A stretch of DNA of 64,000 bases. Source: Dysidea avara. Lineage: Eukaryota; Porifera; Demospongiae; Dictyoceratida; Dysideidae. The notes below the pieces were generated by a model. The model worked only from the letters and a program-made list of their open reading frames with translations, made no database searches and was not told where the DNA came from. This document shows positions 1-64,000 of the stretch, in pieces (the stretch's first letter is position 1; the number at the start of each line of letters is the position of its first letter). A program made the position numbers and the translations under genes. The stretch is from assembly GCF_963678975.1 (NCBI RefSeq), contig NC_089277.1, positions 18,476,257 through 18,540,256 of the forward strand. Direction: 5' to 3'.

Positions 1-258
1 TACGGAAGAAGGTGCTGGGTGACAATTCTACAGTTAGTTTGACTTTCATTCGCTTTGGTTCAGGTGAATTTGTAGTAAAATGTGCATAACCAGTCATTTT
101 CATGGGTTGATAAACTGATCTTGGCCTGACAAAGTTTAGTAGCTATATATTTTAATCAGAAGCGTGGCTGGCTCCTCCACAAGGTGGTGGTGGTGGTGGG
201 GGGGGGGGGGGGGGGGGGGGGGCATTTGCCCCAAATACCCCATCCTGGATCCGCCATT
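1..258. repeat. Right part of a hAT-like short element, cut by window edge
   Basis: The stretch ends at 242-258 with an inverted form of the GGCGGATCCAGGATGGGG terminus found at 23828 and 45367. It carries a long G run at about 198-222. Its body (about 10-190) resembles 36096-36290, sharing the strings TCAGGTGAATTTGTA and CTGATCTTGGCCTGACA. The left end lies outside the window. No coding potential is supported; the proline/histidine-rich frame through the G run is a low-complexity artefact. Confidence 0.7.
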
Positions 259-553
259 GTGAATATATATATATATTTTAACTGGCACCAGGTACAGGAT
301 GTACATGTATTTGCATAATGGAGGTCTTACTGTAAATATTAGCAGGATTAACAAATTTGCAGCTTAAGGAATTATTTTAATTCTGCCCATTGTAAACTTC
401 ACCGTCAATCTATTTGGCAGTCTGGCATATTCTTTCCAATTTACAAAATATCTTGCATTAAATTGCTAAACTATCATTTATAAACTGTATATTACAACCA
501 TGATGAAAATGACTGTGTTGTTACATATGAGCATTTTTTAAAAATCCATTAAG

Positions 554-867
554 AAAAGACCACTGGAAGAGATATCACATAAATCTCAGACAGACGACAC
601 TATCTTAAAGCATGTAAGTATATACAGGTGTAGGTATTTTTATACATATTTTTTCATTAAAGCTTTAAGCTTTATAAACAACGAAATTATCTCCAAGCTG
701 AACTTAAAAAAAGCAAAGCAATTGCAGAAGAATTTCAGGCATCAGCTGAAAAATTAGAATTACAAAACCAAAAGACTATAATGGCTGATGAAGAGATTGG
801 AATCAAAATGACAAGTCTGCAAAATAAACTTACTAGTCACAAAATGGAGCTTGAAAGTGTGCTGTAG
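554..867 (+). CDS. Last two exons of a coiled-coil protein gene (partial)
   Basis: Two exons are read from splice signals. Exon A is 554-613, after a T-rich stretch ending in AAG and followed by a consensus GTAAGT donor. Exon B is 670-867, after acceptor TTTAAG, and ends in TAG. Both are open in the same phase (20 and 65 codons). The exon B product is rich in Lys, Glu, Gln and Leu with heptad-like spacing, from LYKQRNYLQAELKKSK to a C-terminus ELESVL, so a coiled coil is likely. Earlier exons lie upstream, possibly outside the window. The family cannot be named from this much sequence. The open frame, donor and acceptor are seen directly; the joining of the exons is inference. Confidence 0.5.
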
Positions 868-970
868 ACAGTGAAGTATGTTGTTATAATAGTACTTGCA
901 TTTTAAATTAGTCATTCATGCATTTTATAGGACCCTCTTTTTAAGCCTATCAAATTACAGTCGGTTGTTA

Positions 971-1465
971 AGGAAGAAAGCACTTCAGTTGATTACAAAT
1001 CACTTTCTAGCTAATTTAGCTTTTGGATTTCAATTCTCGCAATGGTATATGCACCATCAAAAGAGCCTCTCCTTATCATTGTTACAATCATTACTACATA
1101 ATATAATGTGCCATCCACTTATCCGAATTCCTTGGTCTGGTGCAAAGGTAGTTGACCATGGTGGATATTTAATTTACTATGGAATAGTATAACAAATGTA
1201 AAAGAATAAAATACTGAGAAGAATCACATCTATGCAGTGGCACCACTCATCGCACTGTTACTATGTTAACTGCTTACCCGCTAACCTGAGGTAGATGGGT
1301 GTGCTTCAGCTGCTCAAGAGTCTTCAATGCAGAGTAGTACTGCTTGGCTTCCATTTGTTCTAGGAGCTTACAGAACAAAAAAGAAGAAAGTGATTAGCTA
1401 GAAAGTGATTGAAAAGAAAGCACTTCAATTGATTACAAATCACTTTCTAGCTAATTTCTTTCTAG
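971..1465. repeat. Local direct duplication of about 55 bp
   Basis: The segment at 971-1026 and the one at 1409-1465 are nearly identical, sharing AAAGCACTTCA, TTGATTACAAATCACTTT and CTAGCTAATTT. The second copy abuts the foldback element beginning at 1460. The 380 bp between them hold no supported gene. Confidence 0.65.
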
Positions 1466-2425
1466 CTAGCTAATTCAGCTATCTAGTTAGTAAAAAATTA
1501 ATAAAAATCTGCCCTCCCATACTGCTATTTTGAGTACAGGAGGATGAGAAACTAATAATTAAGTTTATGTAGCCTAAGTTACAAAATAAATAGAGTAACT
1601 GGTCATTCAAAGGATACCATCACATGGGCATCGTAGGATTTGTGGATGAGAAACAAGTAATCAAGTTTGCCTGGCTTTAGGAGCCTGAGCCTACAGAAAA
1701 CTTTATAGAATTGCAGTCAACCCTGAATGTGATTAGCTAGCTAATGCACTCGTGATTGATTTTTGTAGTAGCTGCTAATGCATATACATTATGAAGTCTT
1801 TCTTATTAAAATGTGTCATTGATGACTTCAAATGCCATAACATACCATTTACCAAAGCAATATGTACTGGAATTTGTGCATTTTGTAGCTGGCTATATCG
1901 TGTATTGAGGGTTAGCTATATACTTGGCGCCTTTATGACTGCATTAAAAGGGAGGGAGGGGCTGACTACTCGTTGCCAACCACAGGGCTGACTGCATAGA
2001 ATGATGTGCATGGACTGACATGTAGTTAGCTAAAAAGATAACATTTCTTTGCGATATGGAAGTAATTCCTTTGTTGTCCAGCACATGTATCACTCCTCTG
2101 TTAATCGATGGTCCGGAAGGCCTCTAAAAGTGCAACTCTCTAATCCACGGTGGCTGAGCTATGCTCCTATAATTTTTATGCAAGAGCAAGTAATGCTTCA
2201 AAGTAGAGCAGTTTCAGCTGCAGCTATAGTAGCCTGGCCCGGCTGATATAACGATGCCCATGTGATGGTGTCCTTTGAATGACCAGTTACTCTATTTATT
2301 TTGTAACTTAGGCTACATAAACTTAATTATTAGTTTCTCATCCTCCTGTACTCAAAATAGCAGTACTGGAGGGCAGATTTTTATTAATTTTTTACTAACT
2401 AGATAGCTGAATTAGCTAGCTAGAA
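1460..2425. mobile_element. Foldback element with 174-bp inverted arms
   Basis: Arms 1460-1633 and 2252-2425 are near-perfect inverted copies of equal length (tips TTCTAGCTAGCTAATTC). The 618-bp interior has no supported gene. The equal arm lengths and matching tips argue for a transposed long-TIR element rather than chance inversion. I could not see a clean target-site duplication; the flanks are AT-rich and CTAGCTA-repetitive. The element lies just upstream of the predicted exon at 2432. Confidence 0.75.
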
Positions 2426-2431
2426 GCTAAA

Positions 2432-2536
2432 ATGACTCAAAATGCAATTTTCTTAGACTGCTCTAGCAAGGTACAAACTATAAATGTGCTAATTGACCTC
2501 CCTGAGCCACCAGTGCTGCAACAAATCCTTGATGAG
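2432..2536 (+). CDS. Predicted first coding exon, unknown protein
   Basis: ATG at 2432 opens 35 codons (MTQNAIFLDCSSKVQ at the start, QQILDE at the end), closed by a good GTAAGA donor at 2537. A possible continuation exon lies near 3420-3485: it is open in one frame, ends in a CAG/GTAACT donor, and follows the acceptor ACCATAG. The reading phases do not join simply, so the link is weak. A hAT-type element at 2590-3352 would sit in the intron. No family is recognised. Confidence 0.3.
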
Positions 2537-2589
2537 GTAAGAAAAACAGCAATGCGGGTGGGGATAAGAAACTAACAATTGGCCTTAAC

Positions 2590-3352
2590 CAGTGGCATAG
2601 CCAAGGGTGGGCCTGGGTGGGCACGTGCCCACCCAAATTTCTCTAGGAGAGCGGCGCCCACTAGCTTTTGTTATTACAAACAAGAGACAAACAGTGCATA
2701 CCTTGGTAGCGTGATAATTTTGTAAATCAGCGGTTGATATTGGTATAAGTTAGTCACGTGATCCAAGTAATTTTGGTGTTTCTATTTAATGCACAACATC
2801 ATGTGATTCAAATTTTAGGCGGGAAGAGAGGAACACGAAGGAGGAATCCACTCGTATTTTTCACATCTAGAATATTGAATTGTGAGCAACAGCTGCGGCA
2901 CAGATGTTCTTTTGTTGGCGGGATGAAGTGACTTAAAATGATAGACAAAAAAAATTAATGGTGTTCAGTCGGTTGGAGGTGAAAATTATTGCAATTAGTG
3001 CTTGAAATAAGCCATACGATTATCTCAAGAGTCAAGCTGGAGTATAAAGAGTTGTGTACAAGCATTCAGATGAGTTAAAGGAGACCAAGGCAAGAAGGTG
3101 TAATAAGTTAGTTTTGATTTCTAGCTTCTATACTATTCATGCAATAGCATTAGACTAGTGAAATAAGCTGCAGGAACAGCAGCGTAGCGTATTATTAGAT
3201 AGCCAGATACATTTATACACTTTTGAAATAGTTTTAAAATCGAATGTATGTAGAGTCCACTATAAGGATGGACTCGAATTTGTGCTAGTTGCATGGAATG
3301 ATGAAATGTGTGAGTGTGCCCACCCATTCGTGGAGGCCTGGCTGCGCTACTG
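2590..3352. mobile_element. hAT-type non-autonomous DNA transposon, complete
   Basis: The 763-bp element has imperfect terminal inverted repeats: CAGTGGCATAGCCAAGG on the left, and CAGTAGCGCAGCCAGGCCT when the right end is read inverted. Subterminal stretches of GCCCACCC occur at both ends. It is flanked by a perfect 8-bp target duplication GCCTTAAC (2582-2589 and 3353-3360). CAGNG-type ends with 8-bp duplications are the signature of the hAT superfamily. It encodes no transposase. Confidence 0.9.
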
Positions 3353-3689
3353 GCCTTAACTTTGTTATACATCAATATTAATGGCTTCTCTCTCTGTTGC
3401 TCATACCATAGATTATAGACACACCCCGAATCCTAATGCACTAACTGCATGTGGCATTGTGAAATCGTGTTTCTTGATCATCAGGTAACTAAAATTTCTC
3501 CTGGGATGTCCCAACTTGCTTTGTAGTTATTGGTGATCTGATGGTACGTAGTATAAACAGACCAGTTGAATGGCTTTAATGAAGTTGTAAAGTCAGTTTG
3601 CCATGCCAGTGCATGCATACAATACCTGATCCATTCCAGTGCAACACATATAGCTACCTACAGTATAATATATCTGGTAACTAAAGTTT

Positions 3690-4005
3690 CATACCTTTAA
3701 TTTAATTTTTTGTTATGCTGCATATCAAGTTAACGTACACTTAATAAGTTAATAAATGAATGTAAGTTAGGAGAATTAACTGTTTCTTCTGACAGAGAGT
3801 TCCATAGTTGAATAGCTGTGGGTAGGAAGGAGTGATAGTAGGTGTTTCTTATAGCAGGAATAGTCATAAATCTCATTTGATGGCCTCTTGTTCTGGTAAA
3901 GCTTCTATGAAGATGATTGGAAAAGTCAGTTGAGACAATATTGCTGATAATTTTGTATATAGAACATGATATTGGTGGACTTTGTTCTTCTGTGTTCAAG
4001 GAACT
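3690..4005 (-). pseudogene. 3' tail of a CR1/L2-type LINE, ORF2 C-terminus
   Basis: The minus strand encodes the C-terminal end of a non-LTR retrotransposon ORF2, including NTYYHSFLPTAIQLWNSLSE and a terminal LLSVR. Nearly the same sequence lies on the plus strand at 63250-63507. The 3' end is followed by a short A-rich tail (AACAAAAAATTAAATTAAA near 3690-3715 read on the minus strand). Only the last 90 or so codons remain, as expected for 5' truncation on insertion. Confidence 0.8.
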
Positions 4006-4009
4006 TTAA

Positions 4010-4305
4010 AATGATCAATTTTTGATGTAGCAATTTATTGCAATGCAACAATTCGAAGTTGCCTTAGTGTAGGCATAGAATTTGAACCTATAATTATACA
4101 GGACCACACTAAATCTAACATGCTTTAGGAATAAAAGTAGCTAACACAAATTAACTTGTAACCTGTCTGTGCTTGACAAACTGAAAGCAACATGTTTGGT
4201 GGTGGCTTAGAATACAAACCAATCTTGTAGAATACACAAAATCAATGATGTCATACTAATTGATTGCATAATGTGTAATCTAGTCAGTTTGGCAGCAAGG
4301 TTCAG
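4010..4305. other. Unassigned stretch between LINE tail and hAT element
   Basis: AT-rich sequence with no open frame of interest, no repeat partner noticed in the window and no RNA gene visible. Confidence 0.5.
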
Positions 4306-4708
4306 CAGTGGCGGATAAGGGGAGTCACTGGTGATTCTAGAGTTGTCAAACAGAGGGGCACATGCTCACCTTAATTAATGTATGTTCCTGCTAGAGGTCT
4401 GGTGGCAGGAAATTTTAAAACATTTACTTTAGAAGGATGCATTTTTAAAGTCAGTCATAGAAATGGTCACTATATGTACATATATATACGAACCTCAGAT
4501 ACTAGTTCTTTACTGTATTTGCATCCTTACATTAGACTATTATAGTACATAACCAAGTGATTGAGGTGAACCTTATAGGCAATGTGAATGGCATTCTGCA
4601 TGTCCACGTAAAAATATTAAAATATACAAAGTGTAGCTAACAATTAAAAACCAAAATCAAGTCTTCGATTTCCACTCCCTGCAAATTGTTGTAAAATATT
4701 TGGAGGAC

Positions 4709-7017
4709 TCAGTTTTTCAGCAATGTTTCAACAAAAGGCAGCATGAGACCCACTAACCGCTCTTGACACTTGGTAGTTCTGAGTTTAGATTTAAGTAGCA
4801 CAAGTTTGGAAAGGCTCTTTCACAGGAAGCACTTGTAAAGGGTATAGTGCATAGTTTAACTAACAAAGACGTTAGTTCTATGTAGACATTTGGTCTGTTA
4901 TGCTCTGCTAACTGTTTAAGCATTTTGTAAGGTTTTGTGGCATCAATAGCACAATCGTTAACAAAAAGTGAGCTTTCATATTTTAAGGAAGCTAGATCCA
5001 ATGAAAAATGAGCTGATATTTCAGCAAATAGAGAATCCGATGAAAGCTTTCGTTTTTGTAAATCCCCCAACAATGACAAGTAAATTCTTGATTCTTGATT
5101 AAACCTTGACTGAAATTCATTTAAAATTATATCTAAGACTTCATAAAAGAAACAAACACGCAGCCTGTCTTGATAAGTGGCAGGTGTATGCTCCACAGAC
5201 CAATTTGCATCTAAACAATAACTAATTTTTCTTGCTCTAGGCTCAGAAATCTCTATTCCAACATTGTCAGCAAATTCAGTAGCTTCATCGTAGAATAACT
5301 TGAACTTAGCTTCATTTCGCATTTCTTTTATGGTTTTGACTGTTGTATCTACAACTTGTAAAGCACTGACTATATCAATATCTTCTCTTTGAAGATAATC
5401 ACTAACAGTGCGGCATTTAAAAAGAATATCCTTTAAAACTACAAGGCATATGCAGAACTCAAACTTCATTATTGAAAACACAAGTCCGCCAGCATCTGCA
5501 GCAACTCGGCCATCCGAGCTTTGCTCCTCAATTTCTTCTAATGCCTTTTTAATAGCTGTAAAGTTTTCATATACAGCTTGAATAGCATCACTCCTACAAC
5601 CCCACCTTGTGTCTGATAATTTTTTGTGACTTTTAATCCGTGGTTTAGATTTTAACTCAAGCATCAGTGATTCAAGTTTACTGTGTCTGTGTGGACTAGC
5701 TTCAAGGAAATTGTAAAGATTTTGCAACACACCAAAAAAATTTCTGGTATACTGATTAGTGGATGTAGCTTCCACAAGTACCAGATTAACACAGTGGGCA
5801 TAACAGTGACTATAAATAGCTTTAGGTTGAGCAGCTTTAACTTTGGCCTGCACTCCAGCATTTACACCACGCATGTTGCTTGCTCCATCGTAGCATTGGC
5901 CTATTAATTTGTCAATGTTTAAACCAACTTTAGAAAGGCTTTTTAGTAAAATTTGAAACAGTTTCAGAGTCTGTGCTATCAGTATGTTCAATGTCAACTA
6001 AACATTCCTGAATTATGTAATTCTTATCTACATACCTTACAACAACTGATACCTGTTCTTTATGACTCAGATCACTAGACTCATCCATCATAACACTAAA
6101 GCAATTAGCTGCAGATAATTCTTCCTTAATAAGAGCGATCATGTTTTCATAAATTGCAGCTATTAAGTCATTTTGAATCATCATGGATGTATACATAGCA
6201 TTTCGTGGGCCTTTCTCAAAATGGTTCTTTAAAACGATATCATATTTTGCTAGTAGTTCTGTAACTTCTAAAACAATCCTTTATTGTTTGAGTCACTGTG
6301 TTCCCGATAGCCATGTAAAGGATGACCTGTTTTTGCTAAAAGCAACACAACATCTATTATACGATACAAAATGTTTCTATTACATTCCTGCTGCTTTTCC
6401 AGCCTAGAAACATTTTCTGCAGCAGCTTTATCCAACTGAAGGTTAATTGGAATATATTTTAGAAAATCGGTGTGGAACAAAGCAGATTGTTTGTGCACAA
6501 AACAACTTTGGTGCTTTGATAGAGCACTTCTAGCTTTTTTCCATCGTTGAGCTTGAGTCCCATTTGTCGCAAATGCTGGATCAATTGTGCCTGTATTACC
6601 AGGGCCCATTACTTTGTGAGCAAATATACGGCAAAAAAAGCAATACATTTTGTTGGTGATAGGAGAATATTCCAACCAGTTATAAAAATCATACCATCGT
6701 TGACAGAAACTTCTTGCCTTTCCATTGTGCCTTGTTACAGTGTAATTATTCAGTCGAGGTTGGTAAGGGCCTTTCCTGATACGTGCATTTCTTTCAGTCT
6801 CATTACTTGGCAGAGGTAAAGAAAGATCGTTTAAATCATTATTTGTTTCTGCATTTGCAATAGACTGAGAACAACAAGGTGAATCAGATGACAGTACACT
6901 AGTTTGTCCACATGATGACTCAGGATAACTCTCTGTATCTGATTCTGATGTACCTGACTCACCTTCATTCAAGTCACAACTACTAGAAACATATTTTAAA
7001 ATGCTCAACTGACTCAT
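4709..7017 (-). pseudogene. hAT transposase, TTF-zinc-finger/ZMYM1-like, frameshifted
   Basis: The order of domains is typical of hAT transposases related to vertebrate ZMYM1 and other TTF-type zinc-finger proteins. An acidic Ser-rich N-terminus (start MSQLSILKY at 7017) is followed by a TTF-type zinc finger (WYDFYNWLEYSPITNKMYCF then CRIF, about 6620-6720). Next comes the DUF4371/RNase-H-like region (VMMDESSDLSHKEQVSVVVR, about 6040-6110; [10 protein letters not shown], about 5870-5900; [10 protein letters not shown]). The C-terminal dimerisation region has TSASCERAF (near 4825). At least three frame breaks are visible: near 6270-6280, near 5955-5960 and near 4810-4820. The C-terminus then continues in another frame to a stop at 4709. 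The gene is therefore not translatable as one protein. A longer N-terminal open frame running to 7221 is only read-through into the nested element. Confidence 0.85.
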
Positions 7018-7183
7018 CAATAGTATATACACACTAGACACTAGAACACCCGAGAACAAGCAAAAATTAATAGTTAAACAAAATAAAAACCCACTATCAA
7101 AATGTAATATTTGTACACGTGGGTGAGCATTATTTAGAATGATACGTATGGCGCCAGTTTTCAGCAAGTTCAAAGGTAAGATA

Positions 7184-7502
7184 CAGGGGCGGATCCAGAC
7201 TTTCAAAAAGGGGAGTTCCACTTTAGTTTTGCTGACTATACTTCACAATTTCTAAAGCTGAGACCAAAAAAAAAAAAAAAAGGCCTCAGCAATTTTAAGT
7301 ACCCTTCCTCGTCTGTTCAGCTCAATTTAGTACCGATACAAGTCTGTAAGTTGCATTATTCAAGCTTGATTTCTATATTTTTTTATAGTGAATGTTCTAT
7401 TAGGGTGACTGCTCTATTAGAGAGTTTCGATTCTGCTTCACTGAAGCTGACACAAAAGGGGGGTTCCATGGAACCCTTTGAACCCCCCTGGATCCGCCCC
7501 TG
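7184..7502. mobile_element. Short hAT-like element (MITE), GGCGGATCCAG family
   Basis: The 319-bp element has terminal inverted repeats CAGGGGCGGATCCAG at 7184 and the same motif inverted at 7488-7502. The subterminal GGGGAGTTCCA is mirrored by GGAACCC. The flanks share 5 bp (AGATA, 7179-7183 and 7503-7507) rather than 8. It contains a GAGACC-A(16)-GGCCTC tract and a copy of the CTCTATTAGAG motif (7394-7428). It interrupts the region just upstream of the hAT transposase. Confidence 0.85.
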
Positions 7503-7656
7503 AGATATCAATGTACGCACATCATTGAAGATATGATTAGATGTTTACAAACTTTAAATAATGTGGTAGCCTATCAGTGAGTGTTAGTTAGCTGTATTAT
7601 ATGAAGTGCTACATTTTGAACAAGGGGGGCCTGTGCCCCCCGTAGAGTCGCCTCTG

Positions 7657-8152
7657 AGGGGAGTTGCAATGGTTTCAGCTGAAAAATAGTGCAAGCCCCT
7701 AATTTATTTGTGGGTGATAAAATCACCAAGAGTTATACATAGTGTATTATTATATTAGGACTTCTTCTACTGGCGAAGCTACATATACTTTTCAACAGCA
7801 GGTAGGGGCCTTTTTTCTTGGTCTTCAACTTACAGCTAGGCTGAAATTGAGTGGTACCCTCTGAAAATTTCTAGCTTCACCACTGTTTAGGAACACAAGG
7901 CCCACTCAGACATGTTGTGTCAGCAGAGAAAAATCAGTCATTAATGGTTACAGCCATAAAAATTTAATTGCTATTGAGATACATTACTGCAATCTGGTAC
8001 TCATGCTTATTGGATGACCTTTTTGCTTCATCATAAACTGTTGAATCTAGTTATGTATTGTGCCATATTTAACCAGCTCATGTAGAAGTTTATTACACTA
8101 GCAAGCCCTGCTTACCTGTTATCTTGTCACAGTGCTCAAAATTCTGTCTATT
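7657..8152. other. Unassigned stretch
   Basis: No supported gene. The portion 7790-7880 (TTTTTTCTTGGTCTTCAACTTACAGC, interrupted) resembles the T-tract module of the short elements, so this may be another decayed copy. Confidence 0.4.
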
Positions 8153-8562
8153 CAGAAGAGGATCCAGACTTTTCAAAAATGTAGTTCCACTCTGGAGTGT
8201 GACAACTATAACTTCAGTCTATAGCTAGTTGGAATGGTTCATAGCAAACATTTGCTCCCTGTATAGCAATGTTGACACAAGCTAGCACTCGAAAGCCTTT
8301 TTTAAGATTAACAATATGTATACGTAATTCCTTTTAGAGGCACTTATTGCATGAAAATATAGCAGCTGTAAGTACTTTTGCAGTACAATGAGGTTTAGCC
8401 ACTGCAAAGTCTTGCAATGAGTATTTCTTTGACTGATTATGATAAACTGGTTGTGGTTTTACTGAATGCAAACAAAATGCATTTAATTGTTAGTATCCCA
8501 TCAATTCTCTTCCAAAAGGAAGGGGGATCAATGGAACCCTTTGAATCCCCCTAGATTCTTGT
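8153..8562. mobile_element. Decayed copy of the GGCGGATCCAG short element
   Basis: The left end CAGAAGAGGATCCAGACTTT and the right end (ATCAATGGAACCCTTTGAAT near 8527-8546, then CCCCCTAGATTCTTG) match the ends of the element at 7184-7502 with scattered substitutions. The interior has diverged. It is an older insertion of the same family. Confidence 0.65.
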
Positions 8563-9786
8563 AAGCAGATGGTGTTTAATACAGTCATAAATGTTATTCC
8601 AATAGCTAGGGATTTAGGTAGAAAGCTGGCTATAGCCCGGAATCAGAATCTTGACTACATGAATATAAGCAACAGCCTATTACTGTATGTTAGCACAACA
8701 GGCAGAAGCAATGCACAGAATAGATATGCTGCACTATAAAGTGAAAATGCATGCATCACAGTAAAAGAATGATGAAGCAGGAAGGTTATATATATAGTTA
8801 TTTGACATACCTGTTAATTTTGAAAGTGGTAAAATTGTAGTAATCGTTGAAAGATTTTCTTTTTACACAGTTGCTTACATGCCAAAATTTATTATTGTAC
8901 AACTAAAAAATAAGCCACTGTAACTGAGGTTGTGACCATTATAATACATGATCATATTAGCAGGGGTGGGTTCAGTTGTTGATTAAGTTCAGTTAGAATG
9001 CAGAATTTAATATCCCAGCTGTCATGGATCTTTCAGCACAGGGAAAGTTGTAAGAGAATCAAGTCACCATTGGCTGTGGGATTTTTTCTGTTTTTAACTA
9101 TGTTTAACTGTCAAGATTGTAAGTCCCTGTATTAACAGCTTTTATATAATGCATAGCCTTCTAAAGGGTACCTGGTCAGATAGCACTGACGATGATGACA
9201 CTGTACATGTCCTTGTCGTTGGCAATAAGTTATTAGTTGATTTCCTCCACTAATACATATATATTCAGCATCAATCTATGCATTATACATACATAGCTAT
9301 GTGCAATTTTTTAGATAATGCCCATATCTCATTACCTTCATGGGACATCTGCATTCAGTAGTGTAACAAAGCCAATTAAATGTATAATAATTAAGGGCTG
9401 AAAATTGCATGGGATAAAAATGTTGTTCAATAATTTAGTAGTGTTTGGTTAAAATGTTTAAGGTGGTGAAGGCTGAGCTGCAGCCGAACTCTTCAGGAGC
9501 TGGCTACACAGCCAAGTAGTGTACACAAGGCTATTAGATAATGAGTTAATGATCAGCATTCTCTCAATGCCTACTTTCTGATGAGTCAGAGGATTAGCAG
9601 GCAGATGTATGAAGAAAACCCTGAGCCATAACATCAACATTTTAATAGTATGCTTAGGAGGGGGTAAGCAAAAAGAGTACTCTCTATACGATTGTGAAAA
9701 TGCTGAAAGTTATGAATGATCATTTAGTGCTATTTATCTATTGTAACTGAAAATACAAACCAACTGAAAAGATTTTGTTTGAATAA
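8563..9786. other. Gene-poor stretch 3' of the DM9/SOCS gene
   Basis: No convincing coding exon, RNA gene or repeat partner was found. A minus-strand open frame at 9458-9640 is short, has no recognisable composition and lies in the 3' flank of the next gene. Confidence 0.45.
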
Positions 9787-11012
9787 TTAATCAACCACAC
9801 GGCCAGTCACTTTGCAGAAATCCTTTAGCTGAGTAGGAAGATCCAACTGTTCAAGTCGGTCAGACATACCCATTGTGGCAGTGATGATAGCATTACGACA
9901 AAGACGTTTCAAGTTTTTTGGTGAATATCTCTTGTTCAACACTAATACTTCATATGACTCATAGTAGTACTCATCACCATTCCATATAACACACAAGCTT
10001 CCATGGCCGTTATCAATCTTTCCCACCAACTGTGTATTAGCAACCCTATCATGTGGTAATTTAATGGGAGCATCTTTGCGCCCTTTTCCAACTGATAGGT
10101 CACTACCAGTTACTGTACGACCAATGAAGTACAAATGAGCAAACTCACCATGACCACCGATGACAGCATTATGTGGCACATTTCCTCGAGAGTCTACAAC
10201 CCATTCAAACAGCTCTGGATTTTCCATTACTAACATTCCAAACCCATCATTGGTGTCATAAATATGTTCCTCTTGATCCCAGGTAACATGAAGACACATG
10301 TCCCAACTTATCACATAACCTGGTACTGATTCATTATGATTGGGATATGAATAATTAGGGCGCTCTCCTCTACCAACATACAACACGTCTCCATCAGGGG
10401 CAATGCCAGCAGGAAATGCATTAGGTGGAAGACCAAGACCAAACATTTTCACCCACTCATCTCTTGGATATGTAAAATGACTTAAGCTGGGCATTTGATA
10501 TGAGCAAAGAAATGAAAATTTGGACACTTCATATATCTTTCCATCGTAAGGTACATGAACCTTAAAAGTGTTTATAGGTGTGTGATGGCCTTGTACAAGA
10601 GTGCCTTCATCATACCATGCTTGTCCAAATCCAACAAGTGGACCATCAAAATCTGCTGGGAATTTGCTTTTAGTATAACTTCCTACCACTCTGCTCTCCT
10701 TGATAATATGGGGGTCAACCTGAGCAACAAAGTAGAAAAGTGGTTTACGCGTTTTTTTGGAGCACACAATATCTTTCGGAAAATATTTAGGGACTTTCTC
10801 AGAATATTCATCACACGGCTTCCAATAAAACACTACACAATCTGTACCAGTCAATGCTTCATACCTCACACAAAGCTTCAGTGTTAACTCCTTGTCACTT
10901 GTGTTACTGTAGTCACAGTATGCTATCATTTCTTGTGAAGGTGTGACAACCCCAAAAGGATATTCATCAACATAACGACGAGGCTCATACTGAGCAATGT
11001 AGAGGGTCTCAC
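9787..11012 (-). CDS. DM9-repeat protein with C-terminal SOCS box (last exon)
   Basis: A large terminal exon of about 408 codons. The reading frame stays open upstream of the first internal Met to a splice acceptor (TTTTATAG, ending at 11013), so the protein begins in an earlier exon not identified. Two DM9-type (DUF3421) units are visible: LPPNAFPAGIAPDGDVLYVG (near 10360-10430) and VPHNAVIGGHGEFAHLYFIG (near 10110-10190), followed by KGRKDAPIKL. The last 40 residues fit a SOCS box: LKRLCRNAII, then LPTQLKDFCKV. DM9 proteins bind sugars and act in pathogen recognition in molluscs (family knowledge). A SOCS box normally recruits Elongin B/C and Cullin-5 for ubiquitination. An intracellular recognition-and-degradation role is therefore plausible but inferred. 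No frame breaks are seen. Confidence 0.75.
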
Positions 11013-11146
11013 CTATAAAATAAAATTTGCACCTTCAAGTGGGATGGTAAAATAGTGATGTATATTACAATGCAGTGTAGTTTAATTAAATTTAAAGACA
11101 GGTTCTTTGAAATTTCTGAAGGTAAATAAAAGATGTACAATAACAA

Positions 11147-11172
11147 ACTAGTATATATATATATATATATAT
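11147..11172. repeat. AT dinucleotide microsatellite
   Basis: A run of TA repeats in the presumed intron upstream of the DM9/SOCS exon. Low-complexity sequence only. Confidence 0.8.
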
Positions 11173-11266
11173 CAATTACCCAAACTAAATAGGGAAGGGA
11201 TGTTCTATAATTAATGTAGTGGCTATTTGTCTGGTACTCACCCATCATAACTCAAGTATCAAGTTG

Positions 11267-11395
11267 TATGAAGGTAAGCTTTTGGTGAGTTTGAGGCAAT
11301 CTAGAGTTGGAGTGAGCAAAGCAAACAATCTGGTGAAACCAGGTAAACCTTAACTCACCTCAAACTCACCAAAAACTCACCTTCAAACAGACAGT
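11267..11395. repeat. Inverted repeat (foldback remnant)
   Basis: TTTTGGTGAGTTTGAGG at about 11279-11295 is matched in inverse by CCTCAAACTCACCAAAA at about 11357-11375, with GAAGGT/ACCTTC also pairing outside. It may be the tips of a short element whose interior is only about 60 bp. No gene is seen. Confidence 0.55.
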
Positions 11396-11399
11396 CATT

Positions 11400-12478
11400 A
11401 TGCTTAATAGGCAAAGCTAAGGTTAGCATTAGGGTCAGGTTCAAGAAATAACATAGGCTGGCTGGCAAGACTAGACAACAAAATACTGTGATACATATAT
11501 AGAACAGCCATTTTGGGATTTCTGCAGTTCTGCGCTCACATCGTTAGTTATACTGTATCTAAAAACATTCAGATTACAGATTGCCCATAAGATCTTCAGA
11601 TTCGATTTGGGAAGCGACAATTGTATGAGGGGGTGAAGGATACATGGAAACAACTTGAACTTCAAGACATTAGAGGCAAGAACACAATGTAGTAAGCTGA
11701 CTGTACTGCTGAAATACATCCAGAGACTCCAAATACTATAATCAGTTACATTTTATGTAGGGCAACAGAGCCAAGCTGCAATGACCTTTTGGACTGCACA
11801 CAAGCTGGTAATCCACAAAAGACCAGCATGAAAAAGCAGCAGAGCAGATGACAACATTTACAGTGCATTAACATTGATTTTTGACTATCTGTGTGGGTGG
11901 ACTACTATACTAGACCAGGTATATTAAAGTAGCACTTGAGATATTTTCATCTATATGGTACACTGTAATATTAATGTGGCGAATGTCATTTGAAAATGAT
12001 AATTTATATGATGTAATCTGTTAACCTGTTGATGCATCATGCAACATGGCACAATGTTCAAATGGAACTGATGTTCCCATACTGAAACTGCAATCTCAAA
12101 GGTACCATGGCATATGTAGCATGGCCAATAATATAAAATTCTATGATCTTAGGGTAGAGGTAGATCCGGAGGGGTGCCCAGAGATTAAGTGGACCCTGTC
12201 CTTAACCCTACAACACACAATAGCCAATAGGCCCAATACTTTAACAGTTAATGATGTTCAAGTAAAACAACTGAATCCAAAAGGGTAAGGGGAATACATG
12301 CCTTTTCCCCTCTCTACAATCACCACTAAAGAAATACTTCAAGGTACTCTAATAAAACAGTTAAATTACTTGGGGTATTATAGCATTTCTAAATTTCCAA
12401 GTTTAACAAGTCATAACTCATCATGTGTTTAACCTATTGTCTTAAAATTACATCCAGGAATAATGCTATGTTAGGAGT
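11400..12478. other. Unassigned stretch; possible intron or upstream region of the DM9 gene
   Basis: The 5' exons of the minus-strand DM9/SOCS gene should lie in this direction, but I could not identify one with confidence. A plus-strand frame at 12046-12288 (80 codons, MAQCSNGTDVPILKL at the start) has no recognised family and no splice context that decides it. Confidence 0.4.
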
Positions 12479-13001
12479 CAACGTTGAAACCGGGTCACTA
12501 CTGCTGACCCGGATGACCCACTGACCCGGATAGCAATCTGGGTCAGACCCGGATTTGACCCGGATGTGACCCGGATTAATTAAAGCCGAGACATGTTTCG
12601 GCTAGTCTCGAGCGAGCGAACGAGTCTACATTTTGAGCGTTCGATTCGTGTTGAGTAAACATTGCAACTTCAGCCTAGCTGTGTAGGTTGAAGACCAAAA
12701 AAAAAAGGTCTTCACCTACTGACAATAGCTACCCCTCACCATAGATACCCTCAATTTCGTGCTACATACTACACTTACTAACAAATGAGCGTGGCTGAGC
12801 ATATGTTGGTAATGCGATAAGTGGGCGTGGCTCACAAAAGAGCTATACGATAGAGTTTATAAGTTTCCACGTCGTCAAACGAACAATTTCGTTTCTCACG
12901 TGATCCAATCCGGGTCAGACCCGGATAAATTGTAAACCGGGTCAGACCCGGATGACCAGGAGAAAATGTGACCCGGATGACCCAACCCGGTTTCAACGCT
13001 G
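12479..13001. mobile_element. hAT-type non-autonomous element with GACCCGG subterminal repeats
   Basis: The 523-bp element has ends CAACGTTGAAACCGGGT and, inverted, CAGCGTTGAAACCGGGT. The perfect 8-bp target duplication is TTAGGAGT (12471-12478 and 13002-13009). Many copies of GACCCGGAT lie within about 110 bp of each end, as expected of transposase-binding subterminal repeats. The interior holds a GAAGACC-A(10)-GGTCTTC tract at about 12688-12715, also found in other short-element families here. No transposase is encoded. Confidence 0.92.
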
Positions 13002-13374
13002 TTAGGAGTGTAAAGTGACCAAATTTCAGTCTGGTACCATATATAATCACAAGTAAAGTTATGGATTGCTAAGTACATGCAATTGGAAAGGCTATAAGAC
13101 CCCTTTTCACAGATCCAGTCACATATGCTGCATGGTTCAACCTCATTTCCAAACCTTGGATCTGGTCCTGTGGAGGGCATCTCCTAACAGATTTAAATGC
13201 ATTTAATGTCACATTGTCAGTAAATATGACTCCATCTCCCTTTATAGTGTTATACTATCAAAAGCATACACAGTAAAAGCACAAAATGTATGTTCTTGTA
13301 ATTTCATAGCTAATCTATACAATGAATTCATTAAATGTATACTGTACCTTGTGCTGTAAATATGCTTGTATCGT

Positions 13375-13492
13375 CTGTGTGTGTGTAGTGTGTGTGTAGT
13401 GTGTGTGTGTAGTGTGTGTGTGTAGTGTGTGTGTGTAGTGTGTGTGTAGGGTATGTAGCGTGTGTGTGTGTCGGTGTGTGTGTGTGTGTGAT
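13375..13492. repeat. GT-rich microsatellite
   Basis: An interrupted (GT)n tract with a repeating TGTGTGTGTAG unit. It gives spurious His/Thr-rich frames on the minus strand. Confidence 0.95.
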
Positions 13493-13658
13493 TTTGAGAT
13501 CAGGTAAATAAGTTCAGTTGCCAAAGTTGACCAGATATGCATTATGCATAATATCAAGAGTCCATAATAAGAGACTATGTACGTAGCACTCAGACTACTA
13601 CTGCAATCTGAAAAAGTGCAAACCCTCCTTGGCACGCCCCTGGTATGGGATCATGATT

Positions 13659-13730
13659 TAGTCTGGCGCCGCCTGCCCCTTCGCACAAAGTAATCTTACT
13701 TTTTGCGAAGGGGCGGGCAGCGCCAGACTA
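13659..13730. repeat. 72-bp near-perfect hairpin
   Basis: Two 35-bp arms with about three mismatches surround a 2-base loop. The arms start TAGTCTGGCGCCGCC and end with its inverse. It is GC-rich in an AT-rich neighbourhood. The flanks (GATCATGAT and GTGATCACC) are also roughly symmetrical. It may be a minimal foldback element or two fused TIR ends. Confidence 0.75.
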
Positions 13731-14142
13731 GTGATCACCAGTTCCTTGCGAGAAATGCCAACCCTCGGTTCGGATGCCTGGTCTCCCGGGATGGTGCGTA
13801 CACATTGATCTCACCTTTAACGTTCACTCCTGCGTGCACTGTTCCTGGCGGAATGCGGCCTTCAGCCGATGCTTTCATAAGTATCTTACAGTCCATTCAA
13901 GTGTCGTTTAGTGATTTACTGATTTATATATGAAAAACAAACTTAATTAATTCTATATGCGCATATTCGTTTAGTCTCGTGCGCCAAAAGTGAAGACTAG
14001 AAATTATCAAATCACAAAATAAAGAAATACTACGTATTATAGTTATTTACGCTGTCCCATTGCTGAGGCACCGATTGCAGTGCAGGTCGCTGAGGCCCAT
14101 ATGTAAGATAATTTGTTTTTGTTTATTATGTACTGTTTTATC
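13731..14142. other. Unassigned stretch right of the hairpin
   Basis: No supported gene. The sequence is unusually GC-rich up to about 13870, then AT-rich. The segment ending in the A-tract (about 13960-14142) could be a short interspersed element with its tail, but no RNA polymerase III box is clear enough to call. Confidence 0.3.
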
Positions 14143-14168
14143 TAAAAAAAAAAAAAAAAATAATAATA

Positions 14169-14216
<48 letters not shown>
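14143..14216. repeat. Long A-tracts
   Basis: Two A runs (about 17 and more than 40 bases) separated by TAATAATAGGTT. They could be a retroposon poly(A) tail; no target duplication was found. Confidence 0.85.
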
Positions 14217-14219
<3 letters not shown>

Positions 14220-14656
14220 ACGTTGATTAGCACTAGTCGCATGATGTTATAAGAAGTTTTATAACTATACAAGTTGTTATGGTTGTGCATAGCTATACGA
14301 CAGGCTGTGTAGCTATAGCTATATGTGCAATTGCACCTTATACTAGATAGCATGCATGCCGTGTTTACAAATAAACTCATCTTCGTAGCAAGCTTGACTG
14401 TATAAAGCTCGGTATAAACTGTAGTGCTTAATCAGTATACCTACGTATCCAGACAGCCTGTAGATATATGCAGTGATTTAAATGTAGCTGTATACAAGCA
14501 TATTACACACCCCTGTACTTCACAGGTAAAATTATCTGAAAAAAAAACCCGTACATTTTCAAGCAATTCAAACACAAGTAAATTTATGCTGTGTGTAAAC
14601 TACAAACACAATATAGCAAACATATGCTCTGTTGACTGCGTATTTGAATTGCCAAG

Positions 14657-17416
14657 TTAGTCTAATAAATCCTTGAAAAAGGCTTTAACTTTATTAACTT
14701 TCTTCAATCCCCGGTCTACAACATCATATCCACGAAACACCTCCCAAATATGCATTCTCAATGGAGGCTCTCTATCCTCATTAAATCTTGAAAGCGATTC
14801 TTTAAAACCTTTATCAATGAGTGAATAATCTACTTCTAAAAATAGTAATGATGCATTGTTGCCCATTTCCTGAATAGCTAAATTAAGGTCATCACTAGAA
14901 AAGTCGTTTAGCTCTAGATTGATCCATTCTAAGACGTCGTTGATCTGTAACATTTTAGCAATGGTAAACAATCCTTCAGAAGAAATGTTGCAGTTTCGTA
15001 ATTGAAGGTATGTTAGAGATTCATTATGTGCAAGAGTATCTGCTAGTACGGTCACACAGTGATCGTCAAATGCTTTACTGTTTGATAAGTCTAAGAAACT
15101 AAGTTGGCACTGGGATTGAATGATCATCATGAAATATTCTATTTGATGTTTATCAGCATAAGTATGCAGGGCTGCTAGCTCCCCACTGATATTGTTTGAT
15201 TCAAAAAATTTATGCAGGCATAATATTTCCGTGATATTAAGGTATGGACAGTCAACTACCCATTTTTTACCAGAATGGACAATACAGTATGACAGTGAAG
15301 ACAACACTTGCGATGTTAAGGCAGAGTCAGGGATGTCTATATAACAAGCGTCGCTATAAAAGAGTGCACTGCTACAAAGTGTTTTACAAGCAGCAGGATT
15401 TTGTGCCTCAGCACAACAACTGATCAAGACTAGCAATGTATCATTTGAAAAAGTATTAGATGTAACCTCCGTGTAGTAATCCTTTGCTATTGTACTGATC
15501 CGAAAAAGTTTCGCAGCATTGCTATTCTTCAATACAAGCTGTAAATCAACTGATACCATGCTCAGTAAAAATTTTTTTGCTAGTTCTTTATTTATTACAG
15601 CAGATAAAACAATTTCAATATTTATGGTTCTCAAACCAGTAAGCCCAGCATAGAATAACAAACTCATTTCACAAGCTTTATTATCCAGTATATTGATAAA
15701 CATCATTTCCTGCTTATTTGAGGGTAGTTTTGTCAAGTACCAAGCAGCTACAAATTCTTGAATAGTTCTATGTAAAAAGCTAAACGTTCTATAGTTGCTT
15801 TTATGCATGATATGGTTTTCTACTTTTAATAATCCCATTCCATCAAAATCTATTGGAATGGCCTGACCATAGTAATGTCTTATTCTGTCTTCATCAATAG
15901 TAAAATTTTCTTCAATCAGCTCCTGAAATGCTATGTTGCTTAAGTGTTTAAGTTGACCATTGATGTAATCTGGCAAAGCCTCTAGTTGTTCAAATATTTT
16001 TTTTGTGTTCTCCATTCTTAAATTGTAATGACTCAATTTAAACAACAAGTACTGTTGATAGAGTTCAGTCAGAGAGCTCGGCAGTCTCTCTCCACATTGC
16101 TTGAACACATGCACTAAAATTGATAAGTTTACTGGAGTACAGGCCAACGACTTTAGTGCTAAGTGGGAATCAAGCTCAGTCAAAAATCTGTCTCTAAGTT
16201 TACCTTCTAAGCAATTTGTCAAGTAGAGTTTTACCTGATCTTCAGAAAATCCAAGTATAGCAATATGACGGGTCACAAATATTTTCTGTATAGTTCCAAT
16301 AGAAGATGGTCGACTGGTAATCAAGACACTGGCATCTTTAAATAATTTTCTAGAAATAATGTCAGCAAGAAATGAGTCACGCTGTTTATCTTCATGAAGT
16401 TCGTCCCAGCCTTCCAGTATTAGTAAAGAATTTCTACCGTGACAAGAGTGGATATCTTGTATGGCTTCAAAAGCAAAATGCGCATTTCCAGTGCTGCAGT
16501 AAATTAGCTCATCAATGCTGTACATATTGACAATTCTAGGGTCTCTTAATTTTAACATGATGACAAGCGTATAATTCTGTATAAGTGCTCCTTTGGCCCA
16601 CTGCCTGCAAATCTCATTAGCTAGGGTAGTTTTACCACTACCAGGTGATCCTTGTATGAGTATAACTTGCTGGCCAATTCCTGGTACGTCAAATATTTCT
16701 GGTAATGATTTTAGTATAGTTTTGTTGTTATGTCCTTTGTGCTTAAACAATAAACTATAGGGATCTGCTATGGCTTTGAAGTATTCGTATTCATCACCTC
16801 CATGTTGCTCAGGTGTTATCAAGCTCAAGTTGATATACTGGTTAATATTTGGACCTTCAAAATTGTCTTCTGCGACTGGTTTACTATTTTGCAAGTAAAA
16901 TTGTCTAAGGTGCTCTTTATACTCAAGTAAACTTACAGAGACAGCTAAGTTCATCACCGATGGATTGTCAACTGTGTCATTCAGGCTGTCCGCTAAACTT
17001 TGCAGCAGCTGGTAAAGCTCAGCATTATTGGGAATATCTAATGCTAAACATTTCATAAACATTTTAATAAAATCAAGATTCTTATCTTTTAACATTGTTA
17101 CAAAGTAATCTTCTCTACTTGCTCCATTTCTGATAGCTTCACTGTCAACATTACAACCAAGTGCAGTTATTTCATTGGCACCCAAAAGGTCTCCTAAATA
17201 CACAGCCATTGTATCAATGTTTAGATGCTCTTTAATTTCTTCTTCACTGTTGAATACAACACAACACAGTATCATACTTTCTACAAAAGTAGTGTAGCGA
17301 GGATCAGTTTTTAAAATTGAGCAGAACTTTTCAAAGTAGTCTGGCAAAAACCTCACACATCTTAGAACAGTATCAAAACACTTCCTATATAAAAATAACT
17401 TTGTATCGTCATACAA
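14657..17416 (-). CDS. NLR-type NACHT/LRR immune receptor, intronless, N-terminus uncertain
   Basis: An uninterrupted frame of about 919 codons. It has an alpha-helical N-terminal region of about 240 residues and then a NACHT NTPase. Walker A GSPGSGKTT lies near residue 255 (about 16625-16655). Walker B LLILEGWDEL lies near residue 337, followed by a VLITSRPSS sensor near 370. NACHT-associated helical regions contain DFDGMGLLKVE and FSFLHRTIQEFVAAWYL. The C-terminus (about residues 790-890) has short ribonuclease-inhibitor-type leucine-rich repeats such as LTYLQLRNCNISSEGL. Such proteins sense danger signals in the cytosol (family knowledge). The first codon of the open frame is TTG; the first ATG comes about 48 codons in. 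An in-frame TAG at 17429-17431 separates it from homologous upstream coding sequence (17432-17605). The protein may therefore start internally, or the gene may be a recent pseudogene. A decayed paralogue lies at 20330-23650. Confidence 0.85.
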   Translation of the reverse strand: MYDDTKLFLYRKCFDTVLRCVRFLPDYFEKFCSILKTDPRYTTFVESMILCCVVFNSEEEIKEHLNIDTMAVYLGDLLGANEITALGCNVDSEAIRNGASREDYFVTMLKDKNLDFIKMFMKCLALDIPNNAELYQLLQSLADSLNDTVDNPSVMNLAVSVSLLEYKEHLRQFYLQNSKPVAEDNFEGPNINQYINLSLITPEQHGGDEYEYFKAIADPYSLLFKHKGHNNKTILKSLPEIFDVPGIGQQVILIQGSPGSGKTTLANEICRQWAKGALIQNYTLVIMLKLRDPRIVNMYSIDELIYCSTGNAHFAFEAIQDIHSCHGRNSLLILEGWDELHEDKQRDSFLADIISRKLFKDASVLITSRPSSIGTIQKIFVTRHIAILGFSEDQVKLYLTNCLEGKLRDRFLTELDSHLALKSLACTPVNLSILVHVFKQCGERLPSSLTELYQQYLLFKLSHYNLRMENTKKIFEQLEALPDYINGQLKHLSNIAFQELIEENFTIDEDRIRHYYGQAIPIDFDGMGLLKVENHIMHKSNYRTFSFLHRTIQEFVAAWYLTKLPSNKQEMMFINILDNKACEMSLLFYAGLTGLRTINIEIVLSAVINKELAKKFLLSMVSVDLQLVLKNSNAAKLFRISTIAKDYYTEVTSNTFSNDTLLVLISCCAEAQNPAACKTLCSSALFYSDACYIDIPDSALTSQVLSSLSYCIVHSGKKWVVDCPYLNITEILCLHKFFESNNISGELAALHTYADKHQIEYFMMIIQSQCQLSFLDLSNSKAFDDHCVTVLADTLAHNESLTYLQLRNCNISSEGLFTIAKMLQINDVLEWINLELNDFSSDDLNLAIQEMGNNASLLFLEVDYSLIDKGFKESLSRFNEDREPPLRMHIWEVFRGYDVVDRGLKKVNKVKAFFKDLLD

Positions 17417-17428
17417 TCTAATGTATAC

Positions 17429-17605
17429 CTATAACCTGTTTCTGTCCATCTGAGTTGTTTCAGCCTGTAGACGTTGCATATCCAGAGGAGCTATCATACC
17501 ATGCATCCTAAGCATGCCCAATATTCTGTTACAGTCTGCACTTCTCTCAAACAACACAAAATGTTTCTCAAGAGTTAAAACTCTAGTATCAAAGTTACTT
17601 GCCAT
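17429..17605 (-). pseudogene. N-terminal coding segment of the NLR gene, cut by an in-frame stop
   Basis: Reading the minus strand from ATG at 17605 gives 58 codons (MASNFDTRV at the start, LEKHFVLFERSA, then MIAPLDMQRLQAETTQ). These run in the same frame as the 919-codon NACHT frame, with one TAG (17429-17431) between them. The paralogue at 23400-23530 keeps the same segment (LEKHYDLFEKK; CAGCGCCTACAAGCTGAG at its end), which shows that it was once coding. Still further upstream (17620-17760), homology to the paralogue continues but the frame is broken. No plausible intron fits, because the distance is too short. Confidence 0.65.
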
Positions 17606-17759
17606 CCTGATGTTAGCCCAATGTAACTCTATCCCTTATTACACACAAACTCACTGGTATAGTATACGAAGTAAATGTACATGCACATTATATACTGTAT
17701 GTATAATTCCAAGAATAGACATTTACATCATTATTTTCAGTCATGTGAATTTCCCATGA

Positions 17760-18128
17760 AGTTCCCCTTACCATAATTGGTTAAGATTGTGGTGTGAACT
17801 ATGTGATCATAACCAATAGTGGTTAAAGGAATTGCTGAATCATTTCATCACTATGGTCACAATATATACAAATGACCACTGCTAAATCAACAACTCAAGT
17901 ATCACTAAATCAACAACTCACATTATTTATTGGTTATATGTGCACGTGATAGAGATTTTGTGTTTCACATCAATGACATGCAGAAGACTCAAGCATGCAT
18001 CAATCCATTCAATTCTTGTAGCTAGTGAATCTATAACGTACTCCTGCAGTATTGATTCAGCATTTACCAGTAGTGTCAGTGTGTGGTGATAAATGATCCT
18101 GTAAGCAACTATATACAACCATTACATA
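17760..18128. other. Intergenic stretch between NLR gene and VioB-like fragment
   Basis: No gene is seen. The gap contains TGAGT-type short direct repeats (ATCACTAAATCAACAACTCA, about 17881-17920) and would hold any promoter of the minus-strand NLR gene. No clear TATA or initiator can be singled out. Confidence 0.4.
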
Positions 18129-18129
18129 G

Positions 18130-18720
18130 CCTGATATAAGCTTATTGATCATCTAGATCTTGTATACTTCAGAGGAAAGAATATAACTTCAGTAAATTAA
18201 AAGTGCACAGTATGTGCATGTACACTAAGGAATGCTATAAACTATAAAACTATAATTCAAAATACTAGAACAAAATTTTGAACTGTTTTTTTCACTACTA
18301 AAACAGACTACAACTACAGTACCTATATAGCTACTATTGTCCAATGAAGAGGTCTGTGCACTAGTGAAGCACTTGTTTTAGTTCCACTCATAATCCCTGA
18401 CAGGTCCACAAGTAATACGTAGATTCATCGTCATTATACTGTGTCCACATACAGTACACTTCTTGGCATGCACCTGAAAAGCTTGGTAGGCTTCAGTGTT
18501 ACAATTTTCAACAATTGAGTGGCCACATGGAAGATAGGTAGAGCAGAACATTCACCAATTCATTTTGTGATGTGGTAACATTACAAACAGGTAAATATCT
18601 GTAGCTTTCCAATAAATTGGCAACTTCACTATTTTTTTTAGAAAACTCTAAGCCAAACAGTGGGATGATGAACAAATTCTGTTCAGCAAAGTAAACAAAC
18701 AGAAAGCTTTAAAATTTAGT
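18130..18720 (-). pseudogene. Decayed fragment of the VioB-like gene
   Basis: The segment matches the 3' flank and C-terminal coding region of the intact gene at 30675-33992. 18130-18345 matches 30490-30650, 18346-18484 matches 30650-30772, and 18485-18700 matches 31553-31770. The 780 bp between 30769 and 31549 of the intact gene are missing, and the join lies in a shared GCTT (18481-18484). That removes 260 codons including part of the ferritin-like domain. Extra small indels break the frame, and nothing corresponding to the first two thirds of the gene was found. It is a duplicated, non-functional copy. Confidence 0.8.
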
Positions 18721-20329
18721 TGAGTGTATGGGTCATAAATTAAAAGCAATGAAGCAATAGAGGTTGCTTATGTCTGAAGCTATATATACATGCTACTTCA
18801 GTCATTTATGTATTGAACAATCTCTAAAGGGACAGTCTCATACAGTTAACTTTCTCCATCTCTATTCAAGAATTAGCTACTGCTTATCATATTACTCAGC
18901 TCCCAACGCATGAAGAAATTAAAGTGCTCAAAGCAATCAAAGTTTTGGAGTGATCACCACTCTATCATGTTCACAATGTATACACCTCACTGAAAAGGGA
19001 GAGTATAGCCTTCTTTCAAGCATTATCTGTCTGGCGAACTGGGTGGAGATGATACAATAAAATTCAAAAGTGTTTTTGACCGATCAGTTAAATGTCTTTT
19101 TATCTCTTTGGTACCATTTATGAGGCTGATGATAAATTTGAAGTGATGTACACTTCTATACAAAAGAGACAAAAAATCAATTCTGCTGTCACTAGACTAT
19201 CAATCACATAGCCACAACAAAAGTTACTCTTAGTAATAATGTTTACTTCAAGTTTAACAGATGAAATATTTGTCCATGATAATAATGACACAGTGAGTTA
19301 TACTCTGGAGTGTCATGGTGATTAATCATTAGATAGAGATAATGTATATATGCATCATTACCAACCATTATATTCATTTCTATAAATATGAAGAATACAT
19401 AGTAATTGTGGAAAACAATTGATTAATACACTTGTACTCCATTATCATGAATTGTTATGGCTAAATACAACCACAGGAGCAGCTCCAGGGGAGTTTCTGA
19501 GGTTTCCAGAAAGTGGTCAAGCAAGATTGAGATACTTTAATAGAGTAGTCACCCTAATGTAACAGTTAAAGCTTTTATTAATATAATAGCACCTGATAAA
19601 CTGCTTAAAATAACCTTACAACCAATCAGTTTGCTTTTCACATTGAGGTAAAGGCATATGCCTTCATTTACAATATGTAGATAAAGACTCTGGCATAAAA
19701 AAAGCTTGGATTGTAAGCCACTAAAACCAGTCACCAAAATTCCTGGAACCAGCAAATTTACAAGTCCTAACTTCTGTATGCATGTAATCATTGTAATTAT
19801 GTTTGTAATTGCTATTTTTCCTGAACTAATATAACCAGCACTGAGTGCTTCCTGCTCAGTAATAATAAATAAATAAATAAACAACCCATGCAACCCTGGA
19901 AAAGATGTGTCTGCTACTGCACACCATTGTGTGGTTACTTTGGTGAGGGAGAAATTACTATTCTAGTGTATATGCATCTACATTTCCTGGTATAGCTACT
20001 CAATCTCCTCTGACAGTCTATGATGTCATGCTGGTGTTTTCGGTTACCAATGTCTACCAATAGTTATGTACTTACTAATCCCACCTCATTGTAGTGATTG
20101 TCTTTAGTAGCTCACAATAAATGTACAGATGATGTGTATTTTATGACCTCATGATCAAGCCTATGGGAAGGAAGGGGAGAAAGAAGTGAAGAGAGTGTGG
20201 GAAAGTGCCACACTATATACATTGAATCAGTATGTATTTGTGAATAATTATAAAGTATGTGTGTTACTGTGATGAGCTCTAACCTTTCTGTTCCTGTTTT
20301 AGCTCCTCTGTATTGTTTTGGTTTCTGTG
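18721..20329. other. Intergenic stretch with a partial short-element core
   Basis: No gene is supported. The core motif GAGATACTTTAATAGAGTAGTCAC at about 19529-19552 (interrupted from the usual form) links it to the dispersed ACTCTAATAGAG family. The minus-strand frame at 19549-19893 is AT-rich, hydrophobic and unassigned. Confidence 0.4.
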
Positions 20330-23300
20330 CAGAGCAGTATTATAAGTTCCCCACAGATTTGGTTGGTATCAAGGAATTTATGTAAACACAAGATGTTACT
20401 AATAAGGAGATGTGGACAGTCAACTCTCCACTATTTACAAGAATTGACAATGCAGCATGACAATGATGACAGTACTTGTGATGTTAAGGCAGAGTTGGGA
20501 ACTTGTATATAACAAGCATCACTATAAAATAGATGACTACTACAAAGAGTTCTGCAAGCAGCAGGATTGTGTGCTTCTGCACAACAAGTGATCAAGACTA
20601 GTAGAGTTTCACAGGAAAAAGTTTTTGATGTAACCACGGTGTAATACTCTTCAGCCATAGCAGTAATGCAGAAATGTTTTGCAGCTGCACTGCTTTTCAA
20701 AACAAGCTTTAGGTTCAATAACATCGCGTTTACCACAAACTCAGACAATAATTCTCTCTTTGTCATGGCAGATAAACAGTTTCAAGTTCAATGGTTTTCA
20801 AACCAGTAAGTCCAGCATAGAATACCAGGACCATTTCATAGTTGTTAGCTTTATTCTCTAATATGTCTATAAGCAACATTCTTTGTTCATCACAATGTAG
20901 TTGAGACAAGTACCAGGCAGCTGCAAATTCTTGAATTGTTCTACGTAAGAAACTAAACATTCTGTAATTGCTCTTTTGTAGGATGTGGTTTTCTACTTGT
21001 AATAATCCCATTCCATCAAAATCCATTGGAATAGCATGACCAAGATATCGTTGCATCTGGTCTTCGTTAATAGTAAATTTTCATTTCTCAATTCATAAAA
21101 TGCAATTTTGCTTAATGCTTTGAGATTGTCCTTGATGTAATGTGGCAGTTTATCAAGGCCTTCAAATATTTTCTTAGCATCATCCATTCTTAAATTGTAG
21201 TGGCTCAATTTAAGCAAAAAATATTGTTGATAAAGTTCAGTCCAAGAAATTGGCAATCTTTTACCATATATCTTTTACCACATGTATCAAAACTGAGATG
21301 TTAGCAGGGATGCAAGCAAGTGATATAATTGCTACGTGATCTTCTAACTCAGTCAAAAACCTTTTCATTAAACTGCCTTCTAAACTATGCTGTACATGCT
21401 GCTTTATTTGGTCTTCAGAAAATCCAAGCATAGCAATATTACGAGTCACAAGTATTTTCTATATAGTTCCAATAGACGATGGACAACTTGTAATTAAAAC
21501 ACTAGCATTCTTTAAAAGTTTTCCAGTTACTATGTTGGCAAGGAATGGTTTATGCTGCTTGTCCTCATGAAGTTCATCCCAGTCTTCAAGTAGGAACAGA
21601 ACATTCATGCCATGACAATAGTGGATATCTTGAACAGCCTGGTGCACAAAGCTGGCATTACCGGTGCTGCAGTAAATCAGTTTGTCAATGGTACTTATGT
21701 TAACAATCCAATTTTAGCATGATAACATAGGTAAAGGTTTGTATGAGTATTCCTCTTGCCCATTGCCAGCAAATCTCATTAGCTAAAGTAGTTGTTCCAC
21801 TCCCTAGAGATCCTTGAATTAGTATTACCTGCTGGCCAACTCCTGAAATATCAAAAATTTCAGGTAATGATATTAACATTGTGCAGCAATTGCTTTCTTT
21901 GTGCTTGAAAAGTAAGCTACAGGGATCTGCTATTGCTTGAAAATAGTTGTACTAATCTCTCCCATGTTGATTAGGTGCTATTAAGCTCAAATTGGTACAC
22001 TTTAATGTTTGGACCTTGAAAATTGTCTTCCTCACAGATTTGCTATGTTGTAAGTTTCTGTACTCAAGCATACCTGAAGACATACACACATTGGACAGTG
22101 ATGATGAATCATTGATTGTATCACTAAAGCTTTCTACTAGGCTTTGAAGCAGTTAGTAAAGTTCACTATGATTTTCACTGTCTAAAGCCAAATATTCCAT
22201 AAATCTCTGAATGAAAGTGGCAGGCTTTTTGTTTAAAATTGTTATAAAGAATTCTTCTCTGCTGAGTCCATTCCTTTTGCCATGTCCAACTGTGCTAGGA
22301 TCAAGTGCAGCTTTTTCATTGGCAGTAAGGAGATCATCTAAATATAAGAGCACTGTATCAATTTTAATACATTCCTTAATTTCTCCCCTGCTGCTGTATA
22401 TAATGAAGGACGTTATTAGATGAAGGATAGTTAATGTTGGATGAGTTTTCAAAACACAGCAAAATGTTTCAAAGAGATTTGGTATTCTTGCACCTTTCGC
22501 AATTTCTGTTTTATACCTTCCTAGTCTGAAATGTCAGAATTCATCGGTTTGCATCAAGTTTTTAGGATTTTGAAGTTATTGCTAGCATATTCCAGGTGTA
22601 TCTGTAGCATCTAACAAAGAAGCTGTCAAAATGGTATTAGTTGACTGCCAAAATAATATCCAAGCATTTTTGTGAAAGTTAATTATGTCAAACATATATT
22701 TATTTTCAACTGGATCAGCAAAGCCCAGCTTAGCTGCATAAAGAAGATTGTCAGGTATTATGTTTAAAGTTAACAACTTGTTGTACTGGTCAAGTAATGA
22801 CCTTGTACAGAGCTAGAAACTGCTAAAGGGAATTTTAGAATCATTAATTTCTTACATTGCTATATCTGGCTTTATCAGATCCAGTGTAGATTTATTTGTA
22901 TATGTGTCATTTTCTATTTGAGTGGTCTCAGCTTTAGGGACCCGCCGATTATGCTGGCATAATTATGAGCATGATAGGTGCCTGAAAGCATTGAGCATTA
23001 TGCTAGCGTAATAGGTAGAATATTTGTGTAATAGTATGAATTCTTGCTTGTCACAGTAGCTATCACAGAAAGATCGATATACTCTAATAGAACAGTCAGT
23101 AACTCTAATAGAACAATCATATAGCTGACTGTTCTATTAGAGTATATCGATTTTTCTGTGATATACATTTTGACAAGTAAGTTTGTGCTTCAGCCAACTT
23201 GTTATTTATCCATAAACTGGAAATTATTAGCAGAGCATGAGAACTGAGGCATAAATAATTGGGCATAATTTGAGCATATTATAGGTAAGTATTGAGCATA

Positions 23301-23650
23301 AATCAAGCATAATAGGTAAATTTTTGAGCAGTGCAGCATAGCATAATAGGTAAAATTATGAGCATAATCGGCGGGTCCCTACTCAGCTTGTAGGCGCTGC
23401 ATCTCCAGTGGAGATATCATTCCACACATGCGTAGATTCAATTATGTTACAATCTACTTTTTTTCAAACAAGTCATAGTGCTTTTCAAGAGTTTGAACTT
23501 TTTTTAATACCAAAAGCACTGCCATTTGCCATCTTCCTTCTTTAACTAATATGGTGTATATAATTCTTGTGCCTTTTATATTTACACATAAAACATTTAT
23601 GGCTTCAGTCATGAATTTCATTATAGAGCCATCATAAGGATATCTCAACT
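20330..23650 (-). pseudogene. Second NACHT (NLR) gene, decayed and split by a hAT element
   Basis: The stretch is homologous to the NLR gene at 14657-17760 over most of its length. It retains FDGMGLLQVE, FSFLRRTIQEFAAAWYL, FLLEDWDELHEDKQ and the N-terminal LEKHYDLFEKK. It carries many frame breaks (near 20760, 21060, 21260, 21450, 21650, 21960, 22150 and 22470). The Walker A lysine is gone: at about 21795-21815 the loop reads GSLGSGTTT. The leucine-rich C-terminus present in the intact paralogue is absent; homology stops near 20330. A complete hAT-type element interrupts the 5' part at 22935-23381. Confidence 0.85.
22935..23381. mobile_element. hAT-type element inserted in the NLR pseudogene
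   Basis: The 447-bp element has terminal inverted repeats TAGGGACCCGCCGATTATG on both sides and a perfect 8-bp target duplication CTCAGCTT (22927-22934 and 23382-23389). Subterminal repeats of GAGCATAATAGGTA occur at both ends. The centre (about 23072-23162) is a palindrome made of inverted copies of the ACTCTAATAGAACAGTCA motif, joined by ATATCGATTTTTCTGTGA. No transposase is encoded. TAGGG ends with 8-bp duplications fit hAT. Confidence 0.92.
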
Positions 23651-23827
23651 ACAGGGTTTCTTTTGAATATTCCATTTATGTAATTATAATAATTGCTGAC
23701 AGTGGCGTGGCTACCATTGAGGCAACCGAGGCAGCTGCCTCAGTAAAAATGCTCAACAATACCCCTAATTTTCTACTCAAACGTTTACTACTACTAAGAC
23801 AGCATTACTTTACCACACAATAGAATC

Positions 23828-24499
23828 CAATGGCGGATCCAGGATGGGGCATTTGGGGCAAATCCCCCCCACCCCTTCAAGAAATTGCATACAAGATCGA
23901 GATACTCTAATAGAGCAGTCAATTAGTCTAATAAAGCAGTCACAATGTTCATGAGGCTATAAATAGGATTTTATTTTACATAACATACGTGATATAATAT
24001 ATTTGGTAAAGGATAACTAGCTATTAGGCCACTCCAAATAAATTCTCTGTTTCCCGTCCTGGGCTCAGGCATATTTGCATGCGGGCGGGCGGTCCATTTC
24101 CATTATTTCATTATGAGCTTTTCAAGCCATTATTTGCCTGGCACTGCCAAAAAGGCTGCATAAGAGCATGTATAAGCTTGTTCCTTCCTTTGTAAGTTGC
24201 AAAAATAACACAAACGTGAAGTTTGTGCTGACTTGATAGGACTACTGACACGTGAGCTGACACTGTTTCAAGATAGCTTTTACTGAGCCTATCAGTATGC
24301 AAGAATAACCGGAAAGTAATGGAAGAATACGGAATAATGGAATATTGAGAGCTGGCAGTAACCAGATGCGGGTGGTGGACGGGAAACAGAGAATTTATTT
24401 GGAGTGGCCTTATTGTTGTGACCCTTTTTTTTTTTTTTTGCTCTTCAACTTTTTTCAGCAAGGTGCCCCCCCTCTTTCCAGACTCTGGATCCGCCCCTG
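23828..24499. mobile_element. Short hAT-like element, GGCGGATCCAGGATGGGG family
   Basis: The left end CAATGGCGGATCCAGG and the right end inverted CAGGGGCGGATCCAG enclose 672 bp. The 5-bp flanks GAATC (23823-23827 and 24500-24504) are identical. The inside has the ACTCTAATAGAGCAGTCA core (23896-23943), a T-tract module (GACC-T(n), 24419-24450) and GGTGCCCCCCCTCTTTCCA next to the right end. It is closely related to 45367-45699, which has a much shorter interior. Confidence 0.85.
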
Positions 24500-25330
24500 G
24501 AATCTATATGGCTGTAGTACTAAGTAGGCTGGAGCCCACGGTGACAAAGTCCGGACCACTTTTCAGCTACTTGAATTTGTATCAAAAAGATCGAGATACT
24601 CTAATAGAGCAGTCATCGTGATGTACTCTAATAGAGCATTCAGTACAGATTATAGCCACTGTTCTCATTACACTACTTGGTCTAAATCATTTACATTGTC
24701 TTTAAATTACTTTTCAAAAGTTCCGATGAGTCAACTACATGGCATTGCATTGAGCTACTGAATTGATCACATCATGCATTAGCAGTTACAGTCAAGAAAT
24801 AGCTCCACATGCCATTTCAAAGCATATATTTTCAAAATATTTCTTGAGGGAGCATGCCCTCATACTCCTAGCTTAACATGCAGCTGAATATCACATAAAA
24901 GAGATAATCTCCGATTTAAATATCACATCAGATCAATAAAAAGTATAGTGTGCATGAATCAGCTTTTTGTGCTGAGTGTAATTAAACTAGTCTAATAATT
25001 GAAGTATGGCATACTGACGATGATACTGTAGCATTAACTGCATTACTTATGACAAGTAGAAAACTACCCAAACAGTTTCTTCCATCCAACCTGTCAACCC
25101 GCAAATGCCAAACTTAAAAGTGTTTGTGAATCAGTTGAGTCAGACCCTCTCAATTAGGTCAATGTATAAACCTTGCCTCGGTAAAAAAATTTTCCTGGCT
25201 ATGCCACTGGCTGAAGCTTCCATAATTCAATGCTTATTGAAACAAAATTAGTAAGGAAGCATGTTATGATTATGATTAGATACTGGAAAGACAGCACTCA
25301 GTGCTGGTTACATCCAGGAGGGGGGGGGAC
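24500..25330. other. Intergenic stretch with core-motif copies
   Basis: No gene is seen. Two copies of ACTCTAATAGAGCA lie at about 24596-24635 immediately outside the short element, probably from another truncated copy. CATGCCCTCATACTCC near 24852 resembles a sequence at 60690. The LINE 3' end begins near 25330. Confidence 0.5.
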
Positions 25331-25353
25331 CCTCAAAACAAAAAGGGGGTTAA

Positions 25354-28251
25354 TTACAACAAATCTAGTCCAAAAATACAATTATTAAACTGTTCTAGTG
25401 ACTCTGTATCGATGATGTGATTAGGGAGGTTATTCCATTGCTTGATAGTTCCTGGAAAGTAACTCTGTTGGTAAGCAAGTGTTCTAGTTGGAGGAATTAT
25501 ATATCTGTATTGGTGATGCAATCTAGTTGGATATGAAGTAGGCTTGAAATACTCAGGGAGCTGGATAGATGGCAAAGCGTGATGTAATACTCTATATAGT
25601 AAGTTCAAACGATCAATACATCTTCTGCTCTGTAGGCTCTTCCAATGCAGTTGATCCAACAGGTAAGTGACACTACTCATTGGATTGTAATCCGATGCTA
25701 CCCATCTTGCAGCACGACGTTGTACCTTCTCTAAAGTATTAATTAAGTATAGCTGGTGAGGGTCCCAGACACAACTAGCATATTCCAGCAGAGGACGTAT
25801 TGATGTTAAATAGGCTGTTATCTTAACTTCTTTGGAGCATTTACTTATATTACGTTTAAGAAAGTTGAGACTTTTAGTTGCTTTGCCGCAAAGATGATCG
25901 ATGTGGTGGGACCAAGACATTGATTGGTGGAATATGACCCCTAGATATGGATGCTGACTCTTCAGTTCCAGAGCTTTATTGTCAATGCTGTAGGTGGTGA
26001 GCATGGGAGTTTTGCTTCTTGAACAACGTAGAAAAACACACTTTTCAACATTTAGTTTCATTTGCCAAGTTTTAGCCCAGTGGAAGACTTTATTTAGATC
26101 TTGTTGTAGGATACTATTGTCTTCTTCTGAATCAATAATTCTGTAAATAATACAGTCATCGGCAAAGAGACGAATCGAGGAGTTGATATTTGTAGATATG
26201 TCATTGATGTAAAGTAGGAACATTAATGGCCCAAGTACAGTGCCTTGTGGGACACCTGACTTTACTGGAACAAACCTGGAAGTTACATTATTTAGCACTA
26301 CTCTTTGTTTGCGTTGTGTTAACCAAGCCTTAATCCATTGATGAAGGTCTCCTTGTATTCCATAGTGTGATAGTTTCTGTAATAATCGTTTATGAGGAAC
26401 TGAGTCAAAAGCTTTTGAGAAATCTAATAAAATTAGATCTATTTGTTTCTGTTGGTCCATTACCTTTAAGATTTCCTCTGTTAGCATTACTAGTTGGGAT
26501 TGACATGAGTACTTAGGCCTAAAACCGTGTTGGCAATTATTGAGGATATTATTTTGGTCTACATGATTCATAATTGAGTGAAAAACAATATGTTCCATTA
26601 CCTTGCAACAGGTAGAGGTAAGAGAAATTGGTCGATAATTATTAGCTGAGTTTCGGTTGCCTTTCTTATGTACAGGGACAACATTTGCTGTTAGCCAGTC
26701 AGTTGGAAGATTGTTGGTGGTAAAAGATTGAGTAAAAATTACCTGGAGTATAGGTGCAATTTCAGCTCTGCATAATTTCAGTATTTGCGTAGGAATCCCA
26801 TCAGGACCTGGAGCCTTGCTAGTATCCAATTGTTGAAGTAAGTTTTCAATTCCTTCGGTTGAAAATATAATGTGGTCACAAATGGGATACGTAGGAATGT
26901 CCAGATTTGGAGTTTCGTTATCTTCGTCAGTAAAAAAAGTGTAGAACTGATCATTAAATGCATTAGCAATGTCAACAGAAGAAGTAAGCAGGGAGTCATT
27001 ACTTTCTAAGGTGGTAACGTTTGGATGGTCTTTCTTTAAGTTCTTGATTAATGACCAAAATCGTTTTCTGTTGTTGCAGTGGGAGTCGTCAAATAGGTAT
27101 TTACAGTAATTGTTATGAGCTTTATCAACTAAACTGTTAACTTCGTTCCTTAGCTTCCTGTACGCTTTCCAGTCGTTTTCATTTTGTGTAGCCTTAGCTT
27201 TGTTGTACAATCTACGCCTTTTAGATATCTTACGTTTAATTTCTCGATTTAGCCATGGAGCTTCTTTGCGATTCTTGACCATTCTTGATGGAACGTGCCT
27301 GTTCGTCATTTCAAAAATCATATCTTTGAAATTATTCCAGTTATTTTCAACAGGTCTTTTGTAGGGATCACTCTGGAAGAACAGGTCTTTAAAAGCTCTA
27401 ACATCTTCTAGCATTGATTCTGTGTTTGCTTTGTGAAAAAGGTAAGTTCTGTGCGGATTGTTATTAGGTGCATCGCAAGTTGTATACAATGTAAAAGTAA
27501 CTGCTTCATGGTCTGACATTCCAGGTACAACCTTGATGTTGTCAATAAGATATGGTGATGTTGTCAGGACTAAGTCCAATACGTTATCGTTTCTCGTAGG
27601 TTCAAGTATCTGTTGTTCCAAGCTGAAATCATTAATTACGTCAACAAACAGGTTATTCACTTCTGCTCCATATGTTGGTCCAGGTTTAACATGACCGATT
27701 CCGTCACTCCATTCTATACTAGGAAAGTTAAAGTCCCCTGCTAGTATAATATTAGATTGGTTTCCTTTAGTTCTACTGATGTGTTGAAGGGCCTCTTTCA
27801 AACTTAGGATAGGGTTGCTTAGAGCATCAGGTGGCCGGTAAAATGAGCAAACAAGGCATGGCTCATGAGAGACTGGGTAAATTTCCGCCCATATCATTTC
27901 AGCATTTTGTGATAAGTTGGGTTGTTCTGTGAATTTCAAGTTTTTTGTAAAGGCGAGAAATACCCCTCCTCCTCCAGAGGTTCGGTCTTTCCTTATCACA
28001 GAGAAATCGTTAGGAAATATTTCAGCAGTGGAGTAGGTTTCATCTAGGTGTGACTCACATCCTATTATAATATGGGGTCGGTTTTCAAAAATTAAAGTTT
28101 GGAGCCTCCCTCTTTTGTTTAAGCTCCTTAGACTGCAGCAATTAAAACTAAGTACTCTCAGCTCAGATTTGTTGTTGTTTGTGCATGTGTAATTAGAATC
28201 ATTTAGGGTGGGATTATCAGTGCTGGGGAGTGAGTTGCTAGTAATTATGGT
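25354..28251 (-). CDS. LINE ORF2: AP-type endonuclease and reverse transcriptase
   Basis: The frame is open for 966 codons from the ORF1 stop region. The endonuclease has LRVLSFNCCSL near the N-terminus, a GCESHLDE segment, FYRPPD, ILAGDFNFP (about 27725-27750) and MSDHEAV (the SDH motif). The reverse transcriptase has PGPDGIP, YRPISL, LILLDFSKAFDSVPH, GVPQGTVLGPLMFLLYIND and the catalytic FADD box (about 26165-26180). The C-terminus carries the usual YASCVWDPHQ and QWNNLP segments. The product copies the LINE RNA into nicked target DNA. The frame overlaps the end of ORF1 in the -1 phase and has no early in-frame ATG, so frameshifting or reinitiation may be used (inference). Confidence 0.9.
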   Translation of the reverse strand, partial: TIITSNSLPSTDNPTLNDSNYTCTNNNKSELRVLSFNCCSLRSLNKRGRLQTLIFENRPHIIIGCESHLDETYSTAEIFPNDFSVIRKDRTSGGGGVFLAFTKNLKFTEQPNLSQNAEMIWAEIYPVSHEPCLVCSFYRPPDALSNPILSLKEALQHISRTKGNQSNIILAGDFNFPSIEWSDGIGHVKPGPTYGAEVNNLFVDVINDFSLEQQILEPTRNDNVLDLVLTTSPYLIDNIKVVPGMSDHEAVTFTLYTTCDAPNNNPHRTYLFHKANTESMLEDVRAFKDLFFQSDPYKRPVENNWNNFKDMIFEMTNRHVPSRMVKNRKEAPWLNREIKRKISKRRRLYNKAKATQNENDWKAYRKLRNEVNSLVDKAHNNYCKYLFDDSHCNNRKRFWSLIKNLKKDHPNVTTLESNDSLLTSSVDIANAFNDQFYTFFTDEDNETPNLDIPTYPICDHIIFSTEGIENLLQQLDTSKAPGPDGIPTQILKLCRAEIAPILQVIFTQSFTTNNLPTDWLTANVVPVHKKGNRNSANNYRPISLTSTCCKVMEHIVFHSIMNHVDQNNILNNCQHGFRPKYSCQSQLVMLTEEILKVMDQQKQIDLILLDFSKAFDSVPHKRLLQKLSHYGIQGDLHQWIKAWLTQRKQRVVLNNVTSRFVPVKSGVPQGTVLGPLMFLLYINDISTNINSSIRLFADDCIIYRIIDSEEDNSILQQDLNKVFHWAKTWQMKLNVEKCVFLRCSRSKTPMLTTYSIDNKALELKSQHPYLGVIFHQSMSWSHHIDHLCGKATKSLNFLKRNISKCSKEVKITAYLTSIRPLLEYASCVWDPHQLYLINTLEKVQRRAARWVASDYNPMSSVTYLLDQLHWKSLQSRRCIDRLNLLYRVLHHALPSIQLPEYFKPTSYPTRLHHQYRYIIPPTRTLAYQQSYFPGTIKQWNNLPNHIIDTESLEQFNNCIFGLDLL

Positions 28252-29150
28252 CTCCTCGGCACTATTGTGCCGTTTTTTATTATGTAATTCTTACCATCTT
28301 TGTTCATCTCATTTAGTTGGTTTCTTAACATTTTGTTCTTCTTTTGTTCAAGTGGCGTGCAGTCAGCAGATACGTAAACTGGCTTTTCTTGGTTTAAATT
28401 ATTTCCATTCTTAAGTTTAGACTTGTTTCTCAAAATTGCAACTTTATCTTGGAGGTTGGAAACGGTGACTTTGAGTAAGCGGGCTCTACCACCTTTCTTT
28501 CCGATTCTGATAGCATTAGTAACTAAGGTTTCCACTCCTAAACTTTCGGTAAACAATGATGTAGCTGTTTTAATATCATCTCTCTTTCTGGTTTGTGGGT
28601 CTTCTTCCTTTGATTCTTCTATATTGTGCAAAATTAGATTAAGCTGTCTTTTTTCTTTTTCTTTCTGCTCAGAAATGATAGAAGAAGTCAAGTGGGCAAC
28701 AGATTCTTCATCACTGGGGTCAGGGGTTATCTTTGACAAGGGTTTGTTGTAATTCTCTAATTGTTCATTTATTCCCTCCACAATTCCAGTGAGTTTTTCT
28801 TCTACTGCTTCAAGCCTTGCATTGACATTCTGCTGCTCCTGTTGGAGTGCGGATGTACCAGAATCTACTTTCAGTGCGAAAGCAACTTTTGTATAGCATA
28901 ACGTACAGAAAAACATAATTTTCTCACTGCTACCACTCAAAATGTTATACTCGTTTTGAGTTAGACCTGCACATATTCTGTGTTCCCACTTACAGCACCA
29001 CTGACATTGTACAGCATCTTTCTTAGCTTCTTTTTTACAAGTAACACATTTCTCGACTTGTGGGGCTTGTTTAGTTTTCTTACTATCTCTTTTGGGAGGT
29101 GAGGTGTCTTCTGGTAGCTTGCGTTTGATGATTGAGGTTTGGCTAGCCAT
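28245..29150 (-). CDS. LINE ORF1: PHD-type zinc finger and coiled coil
   Basis: A 301-codon frame from ATG at 29150. After a basic N-terminus (PPKRDSKKTKQ) comes a Cys/His cluster, CVTCKKEAKKDAVQCQWCC, then KWEHRICAGL and FFCTLC. This spacing fits a PHD-type finger (about residues 35-85). A coiled-coil stretch (LEAVEEKLTGIVEGINEQLE, about residues 110-130) follows. A basic conserved block EKEKRQLNLILHNIEES (about 165-180) resembles RNA-binding ORF1 proteins of CR1/L2 elements. A related, broken ORF1 lies at 44350-45190. ORF1 proteins package the LINE RNA (family knowledge). Confidence 0.85.
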   Translation of the reverse strand: MASQTSIIKRKLPEDTSPPKRDSKKTKQAPQVEKCVTCKKEAKKDAVQCQWCCKWEHRICAGLTQNEYNILSGSSEKIMFFCTLCYTKVAFALKVDSGTSALQQEQQNVNARLEAVEEKLTGIVEGINEQLENYNKPLSKITPDPSDEESVAHLTSSIISEQKEKEKRQLNLILHNIEESKEEDPQTRKRDDIKTATSLFTESLGVETLVTNAIRIGKKGGRARLLKVTVSNLQDKVAILRNKSKLKNGNNLNQEKPVYVSADCTPLEQKKNKMLRNQLNEMNKDGKNYIIKNGTIVPRRP

Positions 29151-29290
29151 CTCAGCGATGTTGTTCTAATTAATGCCCACTATGACCAAAAACAAACAGA
29201 GACAAACGCATGTACTGCAATAACAAACAACTGGCCTTTGGTGGTACCGTTAAAATCGCCACGGTACAACAGCTGGAGAGCTTAGGAGTC

Positions 29291-30489
29291 GATTTGACGA
29301 GTTGAGAATGAAGAGCAAATTTCGCGTAAACGATCGATCACGTGATGGTTCAGTAGTGTTATATAGAAAACTTATTGGTGCAACAAAATAGTGTGTGAAA
29401 GTATTAGAGGTATACATTCATTTTAGCTGCATATGTGATTGGAAAACCTGCACATTAGTAAATTTTCTGAGTTATAGCTTAAATAAGGTACTACATGGGT
29501 GTTTATCTATCTTGTGTTAAAATGTTAGCTTGATATCTATACATATCAAGCATTTCCCTGAGATATGACCAATATTCTGTATTGTACATTACAAACTAAC
29601 TTTTATGGTAATGCATTGAGTCCTGTGGATGATTAAGGGTGACAAATAAATGGTAACAAATCACTTTGTTTACCAGTAATTCCATTCCTACCATCTAAAG
29701 TACTTAAGAAGAGATTTCTGATAGTTTAATATTCTTGGTACTTTTCAGCAATCATATGTCATGTATCATTGTCTAAGACTTAGTTTTAACGATTCCATCA
29801 CCTGAACAAACCACCCAATTTGTAAGTTAATTGGTGTCCCACGCATGTGAAATTACTACGTGGTCTGATATAATCATCCATATCTATTGCTTGTAAAATC
29901 TTGCTAGATTATTTCATATTCATACTACAAAGGAATGCTTTGGATATTAAAGATTATTATAGCAACAGTTCAGGTGTTGAACAGATTCAATCATGCATGC
30001 TGGGATTTAAGGACAGCCAACAAAAAATCTATACAGTAGTTGCCAATTGACTCATAACCTAATTTTTTCCATATTATACGAGAATATTGTAACACCAGGC
30101 CAGTATCATATTAATTGTGGGGGTCAATAACTGCTTGATAGGAAAATGTGGTACATCTACGGTATCTATATAGCATTTTCATACCAAAATGTACTGACTT
30201 TAATGTAGGGGGAACACACAGTTTGATCATAGCAGGCTTAGTAGCTTTATATGATTTCACATAAATGTATTATAAACTCTTGCCGTTAATTAATCTACAC
30301 ATACCCATAAATTTCTATAGGTGTAAGCATCACACATTCTTGGAAGGAGCTATTCAAGAGCAGGGAGATTTTTTTAGGAATTCTCCTACGTATTCAATAA
30401 CATAATCCTGCATGTTATGATTCAGTACCTATACAACCTATATGTGGTGATGCAGTGAGTCAAATGCAGCACCATTACTCCACTACATA
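29291..30489. other. Intergenic stretch between LINE and VioB-like gene
   Basis: No gene is seen. The left part (29290-29340) is GC-richer and may belong to the LINE 5' UTR. Its right neighbour, 30490-30674, is the 3' flank of the VioB-like gene and is conserved in the duplicated fragment at 18130-18345. Confidence 0.45.
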
Positions 30490-30674
30490 TATAGCCTGAT
30501 GTATGTTTAAAATTAGTACACTTCAGAATACAGAATGTAACTTTTGAATAGTACACTAAGGGTTGCTATAACTACAAATACTAGTACAGAACTTTGAATA
30601 AATGAGTGATTTCCACTACTCAAACATATAGCAACTATTGTTACACAAAGAGGTCTGTGTATGGAGTACTTGTT

Positions 30675-33600
30675 TCAGTTCCACTCATAATTCCAGACAG
30701 GTCCACAAGTAGTGGATTCATCATCATTATACTGTGTCCACATACACTTCTTGGCATGTACCTGAAGAGCTTCCATCAATTCAATAGAGTGGTGTATCTT
30801 ATTTGGCTCTCCATTAAATGCTTTGTGTAGAACACGCAAGAAGCTACGATACGTACGATGAAATGCTCTAGCTTCAGTATGACAAGAAGTACCAGGATTA
30901 ATACTTTCACCATCCGGATTATCCCTCATAGGATACACACCGTCTGAGTTCAATTCAATAGGAGCACCAGCATAGGCATAGCCTCCTTGATCTGTTGCAA
31001 CCAGTCGTTTCTGACAAACAATTTCTTCAAAGCGATAAAAGTGACCATATTGACCTGTCTCAACCTGGTTAGGATTGAGGGGACCCACTCCCTCACTTTG
31101 TTCTATTATTTGAGCTATTCCACTTAAAGCTGACTCCACATCTGTGACAATATATACAGTACCTATGCTACTTGGCTCCGTCCAAGGCCAGTGAACTTGA
31201 CGACTTGCAATGCTTGCATCAAATATATCTTCACCAAGAATGTTGATGCAAACTGCTACCTCTTTGTACAACTGGCCTATGGTAAAGAGTGTGAATTCTG
31301 GGAATGATTTGTCAACATATGTTAATGATGGAGTTTCTATGGCAATCATTATGTCATAGACGTGCTGTAAGTTAAAGTTTTCTAAGTTGATGTCAAGTCC
31401 CGGTAACACTCCACCAGGAAGACCTCCAGTTGAAGGGTAAGATGGCACATGGTTTGGATCATCAACAATCACTTCTCCACCAACTGCAATGAGAATATTT
31501 GCTGCCTGAACAAAATGTAACATCTCTTGCATTGCTATTTCTCTAATGGCTTGGTAGGCTTCAGTGTTACAATTCTCAACAATGGAGTACATGGAAGATA
31601 GGTAGAGCGGAAGAGTAAAAAACTCAAGTAGTATTGCTGTTGCCAATTGACTTCGTAATGTTATAATATTACAAACAGGTGAATATCCATAACTTTCCAA
31701 TAAATCGGCAACTTCATTATTTTCTTTAAAAGCTTCTAAGCCAAACAGTGCTCTAGGTGGATGACGAGCAAATTCTTTTACTTGAGCATAAGTTGGGTCA
31801 CTTCCAAAAGCCTTTTGAAAATGTTCATCTTGCTTTTGTGGATCAGTGTTAAATGGTATATTCTTTAATAAACACCTTGGTGCATTGACTGAAGAACTAC
31901 CTTTTTTCTTTCTATTAGGAGGCAGAGAGGAGGTATCACAAATTGGGGCTTCGTCAATGCTTTGTTTACTTTCAACAGAGCTGTATAGAGGATCATCTAA
32001 CCATGTCAATATCATCTGTCTTTTAGTAGGTGAAAGATCTCTGGTTGTAGGCATGTAGTTGGGATCACTAGTTGGTTTTAATAACACTTTCTTGAGCAAT
32101 CCAATATTATGAGGCAGTATAACTTCTGTATAGTTGCTCATATCTAAGATGGTCCTCATGATGTAGTGAAGCCTATGCAACTGTTCAAAGATTGGTTTAA
32201 CATGATCCACCCACGTGTAAGGTGCTTCATATGCAGGAGTAGAAAATGCAAGTATTGAGATCAGGCCTTTGAAAATGTAATAATCATCTTCTGGAAGAGT
32301 ACATTCCTCTCCAACGCAGTAGTAGAAATTGTATAGCTGGCCATCAATGGGTAAAACAGTGATGGGAACATCTTCTGTGGATGGGGCAGTTGGATGATAT
32401 TTCCTTCTAAAAGGAGTAAATTTACCCAGTAGTTCTGCTTTTTGAGTTTCTATATGATCAGGGCAAGGATCATTTTCATAACTTCTTACCATGGGAATTG
32501 GATTATTGACTGCAAATGTGAAAGTTACTTTCCCGTTGTCCTCTGTTGTTTTAGTTGACACAGTAGGTAACACAGCTCCAGTTGGGAGTACAATTTGACC
32601 TTGTTGATTAGGACTGTCTATCATCGTTACCTTTGCATTACTAACCGGCTGACCAAACCGTGTAACAATCAGAGTAAAATCACTAGTGCTTATTGCATTA
32701 TTTTCACTACCACTGGAATATTCTAATCTATCCATATAGTAGTCCATGGGACGGACAAAATATTCCATTTCTGATAACAGCAAAGACACTGTTTCATCAC
32801 TTTGCATTGAAGGGAAGGTTGCTTTAACTGGATAGTTGTTTCCACTAGTAGCATCTCCGGAATCAATAAAAACTACAAGCTTTGCATTTGCAAGTTTACT
32901 AGCTACATCAGTAGCAAGGCTTTGTTCAATAATTCCTGAATGTTTCCACATAGTGCTGTTAGCATCGGCATAAGGAATAGGTTCCCCAAATGGTTGCACT
33001 ACACCATCCACAAGGACACCAAAATACAGGCTTCCAATATCTAATGGGTTTCCACTGTGATGCATGGGTAGAGCATTTCCAAGATCAGCTACCAAAACAT
33101 TTCGGGTGGAGTCAACTTTGAATGGTGCACCATAACTCCATGGTTTCTCATTATCTTCATCAAATCCATGACACGGATGACCTTCTGGAAAGTTGAATGG
33201 TCCAACATCTTTATAATCCATCTTTCTTTCTCCACCAACATTTAAAGGTTCATTGGCCATGGCTACACCAATAGTACCAAGAACTCGACCAACAAAAACA
33301 TCAACTTTGCAAACATCTATAGTAATGGACACAGATAGGTCACCCGTAGTACCCTGACGTCTAGTAGCTTCTTTAAGGTCTTTGATGGCATCAGATTGAG
33401 ACCACAACAGATCAGTGATTCTTGTAGTGCTCTGTGCACCTAATTTGCTACTACCTAACAATGTGATGTCATTGGTACACTTCATTTTATGCCACACATC
33501 ATGAACAATCACTGATGTTGACCACTTTCCCAAAAACAAATCTTCCCCATTATGTTTCAAGCCAAATTCCAGTCCGTATAACGACGAAACTTGAAAGTCA

Positions 33601-33992
33601 ACATCAATATCAACAATTTTTCCAAATGAATGATTATTGTTACTGAAAATTTCTGATCCTAATAATGGACTATCAAGAATTTCTTCTCCATTTTCACCAA
33701 TTACAGCTGTGACAACTGTATCAACAAACTCCCATTCATTGGTACCTTGATAGTTCCACTCGTCATCTTCATTTAATGGTTTATCTGGATGAAAGTTGCA
33801 AGGATTGTTATTACGACTGTTGACATCAGCTCTGAATGTGCCAGCAAAATGAATGCGTGGAAGATCCAAGTATGATCCGTGAACTTTGCTAAAGAACATC
33901 ATACTTGATAACAGAAATGCAATTTTCATGACAAAGGTTTTCTTTATTCCACTAAAGAGACCAAATAATGCCAGGATTAGATATGAATCCAT
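30675..33992 (-). CDS. Secreted VioB-like (iminophenyl-pyruvate dimer synthase family) protein, intronless
   Basis: A single exon of 1105 codons from ATG at 33992. A second ATG at 33929 starts MKIAFLLSSMMFFSKVHG, a good signal peptide. The mature N-terminus has LDLPRIHFAGTF (about residue 43), the motif that opens bacterial VioB. The middle holds an Ig/transthyretin-like stretch (about 445-510) and YMPTTRDLSPTKRQMILTWL (about 650), also VioB-like. Residues about 785-990 form the ferritin-like domain (Pfam family of VioB). It has ILLEFFTLPLYLSSMYSI, IREIAMQEMLHFVQAANILI, GGEV, FTIGQLYKEV and GHFYRFEEIV, with the Glu and Glu-x-x-His positions present. VioB condenses two indole-3-pyruvate imines in violacein synthesis; the substrate here is unknown. 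The length is close to the bacterial enzyme (about 1000 residues). The lack of introns and the bacterial relatives suggest lateral acquisition or retroposition (inference). A broken copy lies at 18130-18720. Confidence 0.8.
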   Translation of the reverse strand: MDSYLILALFGLFSGIKKTFVMKIAFLLSSMMFFSKVHGSYLDLPRIHFAGTFRADVNSRNNNPCNFHPDKPLNEDDEWNYQGTNEWEFVDTVVTAVIGENGEEILDSPLLGSEIFSNNNHSFGKIVDIDVDFQVSSLYGLEFGLKHNGEDLFLGKWSTSVIVHDVWHKMKCTNDITLLGSSKLGAQSTTRITDLLWSQSDAIKDLKEATRRQGTTGDLSVSITIDVCKVDVFVGRVLGTIGVAMANEPLNVGGERKMDYKDVGPFNFPEGHPCHGFDEDNEKPWSYGAPFKVDSTRNVLVADLGNALPMHHSGNPLDIGSLYFGVLVDGVVQPFGEPIPYADANSTMWKHSGIIEQSLATDVASKLANAKLVVFIDSGDATSGNNYPVKATFPSMQSDETVSLLLSEMEYFVRPMDYYMDRLEYSSGSENNAISTSDFTLIVTRFGQPVSNAKVTMIDSPNQQGQIVLPTGAVLPTVSTKTTEDNGKVTFTFAVNNPIPMVRSYENDPCPDHIETQKAELLGKFTPFRRKYHPTAPSTEDVPITVLPIDGQLYNFYYCVGEECTLPEDDYYIFKGLISILAFSTPAYEAPYTWVDHVKPIFEQLHRLHYIMRTILDMSNYTEVILPHNIGLLKKVLLKPTSDPNYMPTTRDLSPTKRQMILTWLDDPLYSSVESKQSIDEAPICDTSSLPPNRKKKGSSSVNAPRCLLKNIPFNTDPQKQDEHFQKAFGSDPTYAQVKEFARHPPRALFGLEAFKENNEVADLLESYGYSPVCNIITLRSQLATAILLEFFTLPLYLSSMYSIVENCNTEAYQAIREIAMQEMLHFVQAANILIAVGGEVIVDDPNHVPSYPSTGGLPGGVLPGLDINLENFNLQHVYDIMIAIETPSLTYVDKSFPEFTLFTIGQLYKEVAVCINILGEDIFDASIASRQVHWPWTEPSSIGTVYIVTDVESALSGIAQIIEQSEGVGPLNPNQVETGQYGHFYRFEEIVCQKRLVATDQGGYAYAGAPIELNSDGVYPMRDNPDGESINPGTSCHTEARAFHRTYRSFLRVLHKAFNGEPNKIHHSIELMEALQVHAKKCMWTQYNDDESTTCGPVWNYEWN

Positions 33993-34747
33993 ACTCAATT
34001 AGTTGCACAATTATTTGCAAATAGATCACCTGAATGAAGATAAATCTCATTAAATCATTCACAAATATGGTCCACAGTTGTTTTAATGATATTGCTACTA
34101 ACACTTAAATTAATAGAACACACTTTTACAGTAAAATACTCTAATTGAACAATCACATTTGTGACCTGGATCATTTCAAGTTTTTTGATTTTGGTAAGAC
34201 CATACCTATTTGAAAAGTTGCTGTTCGGATTTATTTTAAAACAAAATGGGTTGGTAGGTAGGCAAAAAAACAAACAAACAAACAAAAAAACCAGCTAGCT
34301 AACTAGTTTTAGATATGTTTATGATTTCTGGTTACAAGCCATAAACTATTTCAAAATAGATCACTCTTTTATTATTTTAAGTAGATCAGTAAATCACATC
34401 AAAGAAATGTTTAGCTGCATGCAGACCTTATTATAAATGGATAAACATAGCTAGAAGTTCAATGAGCATTGATGTATTGGTATTAGCTATCATAGATTTT
34501 CTTAGCTAGGGTTCAACATGCTGGTTTTAAGTGATCTACGCCTAGCATTTACAGTATGATAGTACTGTATAGTAGGGACCACAAAGGAGTAGGTGTGGTC
34601 CATGGGATAACATGACCCAAAAATTAGCCTCAATTTCCCCTAATGACAATCAGGCAGTAATGGTTAGGTAAAACTAAGCCCAAACAAGCTTTCAGATTGA
34701 CCCAAAGTGCTTTCAACAAGTTGCTACAGAATTTAAAAAGTTTTTAT
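33993..34747. other. 5' flank of the VioB-like gene
   Basis: No gene is seen. It contains one weak ACTCTAATTGAACAATCAC core-motif copy (34135-34153) and an A-rich CAAA repeat (34264-34290). A promoter for the VioB-like gene should be here, but no element stands out. Confidence 0.4.
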
Positions 34748-35068
34748 TTAGTGGAATTTTCTACTGACTGATTGAGTAACTGACTGACTGATGTCTTCAG
34801 ACAAGCATAATTCGATAATGGCTAAGACTACGGGCTTGATTTTTTCACTGTTCGACGTTGCTTCGGCTCGACAGGTTCCATTTGGGATACAGCAATACAC
34901 ATACAGTGCATTCTTCATGGATTTACCAGTGTCCTCCTTTGTGTCCCATTCATCTTTGCTGACAGCGAAAAGTGCCAATTTGGCGGTAGCACATGATGGC
35001 TTCCCTTTGTAATGGAAATCGTCCATATTTTTCATAGTAGCTATTTTGATTGCATGAGGTGCTTTCAA
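34748..35068 (-). CDS. Small unknown frame of repetitive character
   Basis: A 106-codon frame (MKAPHAIKIATMKNMDDFHY at the start; KLALFAVSKDEWDTKEDTGK, then NALYVYCCIPNGTC, in the middle). The Trp/Asp/Lys-rich composition is more protein-like than chance frames nearby. Its upstream side (35041-35340) is a tandem duplication, so it may be part of a repetitive element rather than a host gene. No family is recognised and no splice sites settle the ends. Confidence 0.3.
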   Translation of the reverse strand: MKAPHAIKIATMKNMDDFHYKGKPSCATAKLALFAVSKDEWDTKEDTGKSMKNALYVYCCIPNGTCRAEATSNSEKIKPVVLAIIELCLSEDISQSVTQSVSRKFH

Positions 35069-35335
35069 ACAGTTCTTGATTCATACTGCTGTGTAATGGG
35101 TTGAACATAGCCGACAAAGAAGTGTAATGGACACTTCATTCTCAGACAATAATTGATTTAACTGGGGCTTGTAGCACCATTTCTTTCTTTGGGTATGCAT
35201 GGATTGTAGAGGTGCTTTTTGAACAGTTCTTGATTCAAAATGTTGCATAACGTGTTGAACATAGCTGACAACAAAGCATAATGGATACTTCACTTTTTAG
35301 ATGATAATTGGGGTGCACGGTGCCATTTCAGATGC
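35044..35335. repeat. Imperfect direct duplication, unit about 165 bp
   Basis: 35065-35180 and 35222-35335 share AACAGTTCTTGATTCA, GTTGAACATAGC, AATGGA and ACTTCA in the same order, and both end near a CACCATTTC/GTGCCATTTC string. It looks like an old tandem duplication next to the small unknown frame. Confidence 0.65.
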
Positions 35336-35649
35336 GGTATACATGGGTTCACCAGTCATAATAATTATTTACAAAAAAAGTTAACAAGAAGTACATAGAA
35401 AAAATTGGAATTTTCAACTAGAGTAGGGACCATAGCACATCGATAAAAAGTACTGAAACAAGCTGGAGTAGTACACAATATTAAATCACAGTAAAACAAT
35501 AAGACATGTTATATCCCTACTGTGCTCAAGATACCATAATGAAAATGCACAGTAGAGATATGTTGTTTCTTTGCTTCAATTGGCTAAATCAATCTTCTTA
35601 GGTCTACCAACAGACAATTTTTACAGCGAGTTAAGGCCCTAATGAGTTA

Positions 35650-36893
35650 CAGGGGTGTAGCCAGGATTTTTTGAAGAGGGGTTCCAACATCAGTTTTGAG
35701 TTACCAGAAGCAGGGGTCTGGGGACTGCACCCCAGCCACTGAGAGACTTTCAATAATTTAATGAATCAAAACTCAACAATTTGCTATATTTTATGCAAAA
35801 AGTACATTAATTATAATGCATATAAGTACCCTTGCAGGGGCGGATCCAGGACCTGGCAAGGGGAGGGGAGGGGCACAAACAGGCCAAGTTGTGGGTGGTT
35901 GGGGAGAGCCAGCTGCAGATTCTCTTGTTAGCTAGTTGCTGCATTTTGAAGCAGCAAATAATGCACTTCTTAGTAGTATCTCACTGTTGATTTTTACCAT
36001 TTTGGCCTTTGCAGATAGTTGGGAAATCTTTAGAAGGCTCTGAATGTCTTAAACAACAGCAACACAATAATTATTTTAGAGGCACTTAGTACACACAAAG
36101 GTGCAGGATGACAATTTCATAGCTAGTTTGACTTTGGTTCTCTTCAGGTTCAGGTGAATTTGTAATAAATGCTTATAATAAAATGTGCATATGTTCGTGA
36201 GTTACATAAGCTGATCTTGGCCTGACATAAAGTTTAGTATTTTAATCAGAAGTATGGCTCCTCCACAAGATGGGGGAGGAGGGGCATTCGGCCCAAATGC
36301 TCATAGGATGAAGCTAGTCCTAGATAAAGCTAAGCTACCTAGTGGAAACAGACAGCCACTGGTATAGGAATCATGAATTCACTGATACAAATGGAATGAC
36401 TTACAATCAAAACATTATACGTAACTACAAAATATCCATAGTGTGGATTCATTTTGCATTCCTAAGTGATAAATTACTGGAGATTTATCGCTCAGTTTTT
36501 GCTTTTGTTAGAATGTCTGGAAAACTTCACTAATGAAGTTCCTTAGCATTATAATAGTGGATATTTACAGGTATGTTCTATTAGAGTATACATGACTGCT
36601 CTATTAGAGTATATACGTGACTGCTCTATTAGAGTATATACGTGACTGCTCTATTAGAGTATATAGATCTTTTAACAAGTTTTCAAGAGGGCTCATGTTA
36701 CCTCTGTAAATCCTTCCCTGAGAAATGAATGCAACCTTTATCAATTGCTGTGCTGTGCCATAAACTATTACTCACTCATTTTGTCCTGCCACACTAAATG
36801 GTGTGTTTGGGTCCTGCTGTAAACTCAGAAGTCTAAATTTTTCAGGTGGGGGGAGTTCCTGAACCTCTGGGAACCCCCTTCCCTATGCTCCTG
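35650..36893. mobile_element. Composite TIR element with nested short-element copy
   Basis: The left end CAGGGGTGTAGCCAGG and the inverted right end CAGGAGCATAGGGAAGGGGG enclose 1244 bp. The flanks share 5 bp AGTTA (35645-35649 and 36894-36898). The subterminal GGGGTTCC/GGAACCCC is as in the GGCGGATCC family. At 35835 a second left end, CAGGGGCGGATCCAGG, starts a nested element. Its body, 36096-36300, matches 10-240 of this window. Tandem core motifs lie at 36571-36664. Confidence 0.7.
36571..36664. repeat. Tandem copies of the CTCTATTAGAG core motif
   Basis: One partial and three full units of about 25 bp (TGACTGCTCTATTAGAGTAT plus ATACG) in direct tandem. This is the same sequence, inverted, that occurs singly or in pairs inside short elements elsewhere in the window. 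Confidence 0.9.
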
Positions 36894-38394
36894 AGTTACA
36901 CTTGTTGACACTATATTGCTGCATCATGCGTGATTATTAGCTAGACAATTAGGTGTCACCTCCCACCCACACTGCGAATAGATACCCAAGGTAGCTACAG
37001 TGCATGGGTAGTAGTGTCCAGAATTTGATGCTGTCCGTTATTGTGTGGTGTCCGGAATTTAAAAACACACTCTAAATAGTTAAACGTTTCAAACAGGTAT
37101 GGCCTAAGGATCCCAAATAGTAATCTAGTAGTACTGGTAGCAACACAAACTGCTCAGTTATAGCTTAACTTATTATATCATTGTGCATTAACCTATGTTG
37201 CGATTCCAGGAGAATTTTAAAATTAATGGAAATAGTTTTTATTAGCATAGACTTGTGCAGTACTCCCTAAGGATCTCGTAAACACTTAGTTTTTAAAAAT
37301 CCATCATAGGATGCTGGAGTTATAAGCAATTTTTGTCGTTTAAAATAGGCAAAATTTTCTCCATATCTTTCCATTGAAAAGGTCCCAAAATGGCACAATT
37401 GAACAAATGCTTATAACTGAGCTTTGCAATAACATTTTGAACTTCTGTTTTCTGTTATAAACACCTTAATAAGTGGGCCACACTGTAACCTCACTTGTAA
37501 GACCCTCTGAATAAAGGTCACCTCCATAGAAAGCCATTAAATAGTTGCATGCATTTAGCATCTTGTGGAACAGCATACACATGATGAAGTGCAACCACTC
37601 TGTACCAGTCACCTCCACTCAATAATACCACGTGCATACAAAGCAAGGAGTTGTACTGTTGATTTATAGCTGCTTGTATGATTGTTTTTCTCTTAATGTA
37701 CAGCTCCTTGACAGTTGCCAAAATGGTGCATCACTAAGAGATGAGCTATTTGTGGTGCAAATTTGTTGACTTTTAGCACGGTAATATTGAAAACTACATG
37801 AACAAAAATGTTCACCTTGGTGTAACTAACATGTGCTGGGTCGTTTCTTGCAAAGAGAACATAATATTGTGGTGACTATATTACAAAATAATCCTATAAT
37901 TGGCATAAAACTCCACACAAACATATTTGTAGCAGAAAACTAACTGCACCATCGTATTCCTTGCCCCCAGAAACCCTAGAAACGATCCAACTGTTTGATC
38001 AATCACTCGTATGGCAGCGAATTGATTGTGCCAACTCTCCTATGGAAGATTCACGGAGAAAATTTTACGCAAAATTTACGGAATTCCGGAATTGCTACAG
38101 CTATGAGATACTTACAGACTGCTATGCAGCTTCTTTTCTGTGTCTACACGATGGGTCTTTCGATGGATTGGCCTCTGGTCGGCTGGTTTCAGTGGAATCC
38201 CAAAACAGAATCTGGAATCTCTGATTAAAATGTCAAATCAGATTATTTCCGTATATTTCTTGTAAATTGTTACCTCGTGTGTTGTGTTGCATGTCTCGGA
38301 ACGTTTTGTACGTTCAAATTAGTCTGGAAGCCAACCGAGTGCTTAAAGTGTTAATATATTATGTGTAGCCAGCTATGTAAATATAGACGGGTTT
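36894..38394. other. Unassigned stretch
   Basis: No supported gene. A plus-strand frame at 37961-38224 (MPPETLETIQLFDQSLVWQR at the start) is unremarkable. The sequence around 37020-37070 and 38075-38220 has repeated GGAATT/GGAATCT words also seen near 41765, pointing to old repeat material. Confidence 0.35.
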
Positions 38395-39409
38395 AATTTC
38401 GAGGCGTGACACCCCATAACGTAATTTGCGAAATCCGGACGCCATTTTTTGGGGGCAAGAAGTGCCGGATATGCGAGCCACGGCGTAGTAAGATATGCTC
38501 ATCTCCCAGACACTTCTCAAGGATATTTTACGATCACAGATTATACACTGGATGCTTACAAGGTGATAATACGGCAATGAGCGCGTTAAGAAGATACGGC
38601 TACGTACTGGTAAAGTAGATAATAACAACAACATTTCCCTACTTAGGTGGCCTCCCCAAAGTTGGCTCCGAGCGTGGCGCTTGGCCGGAATCTGGGTGGC
38701 CTGCGGATCAAGTCACGATGGGGTTGCCTTTTTTTCAGCCATTCTAGGTATTTGTCCCGTTTCACTTTAGGATATTTAGCTCAAAGATTTTCGCTTAGGC
38801 TCCTAGGCTATGGGTAAACACTCGAACAGGCTCTGCCTTCTGTGTACACCCTCCAGTGCCTAACTGGCAAAGTAGATAATAACAAAATAATAACATAACT
38901 ACTCAGTAGGACCGGGATGACGAGACTAGCCGGGTCTAGATGCACTAGGACGCTTCATAGCACACAGCTTAGTTGTTGCACGTACCTTTAGAGTATAGAA
39001 ACTTTTGTACTTATTTGGTTATGTATATAGCTACAGCTAGATGTTGTACTGAGATCATGCATTATGCCATTTTCATTGTTGTAACTGGCCATGCACACAC
39101 CCGACTTTATTACATCCTGTGAACCTTATATCACTCACCGGCCTTTTGTATATAGTATACTATCTTGTATACTGTAGTTGATGTACCAGATTGTTCTTAG
39201 AGTTGTGAATTACTGAAATAAATATAAGTAACTTGCTACAAAGCTATAAGTGAGCTATATAGCTATACACTGGTGCCAACCCAGTGTATAGTACCAGAGG
39301 TCATAATATGAGATTTATGCAACCAATGACATGGATTGATTCTTATATGTACTCCTTTTTCCCTTTGGCATTCACAATCTGGAATGATCTACCCCAAAAT
39401 GTGATTTAT

Positions 39410-40135
39410 TTATTTATTTATTATTATTGATTAGCAAAACCCATTGGGTAAATCGCTAATGTACAAAAACAAAATTTTAGTGTCTATGCATTTTGCAAAT
39501 GGTTTTTGAAAGTAAGTAAGTCTATATTGTCAAGATCTTCCATATCTAAATTGTTCCAGTCTGGTATTGATCTTGGTAAGAAAGAGTTACTATATCGATT
39601 TGTTCTGGCATACAACTGTAATAGCTTCAAGGGATGGTTTGCCCTGGTACTTGTTGCAGGAGATAACACTGGCAGATACTGATTTGGAACATAAATTAAT
39701 TTGTTTACAAACTTAAACAACAGCATCAGACGTGCCTGTTTCCTACGATCTTCCAGTGTTGGCCATTTTAATTCCACTAACATTTCAGTTATACTGTCCC
39801 TATGATTCCTTCTCCAAGGTCTATTTAACACGAAACGTGCAGCACGATGTTGTATCATCTCTAACTTGTGAATGAGTGATTGTTGATGTGGATCCCAGAT
39901 AGAAGAGCAGTATTCAATAGATGGCAAGACAATCTGTTTATATGCATGTTCTTTTAAGTGAGGTGGACAATGGTGGAGAGTTCTTCGCAAAAATCCCAGT
40001 AGACGATTAGCTTTAATGATATTGATCAGTTCAAACAAAAACGAGCAATTATTTAATTTGTATACTTGTATGTATGTTGTGACCTGTGCATTATACTCTA
40101 GTAGAGGTCTGCACAGTACTACCAATACAAGTCTA
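39410..40135 (-). pseudogene. 5'-truncated CR1/L2-type LINE in the foldback centre
   Basis: The minus strand encodes the ORF2 C-terminal part: ANRLLGFLRRTLHHCPPHLK, YKQIVLPSIEYCSSIWDPHQ, MIQHRAARFVLN and SIPDWNNLDMEDL. The frame ends at 39484 and the tail runs to a (TAAA)n/(TAA)n stretch at about 39412-39430, typical of the group. The reverse transcriptase core is absent. The copy is 5'-truncated, but the remaining frame of 213 codons is intact, so the insertion is fairly young. Confidence 0.8.
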
Positions 40136-40145
40136 TACAGAAGTG

Positions 40146-40480
40146 AACTACAAGGCTCTGCAAGTGAGCTCCAAGTGTAAGTAAACTATAAGGCTACAAG
40201 TGATTTTGAAGACTACCAGTGAGTGAGCTACAAGCATAGGCTACAAGTGAGCTGCAAGTCAGTTTAAGTGAACTATATGAACCTGCAGGCTACCAGTGTG
40301 CTACGTATACATGGGCTACATGCTAGGCTAGCCTACAAGGCTACAAGTGAGCTACAAGCGAGGCTACAAGTGTAAGTGAACTACAAGGTTATAAGAAAGC
40401 TACAAATGTAAGTGAACTGCAAGGCTACAAGTCACAGAACTGCAAGTGTAAGTGAGCTGCAAGGCCACAAGAGAGCAAAT
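40146..40480. repeat. Degenerate CTACAAGTGAG minisatellite
   Basis: Many imperfect copies of a 10-13 bp unit (CTACAAGTGAG, CTACAAGGCTA, CTGCAAGTGTAAGTGAA). Similar units appear left of the LINE insertion at about 39225-39262 (CTACAAAGCTATAAGTGAGC), so the LINE inserted into the tandem tract. Confidence 0.85.
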
Positions 40481-40660
40481 AAGTACAAAACTCTGTCTAT
40501 ACTTTTACAGATCACTAAAGGTATGTGCAACAACTAAACTGTGTGCTATGAAGCGTCCTAGTGCATCTAGCTATCTGATAGACCCGGCTATCCCGGTCCT
40601 ACTTTAATACGTAGCTATCTCCTTAGCGCGCTCATTGCCACGTGTATTATCACCTTGTAA

Positions 40661-40952
40661 GGGGGCATCTCCAAACTGATATTGGTATACGCTTAACGTT
40701 AGAGGAGGGGAGAGTTCAGCCCGTGACGTTATAAATTTTTATTAAAACAGTTATAGTGTAAACAGCTAGGAACAGGGAAAGTGACATGATTAAGCAGCAG
40801 TACTGTTTGTAGACTATGGTTTCAGGTAAAGAATATAACATTTTGTGCTTCTGTTGCCAATGCATTGTTTTTATAGTGTGACGCTAAGGGGGGGTCCGAA
40901 GTTAGCGTCACTATGACGTTAAGCGTACCAAAATCAGTTTGGAGATACCCCC
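40661..40952. mobile_element. Harbinger-like MITE nested in the foldback arm
   Basis: The 292-bp element has ends GGGGGCATCTCCAAACTGAT and, inverted, GGGGGTATCTCCAAACTGAT. The inverted similarity continues through TACGCTTAACGT. It is flanked by TAA on both sides (40658-40660 and 40953-40955). The uninterrupted left foldback arm shows that a single TAA existed before insertion, which fits the 3-bp TWA target duplication of PIF/Harbinger. No transposase is encoded. Confidence 0.85.
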
Positions 40953-41111
40953 TAAGCATCCAGTGTATAATCTGTGATCGTAAAATATTTTTGACAAGTG
41001 TCGGGAAATGAGTATATCTTACTACGCCGCGACTCGCATACCACTTCTTGTCCCCAAAAAATGGCTTCCGGATTTCGTAAATTACGCAATGGGGTGCCAC
41101 ACCTCGAAATT

Positions 41112-41760
41112 ATTATTATTATTAAATAGTGTGCAAAACCTCTTAAAGAGTGTGAGTGCACAACACAAATTACAATGATGCAGTGCATGGTGAGTGCAAA
41201 AATACAAAAGTGTGGTGTGTGATTACTTAAAATACAATTACAGTGCATGATTATGTAGTGTAGTCTTAAACTGTTGTAAGGAAGATTTATTAACTAGTTC
41301 ATGATCTAAGCTGTTCCAAAGTCGAATTGTTGATGGAAAAAATGAGTACAGTTGGCTATTTATTCTGGAGTAGGGTAGTTGATGGGTGAAATTGTGATGT
41401 CGTGTATTTGAGTTACTTGGGACGAGGTAATGAGTTATGAATTATTTTGTACATCATTGTAACTTTTAGGGTGGATCTTCTTGACTGTAAACTCTGCCAT
41501 TCTAAATCATTTATAAGACCAGTTACACTTGTATGCCATGAATAGTCATTTTAAACAAATCTAGCTGCACGCCTTTGAACTTTTTCAATATTGTCGATGT
41601 CCTTATGAGTGTGCGGATCCCACACTGTGCATCCATATTCATAACTGGTACCACTAAAGATTTATAACATGATCGAGCTTTTGATATGAGGAGGGCTGTG
41701 TTTTAAATTTCTGTGTAAAAATCCCAGTGTATTGCTTGTCTTTTTAATTAAACATGTCTA
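41112..41760 (-). pseudogene. LINE ORF2 C-terminal remnant, heavily decayed
   Basis: Read on the minus strand, segments such as FFPSTIRLWNSLDHELVNKS (near 41290-41350) and a tail ending in (ATT)n next to the foldback edge identify a non-LTR ORF2 3' end. Several stops and shifts break the frame. The family is CR1/L2-like but distinct from the intact copy at 25354-28251. Confidence 0.65.
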
Positions 41761-41848
41761 TTGGAATCTGGAATCTTGCGAGCTTGGAATCCGGAATCTT
41801 TGCAAAAAACTGGTGAGATTTTTTACTTAGACTACCCGGGTATATATA

Positions 41849-41901
41849 TTTTAGGCAGTGGTTACTGAACCGAAAGTCGGTTCAGTAACCACTGCCTAAA
41901 A
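41849..41901. repeat. Perfect 24-bp hairpin with 5-nt loop
   Basis: Arms 41849-41872 and 41878-41901 are exact inverse complements (TTTTAGGCAGTGGTTACTG at the outer part), separated by AAAGT. There is no T-run after a GC stem in the bacterial sense. It is more likely a minimal foldback or a joined pair of transposon ends. Confidence 0.9.
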
Positions 41902-42224
41902 ATCAAACGCCGGGGCTATGAGTGATATCCCGCAATGCCGTTTTTTGGCGTTGCGATTACAAAATTTGATGTCATAATTGACTAAATGGCCGTGTTAGTG
42001 AGGGGACTTTGGCGCGCAGTATTCGAAATGAATGTTGTCTGTATATTTTTACACATGGAACCACGAGATAATAAAGGTAAGAAGTATAGTACATGTACCG
42101 TGACAGTACAAAATGAGCTCCAACAAGGAAGGCTACGAGAGGAGATAGCTAATTCCAAAGAGCAAATTAAATAGTAGAATGGATAATCTCGTGATTCATG
42201 CACTTTGCCACTTCGTGACTCGAT

Positions 42225-43150
42225 TGTGAGACTCAAAATTGGATTAGTAGTTTTCTGTGCAGCCGACACCAAAGAGTTGGCAAGACATCTAAGTGGTACC
42301 CTGTTGATAGCAGTGTTCCTCAGGGCTCAGTGCTTGGACCTCTACTGTTTATCTTATATGTTAATGATATCCCTGACTTAGTGGAATCTAAGATCAAAAT
42401 GTTTGCCAACGATATAAAGATCTATAAGCAGATAACAAGTTTTGGTGATGCTCAGAATGATCTGGACAAACTCTGTGATTGGGCAAAAGAATGGCTATTG
42501 CATTTCAATGCTGTTAAGTGTAAGCACTTAAAGTATGGAAATAACGCCTCTCCTTATGAACACTATATGAATGATGAAGGAACAAGTACTAAACTTGGTA
42601 TAGCATCATCAGGAAAGGACCTGGGAGTGTGGATAACATCTAAGTCAAACTTCACACTACAATGTGACAAATCGTCGCCTAAAGCTATGCAATCCCTTGG
42701 ATTAATAAAGAGAACGTTTACCCACCTGACTAAAGAATCATTCTTGATACTATATAAGACATACGTTCGCCCACACCTAGAATATTGTGTCTCAATTTGG
42801 AACCCATTTTTAGCAGAAAACATCGACAAACTAGAACGGATACAGCAGAGAGCCACTACGTTAGTTCCAGAATTAGCACAACTACCATATGAAACAAGAT
42901 TTCAACACCTTGACTTACCTTCTTTGTTTTGTAGAAGGCAAAGAGGCGATTTAATAGATGTATATAAAATAGTTAACCATTTGTATAGAGTTCACCAGAC
43001 CCATTCTTCACCATTGTTGACAGTATTACTAGAGGACATCATCAGAAAATATTTAAGCACCACTCCAGGATCAACCCAAGATTAAATTTCTTTACTAACC
43101 GAATTGTAAATCAGTGGAATTCCCTCCCCCTATATGTGATCACGTCAGAT
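42225..43150 (+). pseudogene. LINE reverse transcriptase 3' part, inactive
   Basis: A plus-strand frame of about 280 codons: VPQGSVLGPLLFILYVNDIP, then MFANDIKIYKQI, then YVRPHLEYCVSIWNP and LERIQQRAT. The catalytic FADD box reads FAND, losing one metal-binding aspartate. The frame ends at 43085, before the usual C-terminal segment, which continues out of frame (near 43090-43180). 5'-truncated. Confidence 0.85.
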
Positions 43151-43310
43151 AGTTTACTAGTTTAAGAACAATTTAGATAATTACTGGTGGATATGGACAG
43201 ACTAAAAGGCCCTCGGCCTATTATTAAGTTACCTGTAATGATTGTACATTGTCCATAATTTAATACTAATACTAATACTGATTAACATGAGCTTCGTGGC
43301 CTACTTTCAG

Positions 43311-43940
43311 TATTCCACAGACTGGACTGGACTGGCGGACTGGACTGGATTCGTGGACTGAGCTGGAAACAGCTTTTAAACAATAATCCAGGAATTATCC
43401 ATCTCTTGCAGCACTGGAGACACTACTATCGGAGATACAACTGTGCTGCTGCTGGCTCTTCCTTTCAATCCATCTCTTGCACCACTGGAGACACCACTAT
43501 CGAGCTACAACTGCATGTCTATTCCTTTAAATTGTAAGGAAGAACCAGCAGCAGCACAGTTGTAGCTCGATAGTAGTGGTGTCTCCAGTGTTGCAAGAGA
43601 TGGATTCCTGGATTATTGTTTAAAACTGAGCTGTTTCCAGCTCAGTCCGTGAGTCCAGTCCGTGTATGCGCTAGTGTCATGACTTAATACAATCCGTGTA
43701 TGCGCTAGTGTCATCACTTAATACAGTCCGTGTATGCGCTAGTGTCATGACTTAGTACAGTCCGTGTATGTGCTAGTGTCATGACTTAATAAGTCATGAC
43801 ACTAGCACATACACGGACTGGACTCGTGAACTGAGCTGGAAACAGCTTTAAACAATAATCCAGGCATTATCCATCTCTTGCAACACTGGAGACACCACTA
43901 TCGAGCTATAACTGCTGGTACAGCTCTTCCTTACAAGTCA
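43311..43940. repeat. Palindromic array with tandem 34-bp units
   Basis: Segments containing CATCTCTTGCA, GGAGACACCACTATCGAGCT and AACAATAATCCAGG occur in direct and inverted order at least four times. Four direct 34-bp units (CAGTCCGTGTATGCGCTAG followed by TGTCATGACTTAATA) fill 43656-43791. An inverted copy follows (43792-43820), giving a second palindrome centre at about 43790. ACTGGACTGG repeats lie at the left edge. It is probably a stacked foldback element. No gene is seen. Confidence 0.85.
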
Positions 43941-44275
43941 GATGACACTACTGTATGCACTAATCAATTAGAACACACTTACGATACACGTGTACTCGCA
44001 GTGACAAAGCGTGACAGAGGCTATTGTTGTAGCGTACATGTTTTCCTTTGTTGCTTCAGTAACGGACAACATGCGATCACGTGCTGACGGTAGCGAAATT
44101 CAAGCCAGTCACTAGCATCTACAAATCAACCAAATCTTCCAGCTGTGGTACCGTGGCTCCCTCTATTAACGGTACCTGTAAAGGTTTGTTCCCGTTTTTT
44201 ATCACGTTGGTGTTGTTTGCCTTTCCTTTTCGACGTAGCAGTGTGCATCCTTTGGAATCATCATCATTGTGATGG
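43941..44275. other. Upstream part of the LINE remnant or unassigned
   Basis: No supported gene. It may include the 5' UTR of the LINE whose ORF1 is recognisable from about 44350. Confidence 0.35.
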
Positions 44276-45952
44276 CTGGTGGAGCCATCAAGTGCAAGGA
44301 ATTAGCAAGCTCAGTGTCACCGGAAGCCAATCGATCGAAGAAACATTAGGGAGGTGACATATGTGGTGTTTGTAATGCTATAGTTAAGGATGAAGATGAG
44401 TGTAGCATACAGTCAGTGGTGCAGTTCATGGGAACACAGTGAGTGTGCCAAAATAAGTATAGAAGAGTGTACTGTTCTTGCTAAGTCAAGCATAAGGCTA
44501 GTGTTCCTCTGTACCACTTGCGCTCCAAACTTAGATGATGCCCTTGAGGTATTTTGGTGACAAGGACAATCACCCACCGCAAAAATTGATGGATAGCTTA
44601 CCTGAAAAGCAAAGTCAACTTGAAAATAAACTGTCAGTTGTTGAGTCTAAATTGCATGAAATTAAGGAAGAACTAACGCTTCAACTTTCCAAGTGTCGTG
44701 AAATGCTTAGAACTCCTGAAACTAATTCTGCCAAATCACCTGCTGGTCCTGCACTTATAGCAGACACGGTTTTTACTGCGATGAATGAAGAGAGAGATAG
44801 AGAGAAAAGACAGCTCAATTTAATAATCCATAATCTAGCAGAATCGAATTCTGATCACGGGGAAACCCAAAAGAGTGAAGATATAAAGCACACCACTGAC
44901 ATTTTCAACTACTTGTGGGCAAAGGCTACTGTAACCAAGGCTATTAGGCTTGGAAAAAAATCTGAAAAACCTAGGTTACTCAAAGTTGCTGTCGACACTG
45001 TTGAATCAAAAGCATTTATTCTCCGCAACTGTACAAGTTTACGAAAAGCCGATCCTTCTAGCTTCTATCGAAAAATTACATAACACCTGACCTAACCCCT
45101 GCAGAAAGAGAGGCAAACCACAAATTACACATGAAACTCAAAGAAATGAATAAGGATGAGAAGTTATACAAAATAAAAAATGGGAAGATAGTGCAGAGGA
45201 AGGACTAGATCCCCTCATGCACTGATAATAGTTTTAACCCTATAATTGCTCAAACCTTACCTGATAATTTACCACATAATGTTGCTTTTACATTCCCTTG
45301 TCTACTAATTAATATTTAAAGTATTGTGAATAAAATGGATGAATTTACAAGTCTGGTGAACTCCCTCAGTGGCGGATCCAGGATGGGGCATTTGGGGCAA
45401 ATGCCCCCCCCCCCCCTTCAAGAAATTGCATACAAGATCGAGATACTCTAATAGAGCAGTCAATTACTCTAATAAAGCAGTCACAATGTTCATGAGGCAG
45501 TGTAGCTTACCTATGAAGCTATAAATAGGATTTTATTTTACATAACAGATGTGATATAGTTGGTAAGGATAACTGGCTATTATTGTCGTGACCTTTTTTT
45601 TTTTTTTGGTCTTCAACTGGTTTTCAGCAAGTTTTTTTGGTCTTCAACTGTTTTTCAGAAAGGTGCCCCCCCTCTTTCCAAACTCTGGATCCGCCCCTGT
45701 CCCATGGACCCAAGATAATTGTTATAACTGAATCATGGTGTATTGAGTCTATTGGTGATGCTGAGATATGTTTACATGACTATGTTTTGTATAGATGTGA
45801 CAGGTGTAACACCACTGGTGGTGGTGTTCTGTTGTATGTTCTCAACTCATTACAGTTTGAATCATGTACCCCACTTAATGACTTAAATATATATGAAGCT
45901 GTATGGTGTACCATCCAATTGAGAAACAATGACCAGATGCTTGTGGGTGGTG
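44276..45952 (+). pseudogene. 5' half of a CR1/L2-type LINE (ORF1 plus endonuclease), broken
   Basis: ORF1 has a PHD-type Cys/His region (CGVCNAIVKDEDEC, near 44363-44405, then a CTTCAP segment at 44510-44530). A coiled coil and the conserved EKRQLNLIIHNLAES block (near 44808-44850) follow; shifts occur near 44340, 44430 and 45070. ORF2 starts near 45335 (MDEFTSLVNSL) and is cut by the short element at 45367-45699. It resumes with KIIVITESWC and GGGVLLYVLN. It ends abruptly near 45952, where the Ty3/gypsy gag begins. The RT half is missing. Confidence 0.8.
45367..45699. mobile_element. Short hAT-like element inserted in the LINE endonuclease
   Basis: The 333-bp element has left end CAGTGGCGGATCCAGG and inverted right end CAGGGGCGGATCCAG. 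It contains ACTCTAATAGAGCAGTCA copies (45439-45483) and a duplicated T-tract module (TTTTTTGGTCTTCAACTG, twice). Flanks TCCCT and TCCCA match at four of five bases. It is a short relative of 23828-24499. Confidence 0.85.
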
Positions 45953-47415
45953 GACAGTCTACATTTGCTACAATTTGCAGTTTGGTAGGTGAGGACACAT
46001 TGAAAGGCACCAAGTATGCTGACCTGATCAAGGTGTTATCAGAGCATTATGACCCCACACCTTCTTCAATTGTACAAAGGTACAAGTTTTACAATCGTGT
46101 GAGAGCAGAGGGAGAAACCGTGGATAACTATGTAGCTTCTCTACAGGCCATTGCAAAGTATTGCGATTAAAGAGACACCCTCAACATGATGCTCAGAGAC
46201 CGGTTGGTATGTGGAATCAACCACCAAGTTGTACAAAGAAGACTTCTTGCTGAAAAGAATTTGACTTCTGACAAAGCTCTCGAGATATCCCTAGCAGTTG
46301 AAGCAGCTGACAAGGACATGAAACAAATACAGAAGCCTCCAGTAGTCCACTATCAATCTCATGGAAAGGGTCCCAAGCTCCCTAGAAAGGATGTACAGCC
46401 TCGCAACTCACGTCAACCTACTACTTGCCACAGATGCCTAGGGGAACATGCTCCTCAAACTTGCCCATTTAAGCAAGCAGAATGCCACAAATGCAAGAAA
46501 GTAGGACACATTGCAAAAGCATGTAAAACAAAAGCACGACAAGAGAAATTACCCAAACAGCCAAAGGCCACAAATTATGTTGATGACGTGCAGAAGATCA
46601 CTGGGCAAATCACACCACTGGATAACTCTTATGACCTGTTCACTCTGTCAAGCAGTGGTCAAGAACCTATCCTGGTATCAGTGACACTAAACCAGACACC
46701 AGTCCAGATGGAGCTAGACACAGGAGCCTCCTTGTCCCTGCTGAATAAGCAAACATTTGATGTCATTGCCAACAAGAGCCATACAACATTGAAAACAACA
46801 GATGTCCAGTTGAAGACATACACAGGAGAAACTGTTGAAGTCCTGGGAGCTGTTGAACTCATAGTCACTTATGGTGAGCAAACAAAACAATTAGTGGTAT
46901 ATGTTGTTGCTGGGAATGGTCCCAACCTTATGGGTAGAGACTGGTTGTGTAGTCTCAAAGTCTCTATTGCGGAAGTCCACAAGGTGCAGGTGCTAAGTGG
47001 ATTACCAGAACTTTTGGAAAAACACAAACAAGTGTTCTCAGATGGGCTTGGAACCTTTAAAGGGGGAAAAGTTACCCTCCAGATTGAACCACAGTCAAAC
47101 CCAAAGTTTTTCAAAGCTCGCATCCTACCATTTTCACTTAAAGAAAAAGTGGAGAATGAACTAGAAAGACTTGAGGCTTTAGGAATCATCACACCAGTTA
47201 CACATTCAAATTGGGCAGCACCCATTGTTCCAGCTGTGAAGCATGATGGCTCAATCAGGCTTTGTGGTGACTACAGAGTCACAGTCAATCAAGCAGCAAA
47301 AGTTGACACCTACCCATTGCCAAGGGTAGAGGATTTGTTTGCTGCCATGTCAGGTGGAAAATTTTTTTACCAAATTAGATATGTCACAAGCTTATTTACA
47401 GCAACAGGAAGATGA
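45953..47415 (+). pseudogene. Ty3/gypsy gag (C-terminal part), protease and RT start
   Basis: Gag begins without its N-terminus (FATICSLVGEDTLKGTKYAD). It contains a typical capsid C-terminal segment, then two zinc-knuckle-like clusters (CHRCLGEH and CHKCKKVGHIAKAC, near 46420-46530). The protease has the DTGAS active-site triad (46716-46730). RT starts with CGDYRVTVNQ (near 47260). A TAA at 46168-46170 splits gag from the rest, and a shift near 47365 ends the RT frame. Confidence 0.85.
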
Positions 47416-47583
47416 CAAGTCCAAAGAATTAGTCAGAATAAACACCCACAAGGGTTTGTTTCAATACAACAGGCTACCATTTGGTGTTGCTTCTGCACCA
47501 GCAGTGTTGCTTCTGCACCAGCAGTGTTTCAACGGTGCATGGAAAGCCTATTTCAAGGGTGTGAAGGTGTTTCTATTTATTTG

Positions 47584-47920
47584 CACTGTGAAAAAGATGG
47601 GATATAAGATGGTATTTCCAGTGGCTTATTGAATACAAATAAGCCTTAATATAAACCCTGTATTATACTCATGTTATACTTTAGTATAATGCATACTATA
47701 CTATTACATATATGGTTTCAGTTTATTTACCACATTACCTAAAATAGCTTATATCAAATATAATGCCCACACTATACCATCACATATATGGTTTCAGTAT
47801 GCTAAACACATTAAATAAAGCCTTACATGTGATTGTTAGTATACTACAGGTTATATCAAGCTTTTTTGTATTCAATAAGCCACTGGAAATACCATCTTAT
47901 ATCTCTCTTTTTTCACAGTG
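47584..47920. mobile_element. MITE with 56-bp TIRs, CACTGTG ends and TTG target duplication
   Basis: The 337-bp element's terminal inverted repeats extend about 56 bp with few mismatches (CACTGTGAAAAA at the tip, GGCTTATTGAATACAAA at the inner end). The flanks are TTG on both sides (47581-47583 and 47921-47923). CACTG ends with a 3-bp duplication suggest a CACTA/EnSpm-related element (inference). It sits inside the codons of the reverse transcriptase YxDD catalytic motif of the Ty3/gypsy copy. Confidence 0.9.
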
Positions 47921-48096
47921 TTGGATGATCTGTTAGTGACGGGCTCAACCACTGAGAACCATTTGACAAATCTAGACAAAGTTTTAAGCATCATGTCCGT
48001 CAATGGTTTGAGTCAAAGTGTGCTTTCCTGTTACCCACAGTTGAATATCTGGGCCATGTCATTGATGAGCAAGGGTTACATCCAACCCAAGAGAAA

Positions 48097-48714
48097 GTGA
48101 AAGCATTTCAGGAAGCCCCAAAACCTCACAATGTGGCTGAGCTTAGATCATTTTTGGGCATAATCAATTATTATGGAAAGTTTCTTCCTAGCCTGTCAAC
48201 AAGATTAGCACCACTTTACCAATTACTGAAAAAGGGAGCTAAATGGCAGTGGAACAGACAGCATGATAAAGCATATGCAGCAGCCAAGGGTGCACTACAG
48301 GGTGATACCTTACTCGTGCACTATGACAGTACACGACAATTAGTTTTAGCCTGTGATGCCTCACAGTATGGGTTGGGTGCTGTGTTGTCACACATCATGG
48401 ATGATGGTCAAGAACGTCCTGTAGCTTATGCCTCCCGCACCTTAACACCTGCTGAGAAGAACTACAGCCAGCTTGAGAAAGAAGCCCTAGGTGTGGTGTT
48501 TGCTGTCAAGAAGTTCCACAACTACTTGTTTGGGAGACACTTCATAATTGAGTCAGATCATCGCCCTTTGTCCTACTTGTTCAATAGTTCAAAGACAATT
48601 TCTCCTACAGCTTCCTCAAGAATTACAAGATGGACATTGACCTTGAGTGCTTACACATTTACCATTCGATACAAACCAGGCAAAGACATTGGAAATGTTG
48701 ACGCACTAAGTTGA
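48097..48714 (+). pseudogene. Ty3/gypsy RT end and RNase H
   Basis: An open segment with the RT connection region (ELRSFLGIINYYGKFLPSLS) and RNase H (LACDASQYGLGAVLSH; YSQLEKEALGVVFAVKKFH; IESDHRPLSYLF). It ends at a TGA (48712-48714) after NVDALS. The next codons continue in the same frame into the integrase segment, so this is a single nonsense change. Confidence 0.85.
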
Positions 48715-48768
48715 TTACCACAACCTCAGACTACAGATGCGGATTGCCAGCCAGCAGAACTAATTCAC

Positions 48769-49893
48769 TTGTTACAACATCTTTCATCCACAACAATCAA
48801 TGCTGCTAGCATCAGAAGATGGATAGATACACATCCATTATTGTCAAAAATCCGTCAGTTCATCCTACAAGGGTGGCCAAACAACCAGCTTGATGAGGAA
48901 TTTCAACCCTACAGCAAACAAAAGACTGAGCTGTCTGTGCTTGATGGTTGCATTTTATGGGGAACCAGAGTTGTTGTTCCACCACAGGGCAGACAATCTG
49001 TTTTACAAGAGCTTCATGACACTCACCTTGGTGCCAGCAAAATGAAATCACTTGCAAGAGCTTATATCTGGTGGCCTAAGATGGACACAGAAATTGATAA
49101 CCTTGCAAAGTCATGCCCCACCTGTCAGAAGACCAGTTCATCACCAGCCAAAGCTCCACTACATCCTTGGGAATGGCCAGCACTTCCTTGGAGTAGACTA
49201 CATTTAGATTTTGCTGGACCCTTCCTTGGTCATATGTTCCTAGTACTAGTGGACGCCCACTCAAAATGGCTTGATGTTCAGCTAATGCAATCAATCACAT
49301 CTGAAAACACCATCTTGAAGCTTAAAGATATTTTTACAATTCATGGATTACCTCAGAGAATTGTCACTGACAATGGACCATCCTTTACTAGCTCAACCTT
49401 CAAGGCCTTCATGGAGAGAAATGGTATCAAACACATTTGTTCTGCTCCTTACCGTCCTTCAACTAATGGCTTAGCGGAGAGGGCAGTCCAGACATTCAAA
49501 CAGAGTTTACGACAGATCCAGGGCACATCAATTAAAGAGAAACTGAACAAGTTTTTGTTTAAATATCGTATAACACCACACACTGTCACAGGAGTGGCCC
49601 CAGCAGAATTACTCATGGGAAGACGTCTCCAATCCCGCTTAGATTTATTGAAGCCAAACTTAACTGAGACAGTTCAAAGCAAGCAATTAAAACAAAAATT
49701 GTCACGTGATAATGAGAAGTCCTTTAGAAAATTCAGTGAAGGTGACCCAGTTTACATTGAAGATTTCAGTCATGCCAAGTCAAAATGGGTTTCAGGAACT
49801 ATTCAAAAGCCAACAGGCCCAGTGTCATACAGTGTCATTTTGTCTGATGGGAAAATAGTAAGGAGACATGTTGATAACATCAAGGCCAGATAA
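48769..49893 (+). pseudogene. Ty3/gypsy integrase
   Basis: An open frame of 374 codons. The zinc-binding HHCC region is ELHDTHLGASKMK followed by CPTC. The catalytic core has LHLDFAGPF, IVTDNGPSF and NGLAERAV, keeping the D, D and E residues. A C-terminal GDPVYIEDF segment precedes the stop at 49893. The integrase part is intact, but the element around it is not. Confidence 0.85.
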
Positions 49894-50384
49894 CCAATGG
49901 AACTAATGGAATGATCACGACTTAGCCTAGCTTGATAATTAGTCTGGCAGCTATCTACCCATGCAAGCTCCCTCTACATTCAGAGGAACATCGAAGCTTA
50001 AGCAAGATTTGTTATACCAGACTTTTCAACTTGCACTACATGAGTAGTTACTAATGATCACAATCAGTAGCTAATTTGAAGTGGATCACCACACTTCATT
50101 GTTCATGGGGAGTACCTACTTAAAACACTGACTTAAAAATCCAGTGGGCACTTTCTCCCCTGTAGAAAACCAGTCACTTTTCAGTCCTCCGCTTTATTCC
50201 GGTACTTTCTTCCACTTCAGTGGGTCAAGCTGGCCTCAAGTCCGAAGTATTGGCGGTCTTCAACTGAAAGTACGTTGGTGCTACGGCTACTGATACGACG
50301 CCCCCTTAATATCTTTGGCACGTGATGAACTGACGGAGCTGTAGCATTGGCAAAACCACCTCTGGCTGCTGGAGCTCTAGACAC
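49894..50384. other. Possible remnant of the 3' LTR, unconfirmed
   Basis: No gene is seen. The position directly after integrase is where a polypurine tract and 3' LTR should lie. No purine-rich tract or repeated partner sequence was recognised, so no LTR is called. Confidence 0.35.
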
Positions 50385-51100
50385 ATCGTAAAAATTAAGT
50401 TAGTTATTAGTTAAAGAAGTTTAAAATCTGCAAGAGATAGGTTTTTAATGTTATTGATGTAGAGACTGTAGTTCCAATCAGGTATCATTCTGGGGAAGAA
50501 GGAGAATTTGTAAGAATCACAAGAGGTTTGAATGTGGTAAAATTTAGAAGGATGATTTGATCTAGTTGATGTCAGTCTTGCGGGTGAGGGTAAATATTGT
50601 TGAGGTATTAATTGGAAATGATTTACAACTTTAAATAGTCGTAAGATATTTACGATGACTTTGGAAGGTTGGCCATTTCAAATCATTTAGCAAGTTACAC
50701 TGTCCAAATTATTATTCCATGGTTTATTGAGAATAAATCTTGCTGCTCTGCATTGCACTGACTCTAGTTTGTTGATGTCTGTTTGATGGTGAGGGTCCCA
50801 AATAGGAGCACAATATTCAAGTAGTGGAAGCACTAGTTGTTTGTATGCTTGTTCTTTCAAGTAAGTAGGGCAGGTTCTTAGATTTCTTTGTAGGAATCCC
50901 AGTGTTCGATTTGCTCTATTACAAGTATACAGGATGTGCGTTTGCCATGACAGTTTTTCATTGATCCACACTCCAAGATATGTATGTTCTTTCGCTGACT
51001 TTAGTTGAGTTTCATACATTGTATAGGTGTAGTTATATACTTGTAGTGTGGAGATGTGATAATGGCATGGCTCCTTCAAGAGGCTACAACTTGGCTTGTG
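50385..51100 (-). pseudogene. CR1/L2-type LINE ORF2 C-terminal fragment
   Basis: The minus strand encodes HTYLGVWINEKLSWQTHI, ANRTLGFLQRNLRTCPTYLK, YKQLVLPLLEYCAPIWDPHH and VQCRAARFILNKPW. A shift near 50690 follows, then the usual terminal segment near 50400-50600 (FFPRMIPDWN). It resembles the copy at 39484-40125 more than the intact LINE. Confidence 0.8.
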
Positions 51101-51756
51101 ATGATTTATTCTGCATTAAACTTACACAGGACATAGAACAGAAGTTGGTTATTGTGAGACATTCTATGGGCATATGATACCACAAGGCACAAACAATCCA
51201 GCTACAGAGAAAAATGTTAAGTCATACTACCTGAGATTAAAACAATAGGGTATTAATTTTTCATGGCTATAGGAGTGTTCTAAAAAAATAGTAAAAATTA
51301 AGCCTTTGAGATTAAATATGAGGGTATTTCTGTTGATTGTACATACTATTTGAAGGCATTCTTGCTAGGAGTTTTTTTTAATTACACTTCTTGATACTGA
51401 ATTTAACAGCAATTTTAAAAGTTGAATACTATTTTGCCATGAAGCTTATTCTAAGAAACTGGGCAAACTTAGGCTCTATGATATTTCTCACTATATAGGA
51501 AGTTTTGATAGTTATATGGTACCCTAGGAGATTTTACCATCCTGAGTGTTTGAGATTGAATCTCAGGGAATTTTGATAGTTTTGTGTACAATTTACAACC
51601 AGTATTTAGCGTAGTTGTCACAATTTAGAGGGAGTCTGCGATTCTAGGGGGAATTCCTCCCTAGAATAAACCTCAACTCGAGAAAGCTTGTTACCAAACA
51701 ACACTTCCAAGAAACAATCAGCAGCAGTGAACTGTTGTACATCTGGATTGTCCATA
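51101..51756. other. Unassigned AT-rich stretch
   Basis: No gene or repeat partner is seen. The right edge is the target site of the LINE at 51772. Confidence 0.45.
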
Positions 51757-51771
51757 TAAAAATTGTGGGAC

Positions 51772-53464
51772 AATTTGTGTCCTTCTAAATGTGAGGTCTT
51801 TTGGCCTTCTGGTAATCAGTGGTTTCCGGAGTTTCCATCGCCTGTCACCCATATTTCGTTGTTGCAAGAGGAAGGAGCTGCCTTTCTTGGTTCTCCTGTG
51901 CGGGGATCCTCTGATTATTTCTTGCCATTTGTTGGCAAGGCTGTTGATAAGGTGGCTTCTCTTCAGGACCGTCTTGGGGGTTTGGGGACCCTCAAGTTGA
52001 ACTCCATCTTCTCCTAAGTTGTCTGGATGTTTGTAAACTTAATCATCTCTTGCGTACTATTTCCCCAAATTGTGTTATTTCTCAACTTGAACATTTCGAT
52101 TATAATCTTTGATCTGCTTTAGGTCGTATTTGCAAATCTTCAATATCTGACTTATCTTGGCTGCAGGCTACTCTACCGTGTTCTATGGGAGGATTGGGTT
52201 TGCGTGAAGCTACCAGTACCTCTTCGGCAGCCTTTTTAGGCTCTTGTTTCAGCTCCCAAGAATTGTGTTATCGTCTGCTCCAGTCTTTTAGTGGGAGTCC
52301 TGACATATTTCCTTCCATCCCGGATCAGGATGTTGTTCTGCTGCCCTTGATTAACAGTGATTCCTTTCCTGATCTTATCCATCCAGCTTGTGGGCAGCAT
52401 GTTTTCCAACATGAACTTGATATTGCTCGTCAGACCCTTTTGTTTAATTCACTTACCATTCAGGACCAAGCCAGAATTCGTTCAATTTCTGCTGACTCCT
52501 GTACCAGTTCATGGCTTTGGGCCATTCCTTGTGATTCTTTAGGCCTATCCATGTCCTCACAAGAGTTTGTATGTTCTGTTCGATACTGGCTTGGTGTCCC
52601 TCTCTTTTTTGCCACTTCTCCAGTTCGCTGCCCATGTGGTAGTGTTGTTGATCAATTTGGTGATCATCTGCTGGGCTGTGGACATGGACCCATGCGTATA
52701 CATAGGCACGATGCTTTATGTGATGTGATATATCATGCTTTACTTCAGGACAACACTGGTTGCCGTAAAGAGCAACGGTGTGCTGGTTCCCGATTGAATC
52801 GCCCGGGTGATGTTTTTCACCCTGGCTTTGTGCATGGGAAGCCTGCGTACTTCGATGTTACTGTGCGTTGTCCATTACAAGAATCTCTGTTAGGTCGGTC
52901 TGCAGTTTCAGCAGGTGTGGCTGCTGCTAAGGGAGAAGAAGACAAGGATGCTCACCATGATGAGCTTGTACAGGCTGCTGGAGGTGTCTTTGTCCCCCTG
53001 GTGGTTGAGTCCTTGGGTTTGTGGTCTGCTGCTAGTCGTCCTGTCTTGCAGGATATCGCTTTGAGGACAACCACCAGGAGTGGCATTTCTCGTGGCCTAG
53101 CATACCGCCATCTGCTAGAGCAACTCTCTGTTTGTCTGTGGTACCACAATGCCCGGACATTTTTACATCTATTTAGCCTGTTGCCTGGCAGTCCTTTGTG
53201 GGAGTTGAACTCTGTTTCATGCTCCCACTCCCTGCAGTTTAGTCAGTAGTCTGCAGGGCTTTCTTCTTAAGGCCCCTGTCCGGGGGTTTTGCTGTGTGTA
53301 TGCTGGCGGTCCATGCAGTGTTTTTGTAGGTCTGTGTAGGCTCTGTAGGTTTAGCTGCTTTTTCTTTTTTCTGCTTTTTGTCATTTATAAATTAAATTAG
53401 GTTTAACTTCTAGCTAGAGATCTGGGAGGATGGGAGTGCCATTAGGGCCGGAATAAAAAATAAA
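51772..53464 (+). mobile_element. 5'-truncated LINE with restriction-like endonuclease, target duplication intact
   Basis: The insertion is bracketed by AAAAATTGTGGGAC on both sides (about 51757-51771 and 53465-53478). The 3' tail is a short A-rich run (AATAAAAAATAAAAAA). The coding content (end of RT, then a Cys/His-rich and nuclease region) fits non-LTR elements of the R2/NeSL-like early-branching type, whose nuclease is C-terminal. The 5' truncation falls within the RT thumb. Confidence 0.8.
51774..53249 (+). pseudogene. REL-type LINE ORF: RT thumb, zinc cluster and nuclease
   Basis: The first part (LCPSKCEVFWPSGNQ, LGSPVRGSSDYF) is the RT C-terminal region; the frame is broken near 52015-52185. 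From ATG 52185, 354 open codons carry MGGLGLREATSTSSAAFLGS and a Cys/His cluster (CPCGSVVDQFGDHLLGCGHG). The putative restriction-like endonuclease core follows, RPGDVF then YFDVTVRCPLQ, with the PD-x-D-type acid pair reduced to GD/D. Such nucleases nick the genomic target before reverse transcription (family knowledge). The exact clade is uncertain. Confidence 0.65.
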
Positions 53465-53479
53465 AAAAATTGTGGGACT

Positions 53480-53800
53480 ATTGTACTCATCAAAGTGTCA
53501 GAATTTTTGCATACTTAGTTATAATTAGCTATCAGCCATAACTCTCCCAGCACAACTACTTTAAACATCTCTTGCAATACTCCCTCCCTCCCTTGCTCCT
53601 GACAATGTACTCATTAATAAGACAGTTTGACTTTTAAGAAAGACAGTTTGAACAGACCTGAGGCAAAAGTAAACTTGCACTCCTGGACGATGCATTTGCT
53701 GTACGCTATATACATTTTCTTCCCCTCGGAAGTGATTATGTAACTATACTGTGACATCAGGTGTTATCATTCTATAGCTTGACTTTTGTGTTATGCAGTA
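53480..53800. other. Unassigned short intergenic stretch
   Basis: No gene is visible. It lies between the LINE insertion and the 3' end of the minus-strand candidate. Confidence 0.45.
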
Positions 53801-53802
53801 TC

Positions 53803-54292
53803 TCACCTCCTAGACTTCAATTCCAGTCTTTCCTCAGCCTTGCTGGCTGAGCTTATCTTGTCACCTCCCTCTTCCACTATTTCATTCACCATTTCTATCA
53901 AGCCTGGTATTCTCATTTTCAGTGCTTTCTTAAGGCATTTTATTCTGTCAGCCACAAGATAAATCTTGTTTGGTATTTTCAAACAAGCAACAGGAATCTG
54001 AGGCAACAGTCGATTGTATAGATGGTGAGTTGAGGGGTGATTAGATGAAATGGTCAGTTGATGTAACCTTTCCTCGACAGTATTAAGCAACTCAGCTGTC
54101 TCAGCAGTCTTTCTTATAAGCAATTTGCAACAGGTATAGTTGGATATCCAGCAATTTTTCCTTTATATATTGTATTTTCCCACCCTTAGCTATCACGTAA
54201 GCTCGATCGTAGCCCAAAGTGAGTAATTGGAAAAGGCAGTAACATACTCTGCCACTTGCCTGAAGGGTCATGACAAACAAGTGGGAAGCCAT
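53803..54292 (-). pseudogene. Unknown helical protein, one frame break
   Basis: The minus strand opens with ATG at 54292 (MASHLFVMTLQASGRVCY at the start, LLTLGYDRAYVIAKGGK, KEKLLDIQLYL). It changes frame near 54120-54130. It continues as KTAETAELLNTVEERLHQLT, then VADRIKCLKKALKMRIPGLI, and ends SKAEERLELKSRR at 53803. The two halves together would be about 160 residues, largely helical with Lys/Glu-rich segments. I do not recognise the family. The composition looks like real protein in both halves, so a single indel or an unseen splice is likely. Confidence 0.4.
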
Positions 54293-54299
54293 TTCATAT

Positions 54300-55046
54300 C
54301 ATAAACAAACATACCACTGATTGCAACTACAAAATTAGTGGTTAATGCATGGCAAGAGTTCAAGAAGTCATCGTATCCTGCATGCATTTATCCAGTATCT
54401 CATATGGAATTCACATTTCAAAACCTTAACCATAGTGATTAAACTTTGCATATGCAAGTAGGCTAGAACCACAAATTTGTCTGGCTGACCACCTCAATGG
54501 ATACCTCCAGTGAAGTAGGGTTTGTAACTACTCTATATATTAAAATCCGCCTAATTAGAGTGGGATAGTATTAAACAACCATGCCTCTACAGATGGCTAC
54601 ACCCAGCCACTAGTGGTAGAAAAATCCTTGGTGGGGACCTAGAAGTCAAGCAGTGGAACATTTCCAACATGTTGGAAAGGAACTAAACATTGTGATGGTA
54701 TGTGCAGGCAGTGTTTGAACAGGATTACTTTAACGGCTGTTCAAGATGGAATCCTGCTATCACCAGATCTTTGACAATGTGAAGGAGTAGCACTGTCAGA
54801 GTGTTTATTTGAACAACAAACTATGTACACGTACATGTATTACGTGTTGTATCAGTGGAATCGTATACAAGAATTCATAATATTGGACTTGTTGTCCTCA
54901 TTTTTGATAGTCCATACTGGAGTTAGACACTCTCCCTTTTATTATTTACTCTTGGTGGTAGTTATAACAATATCTCATCCTTGCTATGGTCCTGTTCCAT
55001 TTGGCTATAACAAGAAGCTGTTAATGAAACTGCCGCGAGTTCTGAT
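54300..55046. other. Unassigned stretch upstream of the unknown helical protein
   Basis: No clear gene. A plus-strand frame (54823-55053) ends inside the next element and has no recognisable features. Confidence 0.4.
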
Positions 55047-55053
55047 ACTATAG

Positions 55054-55988
55054 TAGGCATTCCAGCCCGATTTTTAAATTTTGGAAATATAGGCTTTTTA
55101 TATGCTCAATAGATAGAGTATTGATTGCTGATCTCAGAAATATATAGTTTGTTGGGTTGGAATTAGCTACTTTGTCATGCACAGTGCTTAAAAACTGAAA
55201 AAAGGTACATTTTTTTCTCCAGAGCTCCCCATACATTTTAAAGAGGAAAATGGCACAATTGAATCAGGAAGCCATCTAGCAATCTGGACTATCTTGAAAC
55301 TGCAGTTGCTTCTAGCTGCAAGTCTGTACATGTAATGAGAGTAACATCAGGTCTTATTGGATCTCAGTGATCTTTGTATGCTTTGTGGTGAGCAAATATG
55401 CTTCACCTACTGCACACTTCTTGATGCAATGGTGTATATCCATAGGTAAGTGACCATCTCAAGTTGGTTAAAACATCAAGTTAGCAACTTATAAAGGTAA
55501 ACAACTAAAGTGGAGGTGCCACAATGATGCAACAATACTTAAGGTGGAGTTGTGGTTTCAATTATGGCATTGTTATGCCGACTTTTAAGTGGGTTATACT
55601 TTTGAACTGATGACACAGCCATCAGAAAACTGCTCTAGAGCTGAAAATCGCTAACCCGAGTGAAGTAACTACGCACTTTAAAGTAACCACCAGTGACTAC
55701 CTTTCACCTGACATTACGTTTTTTAAAGTTTTAAAGTATTCTACATACATTACCGTGAAGGCTTGAAAAGATTACAAAACAACACAAAACTCACTCATAT
55801 GTAACGCGCACGATAAAACTAAGATTTTCGTGATGATCAGCGTGTGGACAAACCCCACAGCGATTTTCATCCTCATTGGAGCTCGGACGACGGAGCAATC
55901 CCACGTTAAACACGAGTTGTCATTTTGTGCCAGGGTCATAATATACGGAGAATCCTTTTATTAAAAATCTCGGATACTGGAATGCCTA
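55054..55988. mobile_element. TIR element, TAGGCATTCCAG ends
   Basis: The 935-bp element has perfect 12-bp tips TAGGCATTCCAG, with weaker inverted similarity further in. The flanks share ACTATAG (55047-55053 and 55989-55995). No transposase frame is seen. A 7-bp shared flank could be an 8-bp duplication with one changed base, so hAT is the likely class. Confidence 0.8.
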
Positions 55989-56006
55989 ACTATAGTAAGC
56001 TTACAC

Positions 56007-56803
56007 CAGACCTCTCAACTCTCACGATTTAGTCGTGAGACTCACGATTTCAGCCTTCATATCACGACCGCTTGCTGATCTCACGATTTCTCACGATTTT
56101 CAATAAAATTTTCTAAGGCACGCTAAACCTCCTTGATTTAAGCCCCAAAACGTCTTGTAGCAGGTATCACGTGATCAGTTAATTAGATAGTGGGGCGCCT
56201 CTGTATTTTGAGCTGGAAATTTTGGCGGTTTCCCTTATTTTTGAATGTGTCACGAGTCGCTTCGCTGTCAAATGCAATGAACTGAGCCCTATTTGAAGGT
56301 GAAATCCTTTGAGAAAAGACTCAGCACACATGAAAGGCGAAGTATTAGGTGAAGTCCTAACAGTTGTGTTATTACAAATATTTATTGCTTAATTTCGGTT
56401 GTTGTGAGGTGTACTGGTGCAGAAAATCTGTGCTGAACACTGAATCCACAGCTGGATACTGATTACTCAAGAAATGGGAGGTGACTTCAGGCGATGAATC
56501 ACTGGTGAACTGGTACATCAGCTGAGTTGAAATACCGACATCACGTGATTCGACAATGGAGCAAAAATAGTAGGTTGTTGTCATATAGTAGGCTACACTA
56601 TAGCATAGAGATATTATAAGCTGCGGAAAACAGCAGTATTGTACTCACATATCTAGCTAGTTGTGCCTTTTAAAACATTATTTTGTTAAAACACGTATAT
56701 GTGCGTGAGCCCCATCACAAAGATGGTAGGCTTTACCATAGATACATGGGGATGGGTGGCTGGCTTTCTCACGACCAGGTCTGCTTCCAGGTTGAGAGGT
56801 CTG
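56007..56803. mobile_element. TIR element, CAGACCTCTCAAC ends, copy 1
   Basis: The left CAGACCTCTCAAC and right GTTGAGAGGTCTG are exact inverses. The flanks GCTTACAC and GCTTACCA match at the first six of eight positions. The left third has repeated CTCACGATTT units (56020-56100). The element is 797 bp and non-coding. It starts 18 bp from the previous element's end. Confidence 0.85.
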
Positions 56804-56861
56804 GCTTACCATAAGCAACACATATGCATGACTATGTCACATGACCATTAATTTTATCATA

Positions 56862-57746
56862 CAGACCTCTACTCAAATTTTTGGGTCTCTTCTCAAGGTC
56901 TCACGGTTAGGTGCTAATTTCTCAAGGTCACGCTCCAGATCTCAAGAATTCTCTAGGTTTTCGCCTATAAATAAAACTCAAACCCACAATCTAAAACTTT
57001 TTGTCAACTCAATATAAGAAATGGTACTTACGTGATAAATATTTAAAATTTATGGCGCTCAAATCTATAAAAGACTGGAGCCAACCTGTAACCCAAGGTT
57101 GTGTTACAACAAGGGACTCTTGACCCCAGCTCCAAAAATTTTTAGTATACCATGATCGAGATACGCTAATAGAGCAGTCACTCTAATAAAGCAGTCACAG
57201 TATTAGAACAGTGTGTAGTGAGCTATTTAAGGATTTTTATGTACTTTATCAGCTATAAATGCATGGTTGGTGAGGTGGGCAGCTATTGTCAGCTGGCTGT
57301 GACCTTTTTTTTTTTGGTCTCACCTTATCAAATCAGAGACAATGTAGTGCCTCAGTTGATTTTTGACCCCCATTTCTATAAGTCTGGATCCGCCCCTGTG
57401 TTACAACATGGTAAGGTGACTTCTCGTTCTTGTTTAGTAGTTTTTCTAGCATTAATGAAAACTAGTGAAAGGATTACTGATACCTACAATCATCACAAAG
57501 ATAGGCATAAAGCTGAATAAGCAGATTTATGATTCACGTGATACTACACCAGGTTGCTTAGATTCTATGTGTAGATTAATACCATAGAGCATAGAAATAA
57601 GCTGCAAATAGCAGCAGTATGCATGCAGTATAGCTAGTTGACATTCTTTATTAATAAAATGTGTGTGCGCGTGAACCCTACAGTTGCATGAGGCCATGCA
57701 CTTGGGGTGTCTCAAGGTTAACTCCAGTTCCAAGTTGAGAGGTCTG
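56862..57746. mobile_element. TIR element of the same family, copy 2, with nested MITE
   Basis: The left CAGACCTCTACTC and right TTGAGAGGTCTG (57735-57746) ends match copy 1. 57580-57746 resembles 56605-56803 (AAGCTGC, AGCAGTAT, CTAGCTAGTT, GTGCG). The flanks TTTATCATA and TTTATCCAT are similar. A separate short element is inserted at 57110-57398. Confidence 0.75.
57110..57398. mobile_element. Short hAT-type element nested in copy 2
   Basis: The 289-bp element has left end CAAGGGACTCTTGACCCC and inverted right end CAGGGGCGGATCCAGACTT. The target duplication TGTTACAA is a perfect 8 bp (57102-57109 and 57399-57406). It contains the ATACGCTAATAGAGCAGTCA core (57163-57182) and the GACC-T(10)-GGTC module (57301-57320). 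Confidence 0.9.
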
Positions 57747-58048
57747 TTTATCCATATCATCAAAGAACAGCTTTGCCAATTGTTGAAAGGTTAAATCAAT
57801 CAATCACCGAAGTCTGTGTGCAACCGCCAAGGGGATTCGAACCCACAATCGTATTTTTTGTAGCTAAGTGCATAACCCGGGGGATCCTTCACATACAAAA
57901 TCCATCTACGAAACTTGGTCACCCAAATTTCTAATTTCCATATAAATTTCTAAATTCCTAACGAAGAAGTATAAATTTCTGATCTGATCGACGACATTTC
58001 TGGAAGTGAAGGGCCCCTCGGCATAATCAGAAAGGCTGGGGCTTTGAA

Positions 58049-58905
58049 ATGGCGATGTCTAATCAGACTCACACCGGGAAAGTGGGCATACGTTTAAGTT
58101 CATACTGTGGTTTCGTGATGCACCTTTTATCTTGTTTCTTTTTTTCACTACTTGTTTTCATTATTAGTGACCAAAAATCCATCTCGAAGAGACCAGGGGG
58201 TTGCACCAAAGAAACTTTCTGTAACATCTTTATCCATCGGAGTAGAAAGTACTTTTGAATCGTCATTTTTGCTGAATTTTGGAAGAAGAGCTATTGAAGT
58301 CACCATGGATACACAGAGTACACCGGATAATTTTTATGATCTTGATAGTTTGGCATCACATGTAAATGAACAGCCTCCATATCTTTCACCTCAAGATACA
58401 ATCAGAAGAATCTTAAAGAAAATATTGCCATCATCCATAACTGTGATTGGCCCATCACAAGTACGTGGATTTCAATCACTGGATATTTTGCATGTCGTGA
58501 ATAAAATATTTCCAGACCTGTTAGTGTGTCCATCCTATGGCACTCCTCCTGTGCTGATGGTTGAAGTACAATCCATGGAATTTGTACAAGCTATAAGGAG
58601 GCTATATTTGGAGTTGTATTTACAATTGATTACTTTAAGAAGCAGAATCCCACATATTAAATATTGTCAAGGTTTGTCATTCCTAAAAACAATGAAGTAT
58701 TTGGCACTGTGAAAGCAACTGTCACATGGGAGTCACAGTATATGTTATTTGTTGCCACACTGCAAAAACTAAGTAAAGCTCAGTTTTCTAATGAAGTGCT
58801 TATGACATATGAAAATCAGAAAGGTTTTTTTCTGTTAGGGACCATCCATAATTTTCAATCTTTATGCAAGCGTACAAAGAGTACTCTTTATTCTAACCCC
58901 CTCCC
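58049..58905 (+). pseudogene. Unknown protein, possible PD-(D/E)xK-like fold, frameshifted
   Basis: A plus-strand frame runs from about 58152 to 58712. A likely true start is MDTQSTPDNFYDLDSLASHV at 58305. It includes FPDLLVCPSYGTPPVLMVEV followed by Q, a PD...ExQ arrangement as in PD-(D/E)xK nuclease-like folds, then helical IRRLYLELYLQL. A shift near 58670 continues the protein as FVIPKNNEVFGTVKATVTW and ATLQKLSKAQFSNEVLMTY. A short upstream frame (ATG 58049) followed by an intron ending ATTATTAG at 58167 is possible. The family is not recognised; the nuclease suggestion rests on one motif. Confidence 0.35.
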
Positions 58906-59306
58906 TCCTTCACAAAGCATACTGTATAAATGTTGATACTATGTACAGTATATACACGATGATTATTCATCATTCTATAAACGTACGTGTGATTTAACCC
59001 CCTCCCCTTAGTGTACTCTTTGTACTCTTGCGTAAAGGCTGAAAATAATGGATGACCCCTTACCCAATGAGCATACACATTGTTTGCCAGTTACCATTGC
59101 AGAGCTTCAAACTTTTCTAAACATTGACTATATTCAGGGGCTTTTTTAACTCTAAATTTTCTGTCATCTGCTTTACTCAATCCCATGTATGGAAATGGCC
59201 ATTGGTCCATAATTCTCTTAGTTGGATTATGCCTCCTACTCAATATAAGCAGGTACTGTATCACATAAGAATTGTTAAAAAGTTTTATGTGTTTTTAGGA
59301 AGTTGG

Positions 59307-59480
59307 CAGTGTTGGGCAAGTTACTTTGTAAAAGTAACTAATTACATATTACATATTGCTTGCAACTGAACTATTTAGTTACAGTTACGTATTACCCATA
59401 AAATAAAGTAACTGTAATAATATTACATATTATATTACTTTGTGTCCACAGCCTTAAGCTGTCACGTGTGAAACTACCAC
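59307..59480. repeat. CAGTGTTGGGCAAGTTACTTT-type repeat (split motif), partial
   Basis: GCAGTGTTGGGCAAG at 59306-59320 followed by alternating AGTTAC/GTAACT words is the start of a hAT-like short-element family common in animals (CAGTGTTGGG tip). The opposite tip and target duplication were not found. Confidence 0.55.
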
Positions 59481-60890
59481 TTTATCATGTGACATGATTG
59501 CGTTATTGGACAAAAGTTTCGATTGTGGGCTGCATCTTTAGTTACAAATGTTTTTATTGTGGGTTTTGTTTTATTCAGATAATTAGCAGTGTTTTCCACT
59601 ATGGCTATAAGAGGTGATTAGTATGGTTTTTAGAATTTATTATATGTTTCAAAAAGTGTTAGCTGGTTTAATTAATTGGTTAGAATTATCAGCTTCAGTA
59701 TAATAATATGTAGTTACCAACTCAGCCATTTAGCAAACTGTAGTCTTCTGGTATTTTATAAGTTAATAAGGTAGCTATAGCACTTTTGTCTATGAATGCA
59801 AAATCTGTATCAGTTACCTTCTAATATGACCCCATGCTGAGGGTTATGGTGATGGTATTTGTCAGTCTTCATAACCCCGGCAGATCTAGAAATAAGTTGA
59901 CCATCACAACAGTAAATTCAGAAACCCCATAAATGCAAATATAGTTGTACTTTGCTATGGATTTCCAGTGGACTAGCTAACAGCTACTAGTACCCTTCAC
60001 TGCATTCTGCTTTTCAGTATAATTTATTGATGTTAAGACTAACAAAGTGTCACTAGGCTAAGGAGCATGCATATTAATAATTGTGACGTTCAACACCACT
60101 ACTTAGCTATACATGTTTCTTCCACACATTATCCCACAAAGGCTTCCCCTATTGTCTGGCTTTTTTTGATCATGGGAATATTTAGAAACAGCATTCTTCA
60201 TGCAGACTGCAAAATCATCACAGTCAAACTTGTGTAGTTTGTAGTCCTAGTCTCACCCAATGTTGATGAATCCCAGATGGTCTTTAGAAGATGATAGTCA
60301 AGTGTTCCATGAAGAGAGAATCTGTTGATGTTGAGGCTGGAGCAAGCATTTTCCACAGTTCTTCCAACTTCATGGTGTGTGAAATAACCTACTCCAACCT
60401 TCCAGTGGGATCCAACAACATTTTTTTTATCAGTAAGATAGACAGTTAAGGCTGTTGAAGTGGAGCTGATGTATTTTGGTATATAGCTAGCTATATCTAA
60501 ATGCTTGGTAGCTACAAATGAAAAGATTATCATGCATGCATGATAGCTACTCATGCATATTGCAATCAGTCTTGATTTAATGGAAAAGTAAAAGTGTTTT
60601 GATAAACTGAAATTCCATTGTTTTCCACTGAAAAACTGCTTAAAACACTCAGATTCAACTCTAGAGGGCCTAATCTTCAAACATTTCATGAAGGGCATGC
60701 CCCCATGCAGACCACTCGGCCTAGGCTAGCATGCAAAGCATGCTAGTGTGCTTTGCACACTAATGTAGTCATTATTCCAAATAGCTAATTTTGACCATGG
60801 ATACTACATGAATCTTACCATTAGGGCCTTGTGAGAAGGCTAGGTATCTTCTAATGTCTGGCTAGTTACCTATGTCCCTGTCCAGCTTAG
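59481..60890. other. Unassigned stretch with one long open frame
   Basis: A minus-strand frame at 60198-60698 (166 codons; WKVGVGYFTHHEVGRTVENA, then SLNINRFSLHGTLDYHLLKT) is longer than its neighbours but has no recognised domain and no splice support. The part at 60660-60720 (CATGCCCCCATGCAGACC) is repeat-like. The region next to 60890 belongs to a short element ending at 60920. Confidence 0.35.
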
Positions 60891-60920
60891 CCCCCCTTTC
60901 AAAAAATCCTAGATCCGCCC

Positions 60921-62800
60921 CTACCAAAAACAATACTCAATGCCTCACGCTCAATCTGTGAGTAGTTTCTTTCACTGTCTGAGAGTGTCTTGGAAGCATA
61001 AGCAATTGGTCTCTCACTACCATCTGGGTACTTATGGTAGATAACTGCTCCAATTCCTACAGCACTGACATCACATGCTAGACCAATTGGCATGTTTGGG
61101 TCAAAGTGAGCTAAAACAGTTGTAGTTGCAGGGGTGGTGGAACAGGCCAAAGAGTGAGGGGGCCAGGCCAGCTGTAAGTTGAAGACAAAAAAAAAAAGGT
61201 CACAGCCTGTTAACAATAGCTACTCTCCACCAATTATATTTTCTTATTTATATCTACACATACGTACTAAGTATAGCTTGCTATACTGCTTCTCTGAATA
61301 CTGTGACTGCTCTATTAGAGTATCCAGATCCTGACTGTTCTATTAGAGTATCTCGATCTTTTCTTGCACATAAACGTGGGGGGGCCATGGGCCCCCGTCT
61401 CCACCGCCTATGTGTAGTTGTAAGGGCTTCTTTCAGTCTGTAAAAACAGTTTTGATAGGTTTCAGTCCACTCCCAAGCTACATCTTCCTTAAGCAAATTA
61501 TTAAAGGGAACACTAAGGTCTGCCAAACACCACTGTAGTGGTTCACCATTCCAAGAAAGGATCTAAGTTGTGTCTGATCACATGGCGGCTTGACCTTCAG
61601 TATGGCTTCTATTTTTGACTTGGAAGGTTGAATTCCATCTTGTGAAATGACCTTACCCAATTACTGTACTGAAGGCTGAAAGAAGTGGCATTTGCTCATC
61701 TTGATGGTAAGTCCATTTTTCTTGAAGCTTTTCAGTACTAACTCTAGTCTGTGAAGGTTGCTCCTCATCATCCTTCCCTGTAATGAGAATATCATCAACA
61801 TAACTGACTATACCTGGCACTTTAGGAAGGATTTGTTCCATCACACGCTGGTGAGGAAGCAATGCCATATCACAATCTGTTAAAAGCATGCAACCCTTTA
61901 TGAGTGTTTATTGTAGAGCAGCTTTTGACTTCCTCCTCTAATTCAATTTGCAGGTAGGCTTCTGATAAATCTAAAGTTGCGAACTTTTGACCACCATTCA
62001 AAGTAGAAAACAACTCATCAGAGTGGGGTATTGGGTATTGGTTGACTTGTAGCTGTGGGTTAAGGCTAACTTTGTAATCACCATGTAATCTAATAGAGCC
62101 ATTTGGCTTCACCACAGGTACAATAGGTGTGGCCCATTCAGAGACTTCCCTCTCTTCTCTTGGCATTCTAGTTCAGCGTCTACCTTAGGTTTGAGTGCCA
62201 AAGGAAGAAGACGAGCTCTACAAAACTTTGGAGTGGCATCTGGTTTAAGATACAATTTAGCTTTAACATTTTTACAGTGGCCCAGCTTGTCATTTACCAC
62301 ACCCTCATACTTTTGTAGGAGTTTAGTCAGTTGTTTGGCTGCAGCAGTTGTACGGATGCTGTGTACTTGTGTAAGTTATGTCCAATCTAATTTTACTTCT
62401 TGTAGCCAGTTTCTGCCAAACAGGGATGGTCCTTGTTCCTGAACTACCACTAAAGGAAGGTCAACTGCTTCACTGTTCTGTACTCTGGCTTTTATGGTAT
62501 GGTATCCTAACACTTGGAGCTTCCTGTTGGGATAACTCTGCAACTTGAGTGAAGTAGTTTGCAGTGCTGGGCTGTTCAGTTGCGTGGACCTTGTCTTCTC
62601 ACTAACAAGAGATACTGCTGCTCCCATGTCTAGTTCCATGACCAGAGGTTTTGCCATTTAGTTCTACTGGCACTTTGTAGCTTTCCGGAACTGTTGGTGA
62701 CACGGAATGAACATGGATTATATCAGCTGGGCCGGAATCTTCATCAGACGTTTCGGCATTCTGCTGTGGAATGTCATTGTCATTGTCAGATTATGGATGG
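60921..62800 (-). mobile_element. Ty3/gypsy retrotransposon fragment, broken, with nested MITE
   Basis: Read right to left: protease (62376-62657), RT (61653-62300, in several frames), RT connection region (61421-61660), RNase H (60921-61120). The protease active-site triad reads DMGA where Asp-Thr-Gly is expected. The RT catalytic YVDD box is present near 61800. Frame breaks lie near 62150-62190, 61880, 61660 and 61500, and a MITE splits it at 61129-61412. No gag N-terminus, integrase or LTRs are visible. The left edge is another short element's end, TAGGGGCGGATCTAGG inverted at 60905-60920. Confidence 0.8.
61129..61412. mobile_element. hAT-type MITE inserted in the Ty3/gypsy copy
   Basis: The 284-bp element has left end CAGGGGTGGTGGAAC and inverted right end CATAGGCGGTGGAGAC. 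The target duplication TGTAGTTG is a perfect 8 bp (61121-61128 and 61413-61420). It contains GAAGAC-A(11)-GGTC (about 61176-61202) and two CTCTATTAGAGTAT cores (61303-61357). It interrupts the RT/RNase H coding part. Confidence 0.93.
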
Positions 62801-62960
62801 ACATTTGGTCATTTAGATGTAACTAATAGTTTGTTAACGAACGCCATAGTTACACATGTTGCCATAACTTCAGTTTAAAAATTATTACCACCTATTATTA
62901 TTTTATTTATACCTACCTACCAACCCACTTTTCAACTAGTCTCAGTCCGAGAAACAAAAG
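62801..62960. other. Short unassigned spacer
   Basis: AT-rich and non-coding. It marks the junction between the Ty3/gypsy remnant (minus strand) and the LINE remnant (plus strand). Confidence 0.4.
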
Positions 62961-62984
62961 ATTTAGTTGAAGTGGCCTAAATAC

Positions 62985-63590
62985 ATAACAGAGCTAAAAA
63001 TGGGTTAACACTGAATTTAAATTTACAAAGAAACCTTAGTGTTCACTTCGTGTCAAATCTTTAGCTTATTCATATGTTAGACCGGTGTTGGAGTATGCCT
63101 CTGTTGTTTGGTCACCATTCACACAATCTAACATAGACAAGATTGAAAAGGTACAACGTAAGGTTGCTAGGTTTGTTTTTAATGATTATTATAGATATTC
63201 TAGTGTAACTAACATGCTCAACTGCTTAAAATGGGAATCCCTTGAACACAGAAGAACTACGTCTACAATTATCATGTTCTACACAATCATCAACAATATT
63301 GTTTCAGCTGACTTTTCCAATTATCTTCATAGAAGCTTTACCAGGACAAGAGGTCATCAAATGAGATTTATGACTATTCCTGCTAAAAGAAACACCTATT
63401 ATCACTCCTTCTTACCCAGAGCTATTCGACTATGGAACTCTCTGTCTGAAGAAACAGTTAATTCTCCCAACTTACATTCATTTATTAACTTATTAAGTGT
63501 ACGTTAACTTGATATGTACTACACTCATATTTGAGTCTTGCATAACAAAAATTAAAATTAAATACCATTAATTATTGCAATCAAACTGAT
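62985..63590 (+). pseudogene. CR1/L2-type LINE ORF2 3' end
   Basis: The plus-strand frame 63085-63507 encodes LEYASVVWSPFTQSNIDKIE, VQRKVARFVFNDYYRYSSVT, YHSFLPRAIRLWNSLSEE and a terminal LLSVR. The frame continues upstream with breaks from about 62985. The A-rich tail (AACAAAAATTAAAATTAAAT, 63545-63564) ends the element. The last 80 codons are nearly identical to the minus-strand copy at 3730-3999, showing the same recently active subfamily. Confidence 0.85.
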
Positions 63591-63711
63591 TTTTCGAAAA
63601 CTACCAATATGCATACTAGCTACCACTATCGCTAATAGACGTACAACATAGTTACTAAATAAACTCAGAGTAACATTGCTTCAGTCAGTTCTCTTTCAGT
63701 TTTTGAACTCA

Positions 63712-63846
63712 TCAAAAACCCGGCGGCATACTTTCGACTTTATCACCTTGACATTTGTTGATCACGGGGCTAGTGGATACTGGTTTATCAGCAGGGTCTA
63801 CGTGTCCAATGACAACGATTGGGATTTCAGTCTTCGCCCACGGCAT
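63712..63846 (-). pseudogene. Probable eEF1A-derived N-terminal fragment
   Basis: From ATG at 63846 the minus strand reads MPWAKTEIPIVVIGHVD, matching the conserved start of translation elongation factor 1-alpha (IVVIGHVD before the P-loop). The next residues lose the GKST loop (PADKPVSTSPVINKCQGDKV), although STT..., KC and DK positions can still be aligned. A TGA follows at 63712. An acceptor-like TTCACAG lies about 45 bp upstream of the ATG. It is probably a decayed or retroposed copy. The identification rests mainly on the first 17 residues. Confidence 0.4.
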
Positions 63847-64000
63847 TGTAGTTCCTTCAGTGGCAGAAAAATGGATCAGATCGTTCTGTGAACAATAAAT
63901 AAAAACATCTGGTCACTGTAAAGCTCTAATACAATACAATACAATCTAAAGTGTTCGTGCTGGGCTACAAGTACTGAACCGGCTCAAAACTATACATTGC

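Follow-up and report, generated by a model that had tools for sequence, protein, structure and literature searches.

The minus strand of the window, by which is meant the whole stretch of 64,000 nucleotides of the sponge Dysidea avara analysed here, contains an intact gene, copy A of a four-gene family (Table 1), that we read as a resident animal gene for a secreted VioB-like protein of the bacterial fused type, belonging to a ferritin-like oxidase family and having bacterial affinity and altered chemistry. We regard this reading as a whole as an evenly balanced judgement. If true, a selected, exported and multi-copy family of this sort would add a new type to the extracellular proteins of animals and could serve to test how animals come to possess bacterial secondary-metabolism genes. 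The finding likewise brings into view a widespread pair of bacterial proteins that lacks an assigned function and partly adjoins ebo genes. A literature search, made largely by title, returned no description of an animal protein with the VioB-type two-part build.

Table 1. Features of copy A and of a related relic, in window coordinates.
Feature	Position	Strand	Basis
Gene copy A of the four-gene family	30675..33992	-	ORF list and own-genome searches; no interruption
Signal-peptide-like extension, 39 residues	33876..33992	-	sequence by eye; unseen in bacterial relatives
LPRIHF block, aa 46-51, near start of mature region	33846..33863	-	sequence and alignment
N-terminal half, ~620 aa, colinear with bacterial 'hypothetical protein' half	32004..33875	-	alignment and Pfam scan
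Insert, about aa 502-545	32364..32495	-	alignments; without counterpart in bacterial rows shown
xHxLHY motif, aa 607-612, in place of the YANLYP usual in bacteria	32163..32180	-	alignments
TRDLSP block, aa 652-657	32028..32045	-	alignments
Cys-containing linker joining the two halves, about aa 672-780	31659..31985	-	alignments
Ferritin-like domain PF12902, aa 785-994	31017..31646	-	Pfam, profile 1-220 of 221
Decayed partial copy (relic), internally deleted and frameshifted	18250..18683	-	sequence comparison

The gene family and the layout of its product

The frame (30675-33998, minus strand) comprises 1107 codons when counted from a TTG and 1105 when counted from the ATG at 33992. A frame of this size arising by chance is excluded, because in 20 order-1 Markov sequences of 64 kb the longest frame between two stops measured only 119-215 codons. 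The ORF list bears out the description of an intact, intronless frame given by the sequence-only reading, and in all four copies the frame runs uninterrupted from SYLD through the stop. An in-frame intron within the mid insert, for which a donor-like GTAAG at 32489 and two in-phase acceptor-like sites are present, was rejected because this stretch is kept as protein, together with its cysteine, in the four animal copies. An intron reading of the linker was likewise rejected; the linker is kept as protein in the same four copies and is missing from the fused bacterial rows shown.

The four genes were found in the animal's own genome (550.8 Mb), three in tandem on contig C6, one of which has a damaged start, and one (copy D) on contig C12; relics of the same gene are also present. 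Pairwise dN/dS across the four copies lies between 0.24 and 0.36 (0.30 for copies A and B; 0.25, at a dS of 1.3, for copies A and D), and 15 of the 16 cysteines are common to all of them. This pattern of changes between copies suggests that the family has been kept for a purpose.

The N-terminus of copy A is MDSYLILALFGLFSGIKKTFVMKIAFLLSSMMFFSKVHG, followed, after a cut set by eye, by SYLDLP. Read by eye, it is hydrophobic and carries V-H-G directly before SYLD. The cut coincides exactly with the point where the bacterial relatives begin, their start codon lying directly before S/TYL in 75 of 80 rows (the remaining five were unmatched by the search motif). Copy D has a separate and different signal-like stretch ahead of the same SYLD start; its own start may sit in an upstream exon. 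The leader described earlier is signal-like by eye and unseen in the bacterial relatives, and the copy A protein is probably exported.

The LPRIHF and TRDLSP blocks and the complete ferritin-like domain described earlier are all found. PF12902 matches copy A with 137.1 bits against a cut-off of 22.3 (E 1e-39), and the N-terminal half, in the same kind of scan, has no Pfam family above cut-off (five bacterial N-halves were put through the family scan). Six putative metal ligands of the ferritin-like domain (E792, E825, H828, E888, E969 and H986) are identical in copy A and in all 80 bacterial rows, and the four-copy alignment shows them in copies B, C and D as well. The structure 3hl1 (317 aa), presumably from Caulobacter, matches only the ferritin-like part of copy A (profile match E 4.7e-22) and, on inspection of the alignment by eye, has the six ligand positions in common with it. 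The domain most likely holds two iron atoms. Weak PDB matches to sirtuins (E 0.05 or worse) were put down to chance.

Bacterial relatives and the distance from VioB

The nearest relatives found are uncharacterised bacterial two-part proteins, of which 16 encoded by a single gene (fused) and 64 encoded by adjacent genes (split) were compared. The VioB-type two-part layout on a eukaryotic contig is confirmed in that both halves are colinear with these proteins. Both halves share one frame at 16 of the 84 loci carrying an N-half; these fused relatives cover eight bacterial phyla and make up ten of the first 12 entries (L007-L018) of the ranked locus list. Identity of copy A to the 16 fused rows is 30-34% (alignment A4), and the junction of the halves follows the fused type (DDPLYSSVES in the animal, DNPLYMELDS in L010). 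In a tblastn search against a Gloeothece gene pair, 95% of the copy A query is covered at 27.4% identity (E 7e-68). Some scores point away from the fused type: the best single N-half match is the split locus L008 (145.7 bits), and in the C-half it is the split row L025 that comes closest, at 40% identity.

Fused bacterial proteins, such as those of Chitinophaga (L007), Solibacteraceae (L012), Chloroflexi (L014) and Pyrinomonadaceae (L016), have the same colinear halves in one frame and the same six ligand residues as copy A. However, they lack the signal-like leader, the linker and the mid insert, mostly keep YANLYP, contain 1-12 cysteines compared with 16 in copy A, and in 13 of 16 cases have frames of 891-950 aa. 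None of the 16 cysteines of copy A falls where cysteine is the commonest bacterial residue. The 80 bacterial rows agree without exception in 39 columns; copy A keeps 35 of these and departs from four. The YANLYP motif is highly conserved in bacteria (Y607 in 79/80 rows, Y611 in 79/80 and P612 in 80/80), and the animal copies have LHRLHY (A), SHRLHY (B and C) or FHHLHY (D) in its place. Split pairs, annotated as 'hypothetical protein' and 'ferritin-like protein', contain the same halves in the same order, but as two genes, and separate in the trees from the fused and animal rows. At least three of the six ebo genes occur in the fetched stretch at 18 of the 64 split loci and at 3 of the 16 fused ones, besides which L018 has two ebo hits. 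When 20 neighbours picked from 8 of the 16 fused loci were scanned with Pfam, no partner gene common to the loci emerged. In the window, 17 frames were put through a Pfam scan without a match to the TatD, UbiA or dehydroquinate synthase families, and a term search of the main text of two ebo papers (PMC6282210, PMC5133447) found neither ferritin nor VioB named.

VioB, RebD and StaD share the two-part layout and couple two indole-3-pyruvate imines, supplied by a partner amino-acid oxidase. In passages of two papers, these enzymes of the violacein, rebeccamycin and staurosporine pathways are described as haem-containing (PMC10851217, PMC10847564). The earlier VioB-like label does not extend to an indole-dimer synthase: the TIGR04492 model (VioB, iminophenyl-pyruvate dimer synthase) gives copy A 19.7 bits, far under the equivalog cut-off of 1250, and the protein further differs from VioB in its signal-like leader. 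Matches to the model, from copy A or from the bacterial relatives, are weak and local, falling on the RDLS block and on the two ends. Among eight fused proteins scanned, four score 23.9-42.9 bits and four give nothing at E 0.01. Because the nearest bacterial proteins score equally low, indole dimerisation is not transferable to copy A.

Possible functions of the probably secreted protein

In the reading that we prefer, a fused-type bacterial gene would have entered the animal line long ago and would have gained the signal peptide, the cysteines and the linker afterwards. The protein would be exported, form disulfides and act outside the cell, by analogy with VioB, RebD and StaD, as an oxidase or peroxidase that depends on metal and whose substrate is a small aromatic molecule, probably derived from an amino acid. 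The change from YANLYP to xHxLHY would then reflect a changed chemistry or partner; judged from the motif, catalysis might also have been lost. This last point leads to an alternative that we consider unlikely but worth weighing, namely that the product is a secreted structural or metal-binding protein in which the ferritin-like fold survives as a scaffold and the bacterial ancestor's enzyme activity has been lost. The replacement of so conserved a bacterial motif agrees with this, and the added cysteines and linker suit an extracellular structural role; however, the full set of six putative metal ligands persists, which a scaffold would not need, and so do most of the bacterial invariant columns.

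A more specific and speculative version of the preferred oxidase reading, which we hold to be doubtful, can also be formulated. The animal would have acquired a fused bacterial VioB-like/ferritin-like oxidase and then modified it by export, disulfides, tandem duplication and the change from YANLYP to xHxLHY, whose His pair could bind metal or haem. The outcome would be an extracellular small-molecule oxidase making or destroying a compound used in chemical defence; a secreted amino-acid oxidase might supply it with imine and peroxide.

O2 or peroxide is frequently used by diiron sites of the ferritin-like kind, which would equally suit a secreted defence or detoxification enzyme, catalase- or peroxidase-like, that destroys peroxide or microbial aromatics and does not make a metabolite. 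Tandem copies and relics fit such a family with fast copy turnover, but the setting adds nothing to this idea, which we judge improbable. The gene had been described as lying next to immune-type genes; a NACHT+LRR frame (14657-17416) and a DM9+SOCS frame (9787-10929) are indeed in the window, but at ~13 kb and ~20 kb from copy A, so the description is a loose one, and at this distance of at least 13 kb no link to copy A is seen.

Origin of the gene

Homologue comparison and trees covered the fused and split bacterial rows and the own-genome copies. The animal sequence groups with the 16 fused rows in an 81-row tree (SH-aLRT 100), in a 35-row tree (SH-aLRT 99/100) and in a 36-row tree to which copy D was added (SH-aLRT 99/93). 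For the 81- and 35-row trees the tool flagged the length of the branch and a deviating letter composition, the animal branch amounting to 2.6 changes per column in the former. The animal clade is placed next to the fused group, and the starred branch brings the animal rows together with every one of the 16 fused rows. The trees of single halves are weaker: the smallest starred set with the animal in the N-half tree consists of the 16 fused and four split rows, and among the starred sets of the C-half tree that hold at most half the rows, none includes the animal. Since an AU test does not reject a grouping of the 16 fused rows without the animal (p 0.398), nesting of the animal inside the fused bacteria is unproven. 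Lateral acquisition, which the earlier reading offered as an inference, keeps that status: bacterial homologues are numerous and similar in layout, but the animal clade is not demonstrably within the fused group. In our preferred account, a bacterial fused-type gene probably entered the animal line long ago. Phage records gave no match to copy A, and none of six pattern hits in viral contigs is a relative.

A position beside the fused group and a long branch would also be expected of an old eukaryotic or animal family that was inherited vertically and kept by few eukaryotes, without lateral transfer into this animal line. Two reports add to this: PF12902 genes are reported from fungi (PMC4417212), and the domain appears as a label among Schistosoma haematobium vesicle proteins, where it could be an ordinary ferritin (PMC7563238). 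However, the mature-protein frame is uninterrupted in every copy and the fused relatives are spread over eight bacterial phyla, which makes vertical descent a rather poor prospect. Bacterial contamination or a chance open frame, which the uninterrupted frame and the bacterial-type protein might bring to mind, has a negligible probability, as the gene belongs to a 40.5-Mb contig that also bears tandem copies and relics, and sits in a window holding the NACHT-LRR gene, a LINE and gag-pol pieces, its GC content (0.388) is like that of the window (0.33-0.44), and its cysteines, linker and leader are not found in the bacterial rows.

The nearest identified neighbour of copy A is the LINE-like element, at 25354-29150, and the gag-pol pieces lie in the same window.

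Open frame, window content and genomic copies

The 1105-codon frame claimed by the sequence-only reading is real: the longest stop-to-stop frames in 20 window-sized order-1 Markov sequences span 119–215 codons. The window contains no runs of N and is eukaryotic in its content, with NACHT and leucine-rich repeat, DM9 and SOCS box, LINE-like and gag-pol sequences. The combination of DM9, SOCS box and NACHT-LRR genes fits an animal genome, and we know of no other pairing of DM9 with a SOCS box in one frame. The edge of the LINE-like element lies 1.5 kb downstream of the gene under study (copy A); one of its two frames gives a weak PHD-finger match (below the cut-off) and the other encodes an endonuclease and a reverse transcriptase.

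A PF12902 (ferritin-like) profile search of the genome itself (a 550.8-Mb, 108-contig assembly) found four places, copy A and its relatives B, C and D; among 14 control genomes only Caulobacter vibrioides gave a match. Copies A and B belong to a duplicated block, and relics occur in the window and at two further loci of this genome, L098 and L101. The window and L098 relics share an internal deletion and gap structure and the window relic runs on beyond the stop codon, so that they look like duplicates of a single decayed unit. In the window relic, substitutions are spread almost evenly over codon positions (10, 14 and 10), the pattern expected of a dead copy. The partial copy in L101 matches at 79% over 729 bases, with one additional 87-base piece. 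dN/dS (Nei-Gojobori) is 0.24–0.27 in pairs with D and 0.30–0.36 among A, B and C, the latter values coming from young pairs (all three on C6). Copy C may represent a recent loss.

Features of the window (C6:18476257-18540256) and related copies; window coordinates unless a contig or locus is named
Feature	Position	Strand	Remarks
Copy A	30675-33992	-	ATG at 33992 (1105 codons) or TTG at 33998; end 30675
Copy B	C6:18561195 (match)		1112-codon frame
Copy C	C6:18589242		1081-codon frame; leader region with stops
Copy D	C12:9746278		1140-codon frame
Duplicated block of A and B	30113-35561		93.9% over 5.5 kb
Relic in window	18250-18683
Relic in L098	8690-9142 of L098
Relic in L101	4808-5992 of L101		C-terminal part; between copies B and C
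NACHT, weak leucine-rich repeat match	14657-17416	-	one 919-codon open frame, Pfam
Three DM9 stretches joined to SOCS box	9787-10929	-	one open frame
LINE-like element	25354-29150	-	two frames; endonuclease/reverse transcriptase frame within 25354-27999
Gag-pol pieces	46-50 kb

Family assignment and bacterial kinship

PF12902 matches copy A at residues 785–994 with 137.1 bits. The VioB equivalog model (TIGR04492), whose cut-off is 1250 bits, gives it 19.7. In an NCBIfam scan of eight bacterial proteins carrying the VioB-like N-half and the ferritin-like C-half in one gene (fused), this model gave 23.9–42.9 bits in four and no match in the other four, so these relatives are not VioB either. Copy A itself is VioB-like, not VioB proper.

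Searching plasmids by tblastn returned 165 records, six of which (H1–H6) cover at least 80% of the query. Four of these (H1, H2, H3 and H5) were inspected together with two other records, H7 and H14: all but H14 carry adjacent genes annotated ‘hypothetical protein’ and ‘ferritin-like protein’, and H14 has the ferritin-like gene alone. Phage records gave no match. Bacterial and archaeal genomes, scanned once with an N-half alignment, yielded 79 loci from the best 80 of 117 relatives, or 85 with L001–L006 added. The N-half frame is present in 84 (absent from L006), 16 of them fused and 64 with a separate nearby C-half frame (split), counts that do not measure true frequencies because the best 80 of 117 were picked by an animal-led alignment. 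The remaining four (L032, L062, L069 and L078) have no C-half frame nearby and were left out of the combined tree.

Trees were built solely from rows of this animal and of fused and split bacterial proteins, none of them true VioB, RebD or StaD. In the 81-row tree a branch with SH-aLRT 100 separates the animal and the 16 fused rows from the 64 split rows; the same division has 99/100 in a 35-row tree with 18 hand-picked split rows, and 99/93 after addition of copy D. The animal branch is very long, at 2.6–2.7 for a single animal row and 1.9 below A and D; the tree program flags this length as well as an unlike letter make-up. The best tree without copy D joins the animal to an 11-row fused group (82/47), the AU test retaining animal plus a 5-row fused group (p 0.197); with copy D the best tree has the fused rows alone as a group (53/13), and animals with the 11-row (p 0.401) or the 5-row group (p 0.152) are retained. 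The single-half trees are weaker but agree in giving fused rows the shortest paths to the animal, or some of the shortest; the best C-half identity, 40%, is with the split row L025. The trees support kinship of the animal protein with the fused bacterial type, beside or inside that group: the AU test without copy D also retains the fused rows as a group without the animal (p 0.398).

Putative metal site, leader and proposed activity

Six residues of copy A (E792, E825, H828, E888, E969 and H986), invariant in 80 bacterial rows, are putative metal ligands by analogy with the ferritin-like fold; a printed alignment, read by eye, has the same residues at the matching positions of the solved ferritin-like protein 3hl1. 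Copy A keeps 35 of the 39 columns invariant across bacterial rows, the exceptions being 83, 192, 612 and 968. At 968, A and B have Ser whereas C and D have the bacterial Gly, so that only 83, 192 and 612 depart family-wide. The bacterial YANLYP (607–612) is replaced by LHRLHY (A), SHRLHY (B, C) or FHHLHY (D), the change that most clearly suggests that animal and bacterial proteins may differ in function.

Bacterial start codons directly precede S/TYL in 75 of 80 rows; the search motif is unmatched in five, three of which (L027, L059 and L080) visibly begin at the corresponding point with a different sequence. Before SYLD the animal copies carry an additional hydrophobic leader, whose last residues are SKVHG in A and B and RESYA in D. 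The first Met of copy B, the sole one of its leader, is probably used, and copy D may start in an upstream exon. The leader is signal-like; in copy C the leader region contains stops. All 16 cysteines of copy A fall in columns that mostly hold a different residue or a gap in bacteria, and 15 are common to the four copies. The four also share two stretches absent from bacterial rows (every second row viewed), namely a linker about 100 residues long and a mid insert of some 45. Leader, cysteines, linker and insert look like marks of an extracellular, disulfide-bonded protein.

VioB, RebD and StaD are described as haem-containing enzymes that couple imines supplied by an amino-acid oxidase (PMC10851217; PMC10847564). 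By analogy, the animal protein could be exported and, with a diiron (or haem) centre, act on a small aromatic compound as an oxidase or peroxidase. What is observed ends with the signal-like start and the conserved set of ligand candidates; the rest is conjectural.

Neighbourhood of the bacterial genes

The bacterial pair partly adjoins ebo genes (e.g., in L003, L004, L005, L009, L010 and L019). Of the 64 split loci 18, and of the 16 fused loci 3, have at least three of six ebo genes in the stretch retrieved. These are raw counts from stretches often shortened by contig ends, and the queries were taken from L003 and L004, whose own loci belong to the 18; two of the three fused cases, both Streptomyces, are close to one another. 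No partner other than ebo was shared among 20 neighbours of eight fused genes. A term search found neither ‘ferritin’ nor ‘VioB’ in the main text of two ebo papers (PMC6282210; PMC5133447). The former reports a role of the Nostoc ebo cluster in transfer of scytonemin intermediates to the periplasm, and recounts that insertions in an ebo-containing cluster rendered a Pseudomonas edible to nematodes (PMC6282210). This context hints that the bacterial pair may act on exported metabolites. L018, a Symploca metagenome-assembled genome, has three PF12902-type genes (5144-6709, 8013-10859 and 13201-14181) in a stretch of about 9 kb; one is fused and the other two stand alone, and EboE- and EboF-like frames are close by.
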